64,000 nt of DNA, taken from Ischnura elegans. Taxonomy: Eukaryota; Arthropoda; Insecta; Odonata; Coenagrionidae. Each line of letters begins with the position of its first letter. Position 1 is the stretch's first letter. Of the stretch, positions 1-64,000 are shown one piece after another. The translations under genes were made by a program, and so were the position numbers. Under the pieces are notes generated by a model, which saw only the letters and a program-made list of their open reading frames with translations, made no database searches and was not told the origin of the DNA. The stretch is from contig NC_060259.1 of NCBI RefSeq assembly GCF_921293095.1, forward strand, positions 23,877,812 to 23,941,811, in the 5' to 3' direction.

Positions 1-442
1 GTGAAGCTAATCGTGAATCGGGGTTTGTCAAAAGAATACTAGCAAATCATGACGGCAAAGTGAGAGAATCCAGCTATTTCTCCCTCTTTGGAAATATATT
101 TGGAATTCGCTGCCAGTTTTTCGGATCATGTTGCATGCTGGTGATTGATCACCACTGACATACACCGTAGGGGTGGGAAGCAGTGTATTATTTAGATGTA
201 GATGTATTATTACCGTTTACCTCGAAAGCAAAAATTGAATTGGCAGAGCGTTTCACATTCAGTTGAAAGTGTGGTGTTATGGACATTCGTTTCCCATGTA
301 GTCTATTCTCCACAAGGCCGGGAGCGCGGTGTTGTCAATAGTAATATAAAAATTAATATTGCGCTATGAACTGTTCAACACTGTATTCCAATGTAGAATA
401 AGACGCTGCATTCATTGGCGTCAATATTTTTTACATAAAATT
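1..442. other. Non-coding flank, nothing recognised
   Basis: AT-rich sequence without a convincing reading frame, RNA gene or paired termini. It is the 5' flank of the retrotransposon insertion that begins at 455. It carries the first copy (443-454) of that insertion's target duplication. Confidence 0.5.
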
Positions 443-454
443 ATATCAAAGGCT

Positions 455-1165
455 GGGATGGGATGAGGATTAATCACAAGAAAACTAAGGTAATGCGTTT
501 TTGTAAAGCATCACGAGCGAGGAATGTGGGACTCAAGATAAAGGTGGGTGGTGAAAAACTTGAGCAGGTTGAGCAATTCAACTATTTAGGCAGTACGTTA
601 GAGGAAAACGGATACAGTAGTAAGGACATCAGGAAGAGAATAGCATTAGCGAAGGAGGCGTTCATGAGCAGGAAGGAGCTTCTGAGAGGATCGTTGTGTA
701 AGAGTTTAAAGAAAAGGTTAGTGAAGAGTTTGGTTTGGAGTGTAGCTCTCTACGGTGCGGAAACGTGGACTCTGAGGAAAGAAGACGAGAGAAGATTGGA
801 GGCGTTCGAGATGTGGGTATGGAGAAGAATGGAGAGGGTGAAATGGACGAAGAGGAAAAGGAACGACGAAGTTCTGGATATGGTTGGCGAGGAGAGAAAG
901 CTTTTAGATGAGATACGCAGAAGACAGAAGGTTTGGATGGAGTTAGTGCTTAGCGGTGAGGGGATGTTGAAAATGGTGTTGGAGGGTAGAATGTTGGGGA
1001 AACGAGGGAGGGGAAGGAAAAGAATAGGATTTTTAGATAGATTGAAAGAGAGTAGGCCTTACAGTGAATTAAAGAAGGCAGTGCTGGAAGGAAAGGGAGG
1101 CTCCCAGATCACCTCTTTAGTACTCCATGGAAACCTACCTTAATCGGTAGAATACTATAATAATA
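455..1165 (+). mobile_element. 5'-truncated non-LTR retrotransposon copy with 12-bp target-site duplication
   Basis: The insertion is bounded by a perfect 12-bp direct repeat, ATATCAAAGGCT, at 443-454 and 1166-1177. Its 3' end is a short run of TAA triplets (about 1153-1165). It has no long terminal repeats and keeps only the 3' end of ORF2. Such 5' truncation, simple-repeat tail and variable-length target duplication are the normal outcome of target-primed reverse transcription. The clean duplication suggests a fairly recent insertion. The RTE-like class is inferred from the encoded protein. Confidence 0.85.
463..1143 (+). pseudogene. 3' end of non-LTR retrotransposon ORF2 (RTE-like)
   Basis: A 226-residue open frame covers the region after the reverse transcriptase core. 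It shows the thumb-type motif 'FNYLGSTL' (about residues 39-46), then 'LYGAETWTL' (about 97-105) and 'RRLEAFEMWVWRRM' (about 110-123), with a basic C-terminal tail. These blocks are typical of arthropod RTE-like ORF2 proteins, and the same blocks recur in the copy at 5.7-6.7 kb. The catalytic palm (YADD/FADD) and the endonuclease are missing, so the copy cannot transpose. The frame is open over its whole length and ends in a TAA just before the TAA-repeat tail. The ATG at 463 is simply the first in the truncated copy, not a native start. Confidence 0.85.
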
Positions 1166-1177
1166 ATATCAAAGGCT

Positions 1178-4139
1178 ATAAAAAAAATTCCATAAATTTA
1201 CGTTACATGCGTGTATTTTTTTACTTAATTTTCTTCTCGCAATTGTCGTCAAACTGTTAATTATATTGAATTGAATCCTCTACACGAAGCTCTTCACACT
1301 AATATAACTTTGACGGTTTTCACCAATTTTACATTAATTGAGGAAAAAAGTAGTCATACCGATGTAACACCCTTTAGGATAAGAAAATTTGGATTTGTGT
1401 GAGGTAAAAAGTAGTCGGCCACTAAAAGACGTTTCTTACGTCGTAGGTGATATAATGTGTGTTAAATGTGAAGACAACTACGATGTTATTATTTTTAGTG
1501 AAAAAATCATTTAATTATCTTAATTTTGAAGGGGGTTACAAGTTCTTAAAAAATATTTAGGCGCCACTGAGCGGAGCTTCTCGCCTTGCCTTGCCAACTC
1601 CTTGCGCTCGGAGGGAATCATCTCGGGCGGAAAAGGAGACTTTTGTCCATTCGTACCATAATGTATGCACTCCTTCGATAAAATCCTGAACAGAGAAAAC
1701 TCATCCGTTATAACAGCGATGTTTTTATTTCAATACATTGGTACATGAAAGCAAGCAAATTTTGAGGGCTAGGAAATTTTTTGGAAACTTTGAAGCGAGT
1801 TTCGCCTAGGGTCTTTCGGTCTATCCACGGAAACAGAGACAGGAAACATCTCATAATTCGTGCAAAGGACTACCCCCTCTAGTGCATGCCTTTTATAATA
1901 GGGCGCTCTGGGTTTTCCCCAAGTCCCATTCATTACATTAAACATCTGCAAGAGGAGCGACCCCAGGGAATAATTAGCAGAGGAGCTCACTTTTTCGCTG
2001 CATTTTTTTGCAGTGAACGAGTGTTGGATTATAAAAATAAGTTCACCGAGTTACCTCGAGATTTTAAAAGACATATACAACACAACCGATATAGAGTATG
2101 ATACCAGAAGGAGAATTGCGACCACCTGCGACGCCGAAATTAAGATCGATTTTTCGAACGTGCGGCACAGTTCGGAGCTTGCTGTAGTCAACGGGGAATA
2201 CCGTGCTCGACGGACGTTGAAAAGTGAATCTTTTAGCAAGTGAATTGTGGATAAGATATAATTTATCTAGTGCCACATTTATTCTACATTATATAGCTTA
2301 ATTTCTTCGCTTTCATTCGATATTTACCGCTGATATGATACAAATTGGAAGACTGTGTTTTTCGTCGAAATTTTGTGATCATGCATGATTATAAAAAGGG
2401 ATGACCGAGTTACCTCGGGACATTTACGTTGAATTACATCAAACGTTTTAAAGTGTTCGTCCAAAAAAATCAGCTATGACCGTTAGCATCAAGCAAAATA
2501 AAAATCGATGTTTTGCCCCGCGCGTAGTGTGCAGCAGCTCCGGATGGTATGGCATGCTAAATGTATGCAGTATATAGAAGTTCTGTATTCAGTTCATAAC
2601 TGTCCCTTTGTAGAAATGCCGCTTATTGCTTTATTGCCTCAGTCTATGAAGGGGTTTTTGGACAGTTGAGGATCGCTTCCCTTCGATATCCGCGCAAACG
2701 TTTTCACGAAGTAGCTCGTACGGGGCTTTCCACAAAGGCTTCTTTCCAATTGGTTGAAAAATATTCTCTTTCACAATTTTACCGAGAAAATTAGTCAGTT
2801 TGCCTTCTTGAGTGCGAAAGGATCTCAGTGCATGTGATACGGAAGCGAATAACCAGGGCTTATTTTCCCTATATCGTGAACTTTCAGCGTTGAGACCGAA
2901 CTACCACTAGTGAAGAATATCTCGGAACGATAAAAAGGTATGTTTTCCAAGTAATAAATCTCAGGTACGACTAATGATGGGAACACTGCCCGATGTTTTT
3001 ATTTACTGCTCTTATTTTTTTATTCCTAACTATTAAATTCAATTAAATGTTCCCTCTCTACTAAAACGGTCCAAATAGTCGATTTTTGTTTTTTTTCTGT
3101 CTCACCGAATTCTAAAAAAAAACTCCCCGGATCGATTTTTCGGGAAAATGTCATTATATTCATGTTTTATAGCCTAAACAAGATTAGTAGGAAAAATATC
3201 ATCGAGCTAATTATAAAACTATGGAAGATGTGATTTTTGGCCAGCTTTTTTCGATTTCAGCCCACTGTGCGTCGTGTGAATGAATGAAGTAGTATATATA
3301 ATAAAGTAATCTAAACTCTATGTTCATGTGTCTCCCAGGTACTTACTCGATATATTGCCTGACGTTTCAAGGTCGTTGCTGGTCACTACCTCTTTGGGAA
3401 TCAGATAAATTTCCGAGAAGGGACGGTATTCCTATTTGTTTATGGAGGAAGAGGGGCTGAAAGTGCTAAAGGTGATGTCATTTTTTCCCCCTTCAGAGCA
3501 GAACCCAATTTGTAGCTGATTTTGATGCCAATGACCCTATTTAATTTTTCACATTTTCCTCTCTCCAACGTCTCGCGGATCCGCCGTTGTTTGATGTTTT
3601 CACCTTTGCGTCGCTTTTGTTTTCTGGACGCCAACTGCGTTTACCCAGGTTGCGTGTTCTGTCCCTGCCGACTTTATGGGTTTTCCATGAGGAATAGAGT
3701 GGTTATGTTCTGCTAATGGAGTTTGAACAAAGCGAACGTTTTCGTCGATATATTTTTTGTCACAGAATAGGCACCATATCTTGCCTTGGGCGATACATCG
3801 GAATATCAGAAAATATCGCGACATTTAAATATACCTGGGATCTGATATATGGTTTTCACGTTATTACATCTACAAACTACCCCGCAAGCCGACTAAAAGG
3901 CGTGTGGCTGGAGATGTTAGGACACCAGTCGTTTAAACATAAAAAGGAAATGAGAAATTTCGATTAGCATTTATTAAAGTCCTTCATGGTTTGGGAGAAA
4001 AACGAATTCCCAAGTCTATCCGTTCGGCTGAATATCTCTCTTAATTTATCGCTTCTGTGTGACCTGGAAATATGGTGGGGTTCTGATATTATGTTCTCCG
4101 AGTAGCTCTCAAAAATATCTATTTTCAATTGTCCAAGTA
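1178..4139. other. Non-coding interval with one short duplicated block
   Basis: No gene is supported over these 3 kb. A block of about 40 bases is present twice: near 2027-2075 and 2387-2420 both read GATTATAAAAA followed by ACCGAGTTACCTCG, which itself contains a small palindrome. The minus frame at 3600-3824 has a Cys-x2-Cys and a His-x-His spacing, but nothing that secures a family. The rest is AT-rich sequence with short frames only. Confidence 0.4.
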
Positions 4140-4945
4140 TTCTATGCCTAGCGCGCAGCCTCCTACTAGCAGTCTTCAGCGGCTACCAGCCTAATTCGCT
4201 TACGATCTGAATAACGCTGTCTATACGCCCGCAGCAATTTTTGACGAATCGTGCAGCTTCCCTTTCATTGTATAAAGTTCACGGATTAAGTCTTTCTGTA
4301 CCGGATCCCATATGCTTGCTGTATATTCAAGGTGCAGTCTGACGAGCGCGATATAGCACCTTTCTCTAACTTTCTCATCCGAAAATCCTCCCTAAATACA
4401 TTTGACGAATCCTAATCTCTTTAGGGCTATGATGCGAACATTTAAATGTGTTCACCACGAGAGGTTCGAGGTTATCGTAACTCCCAGGTACTTCACTTCG
4501 TCTATTGCCTTTCTTTAACACCATCCACAGCTTAAACATGGTTATAGTGGGACGAACTCTGCAAAACATGTACCGTCGTGCATTTGCTCAGATTAAGTTC
4601 GAGTCCCCACTCTTGGCTCCACAAATGAACGTTGTTTAAGTCCGATGATAGAATTTCGTAGTCAGAGTGATCACTAATTTCGTGATAGATGACAGCGTCG
4701 TCATCAAATAAACGTATTTTACTGCTAATGCGGGAGCAGAGATCATTGATGCATATAATGAACAAAAGGGGGCCGATTACGCTTCCTTGTGGAACGCCTG
4801 ATGTAACTTTTGCTACATCAGAGTCAACTTCGTCGAGAACTACTTGTCGTTTACGATCTCTGAGAAGTCGCGTATCCAGTTTACCACTGTCATTAATAAG
4901 TTTGAGTTCCCACTCTTGACTCCACAGATGACGTTGGTTACCCAA
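4140..4945 (-). pseudogene. CR1/Jockey-like reverse transcriptase fragment
   Basis: The minus strand encodes a reverse transcriptase relic. The block 'GVPQGSVIGPLLF' is followed by 'RLFDDDAVIY', the catalytic FADD-type box with the Ala replaced by Asp, then by a stretch with 'LWSQEWGLELNLSKC'. Downstream (4.15-4.53 kb), in shifted frames, remnants of the thumb ('KYLGV'-like and 'YTASIWDP'-like) can still be read. The piece has lost its 5' part and carries several frameshifts. A duplicated 'LWSQEW' stretch at the 5' end (about 4890-4925) suggests a local rearrangement. No termini or target duplication were found. Confidence 0.8.
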
Positions 4946-5470
4946 TCACCTGATATTGCTTAATTTCAATGTCAATTATCATAAGGAATTCAATTAAAAG
5001 TTATCATATTCCGAAATTGAATTTTCAATATTGCCCAAGCCTGAGGAGAGGAAGAATGCCCTACACTCCAATTGGGATGATGCTGTGTCCTTCACAGTAG
5101 GTACTCAGACAATTTCAATTTTTTTAAATGTGGCTTCAGCATAGTTTAATTGAAAAAATATCGAATGCTTTCCCGGCGTATGCTGGTAGTGAAGGATGCT
5201 CGGGTTCTCCATTCTCCACAGGGTTGTCTCCTGCATGGTTTTCGGCAGCCATGACTCATTCCTTAAACGTCGGCAGCAATGGAGGAGATTACCCGCTGAA
5301 AAACCCGAGCAGCTTTCACTACTAGGCTTCAACCATTCGACCTAAAAGTTGGTCTCGTCATTCATTCTGCAGCAACGCTGATAATGGTATTCCGCACTGC
5401 ATTCATGTTCAGGATGATAATGAGAGTTTGCGTGAAGGTATCGGTTGGTGCTAGAGCGCTTTCCGCACGC

Positions 5471-5537
5471 CAGAGCCGGCCTTAGGGCGGGGCGACCGGC
5501 GCGAATGCCCCGGGCCCCGCGCTTTGGGGGGGCCCGC
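5471..5537. repeat. GC-rich terminal fragment of a probable hAT-type MITE
   Basis: A sudden GC-rich block begins CAGAGCCGGCCTTAGGG and contains runs of G and C (GGGGGGGCCC). It sits in AT-rich surroundings. Termini of the CAG.GCCGG type followed by G runs are common in non-autonomous hAT elements and occur elsewhere in this window. No matching right terminus was identified, so this is called a fragment. Confidence 0.35.
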
Positions 5538-5719
5538 GTTCGTGAAAAAAAATTAAAATATACGATAGTTTGAAAACGCAATTTCAGCTATTACTGTATT
5601 GTTAAGTCCGTGCAAGACGAAAAATAATATTATGAAAAAGGAATAATAATGCAGTAATTTAAAGTAAAAAGCGCGCTTTTTATGTTTATCTTACGTTATA
5701 ATTTTATGAATTAATATAA

Positions 5720-6696
5720 TTATAAATTTAATTTGTATTGGATTGGAGCACAATGCTTGGAATCCTAAAGGAAATTGGGGATCTTTATAATGACAGAAGA
5801 ATCATCCACAGTTTATACAAAAACCAAGTAGCCGTGATAAAATCAGGGCCCAGCTGTGAAGAAGCAAGAATTAAGAAAGGAGTGCGACAAGGCTGTACAT
5901 TGTCACCCGTAATTTTCAACGTTTACATTGAAAAAGCCATTAATGAAATCAAAGAAAAGGCATTGGGAGTGAATATCCATGGAGAAAAAATAAGCATGCT
6001 AAGATTTGCCGATGACATAGCCGTTATAGCAGAAACAGAGAAGGATTTGAAAAATATTCTGATTAATATGGGTAGGGTAATGAGTAGATATCAACTGAAA
6101 ATAAGCACGAAGAAAACCAAGATCTTAGTATGCAGCAGAAGAGAAGAAGTCAAGACCAACATTAAAATAGGGAGGCAAAAACTGATAGAAGTGGATGAAT
6201 TCTGTTATTTGGGAAGCAAGATAACTAGTGACGGGAGAAGCAAGAAAGAAATTATCAGCAGAATAGCCCAGGCGAAGAGAGCATTCCACCAAAAGAGAGA
6301 CATGCTTACAGCGGGAAACTTAAATATGGATGTAAAGAAACAATTTATAAGAACCTACATCTGGAGTATGCTCCTATACGGAAGTGAGGCATGGACAATG
6401 ACCGCAGCGGAGAAAGCAAGGATAGAGGCCTTTGAAATGTGGTGCTACAGAAGAATGATGAAAATCAAATGGATCGACCGAGTCAGTAACGAGGAAGTCC
6501 TGAGAAGGGTAGGAGAGAAGAGAAGCCTCATGAAAACCTTAATAAGAAGACGGAACAACCTTATAGGCCACATCTTGAGACATGATGGCCTGATGAAGAC
6601 AATCGTCGAAGGACAGGTGGAAGGCAAGAATGGAAAAGGAAGACCTCGAACAAAATATATGGAACAAGTAAAGAGAGATGTGAAAGAGAAGAAATA
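5720..6696 (+). pseudogene. RTE-like non-LTR ORF2, 5'-truncated, first part (interrupted by a transposon)
   Basis: A frame of about 319 residues (5738-6696) encodes the reverse transcriptase palm and thumb: 'VRQGCTLSPVIFNVYIEKAI', then the catalytic 'LRFADDIAVIAE' (both Asp present), 'DEFCYLGSKI', 'LYGSEAWTM' and 'RIEAFEMWCYRRMM'. The endonuclease and the N-terminal half of the reverse transcriptase are missing. The frame stops at 6695-6697 only because a TIR transposon starts there. The reading frame resumes at 9229. It belongs to the same broad family as 463-1143 but is clearly diverged from it. Confidence 0.88.
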
Positions 6697-9226
6697 GGGA
6701 AGTGCACTAGTGTTTCAAATGCACCAAACACATTTTTAAAATTAGAGTTCAGAATAACATAATGTCGTAAAACCACAGTTTAAATCCTAATAGTGAATAC
6801 TTGATTCGAGATAACCGTGTGAAATATGGAAAAATTCAAAGGCCGCTAAAACGGGTGTCCATGTTGAATATTGGCCGTGACGTCACAAGGCAGTAGCAGA
6901 AGGCAGCTTGTACACCGTTTAGTTCTACCACTATTATTGCATAGAAAAATTACAGAATTTGAGGGTATCCGTTTTTTGCTGTCATAAAATATCTTCAGAA
7001 TATATATGTGGCTGCTTCTCTTTTGAGTAAACGACTTCATCATTGCGTAATATATTAATATTCATTTACGTGTCAACTTCAAGTTTGGAATGAGTAGTAC
7101 GAATAGCACATTGGATCTTTAATAAATGCATGATGGCATTTATTTTTCGCTGGGTATATTTTGGCACAATGCCGTTTATCATGCCAAAACTTTTTTTTGT
7201 AAGAACCGAGTCAAACTAATAAACCTATTTCAGACGTTTGCTGCAAGACTTATTCGTTGCGTATGATATTCACGCCGGCCGGAACGTTCGCCCTTCGCAA
7301 CTAGAATCATGGGATGTTAGCCTTATTTCCGAGCTGGCTGGTTGTTGCAATGGTTCGCTGTCCAGGATGGGTTCAAGAAAAGATAATCTTGGTTGGGAGA
7401 AGGAAAATTCCAACGATTTATAAATGGTATACCAAACTTTCATGTATTTATGGTTACTGAATTTTTGAATAAGGAGGACAGGTTCAACGCTCCATAGAAA
7501 TGCGAGGCGTTAAGGCTAACAAGGGGAGACCGCGTACCTTGCTGCATCTTTTTCAATTAGGGCGTTAGTTAGGCTGTAATTAATTAATTTTCATGCGTTA
7601 CTTTTTATAAGTTATATATATCAATCCAAAATGCCGATGACTATTTTGGGTCGGTTGGGGTAGTGGTATATAGCGTGCACGATTCAAAGGAAAGATCTCA
7701 CCCGAAGGACCGTGGTTCAAGACTACGTCATGGCCTTAATTTTTTTTGTCTTCATTGTGATCATACGGCATCAAGTTTATCATTAATTATAATTGCAGCA
7801 ATCATTGACATGAGACAATTTTTTTAATCATCATTATGGCGTTTAGGTATTTTAGCAGTGTCATTACAAACGCAGAGATACGATGACTACAAGGGTTGGT
7901 GTGCGCTAAAATGTTAATTTTTTCTTTGCTTATACTGACCAACTTCCACATTAAAAATGAAAACCACTCTTGCAAGAGCACATACCATTAAAGGCTCGCG
8001 GCAAGCAACAATATGCGTACAGGCATAATTAATAAGAACACAAAGCGAATATAAAATGCCATATATCTCGAACACTTGTAATTCACATTACTCCAAAGGG
8101 AGTTTACTTACTCAGTACATACCTCAGTACCTTGTACTCAGTACCTACCAGTTTACCTCAGTAGCAGTGCTAAAAGAACCATTCTGAAATATAATTTGAC
8201 TAACAAATAGGATGAAATAAAAGTTGATAACCCTGGACCGGGCGCGCTGGCGTATAAAATACGTCAATCTTTGAAAACCAAGGATTTCGACATTGTACGT
8301 ACATTCTGGGCTATAATGGTCTCGTGTATTCTTACAATGTATTTTGACTGCCTATATTGCGAGTTTTCAAAGTTGGAGGTATTGTAGCTAATTTTTTAGA
8401 TCAGCAAGATGAACCCGTCACCAGTGGAGTACAAATTACGCCGCGCGACCTGCCGTGTACCTTTATATCTGTATCACCTATAAATGTACTAATTTCAACA
8501 AATAAAGATTAACTTTAACAAAAATAGTTTGTTATCATATATGCACATATCATGGGCAAAGTACGCATTTTGCCCGGTCGTGTAAAAAAACAGTCGCGCC
8601 ATAATTCTTTAACCAAACTACTTTCAGTTTATAAATTACGTAGGTCTACGCGGAAAATGCTATATTTTGACTCAACACACTTTCTGATTTGACTGAGGTA
8701 CCTATTAAGTAAATTATTATAATATAAATATCAATTTGATCTTACAGTACCTTCAAATGATCTTCAAAACAGAATATCATCGATAGGTAAGAGTCAGGAG
8801 CAGCCTTGAACCATTTATTCCGTATAGCTTGTGCTTAAGGCACGGGAATGAATATCTTCTCCAGGCTTTTGTTTCGACGTCGAGATGAAATTTGGAACAG
8901 AAAATCATTTATAATTCTATTTTGAATTCATGTTTTCGGTACTAGACGACATTTTTAGGAAGTAAACTCCACCGATTCCCGGAAACTCTCGCCGCGCTAA
9001 AGAAGCGACGGAATACAGCGATACTCCACTGGTGACTACTGCCTTGTGACGTCACATCTCAATCAAGATGGAGGCACTGTGTTTCAGCGCAACATGAAAT
9101 TTTCCGACTTTCAAAACGTTTTAAAGTGCATACCCCAGATGCATAAAATAAAAGTGACTATACTAATGTTTCTTTTTTAGGCTAAACTTTCAAATTCAGC
9201 AATAAAAAAAAATTAGTGCACTTCCC
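6697..9226. mobile_element. 2.5-kb TIR DNA transposon (TA target) inside the RTE-like element
   Basis: The ends are inverted: GGGAAGTGCACTAGTG at 6697 and the complement of GGGAAGTGCACTAAT ending at 9226. TA flanks both ends (6695-6696 and 9227-9228). Similarity between the arms extends inwards: both carry TGACGTCACAAGGCAGTAG in inverted orientation (about 6880-6898 and 9039-9057), giving arms near 190 bp. TA duplication points to the Tc1/mariner/pogo group, but no transposase frame is visible, so this copy is non-autonomous or heavily decayed. Excising it with one TA restores an open frame of the host retroelement, which confirms the boundaries. Confidence 0.8.
7649..7735 (+). repeat. tRNA-like (SINE head) sequence
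   Basis: The sequence has a box A-like block (GTTGGGGTAGTGG) and, about 55 bases later, a box B-like block (GGTTCAAGACT). This resembles the RNA polymerase III promoter of a tRNA-derived SINE. It does not fold into a full cloverleaf by eye and the T-arm is imperfect, so a functional tRNA is unlikely. It lies inside the 6697-9226 transposon. Confidence 0.35.
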
Positions 9227-9228
9227 TA

Positions 9229-9310
9229 TACGTAGGAGTGAAAAGATTAGCTGATAGGAGAACTGAGTGGAGAGCTGCGTCAAACCAATCCTAGGATTGT
9301 TGACCAGTGA
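9229..9310 (+). pseudogene. RTE-like ORF2 C-terminus and 3' tail (second part)
   Basis: After the transposon, the frame left at 6694 continues with 'YVGVKRLADRRTEWRAASNQ' and then a stop, followed by a GATGATGA tail. The same tail, at a similar distance from a similar peptide, occurs at 35988-36080. This marks it as the true 3' end of the family and not chance continuation. Confidence 0.8.
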
Positions 9311-9497
9311 TGATGACATACTATATTGAACTCAAAGGCGTGATGGTATCATAGCGGCGTAATTACGAAGTCTGAATTTGGGAGGGGAACACATACTTAG
9401 CCAGAGAGTGGTAGGGATTCAAAATGCTCGAGTTTGTAGATGGGGTATAGAGTTTAATATTTTAAGTGAAGGGCCCCGCACTGAAGGTTCGCCCCTA

Positions 9498-10550
9498 TGC
9501 CGGGTCTACACTAGTAACTTAAGTGACTACTTAAGTTGGCTCTGTACTTAAGTTGGTAGTGTAGGTGTCACCAGCTTCATTTAAGTACACCTCCACTTAA
9601 GTCATCTTAGAACCCAACTTAAATTGCGTTGGCAACTGTTTCCGCACGGTTGAAGCTCTTCAAGTGTTGTAAATGGCACATAATACCCATCTCTGAATCA
9701 TCCCGTTGATTATGTTCTAAGTTGTGCTGTATTCTATGATGTGGTTATTGAGCGTTCTATTTCGTTAGTTAATTTCTAGTGTTGGGGATATTAATTCGAC
9801 GAATTTATTTTGTAGTGTTTCTCATCTTATTGTTGGTTTTATTTCCGTGAAAACTAATTGCTATGCCTGTTGCTCACGGTGGAACTCGATTTATAAAACT
9901 TAGAAACGTTTTAAGGAATTTTAAGACTGACAATGAGACGACGGCAGAGGATCCGGTAAAACAGTTCATTTTCCATGGTGTCATAATCGAAAATAACGTA
10001 AACGAATGCACTCAGTAACTTCCCACACACTGTTATTGAAACTATTGCATAGGGATTTAATGTTAGTCCTAGGGATGCCGAGGGAGATAAGATGTGGCGA
10101 TTTCATTGGACGTGGGAGGAATTAATGGTTGAAATTTAACATCAATGGTTTTAATAAAGCAGTGGAATTTGACTAGCAATAAGTGTTTTTGTTTACGTTA
10201 TGAATATGTCATTCCACGAAGTCACGCTTAGTAATTCTAAATTCCTCTGGCTCCATCACCTCTCGCCATATAGCGTTCCCTCAGGAACTGAAATCGGTCT
10301 TTCCTTTTAACCTTCTGAATCCAAAATGGTTAATTCACGGAGTTTGGAAGTTTATTTCAAATAACAGTCGCTTTGGATCAAAGAATCACTAATTGCTCTC
10401 CTAGACCTTCATCTGTCAACATAACTGTTTCCCGATATAGACAATCACGGTGCTGAAGTCGACTTAAAGCTCAAGTGTAGCTACCGCACCACATTTAAGA
10501 TTATATTTAAGTGAAGTCACTTAAGTTAAGTGTGTAGTGTAGACAAGGCA
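9498..10550. mobile_element. 1.05-kb TIR transposon, class uncertain, with a small residual frame
   Basis: The left end TGCCGGGTCTACACTAGTAA and the right end (complement TGCCTTGTCTACACTACAC) are inverted copies that also share AACTTAAGTGAC further in. A 9-base direct repeat GCCCCGCAC lies just outside each end (9476-9484 and 10555-10563). It could be the target duplication, but it is separated from the inverted ends by unequal lengths. An open frame of 51 codons at 9863-10018 (starts MPVAHGG, contains 'RNVLRNF') may be a transposase N-terminal relic; I do not recognise it. Confidence 0.6.
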
Positions 10551-10865
10551 CTAGCCCCGCACCTGCTAGCGCCGTCACTGCCGCACGCGACATGGTTCTG
10601 AGTTTCATTATCATAAGTATCGTCGATGTACCTTACCATATTTCTGTGTCGTGAAGCTAAAGTACTAAATGCGTTCTATGCCTTACTCTAAAACTATGAG
10701 TTAAAGTAAGCCAAATATCGGTGCTCTACGACAGTCATGAGAATAAGTACATGAAAATATAATTAAAAGCACTTTTCTGGCAAAGTAAAGAAATTTGTAG
10801 TGCGCGGAAATCGTTCAGATTTATTTCACTTAAAGCTGTTTTGCGGTGTTTCCTTTGCGTAATTA

Positions 10866-11967
10866 TTAATTCACGAGCAAATTTTTATGAAAATCTGAGA
10901 TTTTTGAAGGGCTAATCGTTTAATTATGGTGGAATCACCAGTAAAGGATTTCGTAGCGGATGGAACGCGGTCTACATTTAGCCAAAGATAGACGTATAAC
11001 GCTGTATGAGACAAGAAGCTAACAAAACGAAAATAGCATCGCCGGCAGCTACAGAAAAGTTGTAAGCTCAAAGGACCTTCGCATTTACAGGCTTATTTTT
11101 TCAGCGCAAAAGAGAGGAACACGGCCCCCATAAGTAAATACTACTTACCGGGAACTGGCTGGCCACCATCTAGTTATCACATATCAACTCAGACTAAGAC
11201 CCCTTTTCAAGAGATCCGTATCAAATTTATCGAGAGTATCAAATTTCTCCTCGGAGTTCTCGCGGGCGAAGTTGGGAGAGGAGTCACTTTTTGTCCCCCC
11301 CCCCCTTTCACTCCCTCAAGGCGCTTCGGCTTCTGTCTCCACGCCCTGGCGTTGCGACTAGAGGGTCTCGTGATCCGTCAATTTGGGAAATTCAAACTCT
11401 AGGGCACCCCCTTAATACACGGGCAAATTTCGATGAAAATCTGAGATTAGTGAAGGGCTAATCGTTTAATTATGGCCATTTTGTATTGAGTATTCAAAAA
11501 GTTAAACAATTATTTACACGAACAACCAACCCCTGGATAAGGGAAGCCTACCCAGGCGGGACTCGAACCCGCGATTTCTTGTTTGGAAGGTATGTTGACG
11601 ACATGCCTGTTTACGTAATGAAGCTATCATCGCCAACAATTTCGGAAAAGGTGTAAACTCAAAAGGACCTCCGCATACACAGGCATATTTTTTCAGCGCA
11701 TGAGAGAGGAACCAGAAGTTGGCTTTTACTATTTTTAATTGACTCGCCGCCACTTAGGCGTCACATATCACCTCCGACTGCGACCCTTGTTCCAACGACC
11801 CGTATCAAGTTTATCCTGAGTATCAAATATCTCCTAGGAGTCCTCGCGGGTGAAGTTGGGAGGGGAGTTGCCCTCCCCCCCCCCTTTCTCTCCCTCGCGG
11901 CGCTGCGGCCAGAGGCCTTCGTGAGCCGTTAAAATGGGAAATTCAAACGCTAGGGCGCCCCCTTAAC
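10866..11967. repeat. Tandem duplication of a roughly 545-bp unit (two diverged copies)
   Basis: Copy 1 (about 10866-11411) and copy 2 (about 11412-11967) align along most of their length. Both contain GAAAATCTGAGATT, GGGCTAATCGTTTAATTATGG, a TTTTTTCAGCGCA block followed by GAGAGGAAC, an ATATCTCCT or ATTTCTCCT block followed by a CTCGCGGG block, and a C-run before TTTC.CTCCCTC. They differ by many substitutions, so the duplication is old. Copy 2 holds extra sequence (about 11500-11620) that includes a tRNA-like segment. No coding function is seen. Confidence 0.7.
11548..11632 (-). repeat. tRNA-like segment, probable SINE head
   Basis: On the minus strand a perfect five-pair T-arm stem is seen (GCGGG, loop TTCGAGT, CCCGC) around a box B consensus GGTTCGAGTCC. 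A weak box A (TAGCTTCATTACG) lies about 55 bases upstream. It is present only in copy 2 of the tandem duplication, so it probably inserted after the duplication. The acceptor stem is not convincing, so I call a tRNA-derived SINE fragment and not a tRNA gene. Confidence 0.45.
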
Positions 11968-12060
11968 GGGGCAACCACCTTTCGCCTTAAGCCAAAAATT
12001 TGTAGGTTTCCGATGGCGGACTTATAAAATTTTGCGACCCAATGAACGATGCGTGGCGAC

Positions 12061-12329
12061 AGTGGCAAAGCCAGTAACTTCGTTCGGGGAGGTGGGGGGG
12101 GCTCCAAAACCAGGGGGGGAAATTTTTGAAAAACCGGGCACTACGTAATGAGTTTTAAACTGATTTCAACACTTTTCATAATCGAAAAAAATTAATTTGT
12201 TAAAGAAACATTTTGCAAGTTCATGATTCCTCAATATTTTGTTTTCTTTTATGAAGGACAATGATTGTGTTTTTTATATTTCGGGGGGCGTCAGGACCCC
12301 CCATACCCCTACTGCCTAGCGACTTTGCC
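12061..12329. mobile_element. Short G-run MITE, probably hAT-type
   Basis: The left end CAGTGGCAAAGCCAGTAAC and the right end (complement TGGCAAAGTCGCTAGG) are inverted. Runs of G follow the left end and runs of C precede the right end. This layout matches the better-defined MITEs at 15302 and 32831. I could not identify an exact 8-bp target duplication, so the boundaries are approximate. Confidence 0.5.
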
Positions 12330-14025
12330 AACTATATCTGTATATTGTCTATTTTCATCTATTGTCAAGATGTACAGTTGACGCAGGGCAATTTTGGATG
12401 CATCTCCGAAAGTGTCTTTTAAAATGCGATTCATGAGCTATGGAAGCGATTCGACATTTGATAAAGGGATAATTTTTTTGGTTATAAGAATGCTTATTAC
12501 CATGCTCTCATGCAACCATTACGAGGAACTATTGAGCAAACAAATTGTAGACTGCATCAGTTGTGGACAGTGAATCTTACTGCAAAAGATGTACTGGCAA
12601 CTCCTGATTCCAAGACAAGAAGAGGAAAAGATCATGCCACATTGCAATATCGGAAAGAGCATGCAATATTTCATCATCAATGCTTTTTAATCTTAACCCT
12701 TTTGTGCTGGCATAGATAGGCAAAGATATAGCTGGCATCAATTTTTCAACGCACACAACCGGAGGCCAGCTATAGCTGGCATGTGGAATGGAAGTGACCA
12801 GTGAGTGTCACCAGCAAGTGTCATAGATGCATTCAGACCCTGCAAGAGACCCAGGTTAGCAAGACCTTAGGGCCAATCCTCAGAAATTAAGCCTGACCCT
12901 CATTTAAGATCCTCCTCGCTGCAGGAATGTGTTGTGAAGTTGTTATACTGTCAATGATTTTTGCCCAGTAGCATTTTGTTGCACAATCCAACTTTTTGTA
13001 CTTTGAAATGAATTCTTTATTTCTTTCAGTGTTTAAGCGTTTGTTAAACAAAATTATAGCATTACCATTAACAGACTTATGGATTAAGAGTCTTAGTACC
13101 TTGTGTTCACTAACTTGGTCATTGTCATTGCTAGAAATACATTTAAAAATCCACAATGTTTAAAACAATTTTAGTTATTCTTATAGAAGAGTAAATTAAT
13201 GAAACTCAAAAGCAATATTGAATTTTTTAAATATGTACTGGCAACACAATAAGTTGACAGAGGACACATGCTAAGATAGGGTTAGAGGGTCGAGTACAGT
13301 GGCCAGGGTAAGGGGTGGTTGAGTTGGGTCCCAAATCGAAGGGACGAGAATACTAGGGTAACTCATCCCCAAAAAAGCTCCTTACAGAGAAGTTAAAAAT
13401 ATTCTTAGGCTAATCATAGCACCGAAAACGTTTTCCTTCTGTAGGCACCAGTAGGAAAAAGTTGCAATTGTAAAAGCTGCAGTAAAGGATGGATAAAATG
13501 GTAGAGGCTACAATAGACAAGCAAGGAGCAATTAGAGGACTTAAAAGTACAATACTTTCACTAATTCCAAGCCAACAACATCAATACCAATGGTCCAATG
13601 GTCATCTACATAAGGACAAAGCAGATAAAATAACAAGTTTGTTTTACGTATTTCAAAGAAGTGCCACCATCAATGGATGGTTGAATAGATTACGAAGTCA
13701 AAGAAGCATTTTTATGCCAACAGATAACAGGTGAATCCCAAGTTGTACATCAACTATGTACTCCATAAAAATTGGATCAATTCACAGAAACATGTAGAAT
13801 ACACACCCAGACACGTCCGCATTATCTCACAGCCCTTCCAAAATTTTTATTTGGTACAACCTTGCATAAAATCTCCAAATAATTTTCTAGCCAAAGCAAT
13901 GTGAATGACAAAAAATAAAACTTATTCATCACTGACATCACTGGTAGAGTTCAGCCCCCAAAAAACGTTTTGTTCATAGCCACAGCTAACCTTGCTACTC
14001 TGTAGGAAAGATGAAAAAGATTAGC
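12330..14025. other. Non-coding interval, two weak frames only
   Basis: Frames at 12510-12719 (+), 12887-13156 (-) and 13489-13734 (+) are 69-89 residues long. They lack recognisable motifs, splice context or codon bias, so I do not call them genes. No paired termini were found. Confidence 0.4.
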
Positions 14026-14207
14026 ATGCAAGTGGAACTAGGGGTACAAAGAAAACAGCTGAAGAGTCTAATATGTATGACTCAAGAATGAGGAAATCTT
14101 AATCTTGAAGAAGGTTCAAAACTGCCTTGAAGCATTGGAGATGTTGATAGTTGATATGACGGAAGATGAAGAAAGAAGTAAGGGCTTGAAGTATTGTGAA
14201 CTAGGTA
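14026..14207. repeat. Left copy of a roughly 175-bp direct repeat flanking a retroelement fragment
   Basis: This segment recurs nearly identically at 15078-15251. The only clear difference is about 8 extra bases (GGGGTACA) in the left copy near 14041. The two copies bracket exactly an 870-bp piece of non-LTR retrotransposon. The repeat ends in GAACTAG followed by GTA, which resembles a splice donor. One frame reads 'NCLEALEMLIVDMTEDEERS', so the unit might derive from an exon of an unknown gene, but this is speculative. Confidence 0.85.
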
Positions 14208-15077
14208 TCTATGTCTCCGGAAGAAGGTGTGGACTTTCTTTACTCAATCCTTGAGAGTGGGGTCAAAGATTTTGTGCCCATTGTGAAACCTAAGTCAAAA
14301 AAATTCCCCTCTTGGTTCAAAGCAGATACCATTCGCTCACTTGGAAACAAGAATCGTGCTTGGTATCTTTATAAATCTTTCCCGAACGAGGAAACTCGAA
14401 CTACATTCACTAACCTTCTTCGCTGTTCCAAAACGCTAATTCGCTGTGATCACAGGAGTATGTTCAGGGCATGTGTTCATCCATTTCCTCCAACCCAAGA
14501 AAATTCTGGTCCTTTGTGAATAGTCGCCGAAAGTCTCCACGCATCCCCCTTCACGTGACCTATAACAATCTCGAGGCTGTGGGTCCAGATAGACCAAACT
14601 TATTCAATCAATTCTTTACTGATTGCTTAGCTCCTTCATCTACTCTCTCTAATAAAATTGATAACATCCCCACGCCAATTCGTGGCCATTGTCTATCTAA
14701 CGTTATCACAGATCCCAAAGAAGTATTTGAGTATCTCTCCAAAATCCCTCTCCATCGTGCCCCTCGTCCCGATGGTTTGAGCCCCAAACTAATTAGACAT
14801 TGTGCATCCTCCCTCTCTCTTCCATTGAGCCTCCTACTGAACCGTTGCTTTTCCCTCGGCACCTTCCCCTCCCAATGAAAAATTGCCAACATCATTCCCA
14901 TACATAAAAATGGCCCTAAAGATGAAGTCTCAAACTACCGCCCAATATTGATACTTCCGATGCTATCTTCAGTTTGTGAAAGGATTATTCTCAACAGGCT
15001 CTACTACTTCACTTCTCCTTTTTTATCAAATAATCAGCATGGTTTCCTTCCGGGACGCTCCTGCCTGACCAAATTGG
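14208..15077 (+). pseudogene. CR1/Jockey-like non-LTR fragment (linker and N-terminal RT region)
   Basis: Two overlapping frames (14211-14519 and 14471-14878) with one frameshift, then a further stretch to 15077, encode the region between the endonuclease and the RT palm. Visible blocks are 'FPSWFKADTIRSL', 'NPRKFWSFVNSRR', 'HRAPRPDGLSPKLI' and, beyond a stop, 'NYRPI' and 'QHGFLPGRSCLTKL'. The piece lacks both the element's 5' end and its 3' half. That is unusual for target-primed insertion, which normally keeps the 3' end. It stops at about the same protein position where the minus-strand relic at 23.86 kb begins. Confidence 0.8.
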
Positions 15078-15251
15078 ATGCAAGTGGAACTAAAGAAAAC
15101 AGCTGAAGAGTCTAATATGTATGACTCAAGAATGAGGAAATCTTAATCTTGAAGAAGGTTCAAAACTGCCTTGAAGCATTGGAGATGTTGATAGTTGATA
15201 TGACGGAAGATGAAGAAAGAAGTAAGGGCTTGAAGTATTGTGAACTAGGTA
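15078..15251. repeat. Right copy of the roughly 175-bp direct repeat
   Basis: Near-identical to 14026-14207 and in the same orientation. The high identity implies that the duplication, and the insertion of the retroelement piece between the copies, are recent relative to the decay of most elements here. Confidence 0.85.
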
Positions 15252-15301
15252 ATAAGCATGATGGACATGAATGAATATTCACTAATTTAAATAAATTAGA
15301 C

Positions 15302-15604
15302 CAGGGGCGCAGCTAGGAATTAAGGCTGGGGGGGGGTTTAGGTGTAACTAATACTGGGGTGTGTGGGAGTATGGAAAAGGTACCCACAAGGATAAGCGGT
15401 ATGTGTGAGATTGATAAATTTTGGAATTTCAAGAAAAATGGTTCAAATTGGTGAGTTTTACGGTTCTCTGAGAGATATTTTATTGATCCTTACGCTATTC
15501 TATTAGTAATATCAATCCAATTAAGTAAAATGGATTAAACATAAAATTTCTCTGAGCTCTGGAGGGGGTTTTATCCCCCCAAACCCCCCCTCGCTGCGTC
15601 ACTG
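15302..15604. mobile_element. 303-bp hAT MITE with perfect 8-bp target duplication
   Basis: A perfect 8-bp duplication AATTAGAC (15294-15301 and 15605-15612) flanks an element with inverted ends. The left end is CAGGGGCGCAGCTAGG; the right end is the complement of CAGTGACGCAGCGAGG. Internal G runs follow the left end and C runs precede the right end. The 8-bp target size and the CAG.G.CGCAGC termini are characteristic of hAT elements. No transposase is encoded. Confidence 0.88.
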
Positions 15605-15837
15605 AATTAGACAGCACGCTGAGAAATTAGGGTATGCTGAACACTAGAGCTGGGAGTTTCAGTACATTTTTAGGAATTCGTTCACGTGGTTAGATTTTTG
15701 ACAATGATAAGATTTTTCACATTGTCCATAATGAAAAAAATCATATAAATTCATGATTATTTTGACTGAGCCTAATCCACAAATCCATGATGCACACACA
15801 GCAGATCCAAGTGATTTTCAATGTTGTACATAGGGGT

Positions 15838-15905
15838 CGTTCCATTTCAAATCAACCGGGCCCTGACACCCACCGTCTCCAATTTTCATTAAACTTTCCA
15901 TGGTC
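15838..15905. repeat. Terminus of a TIR element related to the one at 53.1-54.4 kb
   Basis: The block GTTCCATTTCAAATCAACC followed by TGACACCCACCG and a CAATTTTCATTAAACTTTCC-like stretch matches, with substitutions, the inner side of the right terminus at 54370-54438 read on its complement. It is probably one end of a decayed element whose coding relic is the minus-strand frame at 17505-17999. Confidence 0.5.
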
Positions 15906-16573
15906 ATACATTCTGGTATGATTAGAGATTGTGTGCAATTTTAGCCTCCAACTGTTGATTGTTTATGAAATATGAGCAATTGAATTTTGGGTGTGACCCC
16001 TACAGTGCCGCAACGTGCACCATATTGTTATTTTTATTTTTATCCATAACCCCATTCTTTTGTTATGAAAAGTCATGATTTCCTTCTAGAGCTAAGTAGT
16101 CCATAATGATCCCAAGATTATCATTGTATATCAACTGCATGAAGTAATTCAGCTGAAAAAAAATAAAGTTTACAAAAATCTCGCTTGTACCATTTTTCAT
16201 TGTCAGCATCCACAGGGAAAGGCCATGCAAATACAGACTCATGGTTCAGTTTTAAGTAATCATTAATGTATGAGCAAAGATCCTGAGAAAAAAATCATGA
16301 GTCCAGCATTCCTTAAGAAAAAAAATACTTATTCTTTGTCACGGGAAAAAAAGGCATCTTTTCCAAGGCACATAGAAATTACATGATGTAGAGGAGAGAT
16401 AAGCATTTACTTTTATGATTGAACTATATCGGAGCATGCGTTATCTCACTACAGTGTATGCTATTGGCTAGTAGAGTAGGAAACACACGAGCAATCATGT
16501 GAATGCCCCCACGTACTGTTAATTTGGTACTATCAGGACTATTCGAGCTGAGGGAGTTTTATTTAAAAAAAAC

Positions 16574-17241
16574 TAGAGATGGGTCGATTCGCAGATTTCT
16601 CGGACTCGAATATTGAATTTGAATATTAAATCATTGCTCGAATATTCGAATACCTTGAATACTAAACGATGAATGCAGGAAAGTTTGACTTGGTTGCCTA
16701 TGCAGCAGGAAACACAAGATTTTGGCTGGTAATTGTGATTTCCTTTAAAGGATTCAAACAGGATTTTAGCAGATTAATGCAATATTTTAATTTTATGGAA
16801 GCAATTGGGCATATAGTTGATTCAACTAACATATCTTTCAAATACTCTAAGGGGACACACCACCTCGCGAAAAAATGATTGCATGCCGTACCACCTCGCG
16901 AAAAAATGATTGCATGCCGTCTCGGCATTTACACTGCTACGATTGATTTCTGTCTGATGTATACAAATGCCTTTCTGTCTTATCTACCAAACGCCATTTC
17001 AGCGGCACGCCCTCTGATCTGATACTCGGCTTCATCCAACTTCTTATTTTCAACAGGTAGCTTGGTCAACCCCCACTGCTGCCACCAATGACGTGCCTGC
17101 GACAGTGGATGGCGCGAAATTCAAAGTATTCGAGGTATTCGAGAGTGTACCTTTAGCATAATTATTCGAGATCTCGAATATCGAATACTTTCCTGTATTC
17201 GAGGTATTCGAGTATTCGCGGATACTATTCACACATCTCTA
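16574..17241. mobile_element. hAT-like non-autonomous element containing AT-rich palindromic arms
   Basis: The left end TAGAGATGGGTCGATTCGC and the right end (complement TAGAGATGTGTGAATAG) are inverted. Both are followed inwards by arms rich in CGAATATTCG-type palindromes (about 16610-16665 and 17130-17220). TAGAGATGGG termini are typical of hAT elements and match the element at 34387. The flanks are both A-rich (8-9 bases, one mismatch), compatible with an 8-bp duplication in a poly-A target. The centre holds the dispersed repeat described at 16672. Confidence 0.65.
16672..17085 (+). repeat. Dispersed repeat family, copy 1
   Basis: About 410 bases match 52315-52700 with many substitutions. 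Both carry GAATGCAGGAA- or CAATGCAGGAA-like starts, a shared ATTGTTGATTCAACTAA-like block, a CACACCACC block, GGATTTCTGTCTGATGTA-like text and CAGGTAGCTTG. The frame 16669-16878 is part of this repeat and not a gene. A perfect 31-bp tandem duplication (16859-16889 and 16890-16920) is specific to this copy. The second copy lies inside the TIR element starting at 52265, so this one is probably a captured or nested fragment of that family. Confidence 0.7.
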
Positions 17242-17504
17242 AAAAAAAACCTCCAGGAACCATGGTACACTATTACATTCTACATTCCGTTTAACCTCAG
17301 TCCAAAGACCAGGTATGCACATCTCATATCCAGATGTATTGACATCACAGGAATGTATATTATCAAATGTCAAAAGGAACTGTAATTGATCATTTGAATT
17401 GAGAAATTTCTCATTTACTTCACACTAATCCTTATTTTCAATGTTTCATTTAGTTATTCTACATCACTGGAAACTTGGTAAAAACAGTACAATTCAAATC
17501 ACCA

Positions 17505-17999
17505 TCCTTACCAATTGATTTGGAAGTGAACTTCCTCTTAACTGGCTGACCACATTCTAAGAAGTCTTAATTTTTTCACCAACTTTAAATATTTTTTTTT
17601 AATGTCGGCCACTTCCTCCCTCAAGAAGTACTATGACCTTCCAGAGCTTATGGTTGCAGGAGGATTAAGCATACACAATAAGTGTCCTAGTGGCACACAG
17701 CAAATATCTCTCTCTGGCTAAGAGAATAAAGGAGAGGGTCCTTTAAGTGTCGTGAATTTAACTGAAATATCACCTCCTTCATGGTTGAGAGCTTCCACTA
17801 GTCCAAAGTACCACTCCTTACTGTAGATACAAGCTGCGTGTGAACCAACAGCCAAATTATCTGGGAAATCCACTTTTTCAGAGCAAAAATAAAATACAAT
17901 GCTGTACTCATCATCCAGGCCAGTGAACTTTGCAGCGACTCTTCTATCCAATAAAACTAATATCACACCTGAGGTCATCATTTCATGTAGGAAGCCCAT
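17505..17999 (-). pseudogene. Transposon-associated protein relic with a Tudor-like C-terminal domain
   Basis: The minus strand reads 'DRRVAAKFTGLDDEYSIVF', then 'YSKEWYFGLVEALN', 'GDISVKF', and in shifted frames 'GPSPL', 'WPERDICCVPL' and 'ISSGRSYY'. The order K-E-W-Y-x-G-x-V, D-x-x-V-K-F, G-P, W-P-x-R-D, C-x-V-P, S-S-G-R resembles the C-terminal module of a widespread arthropod protein family found in multicopy, transposon-like loci. Whether it belongs to the same family as the frame at 53.1-53.5 kb is inference. Frameshifts near 17740 and 17700 make it a pseudogene. The family is recalled and not verified. Confidence 0.5.
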
Positions 18000-18135
18000 T
18001 CATTTTCTATCATCTTTGATACGTGTTCTCCTGGTTAGACAGGCACATGCTTTTATTTTAACAGCTGGGTCTGCAATGAGGCTCTCTGAAACATCAACCC
18101 CAGCAACCTTAAGGCAAAGGCACAGACAGGATTAA

Positions 18136-18765
18136 GGTGGTAAATAGCACAATACGAACAACCTAGAAGACAACACACAGTTGTAAAAACTCAACCCTTG
18201 CAGCAAACTAATTGAAAGTTTCAATTCAATCCATCATTTTCCTCGAAAGAATAGAGAACCAGGATTGAAAATGGCAAAGGCCAGGGTAGCTTGCTACTTT
18301 TCCACTACCATTTTAAAGGACAGGGTGTTGCCAATGAAATATGAAGCAGTTATAACCTAAATGTCACAAGTAAAGGTACAAGTCACAACACCTTCTAGCT
18401 GGAGTGAAAGACAGGTAAATGATGCCAAAATTATAAAATTGCAGAGCAATTAAACATATGGATATATCAGCTAGCAAAATCCCAACAGAGATAGCAATCC
18501 TACACTTCAATGAATGAGCAAAATCAAATTATCATGGTAACTAATGGGCTCTTGTCATCATACCCATATTTACCAATAGTCCATATTAGGTACCACAAAG
18601 TACTACATACCTCCACTTGTACAGGCTGAAAGCCCATCAACTAAAATGCATTATACTAGGATAATTGGGTTTTGACTAAGTTGTATCACCAATAAATTAT
18701 AGCTCATGGGATGAGAGACAAATCTCAGAACCCAACAACCAAAGCAGGTTATAACTTGCTATCCA
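18136..18765. other. Non-coding interval, nothing recognised
   Basis: AT-rich sequence without a frame, RNA fold or terminal repeats that I can support. It separates the 17.5-18.0 kb relic from the 3' end of the minus-strand non-LTR element. Confidence 0.4.
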
Positions 18766-19740
18766 TTATTTATTTATTTATGTAACGCCAAAAACAGCAC
18801 TAAGGCATTTACATTGGGTTTATTAACAAAATAAATTATGTAAATATAATTAAAAAGCATGTATAAAAATAATCTCATAAATAACAATGACTTTCAACAT
18901 ATACAGTACATACAAAAGGTGGGTGTTAAAAAGATAGTCTTTTCAGTTGGTTATTAAAATTGGAGCGGGAGGCAAAGAGGTCAAGAGAAGAAGAAGTATT
19001 TGAGAAAGAATTGAAAATGGAGGGTAAGTGGTAACAGAGGGAGCTATGAGATATTGCCAGACAGAAATTGGGCTGGTGCAGAGCTTCATTATTGTGGGTT
19101 TTGCGAGCTGGAATGCGGAGTGAAAAGCATGTTAGGAGATCAATGTATCTGAAGGACCCATTCACAATGAAGTAAAGAAATTTGATGTCTGATGTCAATC
19201 GGTGGAGGGTGGGGTGTAATAATCCAAGCGAATTAAGTATTTTTACAAGTGAAGAGAATCTGAGGTGAGGTGTGCGATGGGGAACTATTGCTAAGAAGAA
19301 ATTGAGCGGACGGTTGAGTAGTTTTCGTGTGGTGGGAGAAGCAGTTGACCAAATGGGAGAGCAATATTCAAGGATGGGTGGCACACATCCAATGAAGACG
19401 GATTTTAAGGCACTCGGTTCGGAAATCTCGTTCAGATGATATAGGGTCCCAACCACTGCCATAGCCTTGTTAACAATGGTTTTTATATGTCCATAGAAGG
19501 TTAATTCTTGGCCAAAAGTGATGCCTAAATCGGAGAGGGAAATGACAGAGGGAACGGGTTGATTATTTAAAGTATAAGTGGAGGTGATAGTGCTATTCTA
19601 CAGCAATAAATACATCGCAGTGGATTTTCCAGGATACACAATTGCCATTTATTGCACCATTTCTCTACCGATTGAAGAGCAGTTTGTAAAACCAGGGAAT
19701 CAGCCGCGGTGTTAACCCTTTTAAATGTTTTACAATCGTC
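18766..19740 (-). pseudogene. CR1/Jockey-like non-LTR element, 3' half (minus strand)
   Basis: The minus strand continues the reverse transcriptase from the second Asp-Asp of the active site ('DDCKTFKRVNTAADSLVLQ', about 19680-19740). Through frameshifts it reaches a C-terminal frame (18926-19462) with 'VGTLYHLNEI', 'CVPPILEYCSPIW' and 'SNFNNQLKRLSF' before the stop. A 3' UTR and a short tail of ATAA units (about 18765-18781) follow. The other half is at 23465-23861. The Gypsy element between them inserted exactly after the Tyr-Ala codons of the YADD box. Confidence 0.88.
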
Positions 19741-19754
19741 GGCATTGCTGTAGA

Positions 19755-20323
19755 TTCATTGGTTCCGTTAATTTGTTTAACCTGATGGTGGCTAATCTCA
19801 ACTGACCGACAGTAGGCCGCTACTTTGGCGAGGGTTCTGTCCTCCATTCGCAGCAAAGACTCTTGAACACCCTTGTCCGGGATGCCTTGAATCACGCGGT
19901 AGATCATCATATTTTCTTCCTGAGGGGCTGGACTATCATAACCACAATTCTTTATAAGTCGCCCACAATCTGTCAGAAAGCGGTCAAATGTCTCTCCTTC
20001 CTGTTGGAACCGTTGATGAAACACGAACAGTTCGTAAATTGAGTCTTGCTTTGGATTTACAAACTTTTTGTAAGCTTCCTTAACTTTGACGTAAGCTAGC
20101 TTATTTACATTAGATAAATCAAAAGTTTCAAATAGAGCTTGCAACCCTGCGATCCCAACATAGTTTTAAGGAGAGCTATTTTCACTTTGTCCGCCGATTC
20201 ATCTTGTCCCGTGGGGATAAGATAATTTTCAAAATCCCCCACAAATATAAGCCAATCTTTCTAGGCGGAAGGGCTCTCTAAATCGACAATATCGGGCAGT
20301 TTAACAAGGGGAATACCTGCCAT
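19755..20323 (-). pseudogene. gag: Inverted gag segment of the Gypsy element
   Basis: On the minus strand an ATG at 20321-20323 opens 'MAGIPLVKLPDIVDLESPS', then meets a TAG. It continues with 'KDWLIFVGDFENYLIPTGQ' and, after a +1 shift near 20150, reads the frame containing 'ALFETFDLSN', 'FHQRFQQEGETFDRFLTDC' and 'MMIYRVIQGIPDKGVQESLL'. These are typical blocks of the Gypsy gag capsid region (the F-x-x-R-x-Q-x-x-E-x-x-x-x-F block). It faces away from pol, so it cannot be expressed with it. The end of the coding part runs to the left terminus of the element. Confidence 0.82.
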
Positions 20324-20368
20324 CTCTGCAGTTTCGGTAGTATCTAAACCACTTGGAGTACTCCACTG

Positions 20369-22158
20369 TTGGGAATACAATCATGTGTTGATTTCAATCT
20401 GGTAAAATGTGTCCATGATATTTCCAGTAGTAATAGAGATGCTTTTGTGTTACATTACAAGGAAAATTTCAGTGGGATAGGCTGTTTACCACAAAAATGT
20501 AAAATTGTCATTAGAAGTAATGCAAGCCCTGTTTGTAAACCCCCAAGGAGAGTTCCTAGTTCCATTAAGCCTCAGTTGAAATCAGAGCTGGATAGGCTGG
20601 AAAAGAAGGGTATTATAAAAGAGGTAGATACCCTTGATGCCAATTCTTGGGTTAGTAACTTGGTTATTGTCGAAAAACCTTCAGGTAAACTAAGATTGTG
20701 TCTGAACCCCACTGAATTAAACTAAGTGATTCTCAGAATTTTCATGAAATTCCCTCAATTGAACAGTTGTCTGAAAAATTAAGTAATAAGCACATATATT
20801 CAGTGTTTGATCTAAAAGAAGGGTTTCATCAGCTACGGCTTGACAATGATTCGTCGTTCAAGTGTTGTTTCTCTACCCTATTTGGGTGCTACAAATATTT
20901 ACGCATGCCATATGGGTTGTCCAATGCCCCAGAGATGTTTCAAAAAGTAACTGAGCAAAATTTTGGAGATATTACAGGTGTAGTTTTGTTTTTTGATGAT
21001 ATTCTATGTACCGGAAGCTCCCAAGCTGAGCATGATGAGTGAGTAAAACAACTGATGGAGAGGGCAAAAGTAGTTGGGGCCAAGTTCAATGGAGACAAAC
21101 TCCAGTACAAAGTATCTCAGGTGAAGTATGTTGGGCAAATATTTTCTAAAGAAGGTAAGAAACCAGACCCGGATCGTATTCATGCCTTGGTAAACTTGCC
21201 CGCACCAGGTGATCGCAAAGAACTACAGAGAGTCTTAGGAATGTTTAATTATGTTCGGACATACATACCAAATACGTCCAACAGTTGTGCTCCTCTCCAT
21301 GATTTACTTAAAACTGATGTTGCATGGCAATGGCTTCCGAGCCATGAAATGGCATTCACTCGGCTTAAAAATCTAGTATCCAATGCCCCTGTACTGGCTA
21401 ACTTTGATCCCAGTGCTAAATTAGTTATACAATGTGATGCTTCACTAAGTGGGCTAGGGTGTACGTTGTTTCAGGAAGGTCCTAAAGGTCTTAAACCAGT
21501 GCACATAGCCTCAAGATCACTCACCAGCAGTGAGTGCAATTATTCACAAATAGATAAAGAGCCTTAAGCAGTCTATTTTGCAGCTTCCAAATTTCGTTAC
21601 TATGTTTATGGCAAACCAGTCCTGGTTCAGAGTGATCATAAGCCCCTAATCAATGTTATGACTAAACCAGTGCATCAAATTGGTGCTGTTCGTTTGCAGC
21701 GACTAAGGTTGAAATTATTGAAGTATCAGTTAAATGTTACTTATTTACCGGGTAAACTTATGCATTTTGCCGACCATTTGTCACGCTCTTATGTTACAGA
21801 CCATGTCACTGATGACCCACAAATGCTAGAGGTAGTCCATTCCATTAGCAAGCATCTGCCTATGTCTAAAGAGCGTCTGTCTCAGTTTCAATTGGAAACT
21901 AGCAAAGATATGGTCTTGAGTCAAATAAGTCAATTTTGCAAGTCAGCCTGGCCAGTTTATAAAAAGTTATCCAATGAGTGTAAAACGATATTATAAGCTA
22001 AAAAATGATCTTTGTTTTGAAGAGGGTTTAATTTTTTAGGGGAAAAAGTAGTAGTTCCAGGTGCTTTGAGATCGTATGTCCTTAAGTTGCTACATGAGGG
22101 TCACTGTGGAGAAACTAAAACTAAGGCTTGAGGTAGAGGGTTATTTTATTGGCCAGGC
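20369..22158 (+). pseudogene. pol: Gypsy pol: reverse transcriptase and RNase H, broken
   Basis: After a short remnant of the protease-RT linker, the RT can be read in pieces: 'GIIKEVDTLDANSWVSNLVI' (fingers), 'YSVFDLKEGFHQLRLD' (motif A with Asp), 'LRMPYGLSNAPEMFQ' (motif B), 'VVLFFDDIL' (catalytic F-D-D box) and 'FLGMFNY'-like text at 21240. RNase H follows ('VIQCDASLSGLGCTLFQ'), with 'LVQSDHKPLINV' and 'NVTYLPGKLMHFADHLSR'. In-frame stops or shifts occur near 20723, 21040, 21565 and 21994. The RT and RNase H catalytic acidic residues I can see are intact, so decay is mainly by stops. Confidence 0.88.
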
Positions 22159-23247
22159 ATGTCATCTAGCATTATAGATTACATAAAATCATGTAGAATA
22201 TGTGAGAAGTTTCGCCCAGCCAATTTTAAGCAACCATTGCAACCCCGCTCTATGGCAAATCTTCCATATGAAAAAGTGGGTGCAGATATATTTGACTATT
22301 CTGGTAAATGTTATCTTGTCCTCATACACAAGTGTTCTAAGTGGGTTGATATTTGCAAACTTAAGTCCAAAACAGCACCAGCTGTCATAGATGCTATGCA
22401 GACTGTGTTCAGTACTCATGGGTTTCCTCGACTTCTCCTGGCAGGCAACATGCCATTTGCGTCCTGGGAGTGTAGGCAGTACTATAAAAGTAATGAAATA
22501 GAGCTGAGAACAAGTAGTCCTCACTATCCACGCTCTAATGGACTTGCGGAAATAGGGGTGAAGCTTAGTAAAATGATTCTAAAAAAGAGTCAGGAAGAAA
22601 AATCCGATTTCAGAAACCTTTTGCGTGAATAACGAAACACTCCTCTGCCTGGACTAGACTGGTCCCCATCTCAGTTGCTGGTTAATCGTTTACTACGCAC
22701 AAAGATGCCGGTTACGTATAACACGCTTAAGCCCAAAGTCATCAGACCACAGGATGTGGTAAAAGCGTTACAATCAAAGCCGAACCAAATGAAATCCAAC
22801 TGTGATAAAACCTCCAGATGGAAGGAAGTTACTTTTCAGATGGGTGAAAAGGTACTCATTAAAACAAGCAAGTGTGACAATTGGGAGCATGGTGTCATTG
22901 TAAATAGACATAAAAGTCCTCGTTCGTATTTGGTGAGAAATTCAGTGGGAAATGTAGTGAGGCGTAATATCATACATTTAAAAAAAAGAATAGTAGCATG
23001 TCCCTCATCTTATGCAACATTACTACCAGATGTGAATGCAGCAATCCATAATGCTGCAGAGTCAGAGAATCAAAATGTTGTACTAAGATCTGATATATAT
23101 CCTGTTCATCCACCTATGTCTACCGCTGGGAGTGGTCATGTGAATCAACCAGGTGTACCCAACCCTATTGTACATCCTGCTGGCCTACCTATAACTACTA
23201 CAAGGAGTGGCCATATGGTTAAACCTCCAAGGCGTCTTGGTTTGTAA
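22159..23247 (+). pseudogene. pol: Gypsy pol: integrase and C-terminal tail, broken
   Basis: The zinc-binding part shows 'SCRICEKFRP' (Cys-x2-Cys). The catalytic core starts at 'KVGADIFDYSGKCYLVLIHK' (first Asp). The second catalytic block reads 'LLLAGNMPFASWEC', where families have an Asp-Asn pair; the Asp codon is GGC (Gly) at 22444-22446. The Glu block 'RSNGLAEIGVK' is kept. A stop at 22630 separates the C-terminal region (22675-23247), which contains a chromo/SH3-like 'GEKVLIKTSKCDNWEHGVIV'. With the second Asp missing and a stop present, this integrase would be inactive. Confidence 0.85.
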
Positions 23248-23277
23248 ACTTTCAATTTTTATGTTCTTTTTACTCCT

Positions 23278-23288
23278 AAAAGGGGAGG
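23278..23288 (+). promoter_or_regulatory. Polypurine tract of the Gypsy element
   Basis: AAAAGGGGAGG lies immediately upstream of the 3' LTR, the site where plus-strand DNA synthesis is primed. Position and composition are as expected for LTR retrotransposons, and it fixes the LTR start at 23289. Confidence 0.8.
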
Positions 23289-23459
23289 TGTTGTAGATCT
23301 TTAATCTGTGTGAATCTTCAGGGTTGGCCACCATGTAACTTGGTGTGGAAACTTAGAAGGTTGACCTCTAGGTTTAGATATATATCTGTGCATCACTGTG
23401 GATTGAAGTTAGTTTTGTATTGCAATAAGTTTTTACACCACAATAAAAAGATTAAAACA
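23289..23459 (+). repeat. 3' LTR (171 bp) of the Gypsy element
   Basis: It begins TGTTGTAGATC after the polypurine tract and ends AACA at the target duplication. It contains an AATAAA signal at 23442-23447, close to the end, consistent with the R region. There is no complete 5' partner: only TGCTGTAGAT at the left end resembles its first ten bases. Confidence 0.8.
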
Positions 23460-23464
23460 GGCAT

Positions 23465-23861
23465 AGAGGAGAACACCACAGCTAGAGGGAAGAATGTCAT
23501 CAATAATGTCGTCAACGTAGAGAGTAAACAGAAGTGGGATTAATACACTGCCTTGAGGCATGCCAGAAGAAACAGGTAAGTAATGCAACAAAATACCTTC
23601 TATTAGAACTCTTTGGCTGCGGGAAGTCAGGAAATTAGAGACTAAACATAAGAGAGTGCCATGGATATTAAAACGTGACTGGAGTTTATGGATGAGGAGG
23701 GTATGATTAACGGAATCATAAGCTTTAGAAAAGTCAATGTAACAGACATCCAGCTGATACCTTTTTTCAAAGGCAGAAATTATATGGTGGTGCAGTATAG
23801 AGAGATTAGTAAGGCAGGTCCCACCAGGAAGAAAGCCAGGCCAATCTATTTCTGAAACCAT
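23465..23861 (-). pseudogene. CR1/Jockey-like non-LTR element, RT 5' portion (minus strand)
   Basis: The minus strand encodes 'GFLPGGTCLTNLSILHHHI', 'DVCYIDFSKAYDSVNHTLL' (motif A, Asp present), 'VSSGMPQGSVLIPLLFTLYV' (motif B region) and 'GVLLYA', the first half of the YADD catalytic box. The Gypsy insertion interrupts it here and the next codons lie at 19740 and below. The 5' end near 23861 is a truncation. The region preceding this protein position is found, in the opposite orientation, at 14208-15077. Confidence 0.88.
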
Positions 23862-24786
23862 TATCGCACATACTTTCAGTGCAAGCAGTTAAGTAGTGTA
23901 GTAACACACTAGCACGCATGACTATATAGCAACTACCCTCGAGAAGTAAGATAACAAATATTTTTTTATAGGCCACAGAAAAACATCAACTGGTATACCT
24001 TCCCTCCTAGCCTCTCATAAATGTATGCATTACTTGATCAAACCTTCCTTTCGCCATAAAACCAAAGTTTTCCACTTTCATTCATTCACTTCATTATTGC
24101 ATTGGCTTCTCCAACTAAGACTTCTTTGGGACTTTAAAATACTCTGAAGATGAATTATTGTAATCCTGCACCTTAACATATCACATCATGTGCACACATA
24201 AATTGGTATCAATTATCACTTCTCTAGCCATGCTTTATAGGTATAATTATAAACACACATGGGCAAATGATGGACACCACTGGTTCACTGGCATAACTAT
24301 AAGCTTGCACTAAACTGAGCATATTTCACATTAATCGGGAAGGAAAAACTGCCATGTTTATGTGGATGATACGGCATTTCCGTGAATATGAAATTTGTGA
24401 ATGTGAACTTCTGTGAAGTAATTTCCTTGGCATGAATGCCAAGACCACGATACAGACATAATAAGTCAAGTGATCATTCCATGTTGCATACCACAATCAA
24501 GGAAGCATAAGCATACATTACCTTCGGATGAGCCTTATAATGAACACAATTTTGACCAAAAAATCTCATGATGATATCAACCAATTAATTTGTTTTCTAT
24601 ACTTCTTTTGAGAAGTTCATTTCACACATGGATTGAGGTGTGGTCGAACTGATGACTATTCAACGATTTAACTTGGCAGGAGAACAGCCCCAGACTAAAT
24701 TGGTTCATCTAATTCTATCTTACACTTCTAAAATGAAAAAAGGCTATGGTTCAGTTCATTACCAAAGCAAGACATTACTTTGAACC
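23862..24786. other. Non-coding interval, nothing recognised
   Basis: AT-rich sequence without supported genes or paired termini. It lies between the minus-strand retroelement and the hAT MITE at 24787. Confidence 0.4.
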
Positions 24787-25123
24787 CAAGGGCATACCTA
24801 GGATCATAACTAGCGGGGCAAGCCATGGTCTTGGGAGGGGCAAGCCAAGTTGTGACATTTAGGATGGAAAGGTTGAATTAAACCAACGTTTAAAGAAAAT
24901 TTAAGAATAAGCTTTATTATTTTATGAGATTATTACTTTGAAAAAATAGTTTTATCTTAGTTACATATCTTATACTAATACGTTTCATTTTTCGTGGGTT
25001 TAAAGAAAATTTGTTGAATACTTTCGTTTCAATTCAGTACCTACTGATTTTGCTTACAGACTTTTGCGATTTTTGCTTCTATGGGGCTGTGGCCCCCCCT
25101 GCCCCTCGCTGGGTATGCCCATG
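24787..25123. mobile_element. 337-bp hAT MITE (same family as 32831-33129)
   Basis: The left end CAAGGGCATACCTAGGATCA and the right end (complement CATGGGCATACCCAGCGAGG) are inverted. The flanking 8 bases are TTTGAACC (24779-24786) and TTTAAACC (25124-25131), a target duplication with one later substitution. Internal text such as TTTAAAGAAAATTT and CTTATACTAATAC is shared with 32831-33129. No coding capacity. Confidence 0.82.
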
Positions 25124-25515
25124 TTTAAACCTCTAACCCAAATCAATGCTTGCCAGCAAATAGCGGACAATGACATTTTCATTCAGTAATGCCACTACCT
25201 GATAAATGGATGATATAAATAAGTTTCCGGCGATCTGCAAGTTAAGCTGAATAGATGAAGGAATAGAAGGGATAGAACGTACCCATGCACATAAACAAGT
25301 AAAAGTAACCATTGTCTTAACTGATTATGCGAGTAGAGTGCATCTCTGAGCATCAAGCATTTGCATTGCTTCGGACTGTAGGTTCTTAATTCATTTTCCA
25401 AAACTTGAAACTACACCAGCAATACATATGTATGCAAATAATACCTCAGCAAGCAATTGGTTATTAAATTAATTTACACATGAATATGAGTCATTTTTTG
25501 TTTAATAATTACTTT

Positions 25516-25590
25516 GCCGGCCTTGGTGGCGGCGGGTAAAAGGACAGGCAAACCGAAGGCCATGGGTTCGAGCCCCAAATGGCAAAATCG
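25516..25590 (+). repeat. tRNA-derived SINE-like sequence
   Basis: It has a box A-like TGGTGGCGGCGGG, and a box B GGGTTCGAGCCCC about 40 bases on, starting from GCCGGCCTTGGTGGC. This arrangement matches the 5' head of arthropod tRNA-derived SINEs. No A- or T-rich tail with clear target duplication was found, and the acceptor stem is not closed, so it is not called a tRNA gene. Confidence 0.5.
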
Positions 25591-26125
25591 TCACTAGCAA
25601 GAAAAGGTTAACCCCCCATTATATCGGCCCCCCTAGAAATGCATTCCCCTTTCACGGAAGCCTCGCCGAAATAGATTCTTCATTTATGCAACCCTTCCTC
25701 CTCTCTCCTGCCCCTCGAAAGATTTCAGCCTGCAGCAAGATTTCCTTTGTCTGGGGACAAGAAAGTCCGTGTTGTTTACATTGGTGCCAGTTGAAATGCC
25801 CAATGTAAAGAGCGTAGAATACTGTTTTCGGGGTTTTGGAGAATAAACAATGTAGGTAAAGAACCATTTTATAAGCACTAGCATGAATATATGACACGTC
25901 TTGGGTGACGTCCTCCGTGAGAAATGGTTTAGAAGCAAAAGGGTTGCAGAATTTATTGACAGAGTGGTAATAATTACTCAGTAAGAACTCATACATCCAT
26001 GCTTCTACTTGTTTTTCGTGGAGGAAATGAGGCGATTTTTACGGTGCCTGATTGGAAGGCCTTATTTAGCGGAGGAAAGGGATTAAAACCCCTCCGAAAT
26101 TTTCATACAATCCTCCCCAAATGAA
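25591..26125. other. Non-coding interval, short overlapping frames only
   Basis: Two overlapping minus frames (25652-25996 and 25684-25938) are in different phases of the same stretch and show no domain signature. I see no splice context and no termini. Confidence 0.35.
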
Positions 26126-26133
26126 CCTCTCAC

Positions 26134-28505
26134 CAGTGGCGGCTCGTGAGTCAAATGCTAGGGGGGGCGCACTCCACCGGGGGGTCATAAGTTTTTAATA
26201 TTTCGTGTATTTTATTAAGTTTTACGGCAATCTAGGAATTAAATTTTGTGATGCCATATGTTCCGTTTTTTTCAACAAAAATACCTAGTTTTCCTAATAA
26301 AGCTTGATTAATAAATACCAAATGCCATAGACTCTCGGTCATACGGATCGGCTTATTCCGGACTCTCGATTATACTGATCAATGATCTTGAAGAATAAAA
26401 ATATATTTGCTGCGATATTTTGCAAATACAAACGAAAATACGTAACTTTAGGTTTTATCGCATACATTCTTCGTGCGGATATGCCCTCAATACACTTCTG
26501 TTGTTTGTTTTGCAATCATAATACGTTATTTGTCAAATCTATACAACATTTGCAATGATTTAGGTAGCAATGACACTTGTAACACCTGAGGAGGGAGGGG
26601 AGTGTCACTGACTTCCACTAGGCAACAAACACTACTAGAATGCGCGCGCTTTCCTATTGCAGATGTAAACTTTGATGGCGGTGTTCGCGATGATTCTTGA
26701 ATACAGTATGATTTAAAATCAATAATTAAACATTTCTCACACATTTTTAACAAAATCTGAAATACTCACATGCCTTTAGTTATATTGCAGAAGTCCATCG
26801 TTCTTTCCTTTTGTCCAGCAAAGTGATCAATTGCACGTTCGTTGAAATCAGCGCCGGACAACAATTTCTTTCCGATTGAACACATGGCAAGGGCACTAGT
26901 CTATAAATAAACAAGGGACGACACAAAATAGGCCGACGAAAAATACCACCAAAAAGAACAAGGTGCCTGGACACAGAATTGGGAAATTTTTTCCCTATAT
27001 TTCCCTAAAAAAAAACGAGCACTGTTGATCAATTCAAAATTGTCTTCTTGAATGTACACACAGCACTAAGAAACTTCTTAATCGGCAATTACGCACAGTT
27101 AAATCCTCGAAAATGATGTCTGAACTCATTTCACTCCGTTCTTTCCGAGAGTCATGCCGTTACTATAAGGACGACTCAAGGGAGATAGAAGTCGTGGTCC
27201 ACTAATGCTGATTCAGCTGAGGGACGAATTTAAGGTCAGCAAAGGCATTCAAGCAAACAAAGGACGTCACGAACCATCTCCTTGAGTCTAAGATTCATAA
27301 GTGGTAAACACACGAGACGCCAACGGGTCGCATTTGGAATAACCATGACTTCGAAATCATTGCCATGATATAATAATATATAAATTCTAGATCGTAAAAG
27401 AAGACGACTCTGAGCCACAGATGGGAGCTGTAAGGATCTCCGCACTGATATGAACTCTTCGAAGCCACTTAAATCAGACCCAAGTAGACATTTTCCGTCA
27501 GACAGCTACCGCTCTGCCGCTGATGAATTAGGTGAACATGAACTAATACAACAAGGACGGCTAGAAAAATGATGAACCTACACACAAAAGGTGCATTGTA
27601 CGCGGCACTTCTTGACATTCATTGGATGACTCTATTTAAAGTCACGTTTTACGGTTTAAATCATGTTTAATCATTCACCCTATCACGCACGCACCTATTT
27701 CTTAAATTATAAATCAGTGGGGAATGTTAACTGATTTTTCCTAATACTGCAGGTCTTATGATAAATTTATCTGAAAAATAGGTACCGCATTTCTAATCAT
27801 CGGGAAGATATTAATACATTGTTAAGGCCTAAATATTAATTATTAGTTTCCCAACGGTTCTTGAAATTCGTAATCATAACAGAACTGTGGCAAATACTCG
27901 AGAATAGTTTTCCTTCGTCAATACGGCCTTTAACTGGTTGGATTTTATGTGTTCCGGAATTCAAACACCAAAAAACGCAAGCATAATGGCTTTACTTTAT
28001 TTAATGGCTTTAATTTATTTACTGTAGCAATACCTACCAGCAATTAAAAATTAAAATCTTATAACTACACCCAGTACAGTGACCATTCTGATTCCGTAGG
28101 TCCCTTTTCTGTGGCAGCACCAAGAAGACGCCAGATTATACGCCCGCCGGCCTGCGCAGCGATGTCAACTCACTCGTCGCTCTGCGCAATCTCGGACGAC
28201 GTCCCAAGGCTTCCGTAAGGCAGCATGTTAGACGCGTCATAGCACCAGCAGCCCCCACCACTACCACTCTCCATATAACTGCATGGGGATGGATTGGGAC
28301 GTTCTGGCCAGCGCCCCACGGCTACAAATACGAACTTTTCGCGCTATTTCTTTTCGTTTTTTTCCAACACTTTCGATATATGGGACTGAAAAACACTTTC
28401 ATTAATCAATGTATAATTACAAATTAATGGATAATTATTTTTTTTACTTTTTCAAATATTTGGGAGGGGCGGCGTCCGAGAGTCCTTATGGGCAAACCGC
28501 CACTG
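26134..28505. mobile_element. 2.37-kb non-autonomous hAT element with perfect 8-bp target duplication
   Basis: Perfect duplication CCTCTCAC at 26126-26133 and 28506-28513. The ends are inverted: CAGTGGCGGCTCGTGAG at the left, complement CAGTGGCGGTTTGCCCA at the right, followed inwards by a G run at the left and by GGGAGGGGCGGCG on the plus strand near 28462 at the right. Target size and CAGTGGCGG termini identify hAT. Despite its length I find no hAT transposase motif in any frame, so the internal sequence is either eroded beyond recognition or unrelated filler. Confidence 0.85.
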
Positions 28506-28612
28506 CCTCTCACAATATATACCCATTCTATGGTATACCAACCCCTCTTTCGCTTCTGACCCCACCGTAAAAATATATGTCTACAGCCTCGCATACAGGC
28601 ACGTAGACATAG

Positions 28613-28814
28613 GCAGGGGTGGATCCAGGATTTCTTTCTGGGAGGGGCACAAGCAAGGCCGTATCCAGGATTTTGTTCAGGGGGGGGCACAAGGATACCT
28701 TGTTATACAAAACGAACGAAATGATAATGGGACCGCATTAAAATCTAGCATATTTTTAAGGGTCTGGGGGGGGCACGTGCCCCCGTGCCCCCCCCCCCCC
28801 CGGGATCCGCCTAT
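28613..28814. repeat. G/C-run hAT-like fragment with a duplicated left end
   Basis: GGGGTGGATCCAGGATTTC is followed 45 bases later by a second similar start, CCGTATCCAGGATTTTG, each leading into G runs and GGGGCACAAG. The right side is a long C run ending CGGGATCCGCCTATG, the inverse of the left end. The duplicated left end suggests nesting or an internal duplication. No exact target duplication was found. Confidence 0.55.
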
Positions 28815-30342
28815 GGACATGGGGGCTTCAACCTCTCCCGGAATTTGTTGTGAAGACAGCTCGCGATGCATCCATTGAGGGGGCCACTAACTTAGCGCAA
28901 CCTCTTCTTTGACGATTGTCGATAACTATATGTTTCCTCAAATAGTCGACCAAATCACATACAAGAAATAGATCGATAATTCTACCCCAAGAGTTGAACA
29001 TTTTTGTGAAAAATCAGGCGGATTTCGGGAACTTACTTACAAGTACGGCGCGGTAATAAAAATGAAAAATCGCCTATTTATAACCTCATGGTAACAGCTC
29101 TTCACAGAATCGCGGACTACAATTCAGCATTGAAATTCACTCGGGAAGAAAAAATATTGCCCAGGCAGGGTAATAGCATTTTCGTTCGTGTATAAATAAG
29201 AAACTAAGAAATTCTTCTACCAGGATCCGCCTTTCGTACTGCGAGCAAACTATCGCGATGTAATATACACCCGCGGGTGTAATATCAAAATTGATTCTCA
29301 CTAATCATCGATCATCAATCGAAACCTCATCAAATTCTGCGCCGTCTTTACCAATTTGCTGTTATCCTTATAAACAGTGGCGTGTGTGGCAGGAATGAGA
29401 GGGCGATTTGTCCCGAAAGCACAAATTGAAGCTTCACCGCCTGCTGTGGGCAGCACTGTGGGGCCCCAGGGGCGCCAAACTCAAGGGCCGCCCTGGGCAG
29501 CACATTTTCTGAAGTACGCTGATATTTGTCACACCTCATGGTTTGCCTAAATACCGCGAGAACTAGAATTCCCATACATTTTCGACCAATATTGATCACC
29601 TCGTAGTAATCGGCAGGAGGGAATCGGCCGAAGATTTGCTGCAGGGAAAAAAAGATTCTACATCAGGATTCAGATTTCTCACGTCGACCTGTTGGTTTTA
29701 TTCGCAAGCCTCTAGAAAGGTTGCAAAGTATACTTGGCAAACTTGATGGGAGTCAGAATCAAGAAAAAGCTTTGGCACTACAGCAATCATAAAATCTGCT
29801 ACAAAATATGTAAAACGAATACCCATGCTTGAAGGGAAGAGTTCTTACTTCATCAAGTGCCGCAGAACTTCTCGTGTCAGCATCAATTATTCATCAACAT
29901 TTCATAAATACACAGCCGCGCCATATAACTATGCATAGAAATTGCTTTAGTTTAGTCGATCTTTATTTACTGTCCATAGCCATTCATTAGATTGCTCCTA
30001 TGGGGGTAGTACGAAATGCTTATGCATTGTTGCGCGAAATGTAAACAGCGGCCTTACACAACGAGAGCGTCAGTTGATTGTCTGTGCCGTTCGCAGTAGG
30101 TAGCATACACATCCTGCAAGTGATACTGAGGATTTTTAGGTTTGAACTTGATAAATAATTTGAAACCAACTGCAATGATGGATATTGTGATACTTAACAG
30201 CATTTCGAGAACCTGCACCTTTGGCTTTATAGCGCCGGCAACGGACAGGAATAATATTTACTCGCTTAAGATATCGTAGGTTTTGTTCTACCTATTATCA
30301 TAATGTGTTGTTGACGAATGCAATTTCTCTATTTGTTTTAAG
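28815..30342. other. Upstream region of the 30.3-kb gene, no supported features
   Basis: This holds the likely promoter and any non-coding first exon of the plus-strand gene starting at 30343. The stretch 30030-30110 is relatively GC-rich for the area. I cannot place a transcription start with confidence. No transposon termini were recognised, apart from a GGGCAGCAC direct repeat near 29447 and 29495. Confidence 0.3.
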
Positions 30343-30398
30343 GTTACCTACCAATAAGAAGACTATACGTACGAACCAAATATACAACTACTAAAATG
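30343..30398 (+). CDS. Unrecognised gene, exon with start codon
   Basis: A TTTTAAG acceptor precedes 30343, and the exon ends with ATG (30396-30398) directly before a GTGAGT donor. The context ACTAAAATGG is favourable. The start codon is thus alone in this exon and is completed by the exon at 31573. Four exons (30343-30398, 31573-31764, 32161-32290, 38518-38663) join in phase with GT..AG borders to a product of about 156 residues. It is acidic at the N-terminus, lysine/arginine-rich in the middle, and has no signal peptide or membrane segment by eye. I do not recognise the family, and the exon chain is inferred from phase and splice sites only. An upstream non-coding exon is likely. Confidence 0.55.
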
Positions 30399-31572
30399 GT
30401 GAGTAGATTTTTTTGCCAAAATACTTATAAAAAGTCAATGCCGATTAGAAAATTATTTAGGACCTGATTGGAATCTTATATGAATTATAGGTAAATTACG
30501 CTAAATTAAACTTTGGTCGAAGATAACAATTTGTGATGAAAGTATTTGAACTATATATACGATCTGGTTGAATTTATCTTCGTAATTGATACGCTGTTTC
30601 CACACAAAATTAATTTCCCGTGGTCTGTATGCACGACGTCTTATTTTTTGTCTGAAAATGCTATTTAAAACTCACGCCTTGGATTTCAAACTGTATTTTA
30701 GCTCAAAAGCAAACATTATACGAGTATTTAGAAAGCAAATTAAGAACGTTGCTCAAGTGTTCACTTTGGGCGCTATAGAGACGTAAAGGCACGCATTTAT
30801 AAGAAATACAATTAAAGGAGCTCAAAAACTCCGTTGTTGGTTGATGATGAAAGAGTTGAAAAGCATTAGAATTAATGTAACATTAAATTGGGCCAAAATA
30901 TTTATCGTAGCCAGCGCAATGCCAGCTCGTACTCCTGTGAGTTGGGCCGCCCAAACGGGGCCCAGGCTCTCGGAAAAAAAAGAAGGCGGAAGTGGCGGAT
31001 TGAGGGGGAAGAGGGAGGAGCGGTTGTTCACCACCATGGACCATGTTCGCCACTTTGATCCCCAAAAAATAGGAACATATTTACGATGAACTTGGACTTG
31101 GTCTTCCGACGCAAGTTCTCATGCCACCATTTCAATATTGCTAAATCTTTCGGTGTACGCGATTCATGTTTGATATTTTTTGTTAAACGAGATCCCATAA
31201 CACCCCAGTTTCATTTGAAGGATTGCGTACCCCCCTGTCGACCTGAGATGCTGGAAGGAGTAAGAGCCCTACAGAAAAAAGTACTCCAGGCATCAAAATG
31301 TCTCAGACCGCTTTGTGCAAGTAAGTTACTTTTAAAATCCGGACACGCTGAAGCAGTAGGGTGTGAACATGTTACTTCAAAAACTACAAGAATATTACTC
31401 ATCCAGCAGTCAATGATGTCAATATTCATAATGCCTCCACAAAAGCTGATAGCCACATTAAAAAATAAAAGTAGACTTATTCTAACAAAAAAGACTAGCA
31501 AGAAATTTGGTTGATGTTTGGATGAATTCCATTACAATATTTTATCCATATCTTATGTTTTTTTAATTGAAG

Positions 31573-31764
31573 GGAGGAGCTGGGGATACAATCACCGATT
31601 CAGATTCAGAGGACGATACTCCCGGAGAAATTCGTTTGCCGTGCGAGCTAGTCGCATATCTATTTGCAGATAGAATAGGACTTTCTGCAGATCCACAGCA
31701 AAATATCGAAAACACTGTTGAGTTACATTGCAGATGTGGAAGACAGGTGACAGCAGCCAGTTTG
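31573..31764 (+). CDS. Unrecognised gene, second coding exon
   Basis: The TTGAAG acceptor and the TTG-GTAAGT donor give 64 whole codons. The peptide begins with an acidic serine/aspartate stretch ('TITDSDSEDDTPGE') and continues 'IRLPCELVAYLFADRIGLS' and 'ENTVELHCRCGRQVTAASL'. The acidic run resembles a casein-kinase-2 type site. The C-x-C pair is the only cysteine cluster. Phase 0 on both sides fits the flanking exons. Confidence 0.6.
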
Positions 31765-32160
31765 GTAAGTTTGTTGATTTAGAATCTGCAGCCCAAACAT
31801 GATATCTTTGCCAGATGAAAGGCCTCAACTTTGCAACTGTCGAGGCATGGTAGCAAATTTCATAGATCTGAGGAGGAGGCCACTGTGGGGAGCCATTTCA
31901 CGTAAAACGACATTAGTCCCGTGTCAATAATCCGAAAAAGTTCTTTGTTCTAATTTCCCCTAAGGTTACATGGTGTTCTTTTATGAACTGGTTCTCTCTA
32001 CTCAGCCGAAAATAATGGTAGGTTGTATGTAGGTTGTCATTAATCCATTTATTCCAAGAGATAGATTTTCAGGTTGGTGGTTAAATTGATGCACAAGATA
32101 TTAAATTTAGGATCCAATCATTTATTTCTTTTTTGCTTAATCTCTACATGAACCATTAAG

Positions 32161-32290
32161 AATCAAGACACTTCGGTGGGCAAGCCGAAGAGGAAGCATC
32201 CCCGCAAGTTTCCTGTAGAAAAGGAGTTGAGGAAGGCAGCAATTATCCGGAATGCATATCCACATGTTAAATCATTCTACATCATGTCAG
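32161..32290 (+). CDS. Unrecognised gene, third coding exon (with alternative stop if the donor is skipped)
   Basis: The CATTAAG acceptor opens the frame 'NQDTSVGKPKRKHPRKFPVE', then 'KELRKAAIIRNAYPHVKSFY'. The basic stretch could be a nuclear signal. A TCAG-GTGATT donor at 32290 joins in phase to 38518. If this weak donor is skipped, the frame runs seven codons further and stops at TAA (32311-32313). A second GTGAGT donor lies just after that stop. Two C-termini are therefore possible: a short one ending in 'GDSTESK' and the longer one from the distal exon. Confidence 0.55.
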
Positions 32291-32830
32291 GTGATTCTAC
32301 AGAATCCAAATAAACGTTGGTGAGTGTCTGCTAGTTTATTGTCGAGCTTTGAAGAAACAAGGTGTTCTAGCCAATGTACATATTCTTTCAATTGGTTGCT
32401 AGGACACCACTGCTATTTAATACAACTTAGCTTACTAATACTCACTCATGTATTTTCAATCTTATTTCAAATTTAGTAATTCAATTATGCTCAAATCATG
32501 CCCAAGGATTCTTGTGGATTCTGTTAAATGAAAAAAAGCTATAATGGCATTGCCTACTTTAACTATGCATTTATGCTTTTTTGTTCGAAGACCTATGCAC
32601 TCATTCTAGCTACGGTACGTAATACTCTAGAAATAGATCCATCTAGAAGGGATGGGAAAGGGATGCTTTTGCTCAAGGCACTCTCACCTACGCCAGGCAA
32701 GGAAGGGGTGAGGAAAGGACAAAATTACCTCAGACTCCTGAATTAAAAGAGACAGCCCTGTCTTGAAATGACTCAAAATAAATAATCTTCACCTCACAAA
32801 ATGATAATGCTATGCATATTTATGCATGCG

Positions 32831-33129
32831 CATGGGCGTACCCAGAATCAAAACGGGGGGTGGAGGGGGCAAAATTAGCTGTGGTTGTTCAAGTTGTTAC
32901 TTTTTTGCACAGAAAAGTTTAATGAAACCAAAATTTTAAGGAAATTATGACAGCAATTTATTAATTGTTATAATTATTTGCTTGAAAAAGAAAATGATTT
33001 TTATTTTAGTTCCATGTCTTATACTAATACCATTTTTCTTCATAAGGAAAATTTGTTCATAACTTTTGTTTTGAACTAAATTTATTTTCGCTTCTAGGGC
33101 AGCTGCCTCCCCTTCTGGGTATGCCCATG
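32831..33129. mobile_element. 299-bp hAT MITE with perfect 8-bp target duplication
   Basis: Perfect duplication TGCATGCG (32823-32830 and 33130-33137). Inverted ends CATGGGCGTACCCAGAATCA and complement CATGGGCATACCCAGAAGG, with G-rich and C-rich flanks inside. It is related to 24787-25123 and lies in the last intron of the 30.3-kb gene. Confidence 0.9.
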
Positions 33130-34386
33130 TGCATGCGTGCTGTCGAAGGACAGCTATTGTTTTTCATTTCCCTTTGACGTGTAATTTCCGATATCCCAAT
33201 CATTTCAGTGAGGAATTATTTCATAGGATTTATGCTTTCCTATAAGGTGGTATGGATAAATCTCAGGAATAAGTTGTCCAGGAAAGATATCCTTGAGGAT
33301 TTTCATGGTAGAGACATTAGTTTCCAAATAAGAGTGATGTAAAATTTTGGTGTGTATTGCCAAAGGTCCCAGGTTATTTGGTAATTTAATGTGTGGGAGT
33401 TCATGAGTGTCATGAACATATGATTCTGAAGGTATTCATGTCTCAATGCCAGAATCTGATGCTTGAAGAAAAGAAATTGCATGCTAATATACGCATATCA
33501 CTGCACACTAAGAGGTCTCGTGAAAACACCATCTGAATGCTCATTATCACAAACTTTGACAAGTGTGGCAACCTTTTCACATCATTCATAATGAAAAATA
33601 ACATAATTTAAATTAAAGAGTTCCAACATGGAAGTAGAGCCATCGTCTGGGTAGCATTTTATGAGGTGGGTGGATGTGTATACTCAGTTGAAGGTGGAAA
33701 GGGGTAGAGTGGGGGTGGTTTGGAGCTGAGGGTGGCATCTGCAGGGAGGTTCCCGCTGTTGCATTATCAATTCCTACCACTTCCTCCTCTTAACTTGAAG
33801 ACGGAGAAAGAGGAAATGGTGTTCCCTCTCATTCATTCTCTGTGTCTCAAATATGCTCAGTAAACTCTGGGATGAAACGTTTGGTGTGTCATTTAGAAAC
33901 CCACTCATAGTGGCTAAGGTGTTTTTCAATGGTACAGAAAACTATGCTGATATAGATTTAAGTCAAATGTATAAATCTACATGTTACACATGTTGTGTGG
34001 CTAATATCAGTAACACAGGATGAAAATTCAAAAACTAAGTGAAAGGCCATTAAATATTTTACTTAAATGATAGGTAGTGGAATTTCAAATTTGGTAAAGC
34101 ATGTATAAAATTGCAACCACTTACATGATTTTGACTTCTAAATTTTTTCATGTTAATGACAAGGGTGCAAAATTAAATTTTTAAGCCCTGTTTATACGGT
34201 ACATTAGCTCAAACAAGTTAATATCCTAATGTAGGAACATGAGAATGAACACCAAAATACACGATGTGACCACTCAACTTGTGTGAATGAATAAAAATAG
34301 AATGTGTCCTAATTTGATTCATGCATTCCTACATGTTCCATTACTGTCCACTCCATGCAATCAGACTTTAACACATGTGTCTTAAT

Positions 34387-35484
34387 TAGAGGTGGGGTTA
34401 ACTGTTCATTTTGATGAACCGTTCACTTTTAACCTGTTCAGTAAAAAGAGCAGTTCAAAATATCTGTTCATGGTGAACAGTCTGGGTCATTCAGGTAGAA
34501 AATACTGTTTATCGGATGTTTAGAGTAAGTGAAAGCTTAGTGTGGTATCATTTGGTTTGTGCAACTTGTCATAGTTATTTCAAGCAAATTCTGTCCCAGG
34601 CCTTTACTTGGTTGCCCGTTTGCAGGACAACATCTGCTTTCCACATGTAGAATAAGCCAGAACTAATATTTATCAACCCAGTGTCTGATGTTATTTGCGT
34701 GTTTAGCACAAGAAAAGTTTTTTAAATGATTCTCTTATGAGCAATTTAGACTTTCATACACAGCTAACAGTTCTTTATACATATTTTTAGTATAAACATC
34801 ATTTGTGAATCTCTCTCTTAGACTCCTCAGTAAGATATTGATTTTTTCTCTTCGTTACAGCCTGTGTCAGGTATCTATCCAATCTAATGATGCAATTAAC
34901 TGTCAATAATAGCATGCATTATATTGTAAATTTTAATCAGTTTCATTGCTAAATTAGTACTTTTGGTAGAATGCAAAAAATAGTACAATATGTTACACCT
35001 ATGGATTTCTGTAACATATTTAAATGCCCTCCGAGGAATGAATACCCTCCAAAAAAGAATACCCTTTGAAAAAAGAATGCCCTCCAAGAAAAGAATACGC
35101 TGAGAAAAATAACGGCTAAAAGGAATCTAATATTTTGAACAATAGTTCGAACCGTTCAGCAGCCATGTTGTTCATGTTTGTTGACGGAGGGGAATGATAG
35201 AGAAGGAAGGGGAGGGGCTCGGTCGTCTATGATGCACTTCAGTGGCCTTGGATGGTCTGCATCATAACTGCCATCTGTGGTGACCACTACGCACTTGCTG
35301 GAGTAAGCTGCAGTTCAAAAAACCTCTCGGTGAGCATACCTGTCAGACCGAAAACACTGCGCTTTTGCTGTGTAGATATGAACAGTGAACAGAGAGTTTT
35401 AGAGAACTGTTCATTTTCAAACCGCTTCATTTCAGTAAATACATAGTTCGTTTTGGCAGTTCGGTTCTTTTTGACCCATCTCTA
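34387..35484. mobile_element. 1.1-kb hAT-type non-autonomous element with perfect 8-bp target duplication
   Basis: Perfect duplication GTCTTAAT (34379-34386 and 35485-35492). The ends are TAGAGGTGGGGTTAACTG and complement TAGAGATGGGTCAAAAAG. The inner arms are rich in short repeats of the GAACAGT/GAACCGTTC type. TAGAG.TGGG termini and 8-bp targets identify hAT. No transposase motif is seen. It lies in the large last intron of the 30.3-kb gene. Confidence 0.9.
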
Positions 35485-35492
35485 GTCTTAAT

Positions 35493-35987
35493 GTATCATG
35501 TAAACAGTTCTTTAGAGCAATTTGCAATTATGAATAGCCTGCATGTCATATGCATATTTCATTTAATGTGTATTACTGTTTGGTAATTGAGATAAAATCC
35601 TTCCTAGATAAAAATGATGAATCAAACTAACCATATGTGATATGCATCCCTCATTCTTCAATGTCAGACCAATGTTCTCACGAGACTCCCTCCCTTCTAT
35701 TCCAAGCAGAAGCAGTTATGTAACTTCAATGTGTTTCCCTTTATTTCATGGGTAAACAATAATTAATCCCTAAAGCATTATTGGTCTGGTTGATGAGCTT
35801 TCAGGGCACCACTATTCTGAGTATCTGGCTGGAATTATTTCTTGCCGAAGAAACAATTACATACAATCATTTAAGTTTCCTCTGAATACTATAGTATTAG
35901 TACTACAGTATTTCTGAGCTTGTTTCAATGACAGCCTTGGAATGGATAGTGATATTTATTTTATAGTTTTCATGTTAACTGCGATGT
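35493..35987. other. Intronic sequence, nothing recognised
   Basis: Part of the 6.2-kb last intron of the plus-strand gene. No frames or termini of note before the retroelement tail at 35988. Confidence 0.4.
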
Positions 35988-36080
35988 GGTAGAGAAGAAA
36001 TGCGTAGGTGTGACAAGATTAGCTGATATGAGAATAGAGTGGAGAGCTGCATCAAACTATTTTTAAGATTGTTAACCAGT
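35988..36080 (+). repeat. 3' tail of an RTE-like non-LTR element
   Basis: GAGAAGAAATGCGTAGGTGTGAC and AAGATTAGCTGAT followed by GAGTGGAGAGCTGC match the 3' end of the element split at 6696/9229, including the GATGATGA tail. It is an extreme 5' truncation: only the last 30 or so codons and the tail remain. Confidence 0.75.
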
Positions 36081-37990
36081 GATGATAAATATATCTGTGA
36101 TATGTGCGAAGTGATAGTAATGTGTGTGAAAGTTATAATTTTAGTTTCGTATAAATAATTAATAGCTCAAAATATTGAGGAGAGAAATGGGGGCTTCAAA
36201 TCAATTTAGAAACACAATCTAACTTTCCTATATTATTCAACTACCATAATTCATTCAACTGACATATTCCAGTGAAAGTGAATCAAAATATGAGTTATTT
36301 GCATTCATCATTCTGTTGCATTGATGCCGAATCACTATAACCTAGTTGTCCCATCCAAAGCAGGACAAAAACTTGGCCCGTTTTGAGAAAACGTCTCTTT
36401 TTGATTCGACTGAGAGTCCATGGTTGTCTTTGGTAGCTTACCATTATCTTGTTGTTTAGGCCACAGAAGCAAATAGCCCATCTTTACCCATACCTCCTCA
36501 CTTAGTCCCTTTGCCCTCAATAAGCTTGGCTCATTTCCCACTGCTAAGGCAGCACAGGCAGGCAGTCATCTAGCGGGACAGCTGCCCCTTCTCTCCCCCA
36601 TCCTTTTCTGTGTGCATAGGAATCTGCATTTTTGATAGTATCCCTATAATTGCTGGTATCTATTTTGTTCATTTTAAGCAGAATAAAAAAATTCAAAGTC
36701 TGACCACCGCATATTGTGAGTGGAATTGAAGGCATTTCAGGGTGTACAATCTATGCAGCACGTAGCATTCTCCCCAATAATTGAATTTGTGGAGCTATGC
36801 CTTGTCAAGCAACTAGGAAACAGTAAATATTGGCAAAACAAATTCATTTACATTCTCAAAAAACTATTATGTATTTTAAATACCTCTACATTATTTGTTA
36901 ACCAATAAGGGTTTGAGCATTTCTTTTTCGCCCTGTACGGAGTTGTTTCTCGGCTTGGGACTGTCCAGGTAGTCGCTTCCTCCACTTAATGACCTTTCCT
37001 AGCAGGGTGCCTGACCCTTTCCTCGGCAACTGGGCAAATATAATCCTCGACCCTTTTCCTGAAGGCAGCCCATCGCGGCATACTTTAGCGGTCAGTTTAT
37101 TGTTACTAGTGCGATTTTAATTTTTTTTAATTGTTACTATATGAAAGTAATCACCTGGATAGAGCAGTTCTCTCTCTATTCATGTTATGGGCTGCATCGC
37201 ACAGCAGGGTTCCGTAGAAACCATCCCTTTTATAGGTAGCGGAATGGGTACAGAGAGTTAACGGCCATATTTGAATACACGTCAAGAAAATTTTGAAAAG
37301 AAAATGAGTTATTCCGAGAAGAGTGAGGTAATTTTCTTCCACAAATTTCAGGAGGAGGCTACTTGCACCAATCTACTCTTAGATGTGCCAGTTGGAGGGT
37401 AATAAGTTTTTCCAAGAAAAAATTAATGCGCTAATGTGTTCCGAAGTAAGCCTGTGAGGTGCTCAGGGCAGACCACCTAAATGTAACCTGACCGGAGAAC
37501 CAAGATATGAGAGTAATTACCTGGGTAGAGCAGTGCTCTTTCCTGCAATGGTATAGAATGCTTCTCACAACATGTGTCTACGTAAAACATTCCTTAATTG
37601 CACATTAAATTTAAGAATTTTTAGGATATGCATTAATTAGTATTTATAGCGAAATTAATTTATAATACGTTTGTACTCAAAGGTTGATAAGAGGTTATTA
37701 AAAATAGTCGCTGTAATTTTAGCTCATGACAAAGAACTGAGAGGATCATATTTTATTACATTACGAGGGCTTTTTTTCATAGGAGTTAAATCGGATACTT
37801 CATAGAATTTCTCCGCAAATGTACACTTAGAATGTGGCAAACAGAGTAACGTATATCTTTAGATGTAAATCATTACAATAACCCTCCTATGAATTTGCTA
37901 GTAAGTTTTAAAAATAACAATTAAACATCTAACCTTAGCATCTCCAAAATTTGTTCTAGGTGATGATGAACGCGGTTAATATGAACGCTA
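36081..37990. other. Intronic sequence, no supported features
   Basis: Short frames on both strands without domains. A local GC-rich stretch (36900-37090) contains repeats of a CCTTTCCT-type motif but no paired ends that I could establish. Confidence 0.35.
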
Positions 37991-37993
37991 AAG

Positions 37994-38025
37994 TTTTAAA
38001 CGGAACGCTAGAGTTCCGTTTAAAA
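37994..38025. repeat. 13-bp perfect hairpin
   Basis: TTTTAAACGGAAC (37994-38006) and its complement GTTCCGTTTAAAA (38013-38025) are separated by six bases. It could form a stable stem in the intron transcript. No tail of Ts and no known family. Confidence 0.6.
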
Positions 38026-38264
38026 TTTGGAGCCTATCAGCAAAACATCCAGAATGTAATTCTCGGCATTGATTTTCAATAGATGCAACATGTACGTTTT
38101 TATTTAATCTAACTTATAAACAAATAAGTGACCATGAGCACCTTCCTTGAGTAGGACAGAGCCTGAATGGGCCGAGATAATCCCCACACGGACAATTGGA
38201 AAGGGTTGGACCTCTCGCGCCGAGGGACCCTAATGGCGGTTGAGACCCACTTGGCATGCTTGAC

Positions 38265-38392
38265 CACAAAACCGTGAAAACACGGCCTTCAGCCTTTTGC
38301 TTCGAAAAGTTAAAGCCCTGAAAACCCAGCCTTCATCCTTTAGCAACAGAAAATTCAGGGCGTGAAATCACGCCCTTCGTAGGGAAAAGGTT
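38265..38392. repeat. Short tandem array, units around 55 bp
   Basis: Three diverged units share a GTGAAAACACGGCCTTCAGCC-like, GAAAACCCAGCCTTCA-like or GTGAAATCACGCCCTTCG-like text followed by CTTT. It ends at GGAAAAGGTTAA. Probably a decayed minisatellite or the inner repeats of a transposon terminus. Confidence 0.45.
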
Positions 38393-38517
38393 AATTAACT
38401 ACCCATATGGAGGGGCTTTGGGCTGAAAATACAGTTAATATGCACATGTGTTTTAATGTATGTTGTTTTTCCTTTCTGTTCTTCTTTTTATGATCATGGC
38501 ACTTCTATATTTACCAG

Positions 38518-38663
38518 ATCAATGGGGAAGCTGTCGAACAAGAGCACAGACATCTGTGGGATGGACAGAAGCAACACCTTTTCCCCCTGGGATTCATTCT
38601 ACGCTCGTTCGGAAACGGGAAGAAATGTGGAGAGAAGAAATCAACCTCTTAGGAAACTTCTAG
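38518..38663 (+). CDS. Unrecognised gene, terminal coding exon
   Basis: The TTTACCAG acceptor leads into two bases that complete the split Asp codon, then 'QWGSCRTRAQTSVGWTEATP' and 'FPPGIHSTLVRKREEMWREE', ending 'INLLGNF' at a TAG (38661-38663). An alternative phase of the same exon is also open for 43 codons; I prefer this one because the junction to the exon ending at 32290 is in phase and third positions are more A/T-rich, like the other exons. The family is not recognised. The 3' UTR probably extends to the signal at 39436. Confidence 0.5.
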
Positions 38664-39435
38664 TATGCTCTTGGACTATCAGAACCAGTATTTTTAATCG
38701 AGAAGTTTATAAACTATTACAATTGTATCTGCAGCATGTACTAGTACATTACATGTACTGCGTACCTTAAATCTTTTTACTTTCTGTTTTTGGGCAGCCA
38801 TCAACAATGAGAATGGCAGGCTTACAATATGAGTTTTCCCGTCCAGTAATTTATGTGTTCCAATGTTGCAGGTGTTTCCATTTCATTGAGTTAAATGATT
38901 TTAAGAGATTTAACAGGCCAAAATTTGTCATTTAATGCCTGAATTTGATGTTATAGGTACTCCTTTATCAAAGAGTATTCTATTTTTTATTCCTAGTGTT
39001 TAGTGAAATCTAGTCGTTGCATGTAAAATACGAAGTATTGCTTGTGTTGCAAGAATGTTATTTAACTTGAGATTCAATGTGATATATTTTAAGTCATTTG
39101 TGATGCATGTGTTATGTTATATTTAACTGCTTTACTTGAGGATTTTGATGTTAGGTTATCACTATTTTTTTCAGTAGACTTCAATCAATAATTTGGGACT
39201 TAGATTGTGTCTCTTCAATATTTTGTATTCGGAGAGACTGACTGAATTAACTTTTGCATTAAAGTGTGATAACGTGAAAACCTCAAAGGGATGATAAAAA
39301 GTTTTTCATATGTACTGCATCAAAATTTGTTGTTTGTTACAAGTTGTATTTTCTTAAATATACCCAGGACTGTAGGTCTTATCCATTGACCAAGTTCCTG
39401 TTTAGTCCTGGGCGCTTTTAATTGCATTAATTATA

Positions 39436-39441
39436 AATAAA
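39436..39441 (+). terminator. Candidate polyadenylation signal of the 30.3-39.4 kb gene
   Basis: AATAAA about 770 bases after the stop codon at 38663, in an AT-rich stretch with no other gene nearby on this strand. Assignment to the gene is by position only. Confidence 0.4.
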
Positions 39442-40144
39442 TATTACTGCAAAAAACTCTCCTTTGCATAGCTTATTTAATTATGGTGTCATGAAAATTC
39501 GCAGCGTTCAAAAATTTTCACTCTGATGAGAGTGAATCAAACATTTCTTGTTGGCATTAGCCATTTTTACCCATCACAAACTTAATGAGTGCTTGAGAAA
39601 ACCAACTACAGTAAAACCTCTTTTGTAGTGAACCTCTTTACATCATAAACCTTCATACTTCATACCTACGGTCCCGTCAGATTTAGATGTAATTTTATAC
39701 ACAAATCTCTTTGCAGTGAACCTCTCATAAAACCTCCACTTATCATGCCAAGGAGACACCCCCAAGACTGCCTAACTACCTTCGCAAATTAGACCGAGAC
39801 AACTAGAGACCATTAATGCAGCCGCGATTACGTACATGGAATAACATTTTCAACAATAAATGTTTCATGCTTATTTTTTTCTTTTACACCTTTAAAATGC
39901 TGTAATTTTCACGTTAACCATAAGTTATGGCCATTTTGTTCTATATGAGAGCATACCTAACAGTAAATAAGAGAAAAGATATCAAACTATCGTTATCATT
40001 TTAAGTGACTGATGAACTAAGAGATATCACATCGTTTTCTCTCGAATCATGGTAAAAATCACGTGATAGCACTTGCTTTGTGTTATCATTAAATAATAAA
40101 TATATGTTCACTAATCCATGCATGTTTATTTAAACGCATAAATA

Positions 40145-40874
40145 CAGCAGACTCCCGATTATCCGGCTGCGGTTTATCCGGGTTGCGGTTTATCCGGGTT
40201 GCGGATTATCCGTGCATGATTTTAACTCTCTTAACAATTTTTTCCGCAATCTTATAAAAAAACTTAAATCGGATCCAAAATCATCGGAATTACTGCATTA
40301 ATGCTAGGATACACCAGGCTTATCATTTCCGTCAGAATCCCGTTCGTAAAACGGAAGCGATCGCGCGCTAGCCGCATTCAAGGGAGCACCGATTTCGTGT
40401 TTTCCAAGCCTATCAGTGCGCGAACGCACTCCGTGATCACGGATACACGTCCCGCAGCAGATGCAACCCGGGCAACTTGTACGAGACGCGACTGCGTGGC
40501 GTGGTGCCTGACAATGTAGTTTCCGACGTCGAGCAGTCGTTTTGAAGCATTCGCGCAAATCACTTTTCTGTATCCGCGATCACACACCCACGAAAGTGTG
40601 GTTTTCGAAACCGGGCCTTACATGAAGCATTAATAATACGAGTACATTCATGTTATTGCCGCTAAAAAGATCGCGAACTGGCGAAGAAAGCTCTCATTGA
40701 GTCTGGGAAGCACGCTAATAAAGCAGAATAACGGCATAAATAATAATATATTGTTTGTTTTACGTAAATTATGATCATTACAAGACATTGGAGTTGATGT
40801 TTGGGTTATCCGTGTTTTCAGATTATTCGTGCCGTCCCTCCCCATCATTAGCCCGGATAATCGGGAGTCTACTG
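40145..40874. mobile_element. 730-bp pogo/Tigger-like MITE
   Basis: The left end CAGCAGACTCCCGATTATCC and the right end (complement CAGTAGACTCCCGATTATCC) are near-perfect inverted repeats flanked by TA on each side (40143-40144 and 40875-40876). The left arm carries three tandem repeats of a GCGGTTTATCCGGGTT-type unit. CAGTAGA.TC.CG.TTATCCGG termini with TA targets are typical of the pogo/Tigger branch of Tc1/mariner. No transposase frame is present. Confidence 0.85.
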
Positions 40875-40876
40875 TA

Positions 40877-42062
40877 TAATGGTTTAAAAGACAGTAGGTA
40901 ATGCCTTTCATTTCCAAAGGATATGAAAAAAATGGCGTGTATTGCTAAAACCTCTCTATAGTGAACCTCCATGCATCAAATCCTACAATTCTGTAGGCAC
41001 TTCAGCTTGGCCTAAGGATGTTTACAGCATGACAGAAGCTCTACCACCACCAGGTACAGGACACAACAAAACCCAAAAAATAACTCTGCATATTGAGTAT
41101 CTTTCTACAGTATGACAATGGTTGAGGTGAAGTTATATTTAACATAAGTTTACTCATGGTGATACCTCAATCAAAGTCACTTGTATCATGAATATATTTC
41201 AACATTTACTACGGTAATCAAAAGTGCCTCATCTGACTGTGGTACGCCAGCTGGTGCTTGAATTCAGCCTAAATATTAACCATCAAAAAAACATTTCCTT
41301 CATGCTCTGTTCCTGTTGTCTCTGATGACCCCTTTTTTGATCACTTCCTCATGCTAAAACTGTCATATTTTAACACGCAAAATATTATCGATTTGAGGTA
41401 ACCGCCATCAGCAGATTTTTAAAAGTTTGAGTCTCTTAAGACAAAACAGCACAACTGCCCAATGCCCTACCAAGTTATCTCTCTTTCCCTTACTTAGCAT
41501 AAACAATCATATACAAAGAGCATTATTGAATTAGCAATAAAAAAACAAAGCCGTAAGTATTTCTTTACCAAAACATGAGTGCCAAACCATACATGCATCA
41601 CGGCCAGCTGAGCATTTCACATTTCTTGCGAGCATTATGTTAAGAGAATTATATTTTTCCCGACTCATAATTAGATCACCCATCGACACAAAATTTCATT
41701 CCATAGCATGACAATAATGTTGGCACAGCAGAATTTTCAACCCACTTCAATGCAATAGTGTAGTCCTTAACAGTAGAACTGCCACGGCGGTCATTTTGAC
41801 TGCTGTCGACACTTTCAACAGTTGCCAATTAAGTGTAAACATGACTAAAAGCAAGTCATTTTAAGACTTTTCCTAACTTTATGAAAGGAAAATACTGGAA
41901 ATTTTTGGCGGAAAAACTACTATTTTCTCTCTGCAAACTACTGAAAGCCAAAAAGAATACTCCGAGAAATGAATCAACACTTACTCTGATTACTTAGGAA
42001 TGTATGCATTCAAGGCACAACTCTGTCCTGCATCCACTGGCATCCGAGCAAAATGGCATATA
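40877..42062. other. Intergenic sequence between the two MITE copies, nothing recognised
   Basis: AT-rich sequence with no supported frame. It lies between the convergent 3' ends of the two host genes. Confidence 0.4.
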
Positions 42063-42459
42063 ACTTGTGCGAGACGCGACTGTGTTACGTGGTGCCTGAC
42101 AATCTTGTTTCCGATGTCGAGCAGTGGTTTTGAAGCATTCGTGCAAACCACTTATCTGTATCCCTGATCAGGCAGCCACAGATGTGTGGTTTTCGAAACC
42201 AGGCTTTACATGGAGCATTAATAATACGAGTACAACCATGTTATCGCAGCTAAAAAGATCGGGAACCGGCAAAGAAAGCTCTCACTGAGTATGGGAAGCA
42301 CTCTAAAGTAGCAGAATAACGGCAAAAATAATATCTTGTTTGTGTTATGGAAATTATGAACATTCCAAGACATTGAAGTGAAAGTTTGGGTTACCCGTGG
42401 TTTGCGATTATTAGTGCCGTCTCTCCCCATCATCAGCCCGGATAATCAGTAGTCTACTG
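42063..42459. mobile_element. Truncated second copy of the 40145 MITE
   Basis: From ACTTGTGCGAGACGCGACTG to the right terminus (complement CAGTAGACTACTGATTATCC) it parallels 40478-40874 throughout with scattered substitutions. The left 330 bases are absent. A TA follows the right end (42460-42461). Minus-strand frames in the two copies look alike only because the copies are homologous. Confidence 0.8.
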
Positions 42460-42461
42460 TA

Positions 42462-43330
42462 AATAGAAATCAGATAGATACATAGGCCATTAGACCACTT
42501 GAAAAAATGGGCAACCATGAATTTAGAGGCTTTCTCAAATTCTTACGATCAGTGCAAGGTTACTGAAAAATTACTTTGCCCATGAAAAACATGAAATAAA
42601 TGAACTTGAGGACAATTTTTGGTTGTTTAGGCCTATGGCTTTACCTTTGTGAAATATTCTCCACTGTCAGATCTAACATTACAGTTTCAGCCAAAAGAAC
42701 AGTTTTTAAGATCTTACATCGATTGGGTGCCGGAAATATATCTTCTTGAGCAAATATTAAGAAGGGCAATGAGGGTGCAGCAGGAAAAATTGGATACAAT
42801 ATATGCTTGATATATTCCTATGATATACAAGTCTTGAGAGAAATCAGTGGGTTAATGAGGGAAATTACATCATAAGTGAATGTCATTATAAATTTAATTT
42901 CATATTTGATAAAATAATATTCAACCAGGCATTTACAAAGGTAAAAATTTAGAATACAAACAATTCTAGGACTACTTTCCAAGAGGAAAATAATCTGCAA
43001 TCAAATTCAAGGCATAGAGTAATGATTTCAAAGAGTAACTACAGCATCATTGCCAAAAATGTTCTTAAGTATCATTATTTCCGGATTACTCTTTCAGTTC
43101 AAAGGCACACACAACAGTAAAAACTTAAGTTAATTCTATAAACTTCATTCAACTCCATGATTGAAAGATAGCTTCAATTAAACCCTCTAAAGGTAGAGAA
43201 AATGAGAAGAACTAGGCCAAAACGAGGCATGACATTTCCCAGCTTGAAACACACTGAGAAAAATATTGAAACCAATTACATGATTCCAATATTGAATTAT
43301 AAACTCATTTAAAAGCATTACTTTCATGAC
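42462..43330. other. Intergenic sequence downstream of the thioredoxin reductase gene
   Basis: AT-rich, no frames with domain evidence and no termini. The thioredoxin reductase transcript probably ends near 43330. Confidence 0.4.
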
Positions 43331-43351
43331 CTAAGTACCAAAATTAATAAT

Positions 43352-43357
43352 TTTATT
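43352..43357 (-). terminator. Candidate polyadenylation signal of the thioredoxin reductase gene
   Basis: TTTATT on the plus strand, that is AATAAA on the gene strand, about 230 bases after the SECIS element. It would give a 3' UTR of about 400 bases that contains the whole SECIS. Positional evidence only. Confidence 0.45.
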
Positions 43358-43580
43358 CACTGGAGCATAACATCAAACATCTGCAAGGAAAAAATGCAAA
43401 TGAAAACAATGCAATAAGTTGTACAAAATCAAAAACAACACATTTTCTAACACAATATGAAGCATGGATAAATTATCCTGACATAGCGATCAATAATACT
43501 GAAATTTAAATATTTTCACAATGTTTTCTCCCAGTGATACCTTGAAATTCTACCAGTGATGACTTTCGAGGACAATTCAT

Positions 43581-43636
43581 GCAAAACATCAGACTCCACC
43601 CTCCATCAAGGTTTTAAGTGGGGTCGTCATTATTGC
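43581..43636 (-). promoter_or_regulatory. SECIS element in the 3' UTR of thioredoxin reductase
   Basis: On the gene strand the core reads ATGAC (43630-43626), a ten-base 5' arm GACCCCACTT, an apical loop opening with AAAA, the 3' arm GGGTGGAGTC, then TGATG. The arms pair along ten positions with one C-A mismatch and two G-U pairs at the top. ATGA faces TGAT as the SECIS quartet of non-Watson-Crick pairs, and the AA of the loop lies about 11 bases after ATGA, the conserved spacing. A lower helix (GCAATA with TTTTGC, 43636-43631 and 43586-43581) supports it. It sits 114 bases after the TGA at 43744-43746. SECIS elements recruit SBP2 and the Sec-specific elongation factor so that UGA is read as selenocysteine. 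Confidence 0.85.
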
Positions 43637-43737
43637 CACAAGAGCTCTTGCACTTCATATCCTTCAGTTGTTGCTATTTTGCTGCTATACTACCAAGAAA
43701 GAAAACTTCCTCAGGTAAACAGCAAAAATAGCATACT

Positions 43738-43806
43738 TTAACTTCAGCAAGACTTCTTCTCCACACTTATTCCAGAGGATTTGGTTATGAACATAGTTGT
43801 AAAGAC
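43738..43806 (-). CDS. TXNRD: Thioredoxin reductase (selenoprotein), last coding exon with Sec codon
   Basis: After a TTTTTTTCAG acceptor the exon encodes 'VFTTMFITKSSGISVEKKSC', then TGA (43746-43744), AGT (Ser) and TAA (43740-43738). The 22 residues have the length expected for the C-terminal tail of animal high-molecular-weight thioredoxin reductases, and the tail ends Ser-Cys-Sec-Ser. This flexible tail receives electrons from the FAD/N-terminal disulfide site of the other subunit and reduces thioredoxin. In insects without selenoproteins the tail carries Cys-Cys. Here the TGA, the serine codon and stop after it, and the SECIS downstream show selenocysteine. Automatic gene prediction would end the protein at the TGA, two residues early, losing the catalytic residue. 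Confidence 0.9.
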
Positions 43807-44630
43807 CTGAAAAAAATCCATCATGTGATAAGCTTACCAGAGATATTCTAAGGAAATGACATTTCATAGCAAAGAAAATGGTATTGTATTTATGTTGCTC
43901 TTATCTTTCCATGTATCTATTGGATTAGAAGTACAAATTAGTATGATGGGTTGGTGCCACTGTTTTGCTGGTTTTAATACCCATTTGGTTCTCACTCACA
44001 AATCAAGCGTTTCATTTTCATTGAACAACTTTTAAAACCATCAATAAGTTTCTTGGGTTATTATATGAGAGCCTAAAATACCACATCAAGTTATGCCACA
44101 AGAGATTAGATCCAGAACATTACTATTTAAATTTGTAAATTGTGCTCAAGAGAACTTTTCAAATTGGCTCTTGAACAAATTACTTCAGCACAGTTTCTTT
44201 TTGCTAATGAATCTGGTCCTGATCTTGAAACGAAGGTCTATATATGGTTGAAACAAGAATTGACCTGACTCATTCCCAATTCCAAGTATTCACCAGTAAC
44301 TACTTCAAGTGCAGATGAGCCTTGACAATTATTTGACTCACCATTCCTTTATCTACCTATGACTTCCCTGGACTGTCTCCCAAATCAATCACCTGTCCCT
44401 TTCCTACAGCCTTCATTTCCCCTTCCCCACCTCAACAGGTACCATATTTCTCAACAGGATCAACAGTTTCCACAAAATTATTGTGAGTTCAATCCACTGA
44501 CTTAAACGTCAAAATTTCTGAGCAAGGCATAAACCATAAAAATAAACCAAAATATGAACGTAACATAACAAGTACTTGCACATGGATAGCAATAACTGAA
44601 AGTTATTAACTTATAATTGCTTCTACTTCA

Positions 44631-45983
<1,353 letters not shown>

Positions 45984-47715
45984 CACCCATGTCTCGTATA
46001 GCGCAATTTCGATTAGCGCAATTTCGATATAGCGCAAATTCGTTCCTCGGGGAAACATTGCAACGCAGTGTAGCCTAATCAAAAATTTTAAACGCTCTCG
46101 TGATAAAACGTGAACTTGCGCTAAGTACACACGTAATTTCTATCAATTTACGCATATTAATATTATTTCTTGCCTCAAATCTTCTTTTTTGTTTATATAA
46201 TAATCGAAATTCATTGCTGTGCAATTGCCAAAAGTATTACTCGTCATTGGGTCCAGATAGCCGGCCTACTGAAGATTTATCTAGTCTCCTTAACAGAATG
46301 ATAGTAAATAATTTAGATCGTTAATTAAGCGTGGGGCTAGTGGAAATGAGTTTTTTTTTCAGCAATATGGTTTGAGACGTATTTTTGCCGTCGTAGGTTA
46401 CCGGGCGATTGACTTCCAGGTAGAGGGTCTACGCTAAAGCCTTCAAGGTCATCGGTATTCACGGGGGAGAAATGGAGCGGTGGCCGAGTTGCGCATGAAT
46501 AGCATCAACACATAAAAGGGTCCGCTATAGAGTCTCAAACACAATGGCTTCGTTCCCTCCCCGCAGTCATAGGCCTTCTGCGTCTCAGGAATACAGTTCA
46601 GCAGAAGAAGGTGATTTAGATAGAGCCATACAGAGTAAAAACCAAGAGAATATGGCAAAAAATAGGAATGCGTGTAGAAAAATCAAGAATTTAACAAAAA
46701 AAACCATAAACCTAGAAGAGGACTTGAGAGAGGTCAATTGCTTTGAAAATGGAGAGCGTCATAGCGATATTGCGTGGAAGTTTAAACTCACGATGCCTTA
46801 TTCTGAATAAAGACGAAGCTAAAATATCAGTGACCTCAGCCGCACCAACTTCAACCAAGAGGTCTACACATACGGAAAGTTCATGGTGAATCAGTACAAA
46901 AAGACGAGAGTGGTAATCGCTCCGAGACATTTAGTGAAAGCGGTTGGTTCCAGAATTTAAACGGCAAGCAGGTATTTTCAGTGCGGCGATATCAGGTGAA
47001 TCTGCAATTGTTGATAGCGCAGCCACCACAACATTTTCTGATGAACTCCAAGCTGTTATTGAAAGTGGTTCCTTTCCCCCTCAACTAGATCTAGTGTTGA
47101 CGAAACGATATTCTTTTGGAAAAGAATGCATTCTCGTTCATTCATTTTCAGGGAAGGAAAACCGGGGTCAGGTTTCAAGGCATTTAAAGACTGTTTCACG
47201 TAGCTGCTAATGACTCGGAGGACTTCAAATTAAAATGATTTATCATTCGTAAACTCCGCTAGCTATGAAATGGCATTTAAAGTAGCATTTTCCTGTCATT
47301 TCGATGAGCTACAAAAGGGCCTGGGTGACACAACAGTTGTTTTTAGACTAGTTTGAAAAATCGTCAACTTCCGGCAACGCATTACGATCCCCTGAGATAG
47401 CAGATGTTAGCCCACCCGCACGACAGGATGGAATTTCGAAAGCACTTAAGAATTTTTTTTAACGTGAATAAAAGTATTTGAATGCGTGAATACTATCTTT
47501 AGAGATGTTTTATACTATAAATATTTATAGAGATAATGTTTACTAAGGCTTTTTATGGGAATATAGATGTTTTAGAGGAAATTCAATACCAAAGACCTAT
47601 GCTACCAGGAACGCATCCCTATCTTCCCTATGTTAAAATGCTCTCGTATAACGCAAATTCGTATAGCGCAAAGACCCCAAGGAACGCATCCATTGCGCTA
47701 TACGAGACATGGGTG
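45984..47715 (+). mobile_element. 1.7-kb pogo/Tigger transposon, internally deleted
   Basis: The inverted ends CACCCATGTCTCGTATAGCG (45984) and the complement of the same 20 bases ending at 47715 are perfect over this length. They are flanked by TA (45982-45983 and 47716-47717). Both ends continue with further GTATAGCGCAAATTCG-like repeats. The interior encodes fragments of a Tigger-type transposase in the plus orientation. It lies in an intron of the thioredoxin reductase gene, antisense to it. Confidence 0.9.
46544..47210 (+). pseudogene. Tigger-like transposase relic
   Basis: The first frame (46544-46810) contains a degraded psq/CENP-B-type DNA-binding helix-turn-helix: 'KTINLEEDLREVNCFENGER' and 'SDIAWKFKLT', preceded by a basic stretch. 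The frame is then broken near 46805. A second frame (46944-47210) reads 'FKRQAGIFSAAISGESAIVD', 'FSDELQAVIESGSFPPQ' and 'FSGKENRGQVSRHLKTVSR', matching the CENP-B-like second DNA-binding domain and the start of the DDE region. The catalytic aspartates of the DDE core are missing or unreadable, and the region between the two DNA-binding domains is partly deleted. Inactive. Confidence 0.8.
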
Positions 47716-47872
47716 TATAATAAAACCAAAGAGTAAACATGGTTTGAACTTGATAGTGATTCTCAAATTACTCTTAATAAGGACTTATAGTTTCTGCAAA
47801 CAGAAGTTAACAAAAATAAATTTAAGGTTATTACACGTCGAATTAAAAGGCCACAAAAAAATAGCAACATAC

Positions 47873-48103
47873 CCCAGTACTTTTAAGGCATATTAGTTTC
47901 CCATAGCTCTTATTCTCATCTCTCTCAGGAAGTGTGTACTCCAACGGCTGGTAATGAGTATGATACACCTCAATATCATCAGCACCATATGTTGCTATGG
48001 CATCTTCCTCTGAGTATCCAACAGACCCATATTCAAGAGGAGTAAAAACTGTGGTTGGAACCATTTTGTAGTCCATCGGCTCATTTGATTTACCATAAAG
48101 CCT
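47873..48103 (-). CDS. TXNRD: Thioredoxin reductase exon: start of the interface domain
   Basis: The GTTCTTGCAG acceptor and the ACTGGG-GTATGT donor give 77 whole codons: 'RLYGKSNEPMDYKMVPTTVF', 'TPLEYGSVGYSEEDAIATYG', 'ADDIEVYHTHYQPLEYTLPE' and so on to 'SYGKLICLKSTG'. The 'VPTTVFTPLEYG' block begins the dimer interface domain in thioredoxin and glutathione reductases, and the 'YHTHYQPLE' region is of the thioredoxin-reductase type. It joins in phase to both neighbours. Confidence 0.93.
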
Positions 48104-48178
48104 CTGCAAGAACAAATGTTCAACAATACAAAATTCTACTACATTGTAATCATGACAACTGAATAGCTCAATCAACTA

Positions 48179-50456
<2,278 letters not shown>

Positions 50457-50584
50457 TTTTCATTCAAATTCACTCCTATTTCTTGAAGGCCAATATTTTT
50501 TGTACATGGACTCCTTCCAGTAGCAAACATTACTGTGTTGAAGGTTTGTTCTTCCTCTCTTCCATCCTCAAACTTGTATGTCAC
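50457..50584 (-). CDS. TXNRD: Thioredoxin reductase exon: end of NADPH domain
   Basis: The TTCTCTTTAG acceptor is followed by 42 codons and two bases. 'VTYKFEDGREEEQTFNTVMF' leads to 'ATGRSPCTKNIGLQEIGVNL', ending 'NEK' with the last codon split. The 'MFATGRSP' box closes the NADPH-binding domain. The donor is AA-GTAGGT; reading through it would hit TAG at once, and joining to 48377 restores the frame. Confidence 0.92.
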
Positions 50585-50656
50585 CTAAAGAGAATAAATA
50601 GCATGAATATATTCTTCTATCATCAATGCAGATAATTAACGCAATCAAACTCTTAC

Positions 50657-50803
50657 TGCGAGCTCCCCGGGGCTTCCAGTACACTTCTCTGTAATTTTGG
50701 TTGGGACAGCTGGCCTTATGAACTTCACTCCATGAGTTTCCATGTGGCTACCTATCATATCAGCCATCTGGCGATCAAAGCCTCTTAAAAGGATTGAGCG
50801 AAC
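50657..50803 (-). CDS. TXNRD: Thioredoxin reductase exon: NADPH domain, second half
   Basis: The TTTTACAG acceptor and the GCA-GTAAGA donor give 49 codons: '[20 protein letters not shown]', '[20 protein letters not shown]' and 'CTGSPGELA'. '[13 protein letters not shown]' contains the arginines that contact the NADPH 2'-phosphate in the family. A 72-base intron separates it from the next exon. Confidence 0.93.
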
Positions 50804-50983
50804 CTGTAAAAATTATCAACAGTAATTCCTCAAAACACATGAAGAAGTAGGTGATATGTTATTATCACATTCTTTCTCTTAAATTTTATACCTTGGACTT
50901 AAAGAAATGACATTAAATTTAAAAGTAAAGTAAAAGAACATGCCACTAAATATGTAAAGCCAAGGAAATGGAAAAGTCCATCA

Positions 50984-51752
50984 TTAACCCTTTCACTGCT
51001 GTGGACGTACCTAGTACGTCCGCACGGCAGACTGCTGTGGACGTACTTTTTCTTCCTACCTGCCATGCGGTCAGCACTTTCGCCGAAGCACTTCGAAGGG
51101 TCGTTAATCCGCGACCATATCCTCGACCAGCTCACCCACGCAGGACCGTCTCCTCGACCCTACGAGCAGGCAGCCTACCTCCCGAAAAGTGACCGCTCTG
51201 ACTGCAATTTGAAAATCAATCACTCAATACGATCATCAAAAACTTATATTTTTCATCGCACTCCTGCCAATCATGCAATCAAGTACATCTTTGAACCGTG
51301 TTTCTGCGATGAAAAATAACGGTTTTGTTAACTTTGCTAAAATGGCCATTTTTCCGGTTGTCCGCAGCCACGTTTCTAGAAAGTTAACAAAATCGTTATT
51401 TTTCATCGTAGAAACACGGTTCAAAGACGTACTTGATCGCATGATTGGCAGGAGTGCGATGAAAAATATAAGTTTTTGATGATCGTATTGAGTGATTGAT
51501 TTTCAAATTGCAGTCAGAGTGGTCCCTTTTCGGGAGGTAGGCCGTCCCTTCGACCCCCGCTGGTAGGGTCGAAGAGACGGTCCTGCGTGGGTGAGATCGT
51601 CAAGGATAGGGCCGCGGATTAGCGACCCTTCGGAGGGTGTACCACACCCATCCTGGAAGTACCTGCTCCATGGGCCCACGAAACGCATTTTAACATTTTC
51701 GCCGCATGTGAGGAGTAGGTTTTCGGAGATTGAACAGCAGTGAAAGAGTTAA
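50984..51752. mobile_element. Piggybac-like fold-back (long palindromic) MITE
   Basis: TTAA at both ends (50984-50987 and 51749-51752) is followed inwards by CCCTTTCACTGCTG and its inverse CAGCAGTGAAAGAG. The two halves are inverted copies over roughly 300-380 bp each, centred near 51365. For example, CAATTTGAAAATCAATCACT occurs at about 51208 and inverted at about 51493. TTAA targets and CCCTTT termini are the piggyBac hallmark. Because of the palindrome, the frames at 51236-51442 (-) and 51273-51479 (+) encode almost the same peptide; they are not genes. The element lies in a thioredoxin reductase intron, and its transcript would form a long hairpin. Confidence 0.88.
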
Positions 51753-52314
51753 AAACATGGGCAAATATGAGGTGGAAATTTTTGAGTAAAGCAAAATCTA
51801 TTTCTACCCCTTTCATGATAAATGGGAGAAAGGATATGCCAATTTACCCTAGTATTGACGACCCAATTATCTAAAAAAATAGATAAGAAATCAGTACCTT
51901 CTCATGAAATATATCTTCAATGAAAATATATTCACTCAATATATTCTAATAGAAAATACACCATTACCACCCCAGATTTCTGAATTTATTCATATATTAC
52001 ATGGTAAAATATGGTTTGCACACAGTATGGGGAAATGGACTAATATGTCCTGAGTGACCTGGAGTAAGGGACATCATCCAGAAATTTAAGCAAAAGGAAT
52101 TCCGAAGGATACTGATGGAATATGAGGGGGTACATTACTGACTGAGTGGAGTCATTGCTTCCAAAGATAGCAAGGGAAGCAAGCTGATCTTTATGCTGCA
52201 TTTGCAGAACCCAGAGAAAAATTCCATTGCACTACACGATGTTAAATACCTGAAGCACAAGGTACAGTGGAACCTCAATCTATCGTTTTTCAGAAGGGTG
52301 GACAAAAAAAACAA

Positions 52315-52700
52315 TGAATGCGGGAAAACAATCAATGCAGGAATGTTTGGCTAGGTTGCTTATGTCACACGAAGGTTTTCGGGGAGTAATTGTGATATTC
52401 ATGAAGGAATTCAAACAAGATTTTAGCTGATTACAGGAATATTTGTACTTCATTGAAACACTTAGGTCATATTGTTGATTCAACTAATATCTCTTTTAAA
52501 TATACTAAAGGAACACACCACCAAGCTAAAAAATGTTTACACTCCATTCGGCATTTGCACTGCTATTATGGATTTCTGTCTGATGTAAAAATACTAATCC
52601 ATCAAATGCCATTTCAAGTACACGTTTTTACAAGAGCAATGTGCATGTTATGCCTAAAACCACCAGGTAGCTTGCTCTACCCCTACCCTTGCCATCATGT
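52315..52700 (+). repeat. Dispersed repeat family, copy 2
   Basis: Partner of 16672-17085, with the same order of shared blocks but without the 31-bp tandem duplication. Its position just inside the 52265 terminus suggests that the family is the left interior of that TIR element. Confidence 0.65.
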
Positions 52701-53067
52701 GCTACAGGACAACCCAAGACTTTCTGGAATATTCACGTCCTTCTAGCCTGGATTCTTTTCTTCATCTTTAATTATTTTCTGTCCATCTTTTTAAGATCTA
52801 CCTTGTTTCTTCGGGAGAGCCATGGTCCAAAGAAGAATAAAAATAAAACTAATAAAAATGAAACCTGTCTTTAATAAACCCGACCGTCTGAAACTGGGAA
52901 CTTGGAAGCAAGTAGGCTGAAAAAGTTCAGTGGGCGAGAATGGGAGAGGCAAGAAACACGTTTCTATTTTTCTCGTGTAACTTTATATTTTCTTCCAAAG
53001 CTGAAGAATTCGAAATACAATCCCTGCATGAGCTAAGACGTTTTGTTCGATTTTGGAGAAGAGGAAA

Positions 53068-54438
53068 GGGTCATTCCATGTCAGTTCATCCAGGCATGAC
53101 ATTTAGGTTACTTAGAAGTAACCTTTTTTGCTTGTGGACATTTCTGGACACACTCACCTTATCTTTCATTCCTGGCATAAGGCGTGAATACTCGTAATTT
53201 TGGTAAAATGACTGAACTAAGTCCACTGCAGTTTGTTCTATGTTTTTGCCCCTCCTTGGATCTGGTATAGCTATGATGCCTTTCATTACTAGAATTCCCT
53301 AGCATGCCAAATTGTATATTCACTAACATTAATTTCGGTGGCTACTTTTTTCCTACTCCATGAAGTCGGAGCTAGTGTTAATAGCCGAATTATCTCTCCC
53401 TGACTGCCTTCCGTCACCAGTTTTTCTTTTAGTAACCCAACTAGCACATTCATATCACTCGCTTTATCAAGAACTTCTGAATCATGCTCTGGAAGGAAAT
53501 CTTTATCCAGTACTTTGAAAACCTTTTTGTTCAAAGTAGAACAGTATTAATGAGGTAAAACACAATCGTGAAGTTTTTTGTCAATGCAAAATGGAGAAAG
53601 TTAACTTGTAATGACATGCATCCTGTATTTTGATGTGTTTTATACAGCAACAATCAAGTTTTCCCCAGCAATGATGGGTAAGTGCTATGAATTCCTTAAA
53701 ATATTCTATTTCAAAAATATATTTTTCTTATCGGGAGAAAAACAACCTGCATATAAAAAATATATTAATTTTTTTAACGTATTATTTACTAGATTCATGT
53801 TGTATATATTTGCTTAGATATAGAAAACAGTTAACACAAGCATTTCATCACACTTGAAGGAGGACTGAACACTGACTGCCAGAGTCGTGAAAAGGGATTT
53901 TTGTTTTGCAAAATTTTTTTTAACGACAAAGCAAGCAAAAAGCCATGAATTTTATTTTTACAGGTGGTGGGTCGTACCTTAAGGAATATCAGAAAAATTA
54001 ATTTAGCTTGATTCAGATATTGCCTCAGGTCAAAATTTGATGTTTTATAGAACCATGTTTTTGACGCAAAATTTTATAAAATCTTACGAAACACATGAGT
54101 TTAGAGAATTTCCAATATTCCTTAGGATATTTTTCAATTAGTTTTTGGCATCCTCATGACTTCTATAGTAAACCTGCAAAATTTCATAAGAATCGGATGA
54201 AAACTATGGCTAAGACAAATTATTTCCCTCTGGAGGTACAAGTGCCTCTGGAGACCGCATTCATTGAAAAACTGTAGTTTCACCCAAACTTCAAATGGTT
54301 GTGGAAAAAAAACTATTAGAGATAGCCAAGAAATATTTTACACTGTTTCATTCCTGCATGGAAGATGAAAATTGGCAAGTTTCATCAAAATCCAAGTCGG
54401 TGGGTGTCATGCCTGGATGAACTGACATGGAAATACCC
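53068..54438 (-). mobile_element. 1.37-kb TIR element nested in the 52265-54795 element
   Basis: The left end GGGTCATTCCATGTCAGTTC continues ATCCAGGCATGACA. The right end is the inverse, beginning on its complement GGGTATTTCCATGTCAGTTC. GAAA flanks both sides (53064-53067 and 54439-54442), a possible 4-bp target duplication. The left part carries a coding relic on the minus strand. A terminus of a related element is seen at 15838. I cannot name the superfamily with certainty. Confidence 0.78.
53086..53534 (-). pseudogene. Transposon-encoded DNA-binding protein N-terminus, frameshifted
   Basis: The minus strand encodes 'SDMNVLVGLLKEKLVTEGSQ', 'GEIIRLLTLAPTSWSRKKVA' and 'TEINVSEYTIWHAREF', then after a one-base shift near 53288 'MKGIIAIPDPRRGKNIEQTA', 'FYQNYEYSRLMPGMKDKVSV' and 'NVHKQKRLLLSNL'. 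The 'LTLAPTSWS..K' plus 'VSEY' region looks like a helix-turn-helix. This block order recurs in a multicopy arthropod protein family of unknown mechanism. It runs into the left terminal repeat and stops, so the C-terminal part is deleted in this copy. Family placement is from memory and unverified. Confidence 0.6.
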
Positions 54439-55509
54439 GAAAGCGTCAGAGGGGGGAGGCAAGTGCTGAATGGAAGGGGATAGTGAAATTTGGGATATAC
54501 GCTAATGTTACTGAGCTTCTCCCTATGCTAGTTACATTTCCTGGGGAAAATTCAAACTATGTGCCTGCCGTTATTAGCCATAAATGACTCACTGTATATA
54601 CATTTCATCTCATTTTCGTCAAATGATGGATGCAGGAAAATTATACTTCGGGACCGCAATCTTCAAACCATCAATGCGGGACAACAATACTTCAGGGAAC
54701 AATGGATGCAGGAAAAAATTACATTGTCTGTATGAAACTTTATTTGGGACCAGGAACGGTGAACAATGAATGCCGGTACGATCAGGGTTCCACTGTATTG
54801 GCTTAAGCCCATTTCACATGGACGTGGACATTCTCCACTACACATATGGGGAGTGATCACCACTTTTCACATTGGCTCAGACAAAAATCATCCACATCCA
54901 ACCAATTGTGTTCAGCCTGCCACGGCAGAAGAGCATCATACAGACATGCACAATTTAAGTAATTGCTGTGCACCAGGAAATGAAAAATTGGAATAAAAAT
55001 ACCCATCAAACAAGGTTCCTTATTTATAACGTGATCTCACCTACCTCTTTACCTAACGATCACGGTATTGGTATTTAAAATGCAAGACATCACATTCGTT
55101 GGCCCTTCTCTCCACTTCAATAAATGGTGAAAAGACACTCACAGTTATCTCCAAGTTCACACTTATTCTACTGATGAATTTGCTTGGCCTGCATCAGCCA
55201 CCCCATTCAAGTGCACACACAAACATGTCACTACGGCTTGTACACACAAATGATCAGCTGCTTGTAGGAGCCAAGCAGATGACTCCTCTATGTATGGACG
55301 GTCCGCACTCATGTGTAAGCTTTCACTTATGCCAATGGAACCTAGCCCACACTCGTTGCATGGACTACCTGTGTTCATAGGTAGTTGGCCAAAGGGAACC
55401 AGGATCGATCAGAAAAGAGTTGCGCCCACCCTCCCATCCTGGCTGACCAGAAAAAAGGGAGACTTTTGAGCTCCCCCACCATATTTCAATGGGTTAGAGT
55501 TAAGAAAAG

Positions 55510-56095
55510 ACGAGGTTAATGTGCTATGACACATGTAATACAAGTATTTTTAATGGTAAACTTATATTTCACTATACAAATTGTTTCAATTGTGTCTGTA
55601 ACTGTCCAGTGATTGATAGAGTGAATGAAATGAAATACTTGAGAGTAATTCTGGATAGTAATCCACGCTGGGATAAACACTTACTTACTGTAAACAAATG
55701 CCTTAGAAGTACCTTGTCCAAATTTTATTACCTACGAAGCAAATGTCCTCTTCCGGTTAAAAAAAACCATTTATCATGCTCTTGTTCATTCCAAACTTTC
55801 TTATGGTATAATCTGCTGGGGCAGTGCATACATGAGCACATTTAAGTGTGCACTCGTTTTGCAAAAAAAATAATTAGGGTAATACAGTCTAAAAATTACT
55901 ACGAGGACTCATTTCTTTGGTTTGTGGCCCTAAATTTGTTGCCACTAAGGCATTTGTATTTATTCAAAGTGCTTAAATTGTTTTTTGCCAGAAGTGGAAA
56001 TATGCCGAGTGTAAGTGACAAATATAAATATAACTTAAGGAATGTGTCATCTATTACGTCATATTATTATTATATGTCATGACAATAGATTCTGT
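55510..56095 (+). pseudogene. Non-LTR retrotransposon ORF2 C-terminus (Jockey-like)
   Basis: Two frames (55519-55845 and 55846-56082) with a shift between read 'VNEMKYLRVILDSNPRWDKH', the thumb 'KYLGVILD' motif with Gly changed to Arg, then in a shifted frame a 'HSKLSYGIICWG'-type block, 'KKIIRVIQSKNYYEDS' and 'NLLPLRHLYLFKVLKLFF'. This is the usual end of a Jockey/CR1-like reverse transcriptase. There is no palm domain, so it is a 5'-truncated dead copy in a thioredoxin reductase intron. Confidence 0.78.
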
Positions 56096-56625
56096 AGTCT
56101 GGCTCGAAAGTTAGAAAACCTGCACTCAGCGAGACCTGACGTGAAAGAGAACCCCAGACTTTGAAGGAGTTTTCCTGAATTAAAACACTGTCTTGTACTA
56201 TTGAGTATATGGTATAATGGCAGATATTGATTTAAATCACCTTATTTTTACAGTAAAACCCCTGCATAAAAAAACCTCTTTAAGGTAAAATTTCACAAAA
56301 ATCTCAATAAAATGAAGTAATAGCCTCAGTCCCTACCATACATCATGCATGAAGAAATACCTCATGTGATGAACATCTAAAATCATAAAACCTCCTTAAT
56401 TAATATTAGTAAGTCTGCATGTGGGCTCCATTTAGGAAAGCAATTTCTCTGCCGTGAAATTTTTCACTAGTCATTGGAAAACTAGTCTGTTATTCTTGAG
56501 GTATTAGCCTTACTTCAACAATGAAGGACCTAATTTCATGGAAAACCCTCAAGTCAGTTTGTGAATATAGAAGTTTAGGAATAGAAAACAAATTGTAAAG
56601 GACATGCAATAAAACAAGATATTCA

Positions 56626-56865
<240 letters not shown>

Positions 56866-57447
56866 CTAAAAATAAAAAATAAAGGATATGCATCACCAAT
56901 ACCATAAATCAGGTCAAATAATATAATGAAAATAATTTGTGTATGTTTGACAATGAAACTAAAAAAGCACAGGACTTGATGTGAATGGATAAACATAGAG
57001 AAATGGTCTAATGGCAACTTTTACAATCCAAAGATCACGCGGGTGACTTGAAGACATATGTTTTACAACGCACACAGGGGATTGTCATGATAGACAAAAA
57101 TGAGTGACATGGCAGCTATCCATGGTATGGAGCCCATTGATATTTTAAACAGTAAAACCTCTGCCTTGCAAACTTCCACAAAGAGAAGAACTCTGATGAA
57201 CGAACAAATGCAATTAGTCCCACTAAATTCCTATATGAGTACATTGCTAAACACCCCCAATGAAAGAACTCCTGCTTTACAAAAACTCTGATTAACAAAA
57301 TAAAAATTTGGCCCTGTCTCACGAAATTTACCTCTTAGAATAAGTGACTCAAAAAGTTGGTTAATATTCATGCCTTTGCAAATCAAATGGCTGCTTGTGG
57401 CACCATCATCACCAGTGGAGAGTTGATCGATGGCAACCTGCCACATG

Positions 57448-58393
57448 AATAATGAGCTGGATACTGGTATAAAAATTTTGATGTCCTCAATAACTGAAGC
57501 ATTTGCCCTTTCAAAATGATAGACATAAGAAAATCATCCAAAGAATGAACTCCCCTCTACTAACTGGCAAAATATCCCATGAATTTCGTTAAGTATAGGT
57601 TTTACAGTATCATGGACCATACCATGGCATATATAGGAATATCAGAGCAGCCTAAGCTAATCTCCGTAGGAAAAAAGGTGAATTTTTAAGAGCATGCACA
57701 CACAGTCAGAGGGAAACTAAGGATGACACAAATGCTCACTAGTAAAACTAGTAGACTAGTAAAGTGTAATCCCTGTTTATTTGGAAATCAAAGGTCAAAT
57801 TTAACCTCAAATGACAAGCTCAGAATGGTGGCCGCTACGGGTATATTACATTTGACATCATAGGTACACATTTCACATTGTGAGAGAGAAGCTGCCTACA
57901 TCAACGAACTTATTGGGGGATTGAAGCACTACTTTCGGAAGCTCAGGGAAAATTTGTAGTAAACTAATTTACAATATCTTGGAGTGAAAACTTAGTCCAT
58001 GGAAACAAGTATTTTTCATTATAAAAATATTTAAGCTACCAATACAACATTCAGCTCACACTAAGTCTAGCATTTTAATGAATAATATAATCAACATAAT
58101 CGTGACACAAGAGCAACAGCTCACTTGAGATTGGTTCATTTTCACTCCATTGCATTCACCATCATCACATTTTAGAAAGTGATTTCATTCATGAACCATT
58201 TCTCATCCATTGCTTCATCAACTATCTGTTGCATCCCCAACAGAAATACTATACAAGTTTCTCTTCACTAGCATTAAAGACAAACCTTCAACAAATACTA
58301 CTACATTCAAGAAACAAAAAGGATTTCAGGGAGTGGTATGACTAGCTTTAGATACTGCTTTTATGAAAAGAAATTCAAATGAAGCAAGAAAAT
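57448..58393. other. Intron sequence of thioredoxin reductase, nothing recognised
   Basis: Part of the 4.3-kb intron between the exons at 56632-56865 and 61164-61306. The short frames in 56.9-57.4 kb and here have no domains. Confidence 0.45.
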
Positions 58394-58476
58394 GATGTCT
58401 CCATGTTCCTGGGTTTCACCGCGTGGATTTTCACAAAGAAAATCCACGCGGTGAAACCCAGGAACATGGAGGCATC
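58394..58476. repeat. Near-perfect hairpin, 39-bp arms, 5-base loop
   Basis: Arm 1 (58394-58432) and arm 2 (58438-58476) are complementary over 39 positions with a single mismatch that is a G-U pair in RNA. The loop is ACAAA. GAAGCAAGAAAATG occurs just 5' (58381-58394) and again at 58513-58526 on the same strand. The near absence of divergence means a recent origin. The size resembles small-RNA precursor hairpins, but processing cannot be judged from sequence alone. Confidence 0.9.
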
Positions 58477-58604
58477 ATCTAGACAACGCCGCGGAAAACT
58501 ACGAATCAACTTGAAGCAAGAAAATGGACATCATTGCCTCGGAAATCCTACAGGAAATCATGTCTCCTGTTATATTGATATGATACAAGCTTTGAAGTGT
58601 ACTA

Positions 58605-59572
58605 CAGTAGATTCTCATTATTGCGAAGTTCACGGGACCGAAAAACTGGGGATTCGTAATAACGATGTTCGAATGAATGTTTCTTTTAGAAATTGTCGAA
58701 AAAAATGTGAACAATAAACATGATTAAATTCAGTGCAAGTATATAAAATTTTATTATTTAAACAAGAAAATTTGTTTCAGCTTCTCATTAGATGAAAGCA
58801 GCATGATGCAATGGGGGGTTAATATCTTCTGAATACATTAACTCCTCAATGAACGAAATAGATGTGCTAAAAGACCTTGTTTGTAAGTTGATAAACCTTC
58901 AGTCCGGCCGCAGAGAGTTGTCCAATGACAGTTAGAATGGTCTAGGTCGGGGTAGGGGGCAAGGTTGCCAAGGAAGATATGGAAATGCCTTCACTTCACT
59001 TGTAAACAAAAGAGTCCCTTGAAGAAAGGAGCTGGAAGGGATAAGGAGTGTGAAGGGCCCAGAGGAGGAATCACTTGTTTTGGTGGATCAGGCTTATTTC
59101 CGTGCTCCATATGCATTTGACAGCATTGTACGACTCGGCGAGGGTGTGAGGTACATTTGGGGGACATCTATTGGCTGCAAACTGTGCTGGCGCAGGGTTT
59201 TCCGCCCCTCCTATGGTGCTGTCATCGGGCAACTCTCGCCGGCCGAACTGTATGCAAGGAATTGAGGAGTACAGTTATCCTGCAGAATGCAACACTGCAT
59301 GACAATGTGCGCTAACTCACGACTGTGAAGAATTGATCTAGCTGGGTGTGCGACGCTTCCGGAGCCGAACTATTAAAACTTCGCATATTGCATATCCACC
59401 TAAATGCCGATGCTTATTCGTGGAACTCCGTAATCAAGTTCATTAAGTAACTGCCAGGACCGGGACTGAGGTGCGTAATAATGGTTCTTTTACTATAGAT
59501 TGGATAGGGCTTTTCGTTGGGATCAACGAATTGCTTCGTAATAACATTGCTCGTATTAACAATAGAACACTG
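58605..59572. mobile_element. 968-bp pogo-like MITE
   Basis: The left end CAGTAGATTCTCATTATTGC and the right end (complement CAGTGTTCTATTGTTAATAC) are imperfect inverted repeats with TA on both sides (58603-58604 and 59573-59574). Inner shared text is of the CGTAATAACGATG/CGTAATAACATTG type. The frame 59050-59265 inside has no transposase motif. The outer bases resemble the termini at 40145. Confidence 0.65.
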
Positions 59573-59900
59573 TATACATTAGCTTACTTTCATACTTTGA
59601 AACAAAAAGCTTTTACAATAAACACACAAAACCAATAGCTTAACTTACATGGTAGAGTCTAAGAAGGAACCCCAAATTTCGTAAAACCAATTAGGAATTT
59701 TTAAAGCCCCACCTTTTCCAGGCCAAAGACCCAAAGAATTGCATACCATAAAAAAATTTCCCAGATGCCATTGACAATATTACCAGACTTTTCTCTGACC
59801 CATTCTGACCAGTACCAACACCTTTTATGGAACCAGAATTCCAATGGTTAAGATTATGGATTAGCAATGAGTCAAATTAGTAACTGTGGATTAACCCTTA

Positions 59901-60270
59901 GGCCTCGGGTACGATACGAGTGGCGGGTGGTGAGCGGCAAGCGGCGCCGCTCTGATATCGGGCCTCATTTAGTTGCGTGTAAATCCATTGAAGGTGGGTA
60001 CGATATGTTTGAGCGGCGAGCGGCACCGCCCAGTGCCGCTCATGGTCCCAAGTCCAGACCGATTTCTTTTCCACTGCTGCTCGCCGCTCAGTAGATTCAT
60101 CCTTCAGTGTAGTTGAAAATGTAAGCGGAGAAACATCAAAGTAGTGAGAATACAGCCAAACAAAGGAAGACTGAAGTTAGAAAAGGTGAGAAACCTGAGC
60201 GGTGCCGCTTGTATTGTAGCCACCTCTGCCGCTCAGGTTGCCGCTCGCCACTCACATCGTACCCGAGGCC
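59901..60270. mobile_element. 370-bp GC-rich MITE with long inverted ends
   Basis: The left end GGCCTCGGGTACGATACGAG and the right end (complement GGCCTCGGGTACGATGTGAG) are inverted and continue as G-TGGCG.G-type repeats with many GAGCGGC units. It is strikingly GC-rich against its AT-rich surroundings. The flanks are CTTA and ATAT, so a 2-3 bp TA-type target is possible but not certain. The superfamily is not assigned; PIF/Harbinger-like by its GG start is one option. The frames within (59867-60416) follow the repeats and are not genes. Confidence 0.75.
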
Positions 60271-61163
60271 ATATAGCGCCAGCGGGCCGATCCATCGGCC
60301 AAGTTTTTTTATACTCACGCCTTTCATTTTTTGTTTCATGTAGCTTTGGTAACTATTTTTATTATCTATCATGCTTTAACATACCCATAAGTTTTGGGAA
60401 AAAAAATATTTCTTAAAATGCATATTAGGCTTCATGTAAATTTTTAGGCATAAACCTACAAATAGGGTGATTTCCTATTATTTTTTATAGCCTAAATTTA
60501 AATATTATTACTCCTGGAGTACTCATTTCACGCTTTTAGATTTTTAAATGATACATCTATTTTTCATGATTAAATGAAAAGTGAAAATTGACCATTGCCA
60601 TTCGTCTAAACGGGATTTCTAAAACCAAATAATTTGTATATTATGAATATACACTAATGGTTGGTAACACATCACAATCAATACCTTTCATTTTCTTTGA
60701 TGAAGGAAACTACCCTATTCACCAAAAAAAGCCCTGACATTCTTAAGCATAATAGGCTGCCACTAAAAGGGTTACGGCTGTTTTACATGAGGCAGGTCAT
60801 TGTGCAATCTGACATACGTACAAAGGTGCCGTCAGAATTGAGCAGTGTAAACCAGTGAATTGCTAAAACACTTATGAGAAAACATGGATGAGAGATGGCA
60901 AAATAGCACCTGCTATAATTCCAAGCTCACATTCTTGCAATTTCAACCAATTTTTTTCAGTGCTAACCAGCACAATGACATGCTATGAATAAAATGGGCC
61001 TTCATACACAACATTTCAGCAATGCATTCCCATTGCACATTTCAAGGCTGTGTTAAACTGAGGAAAGAGGATTTCTAACAATAAAGTTTCAGGAATTTCA
61101 AGAATTTCATAAACGACTGGAATTCCCAGACTTGAGGACATAATTACATCACATTTAGCTTAC
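60271..61163. other. Intron sequence of thioredoxin reductase, nothing recognised
   Basis: AT-rich intron sequence with short frames only, between the GC-rich MITE and the exon at 61164. Confidence 0.45.
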
Positions 61164-61306
61164 CTTTAATTTATGTTTATCCAGGAATGTAGCATAGGCA
61201 TTATAATATTTAATTTTTTTCAACACGAGATCACTACGATAACCAAAATTGAGTGACATGATGTGCTTCTTCACTTCACCAGCCATTTTTTCCCAGTTGT
61301 GCTTAA
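61164..61306 (-). CDS. TXNRD: Thioredoxin reductase, first visible exon (FAD domain)
   Basis: The ATTTTGTAG acceptor is followed by two bases that complete a split codon and 47 whole codons: 'KHNWEKMAGEVKKHIMSLNF', 'GYRSDLVLKKIKYYNAYATF' and 'LDKHKLK', then an AAG-GTAAGC donor. 'HNWEKM..AV..HI.SLN.GYR' with 'K..YYNAYA.F' is typical of the FAD domain after the redox-active disulfide. The N-terminal exons (dinucleotide motif and the CVNVGC disulfide) are not found up to the right edge and must lie beyond it. The eight visible exons give about 405 of an expected roughly 490 or more residues. Confidence 0.92.
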
Positions 61307-63278
61307 CTACAAAATGAAAATTAGAAACAACATCAATAGAATTATAGGGTTGTAATCACATCACAATCAATGCTAAAATAAGTATTTAAATAACTTAACT
61401 AAGGCATAGAATTAAGCCAAATATTACAAAAAAACAGTAGAAGCACAATATAATGAATCTGATAAAAACTAAATTTCACAACTATGAGCTTTTAATATAA
61501 GTTCCCATGAAATTTACATGCATCCATATAGGGAAACTTCTTTGCAGCAAAACTTCTCAAGAACAACTGTCATAAAATTTAAGTTCGTTTTCATATAATC
61601 AAGTTTTATGCAAGTCATATCCATCTTCAATTTTTTTCTAAATTCGAGCAAACTTTGCAATTACACGACTTAGAAAGTGACGTAGATTTGAAACATTGGA
61701 AATCATTAGACTAAATTGCCAAATTACTCCTTATGCAAGTGAAGTCTAAGTAAGGCTTTGAGATCCCTTGAACATCATGGAATTGAGGCAGCAGGAGGGG
61801 AAACAGAGTTCATATGAAGCCCTTAGAAGACTGCAAATTTGGACAAATAGCCTATGAGAATTCATGACTCAACAGACATTGACACGGCAGCTAGGTGACA
61901 CCTTCATCCTTTCCCTCATTCATGTCTCTGACCTAATTTTGAGGCCCCTGAATGCAAAGAATGGTGATGGAAATGGGGGGATGGAAAGGGGTGATTGGTG
62001 GACGAGGCTTCGAGAAGGACAGAACCTTAACCACGAATGTGTCAGTTTTGTGTACTTGACATGAGGCAAAATCCTAGAGAGGGAGCCTTAAAGGTCAAAA
62101 TCGTTCAGCACCTCTGATATAAATTTTGGTATCACCTTTGGACAATGCATTTGATAGCATAGAATTTAAGTCTATAATATTGAAAATAACATTTATAGGG
62201 GGGACAGGGGACATGATAGCACTAAACTTCCACTGGAGTATGACATTTACATATTGAGTCACTACATGATTGCACAAATTGAGTGTCACCGCAACATCGA
62301 ACAACTGCCCTGCTAGATGGCACGTCATCTTTAGGAATCTCGAGCCATCCTCTAGTTTATATGCCTCATGACTTCACACGGGAAGAGGATTCGTGACCAA
62401 GTACCCACGTGCCACATTGGTGCATACGGCAAGCCAGGATGTCCAGCACCACACCAAGTAAATGAGTTTCCCGCAAACTCAGTTGAGTACATGCAGGCCC
62501 CTAACTAGGGCAGATCAGGGGGGAATGTGCGCCAGGCGGTGGGGGTGGCAAAATTTGCAATTGAGTCACAATGCAAACAAATTATTTGTAAAAGTCATGT
62601 TTAAGTATATTGTAGTGTATTAATATAAGTGTATTCCTGTAAATGTTATTGAAGTGTCATTCACAAATAAAACTTCTTAGTAGCATACAGAGTGTGTAAT
62701 TTCAACTACTGCATCTCAAAAAATAGGTTATGGAGGTGATATATTTTAGAGGTGGGGGAAAGGTGAAGGAAGGGGGATTAGGGGGTGGCAAACTGATCTT
62801 AGCTATAGAGCGTTCCACATTTAGTTGACAGTACGGGCCTTATGGATAACAGTGTTGCCAAGCTTCCGCTCCGCCGGCAGGCATCCTAACAGCGTATGCA
62901 ACCACACATAATAGAGCGCCAAAATGGTTTAGTTCAAAAAGGATTTAGGGATCGCACGAAAGACGGCGTAAATTGGGGAATATTTTAGCGTTAATTACAA
63001 TACCTTTGCTGCAATATATAAGGAAAAGTTTTTGTTATTTTATTATGTACTTATTCAATGCACAAGCTGAATAATGAATAATCTGTAATGTAAAAAATAA
63101 CAATAAATTGAAGGATAATAAAAATTATTGCCACTCCTGAATGAGACAAAATTTCTATTCCTTCCATATTATGCATTATTGTTTTGGCTCTGGCTAGTGT
63201 TACATGAAAGGCGATGTTGTATATGACATCATCAATCTTTAATTTTTTTTAAATATCCCGTACTTGGTTTATTGTAAA
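61307..63278. other. Intron or upstream sequence with a G-rich repeat fragment
   Basis: No thioredoxin reductase exon was found here. A G-rich fragment (about 62500-62800), starting near a TAACTAGGGCAGATCAGGGG stretch and ending GGGGGTGGCAAAC, looks like a decayed G-run MITE. Near 62810-62830, GAGCGTTCCACATTTAGTTG may be a terminus of the transposon whose coding relic starts at 63279, but no partner is in the window. Confidence 0.4.
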
Positions 63279-63993
63279 TTAAAGATCTCTTTTCAAGCTG
63301 ACATCTTCGAAGCTAATTTCCTTAATGTTCTCTTTCCTCCACCTTGTATTAGGCAAGGATTTCAATTTCCTTGAGTAATAAGAGGCATTATCTACCACTA
63401 TAATTGATCCTTCGGGTAAGTTTGCAAGAAGTGAGTGCTCAAACCATCTCTCGTAACACTCACCACCCACTTCTTCATGCTCATCCATTGAGTGCTTTTT
63501 GTACAGAAACACATGCAATGCTTCTTTTATGAACCCATTTACCGTTCCTGCGTGTATAATAGCAAACCGTCCTCCTCGGGAAGTAGGGGCCAAGCCCAGT
63601 ATCGAGGCCCTCTGCCAGTATTTAGTCCAGCAAGGAAAGCTTGACGCGGGTTTTCTAATTGTCTGTTTCGCATACTAATGTTCACTATTTGTCCAACATT
63701 AATCCAACTTTCGCCTGTGAATATACTCGTCCTGCGTTCACGACGATATTTTTTTAGCTGCCTTAAATAATTAATTGTGCCACCAACGATGTATCATCCC
63801 TTTCGATAAGGATGCTTCTTTTCCGCCTGCGTTCGTACACGAAGCCTATGTCCAAAAGAAGACGATATAGTGCTGTCCTTTTGTAATCTGGGAGAATACT
63901 ATCCATATTTACCGATTTTAAGATGGATTTTAAAGTCGGAGGAATATTTTTCACGAAAGATTCATGTACCTTCCTTCTTATTCCCGATCTCAC
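63279..63993 (-). pseudogene. DDE-superfamily transposase relic (IS630/Tc1-like), continues beyond window
   Basis: The minus strand shows a helix-turn-helix-like region ('YKRTALYRLLLDIGFVYERR'), then in shifted frames 'RRTSIFTGESWINVGQIV', 'NPRQAFLAGLNT', and the frame 63279-63593 with 'TSRGGRFAIIHAGTVNGF', 'YERWFEHSLLANLPEGS' and 'IIVVDNASYYSRKLKSLPN'. The order resembles a multicopy arthropod transposase of the DDE_3 type, where the first catalytic block is normally 'TDETW' and the second 'VVDNASYH'. Here the first Asp is Gly ('FTGESW'), and several frameshifts (63595-63760) break the frame. The element is inside or upstream of the thioredoxin reductase gene. Confidence 0.75.
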
Positions 63994-64000
63994 AAAATCG

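Follow-up and report, generated by a model that had tools for sequence, protein, structure and literature searches.

A thioredoxin glutathione reductase gene with a predicted Ser-Cys-Sec-Ser tail in the odonate Ischnura elegans

We suggest that a 69-nt exon of I. elegans (exon J) is the last coding exon of the one complete thioredoxin glutathione reductase (TGR) gene found in this species, and that the encoded enzyme ends in Ser-Cys-Sec-Ser (SCUS). We put the probability of this reading, in which the selenocysteine (Sec) and the mechanism are predictions, at roughly 0.85. A Sec-containing TGR with a SCUS tail in an insect would, as judged from the sequence, be a new form of a known enzyme type. 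Exon J lies at 43738-43806 on the minus strand of the window, i.e. the whole stretch of 64,000 nt that was analysed, which covers positions 23877812-23941811 of contig C19. This contig has 123,641,648 bases in a genome of 1,722,721,009 bases in 110 contigs; we take it to be the X chromosome, which is listed at 123.64 Mb in an excerpt of PMC9975421.

As read in the window, exon J has the structure VFTTMFITKSSGISVEKKSC-TGA-S-TAA and is preceded by the acceptor TTTTTTTCAG. The codons after VFTTMFITKSSGISVEKKSC are TGA (43746-43744), AGT and TAA (43740-43738), so that the exon encodes 22 residues, Sec counted, with the sequence VFTTMFITKSSGISVEKKSCUS. The preliminary description had reported, without naming the strand, a KKSC-TGA-Ser-stop tail of the length expected for such an enzyme, and both points are borne out: the tail closes an open, in-phase gene model on the minus strand, and its 22 residues equal the length of the human TXNRD1 tail. 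Seven further exons within the window, and another four past its edge, join in phase to exon J. Its TGA is kept in all eight genomic copies of the exon, the 69 nt of which are identical throughout (8/8 candidates scored). From this TGA and a SECIS-like element downstream of it, we infer that the codon is decoded as Sec; default annotation would end the protein at the TGA.

The further exons in the window were placed by comparison with human TXNRD1 followed by inspection of splice sites. All eight window exons, C to J, are on the minus strand. Upstream of exon J, they comprise exon I (44679-44813; ...GIHPTCAE, in the dimerisation domain), exon H (47873-48103; RLYGKSNEPMDYK...KLICLKSTG), exon G (48248-48377), exon F (50457-50584; VTYKFEDGREEEQTFNTVMFATGR...), exon E (50657-50803), exon D (56632-56865) and exon C (61164-61306; (V)KHNWEKMAGEVKKHIMSLNFGYRS...). 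Exon C is the most 5' of the window exons; on its 5' side, an intron (61307-64000, minus strand) leads toward four 5' exons outside. These were found by reading the DNA past the window edge, and they are likewise on the minus strand of C19: exon B at 23945399-23945591, which carries the CVNVGC motif; exon g3A at 23952107-23952324, which contains DYDLVVIGGGSGG; exon g2 at 23953530-23953593, which encodes part of the glutaredoxin (Grx) domain; and exon g1 at 23953676-23953756, with the ATG and the motif CKFC. The open frame of the exon with DYDLVVIGGGSGG extends upstream into the glutaredoxin-like LTSQTTVPNVFMHGQHVGGCDATEKYYRDGTL, and the end of the Grx domain and the start of the FAD domain thus lie within one open exon, g3A. 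Joining all of these gives a model of 12 coding exons (1773 nt) for a protein of 590 residues, in which Sec is residue 589; all introns are GT-AG, and the only stop codons in the coding sequence are the TGA and the TAA. Exons g1, g2, g3A and B were each found at a single genomic place (15/15 candidates scored in one search, 10 candidates in the other), "once" and "not found" being valid here and below at the sensitivity of a search that scores the best candidates only.

Several other features of the window deserve mention. Two direct repeats of 272 nt, 87% identical and 1.6 kb apart, lie downstream of the TGR gene at 40474-40745 and 42062-42333. Open reading frames that by eye resemble fragments of reverse transcriptases, LTR retrotransposons and transposases are present at 439-1143, 4532-6697, 14450-14878, 18926-23888 and 63279-63674. 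Finally, hairpins at 51288-51427 and 58388-58484 match miRNA models below the cut-off; since they match on both strands, they are probably inverted-repeat elements and not miRNAs.

The domain composition of the 590-residue protein is that of a TGR. Pfam matches over the cut-off include Glutaredoxin (6.8e-16, residues 14-77), and Pyr_redox_2 (9.3e-58) and Pyr_redox_dim (3.2e-29) were also matched. The dithiol CxxC of a TGR is present as CKFC at residues 22-25 of the Grx domain. CVNVGC and the penultimate Cys-Sec pair are both in the model, with Sec assigned from the TGA and with Ser residues as flanks, not the Gly residues of GCUG. The NCBIfam model GRX_euk scores 88.8 bits (cut-off 87.25), and the TGR model TIGR01438 scores 712.5 bits (cut-off 475.85) in a match that spans residues 104-589 and that, by itself, cannot separate a TGR from a thioredoxin reductase (TrxR). 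The top PDB match is a solved TGR (699 bits across residues 2-582). Among the 60 shown of 209 PDB matches, the nine best (682-699 bits) span the Grx and TrxR parts, while the best TrxR scores 665 bits; the name of these nine chains is thioredoxin glutathione reductase in seven cases and thioredoxin-disulfide reductase in two, and mammalian-type TrxR1 chains come next. Taken together, the Grx domain fused in frame and the family and PDB scores identify the gene as a TGR. Thus, of the name given to it in the preliminary description, selenocysteine thioredoxin reductase, the Sec and the membership of the TrxR family stand, while the identity as a plain TrxR was dropped once the 5' exons beyond the window had been read and the in-frame Grx domain had been found. 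A TrxR-only isoform may arise through an alternative first exon.

Counting the window copy, a region of 0.5 Mb (C19:23422906-23953756) holds the 3' half of the TGR gene eight times. Exon D has at least eight copies on C19 (23.436-23.934 Mb; 10/61 candidates scored) with a spacing of 63-76 kb, and stretches of 2.3-3.2 kb around it show 96.7-100% identity from copy to copy. Exon J together with the SECIS-like element occurs eight times in the genome (8/8 candidates scored). Exon C, the most 5' exon in the repeated units, has six genomic copies and was not found for copies 3 and 6 in genome searches with 10 candidates and with 15/15 candidates scored. Apart from a match of 47 nt to exon g2 on C11, the genome searches gave no further exon B and no further Grx exon; this match (C11:882694-882740, 91% identity) is a paralogue or a fragment. 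Because the 5' exons were each found once, the other seven units are 5'-truncated, and a reading of the array as eight complete TGR genes was dropped. Six of the seven sister units also carry frameshifts: exon D has gained TA in copies 2, 4 and 5, exon F has gained one nucleotide in copies 2, 3, 5 and 6 and is also split by about 4 kb in copy 5, and exon G has lost one nucleotide in copy 7. The exception is copy 1, in which exons C-J are in frame with the TGA and the SECIS-like element, the core region of the latter having one change (AUGAUGA instead of AUGACGA). The seven other units are, on this comparison, probably partial duplicates, most of them broken. Units 1, 4 and 7 diverge from units 2, 3, 5 and 6 and the window at a point roughly 0.8-1.1 kb past the tail, which implies at least two unit types. 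Special conservation of the block with the tail and the SECIS-like element was considered and found unsupported, the first 2.4 kb around it differing by only 0.29-0.91% per 300-column bin in the seven other copies.

Tandem units that are about 97-100% alike over 2.3-3.2 kb are hard to assemble, and the copy number of the array could in part be an assembly artefact. We consider this unlikely, for the units differ by substitutions, indels and spacing (63-76 kb), the array loci examined contain no run of N of 10 or more, and the assembly was built from HiFi reads with Hi-C (PMC9975421, in excerpt).

A different concern is that the TGA is a true stop, in which case the protein would end in ...KKSC without a redox pair and the gene would be decaying amid pseudogenes, as six of its seven sister units have done by frameshift. 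The SECIS-like element bears directly on this point. It lies in the 3' UTR at 43579-43639 on the minus strand, 104 nt after the TGA, and was detected with the Rfam model SECIS_1 at 27.9 bits, under the Rfam gathering score of 35 (E = 0.28 in the window scan and 0.0091 in a 2 kb scan); of the 19 matches listed at E<=10 for the two strands of the window, no other is to a SECIS. The core AAUGACG, the AAAA in the apical loop and CUGAUG are present, and core, strand and position are as expected. Its folding energy is ordinary (MFE z -0.51, with 48 of 200 shuffled sequences folding as well) and was dropped as an argument for a SECIS. A pattern scan (9 pairs) matched the element and two plus-strand sites elsewhere in the window against an expectation of 0.28 per 64 kb strand (60 Markov sequences); the spacing in this pattern was set after inspection of the element itself, so the scan lends it weak support.

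The preliminary description had regarded a genome devoid of all Sec machinery as decisive against a selenoprotein, but tRNA-Sec, SPS2, SepSecS and eEFSec were all found. Three genes for tRNA-Sec exceed the Rfam cut-off, each with the anticodon TCA according to ARAGORN; they lie at C6:34567525-34567610, at C6:34556704-34556789, 11 kb from the former, and at C11:46274578-46274663. The search behind them scored 53 of 113,898 first-look candidates and gave 38 matches, 35 of them below the cut-off; one of these 35 was checked and is a tRNA-Ser. For selD, four exon-level matches, none singly over the curated cut-off, fall into two genes. The one at C5:12316180-12328683 is SPS2, with LTKFADLRG-TGA-GCKVPQ at the Sec position, and the second, at C19:16225648-16228769 (16.2 Mb), is presumably SPS1. 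SepSecS gave five exon matches on C3, one of which has a TAG within the matched stretch. eEFSec gave five exon matches at C5:130.76 Mb with 51-69% identity to the human protein; a further match on C12, with 30% identity, is probably another GTPase. The presence of tRNA-Sec, eEFSec, SepSecS and an SPS2 with an in-frame TGA makes Sec decoding well supported. Thus, the low SECIS score and the ordinary folding energy have to be set against a window copy that is open through 12 exons, a SECIS core whose position and strand are as expected, and a genome in which SPS2 itself requires read-through of a TGA. We therefore regard a true stop as very unlikely, and the proposal in the preliminary description of a Sec enzyme of the TrxR family with a SCUS tail is supported alike by the TGA, the SECIS-like 3' UTR element and the Sec machinery.

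The genome contains a second reductase. Protein searches revealed a separate gene on C5 at about 100.176-100.198 Mb, the last exon of which ends in SCCS without a TGA; a 600-nt stretch of this gene, extending about 0.4 kb past the stop, gave no SECIS match. In a ranking of tail lineages (TGR or TrxR) by bit score, the best match of the C5 last exon is the Drosophila TrxR (2nvk; 45.5 bits), whereas that of the SCUS tail is a TGR (47.5 bits), with the first Drosophila chain following at 23.7 bits and rank 30 of 34. A 69-residue N-terminal piece of the C5 gene fails to discriminate, scoring 113.8 bits to the fly enzyme and 116.3 bits to human TrxR1. A Cys TrxR of the Drosophila type is characterised by SCCS and by having neither Sec nor a Grx domain; the window gene lacks this combination, and the SCCS tail is that of the C5 gene. 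The sequences therefore indicate that SCUS, in a Sec TGR, and SCCS, in a Cys TrxR, coexist as two paralogues in one animal, and the C5 enzyme may, by analogy, serve thioredoxin as in flies.

This arrangement bears on the proposal of the preliminary description that SCUS is an intermediate between GCUG and SCCS, in other words, that the gene encodes a plain Sec TrxR caught between two states of one gene lineage. The tail is really SCUS; the TrxR of the shrimp Litopenaeus vannamei, likewise an arthropod Sec enzyme of the TrxR family though not an insect one, ends in GCUG (excerpt of PMC11898193); and the fly enzyme ends in SCCS (excerpt of PMC11508645). The Grx domain fused in frame speaks against a plain TrxR, and the intermediate state is contradicted by the SCCS enzyme, which has a gene of its own in this genome, with a last exon that scores 45.5 bits to Drosophila 2nvk as opposed to 23.7 bits for the SCUS tail. 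We conclude that the proposal is largely refuted and highly improbable. What stands is the accompanying observation that serine flanks coexist with Sec, as seen in the TGR tail, and because the same flanks accompany Sec in the TGR and Cys in the C5 TrxR, the serines are not tied here to the loss of Sec. Lastly, we see hardly any room for a cassette array, in which one promoter and Grx/FAD start would be spliced to one or another set of exons C-J, these sets acting as alternative 3' ends and each bringing a SECIS of its own: all units share one strand and lie downstream of the only 5' end found, and copy 1 is in frame from C to J with TGA and SECIS, but six of the seven units are frameshifted, no exon C was found for units 3 and 6 in our searches, and the spacing is 63-76 kb with the in-frame unit about 0.5 Mb off.

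The I. elegans TGR most directly invites comparison with the flatworm enzyme (PDB 2x8c and others, Schistosoma mansoni; 685 bits across residues 9-589). Both are fusions of Grx and TrxR with similar dimensions (a 598-residue chain as compared to 590 residues), and both have a dithiol Grx domain, CVNVGC and a C-terminal redox pair. The flatworm tail is GCUG, whereas that of I. elegans is SCUS. The Grx motif is CPYC in Schistosoma (excerpt of PMC8914392) and CKFC in I. elegans. Moreover, I. elegans is an insect and has a separate TrxR in the same genome. The filarial nematode Grx-TrxR (PDB 7p0x; 588 bits, from residue 58 onward only) is also a selenoprotein fusion from an ecdysozoan, but its Grx domain is without the active-site motif and its tail is GCUG (excerpt of PMC8914392), as opposed to CKFC and SCUS. 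Mammalian TGR (TXNRD3) is a further Grx-TrxR selenoprotein fusion, the Grx domain of which is monothiol in the mouse (excerpt of PMC3530482) and not dithiol as in I. elegans. Drosophila TrxR shares with the I. elegans TGR the TrxR family and the Ser residues that flank the C-terminal redox pair; it differs in having no Grx domain and Cys in place of Sec, and its relative in I. elegans is the C5 gene. In a 2024 review (PMC11508645), the redox pair of insect TrxRs is given as Cys-Cys, and the serine flanks are reported to have been proposed by Gromer et al. 2003 as a compensation for the missing Sec. Excerpts of PMC5330540 and PMC4244043 describe Sec as retained in some insects and other arthropods, with a Sec TrxR in a centipede and Cys forms in all holometabolous insects, and SCUG is shown once in PMC8584023. 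In the part of the matching literature covered, consisting of open-licence papers, we found nothing on an odonate TrxR or TGR or on a SCUS tail.

In flatworm TGR, on which we model the electron route (PMC8914392, in excerpt), the C-terminal pair supplies both thioredoxin and the Grx domain. In the I. elegans enzyme, NADPH would deliver electrons to FAD and CVNVGC; the C-terminal Cys-Sec pair of the partner subunit would take them up next and hand them on, either to thioredoxin or, via CKFC of the Grx domain, to GSSG. No third locus was found with the glutathione reductase (GR) model TIGR01421, all 35 matches of which belong to the TGR array or the C5 TrxR (27/46 candidates scored). A weak Pyr_redox_2 match at C9:66.03 Mb (32.4 bits) is not among the matches of the GR model, and a free glutaredoxin-like match with 43% identity lies on C8. 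That no separate GR was found accords with the 2024 review (PMC11508645), according to which none of the insect species studied to date has one. Arguing by analogy, the TGR may recycle GSH directly, no separate GR having been found. In the filarial fusion, both GR and Grx activity are lacking (PMC8914392), and a Grx-TrxR fusion alone is therefore no proof of GSSG reduction; the filarial fusion, however, is without the Grx motif, which is present in I. elegans.

We speculate, with slightly less than even confidence, that an old insect lineage has no GR but has retained a Sec TGR for the direct reduction of GSSG, beside an already Cys-converted TrxR, and that the serine flanks arose or persisted regardless of the loss of Sec. 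If so, serine flanks could not be read as compensation for lost Sec, and Odonata would be an exception to the rule that insects recycle glutathione solely via thioredoxin. The SCCS TrxR and the SCUS Sec TGR in one insect would make a natural pair for testing serine compensation, and the same pair bears on the question of which enzyme reduces glutathione in early-branching insects.
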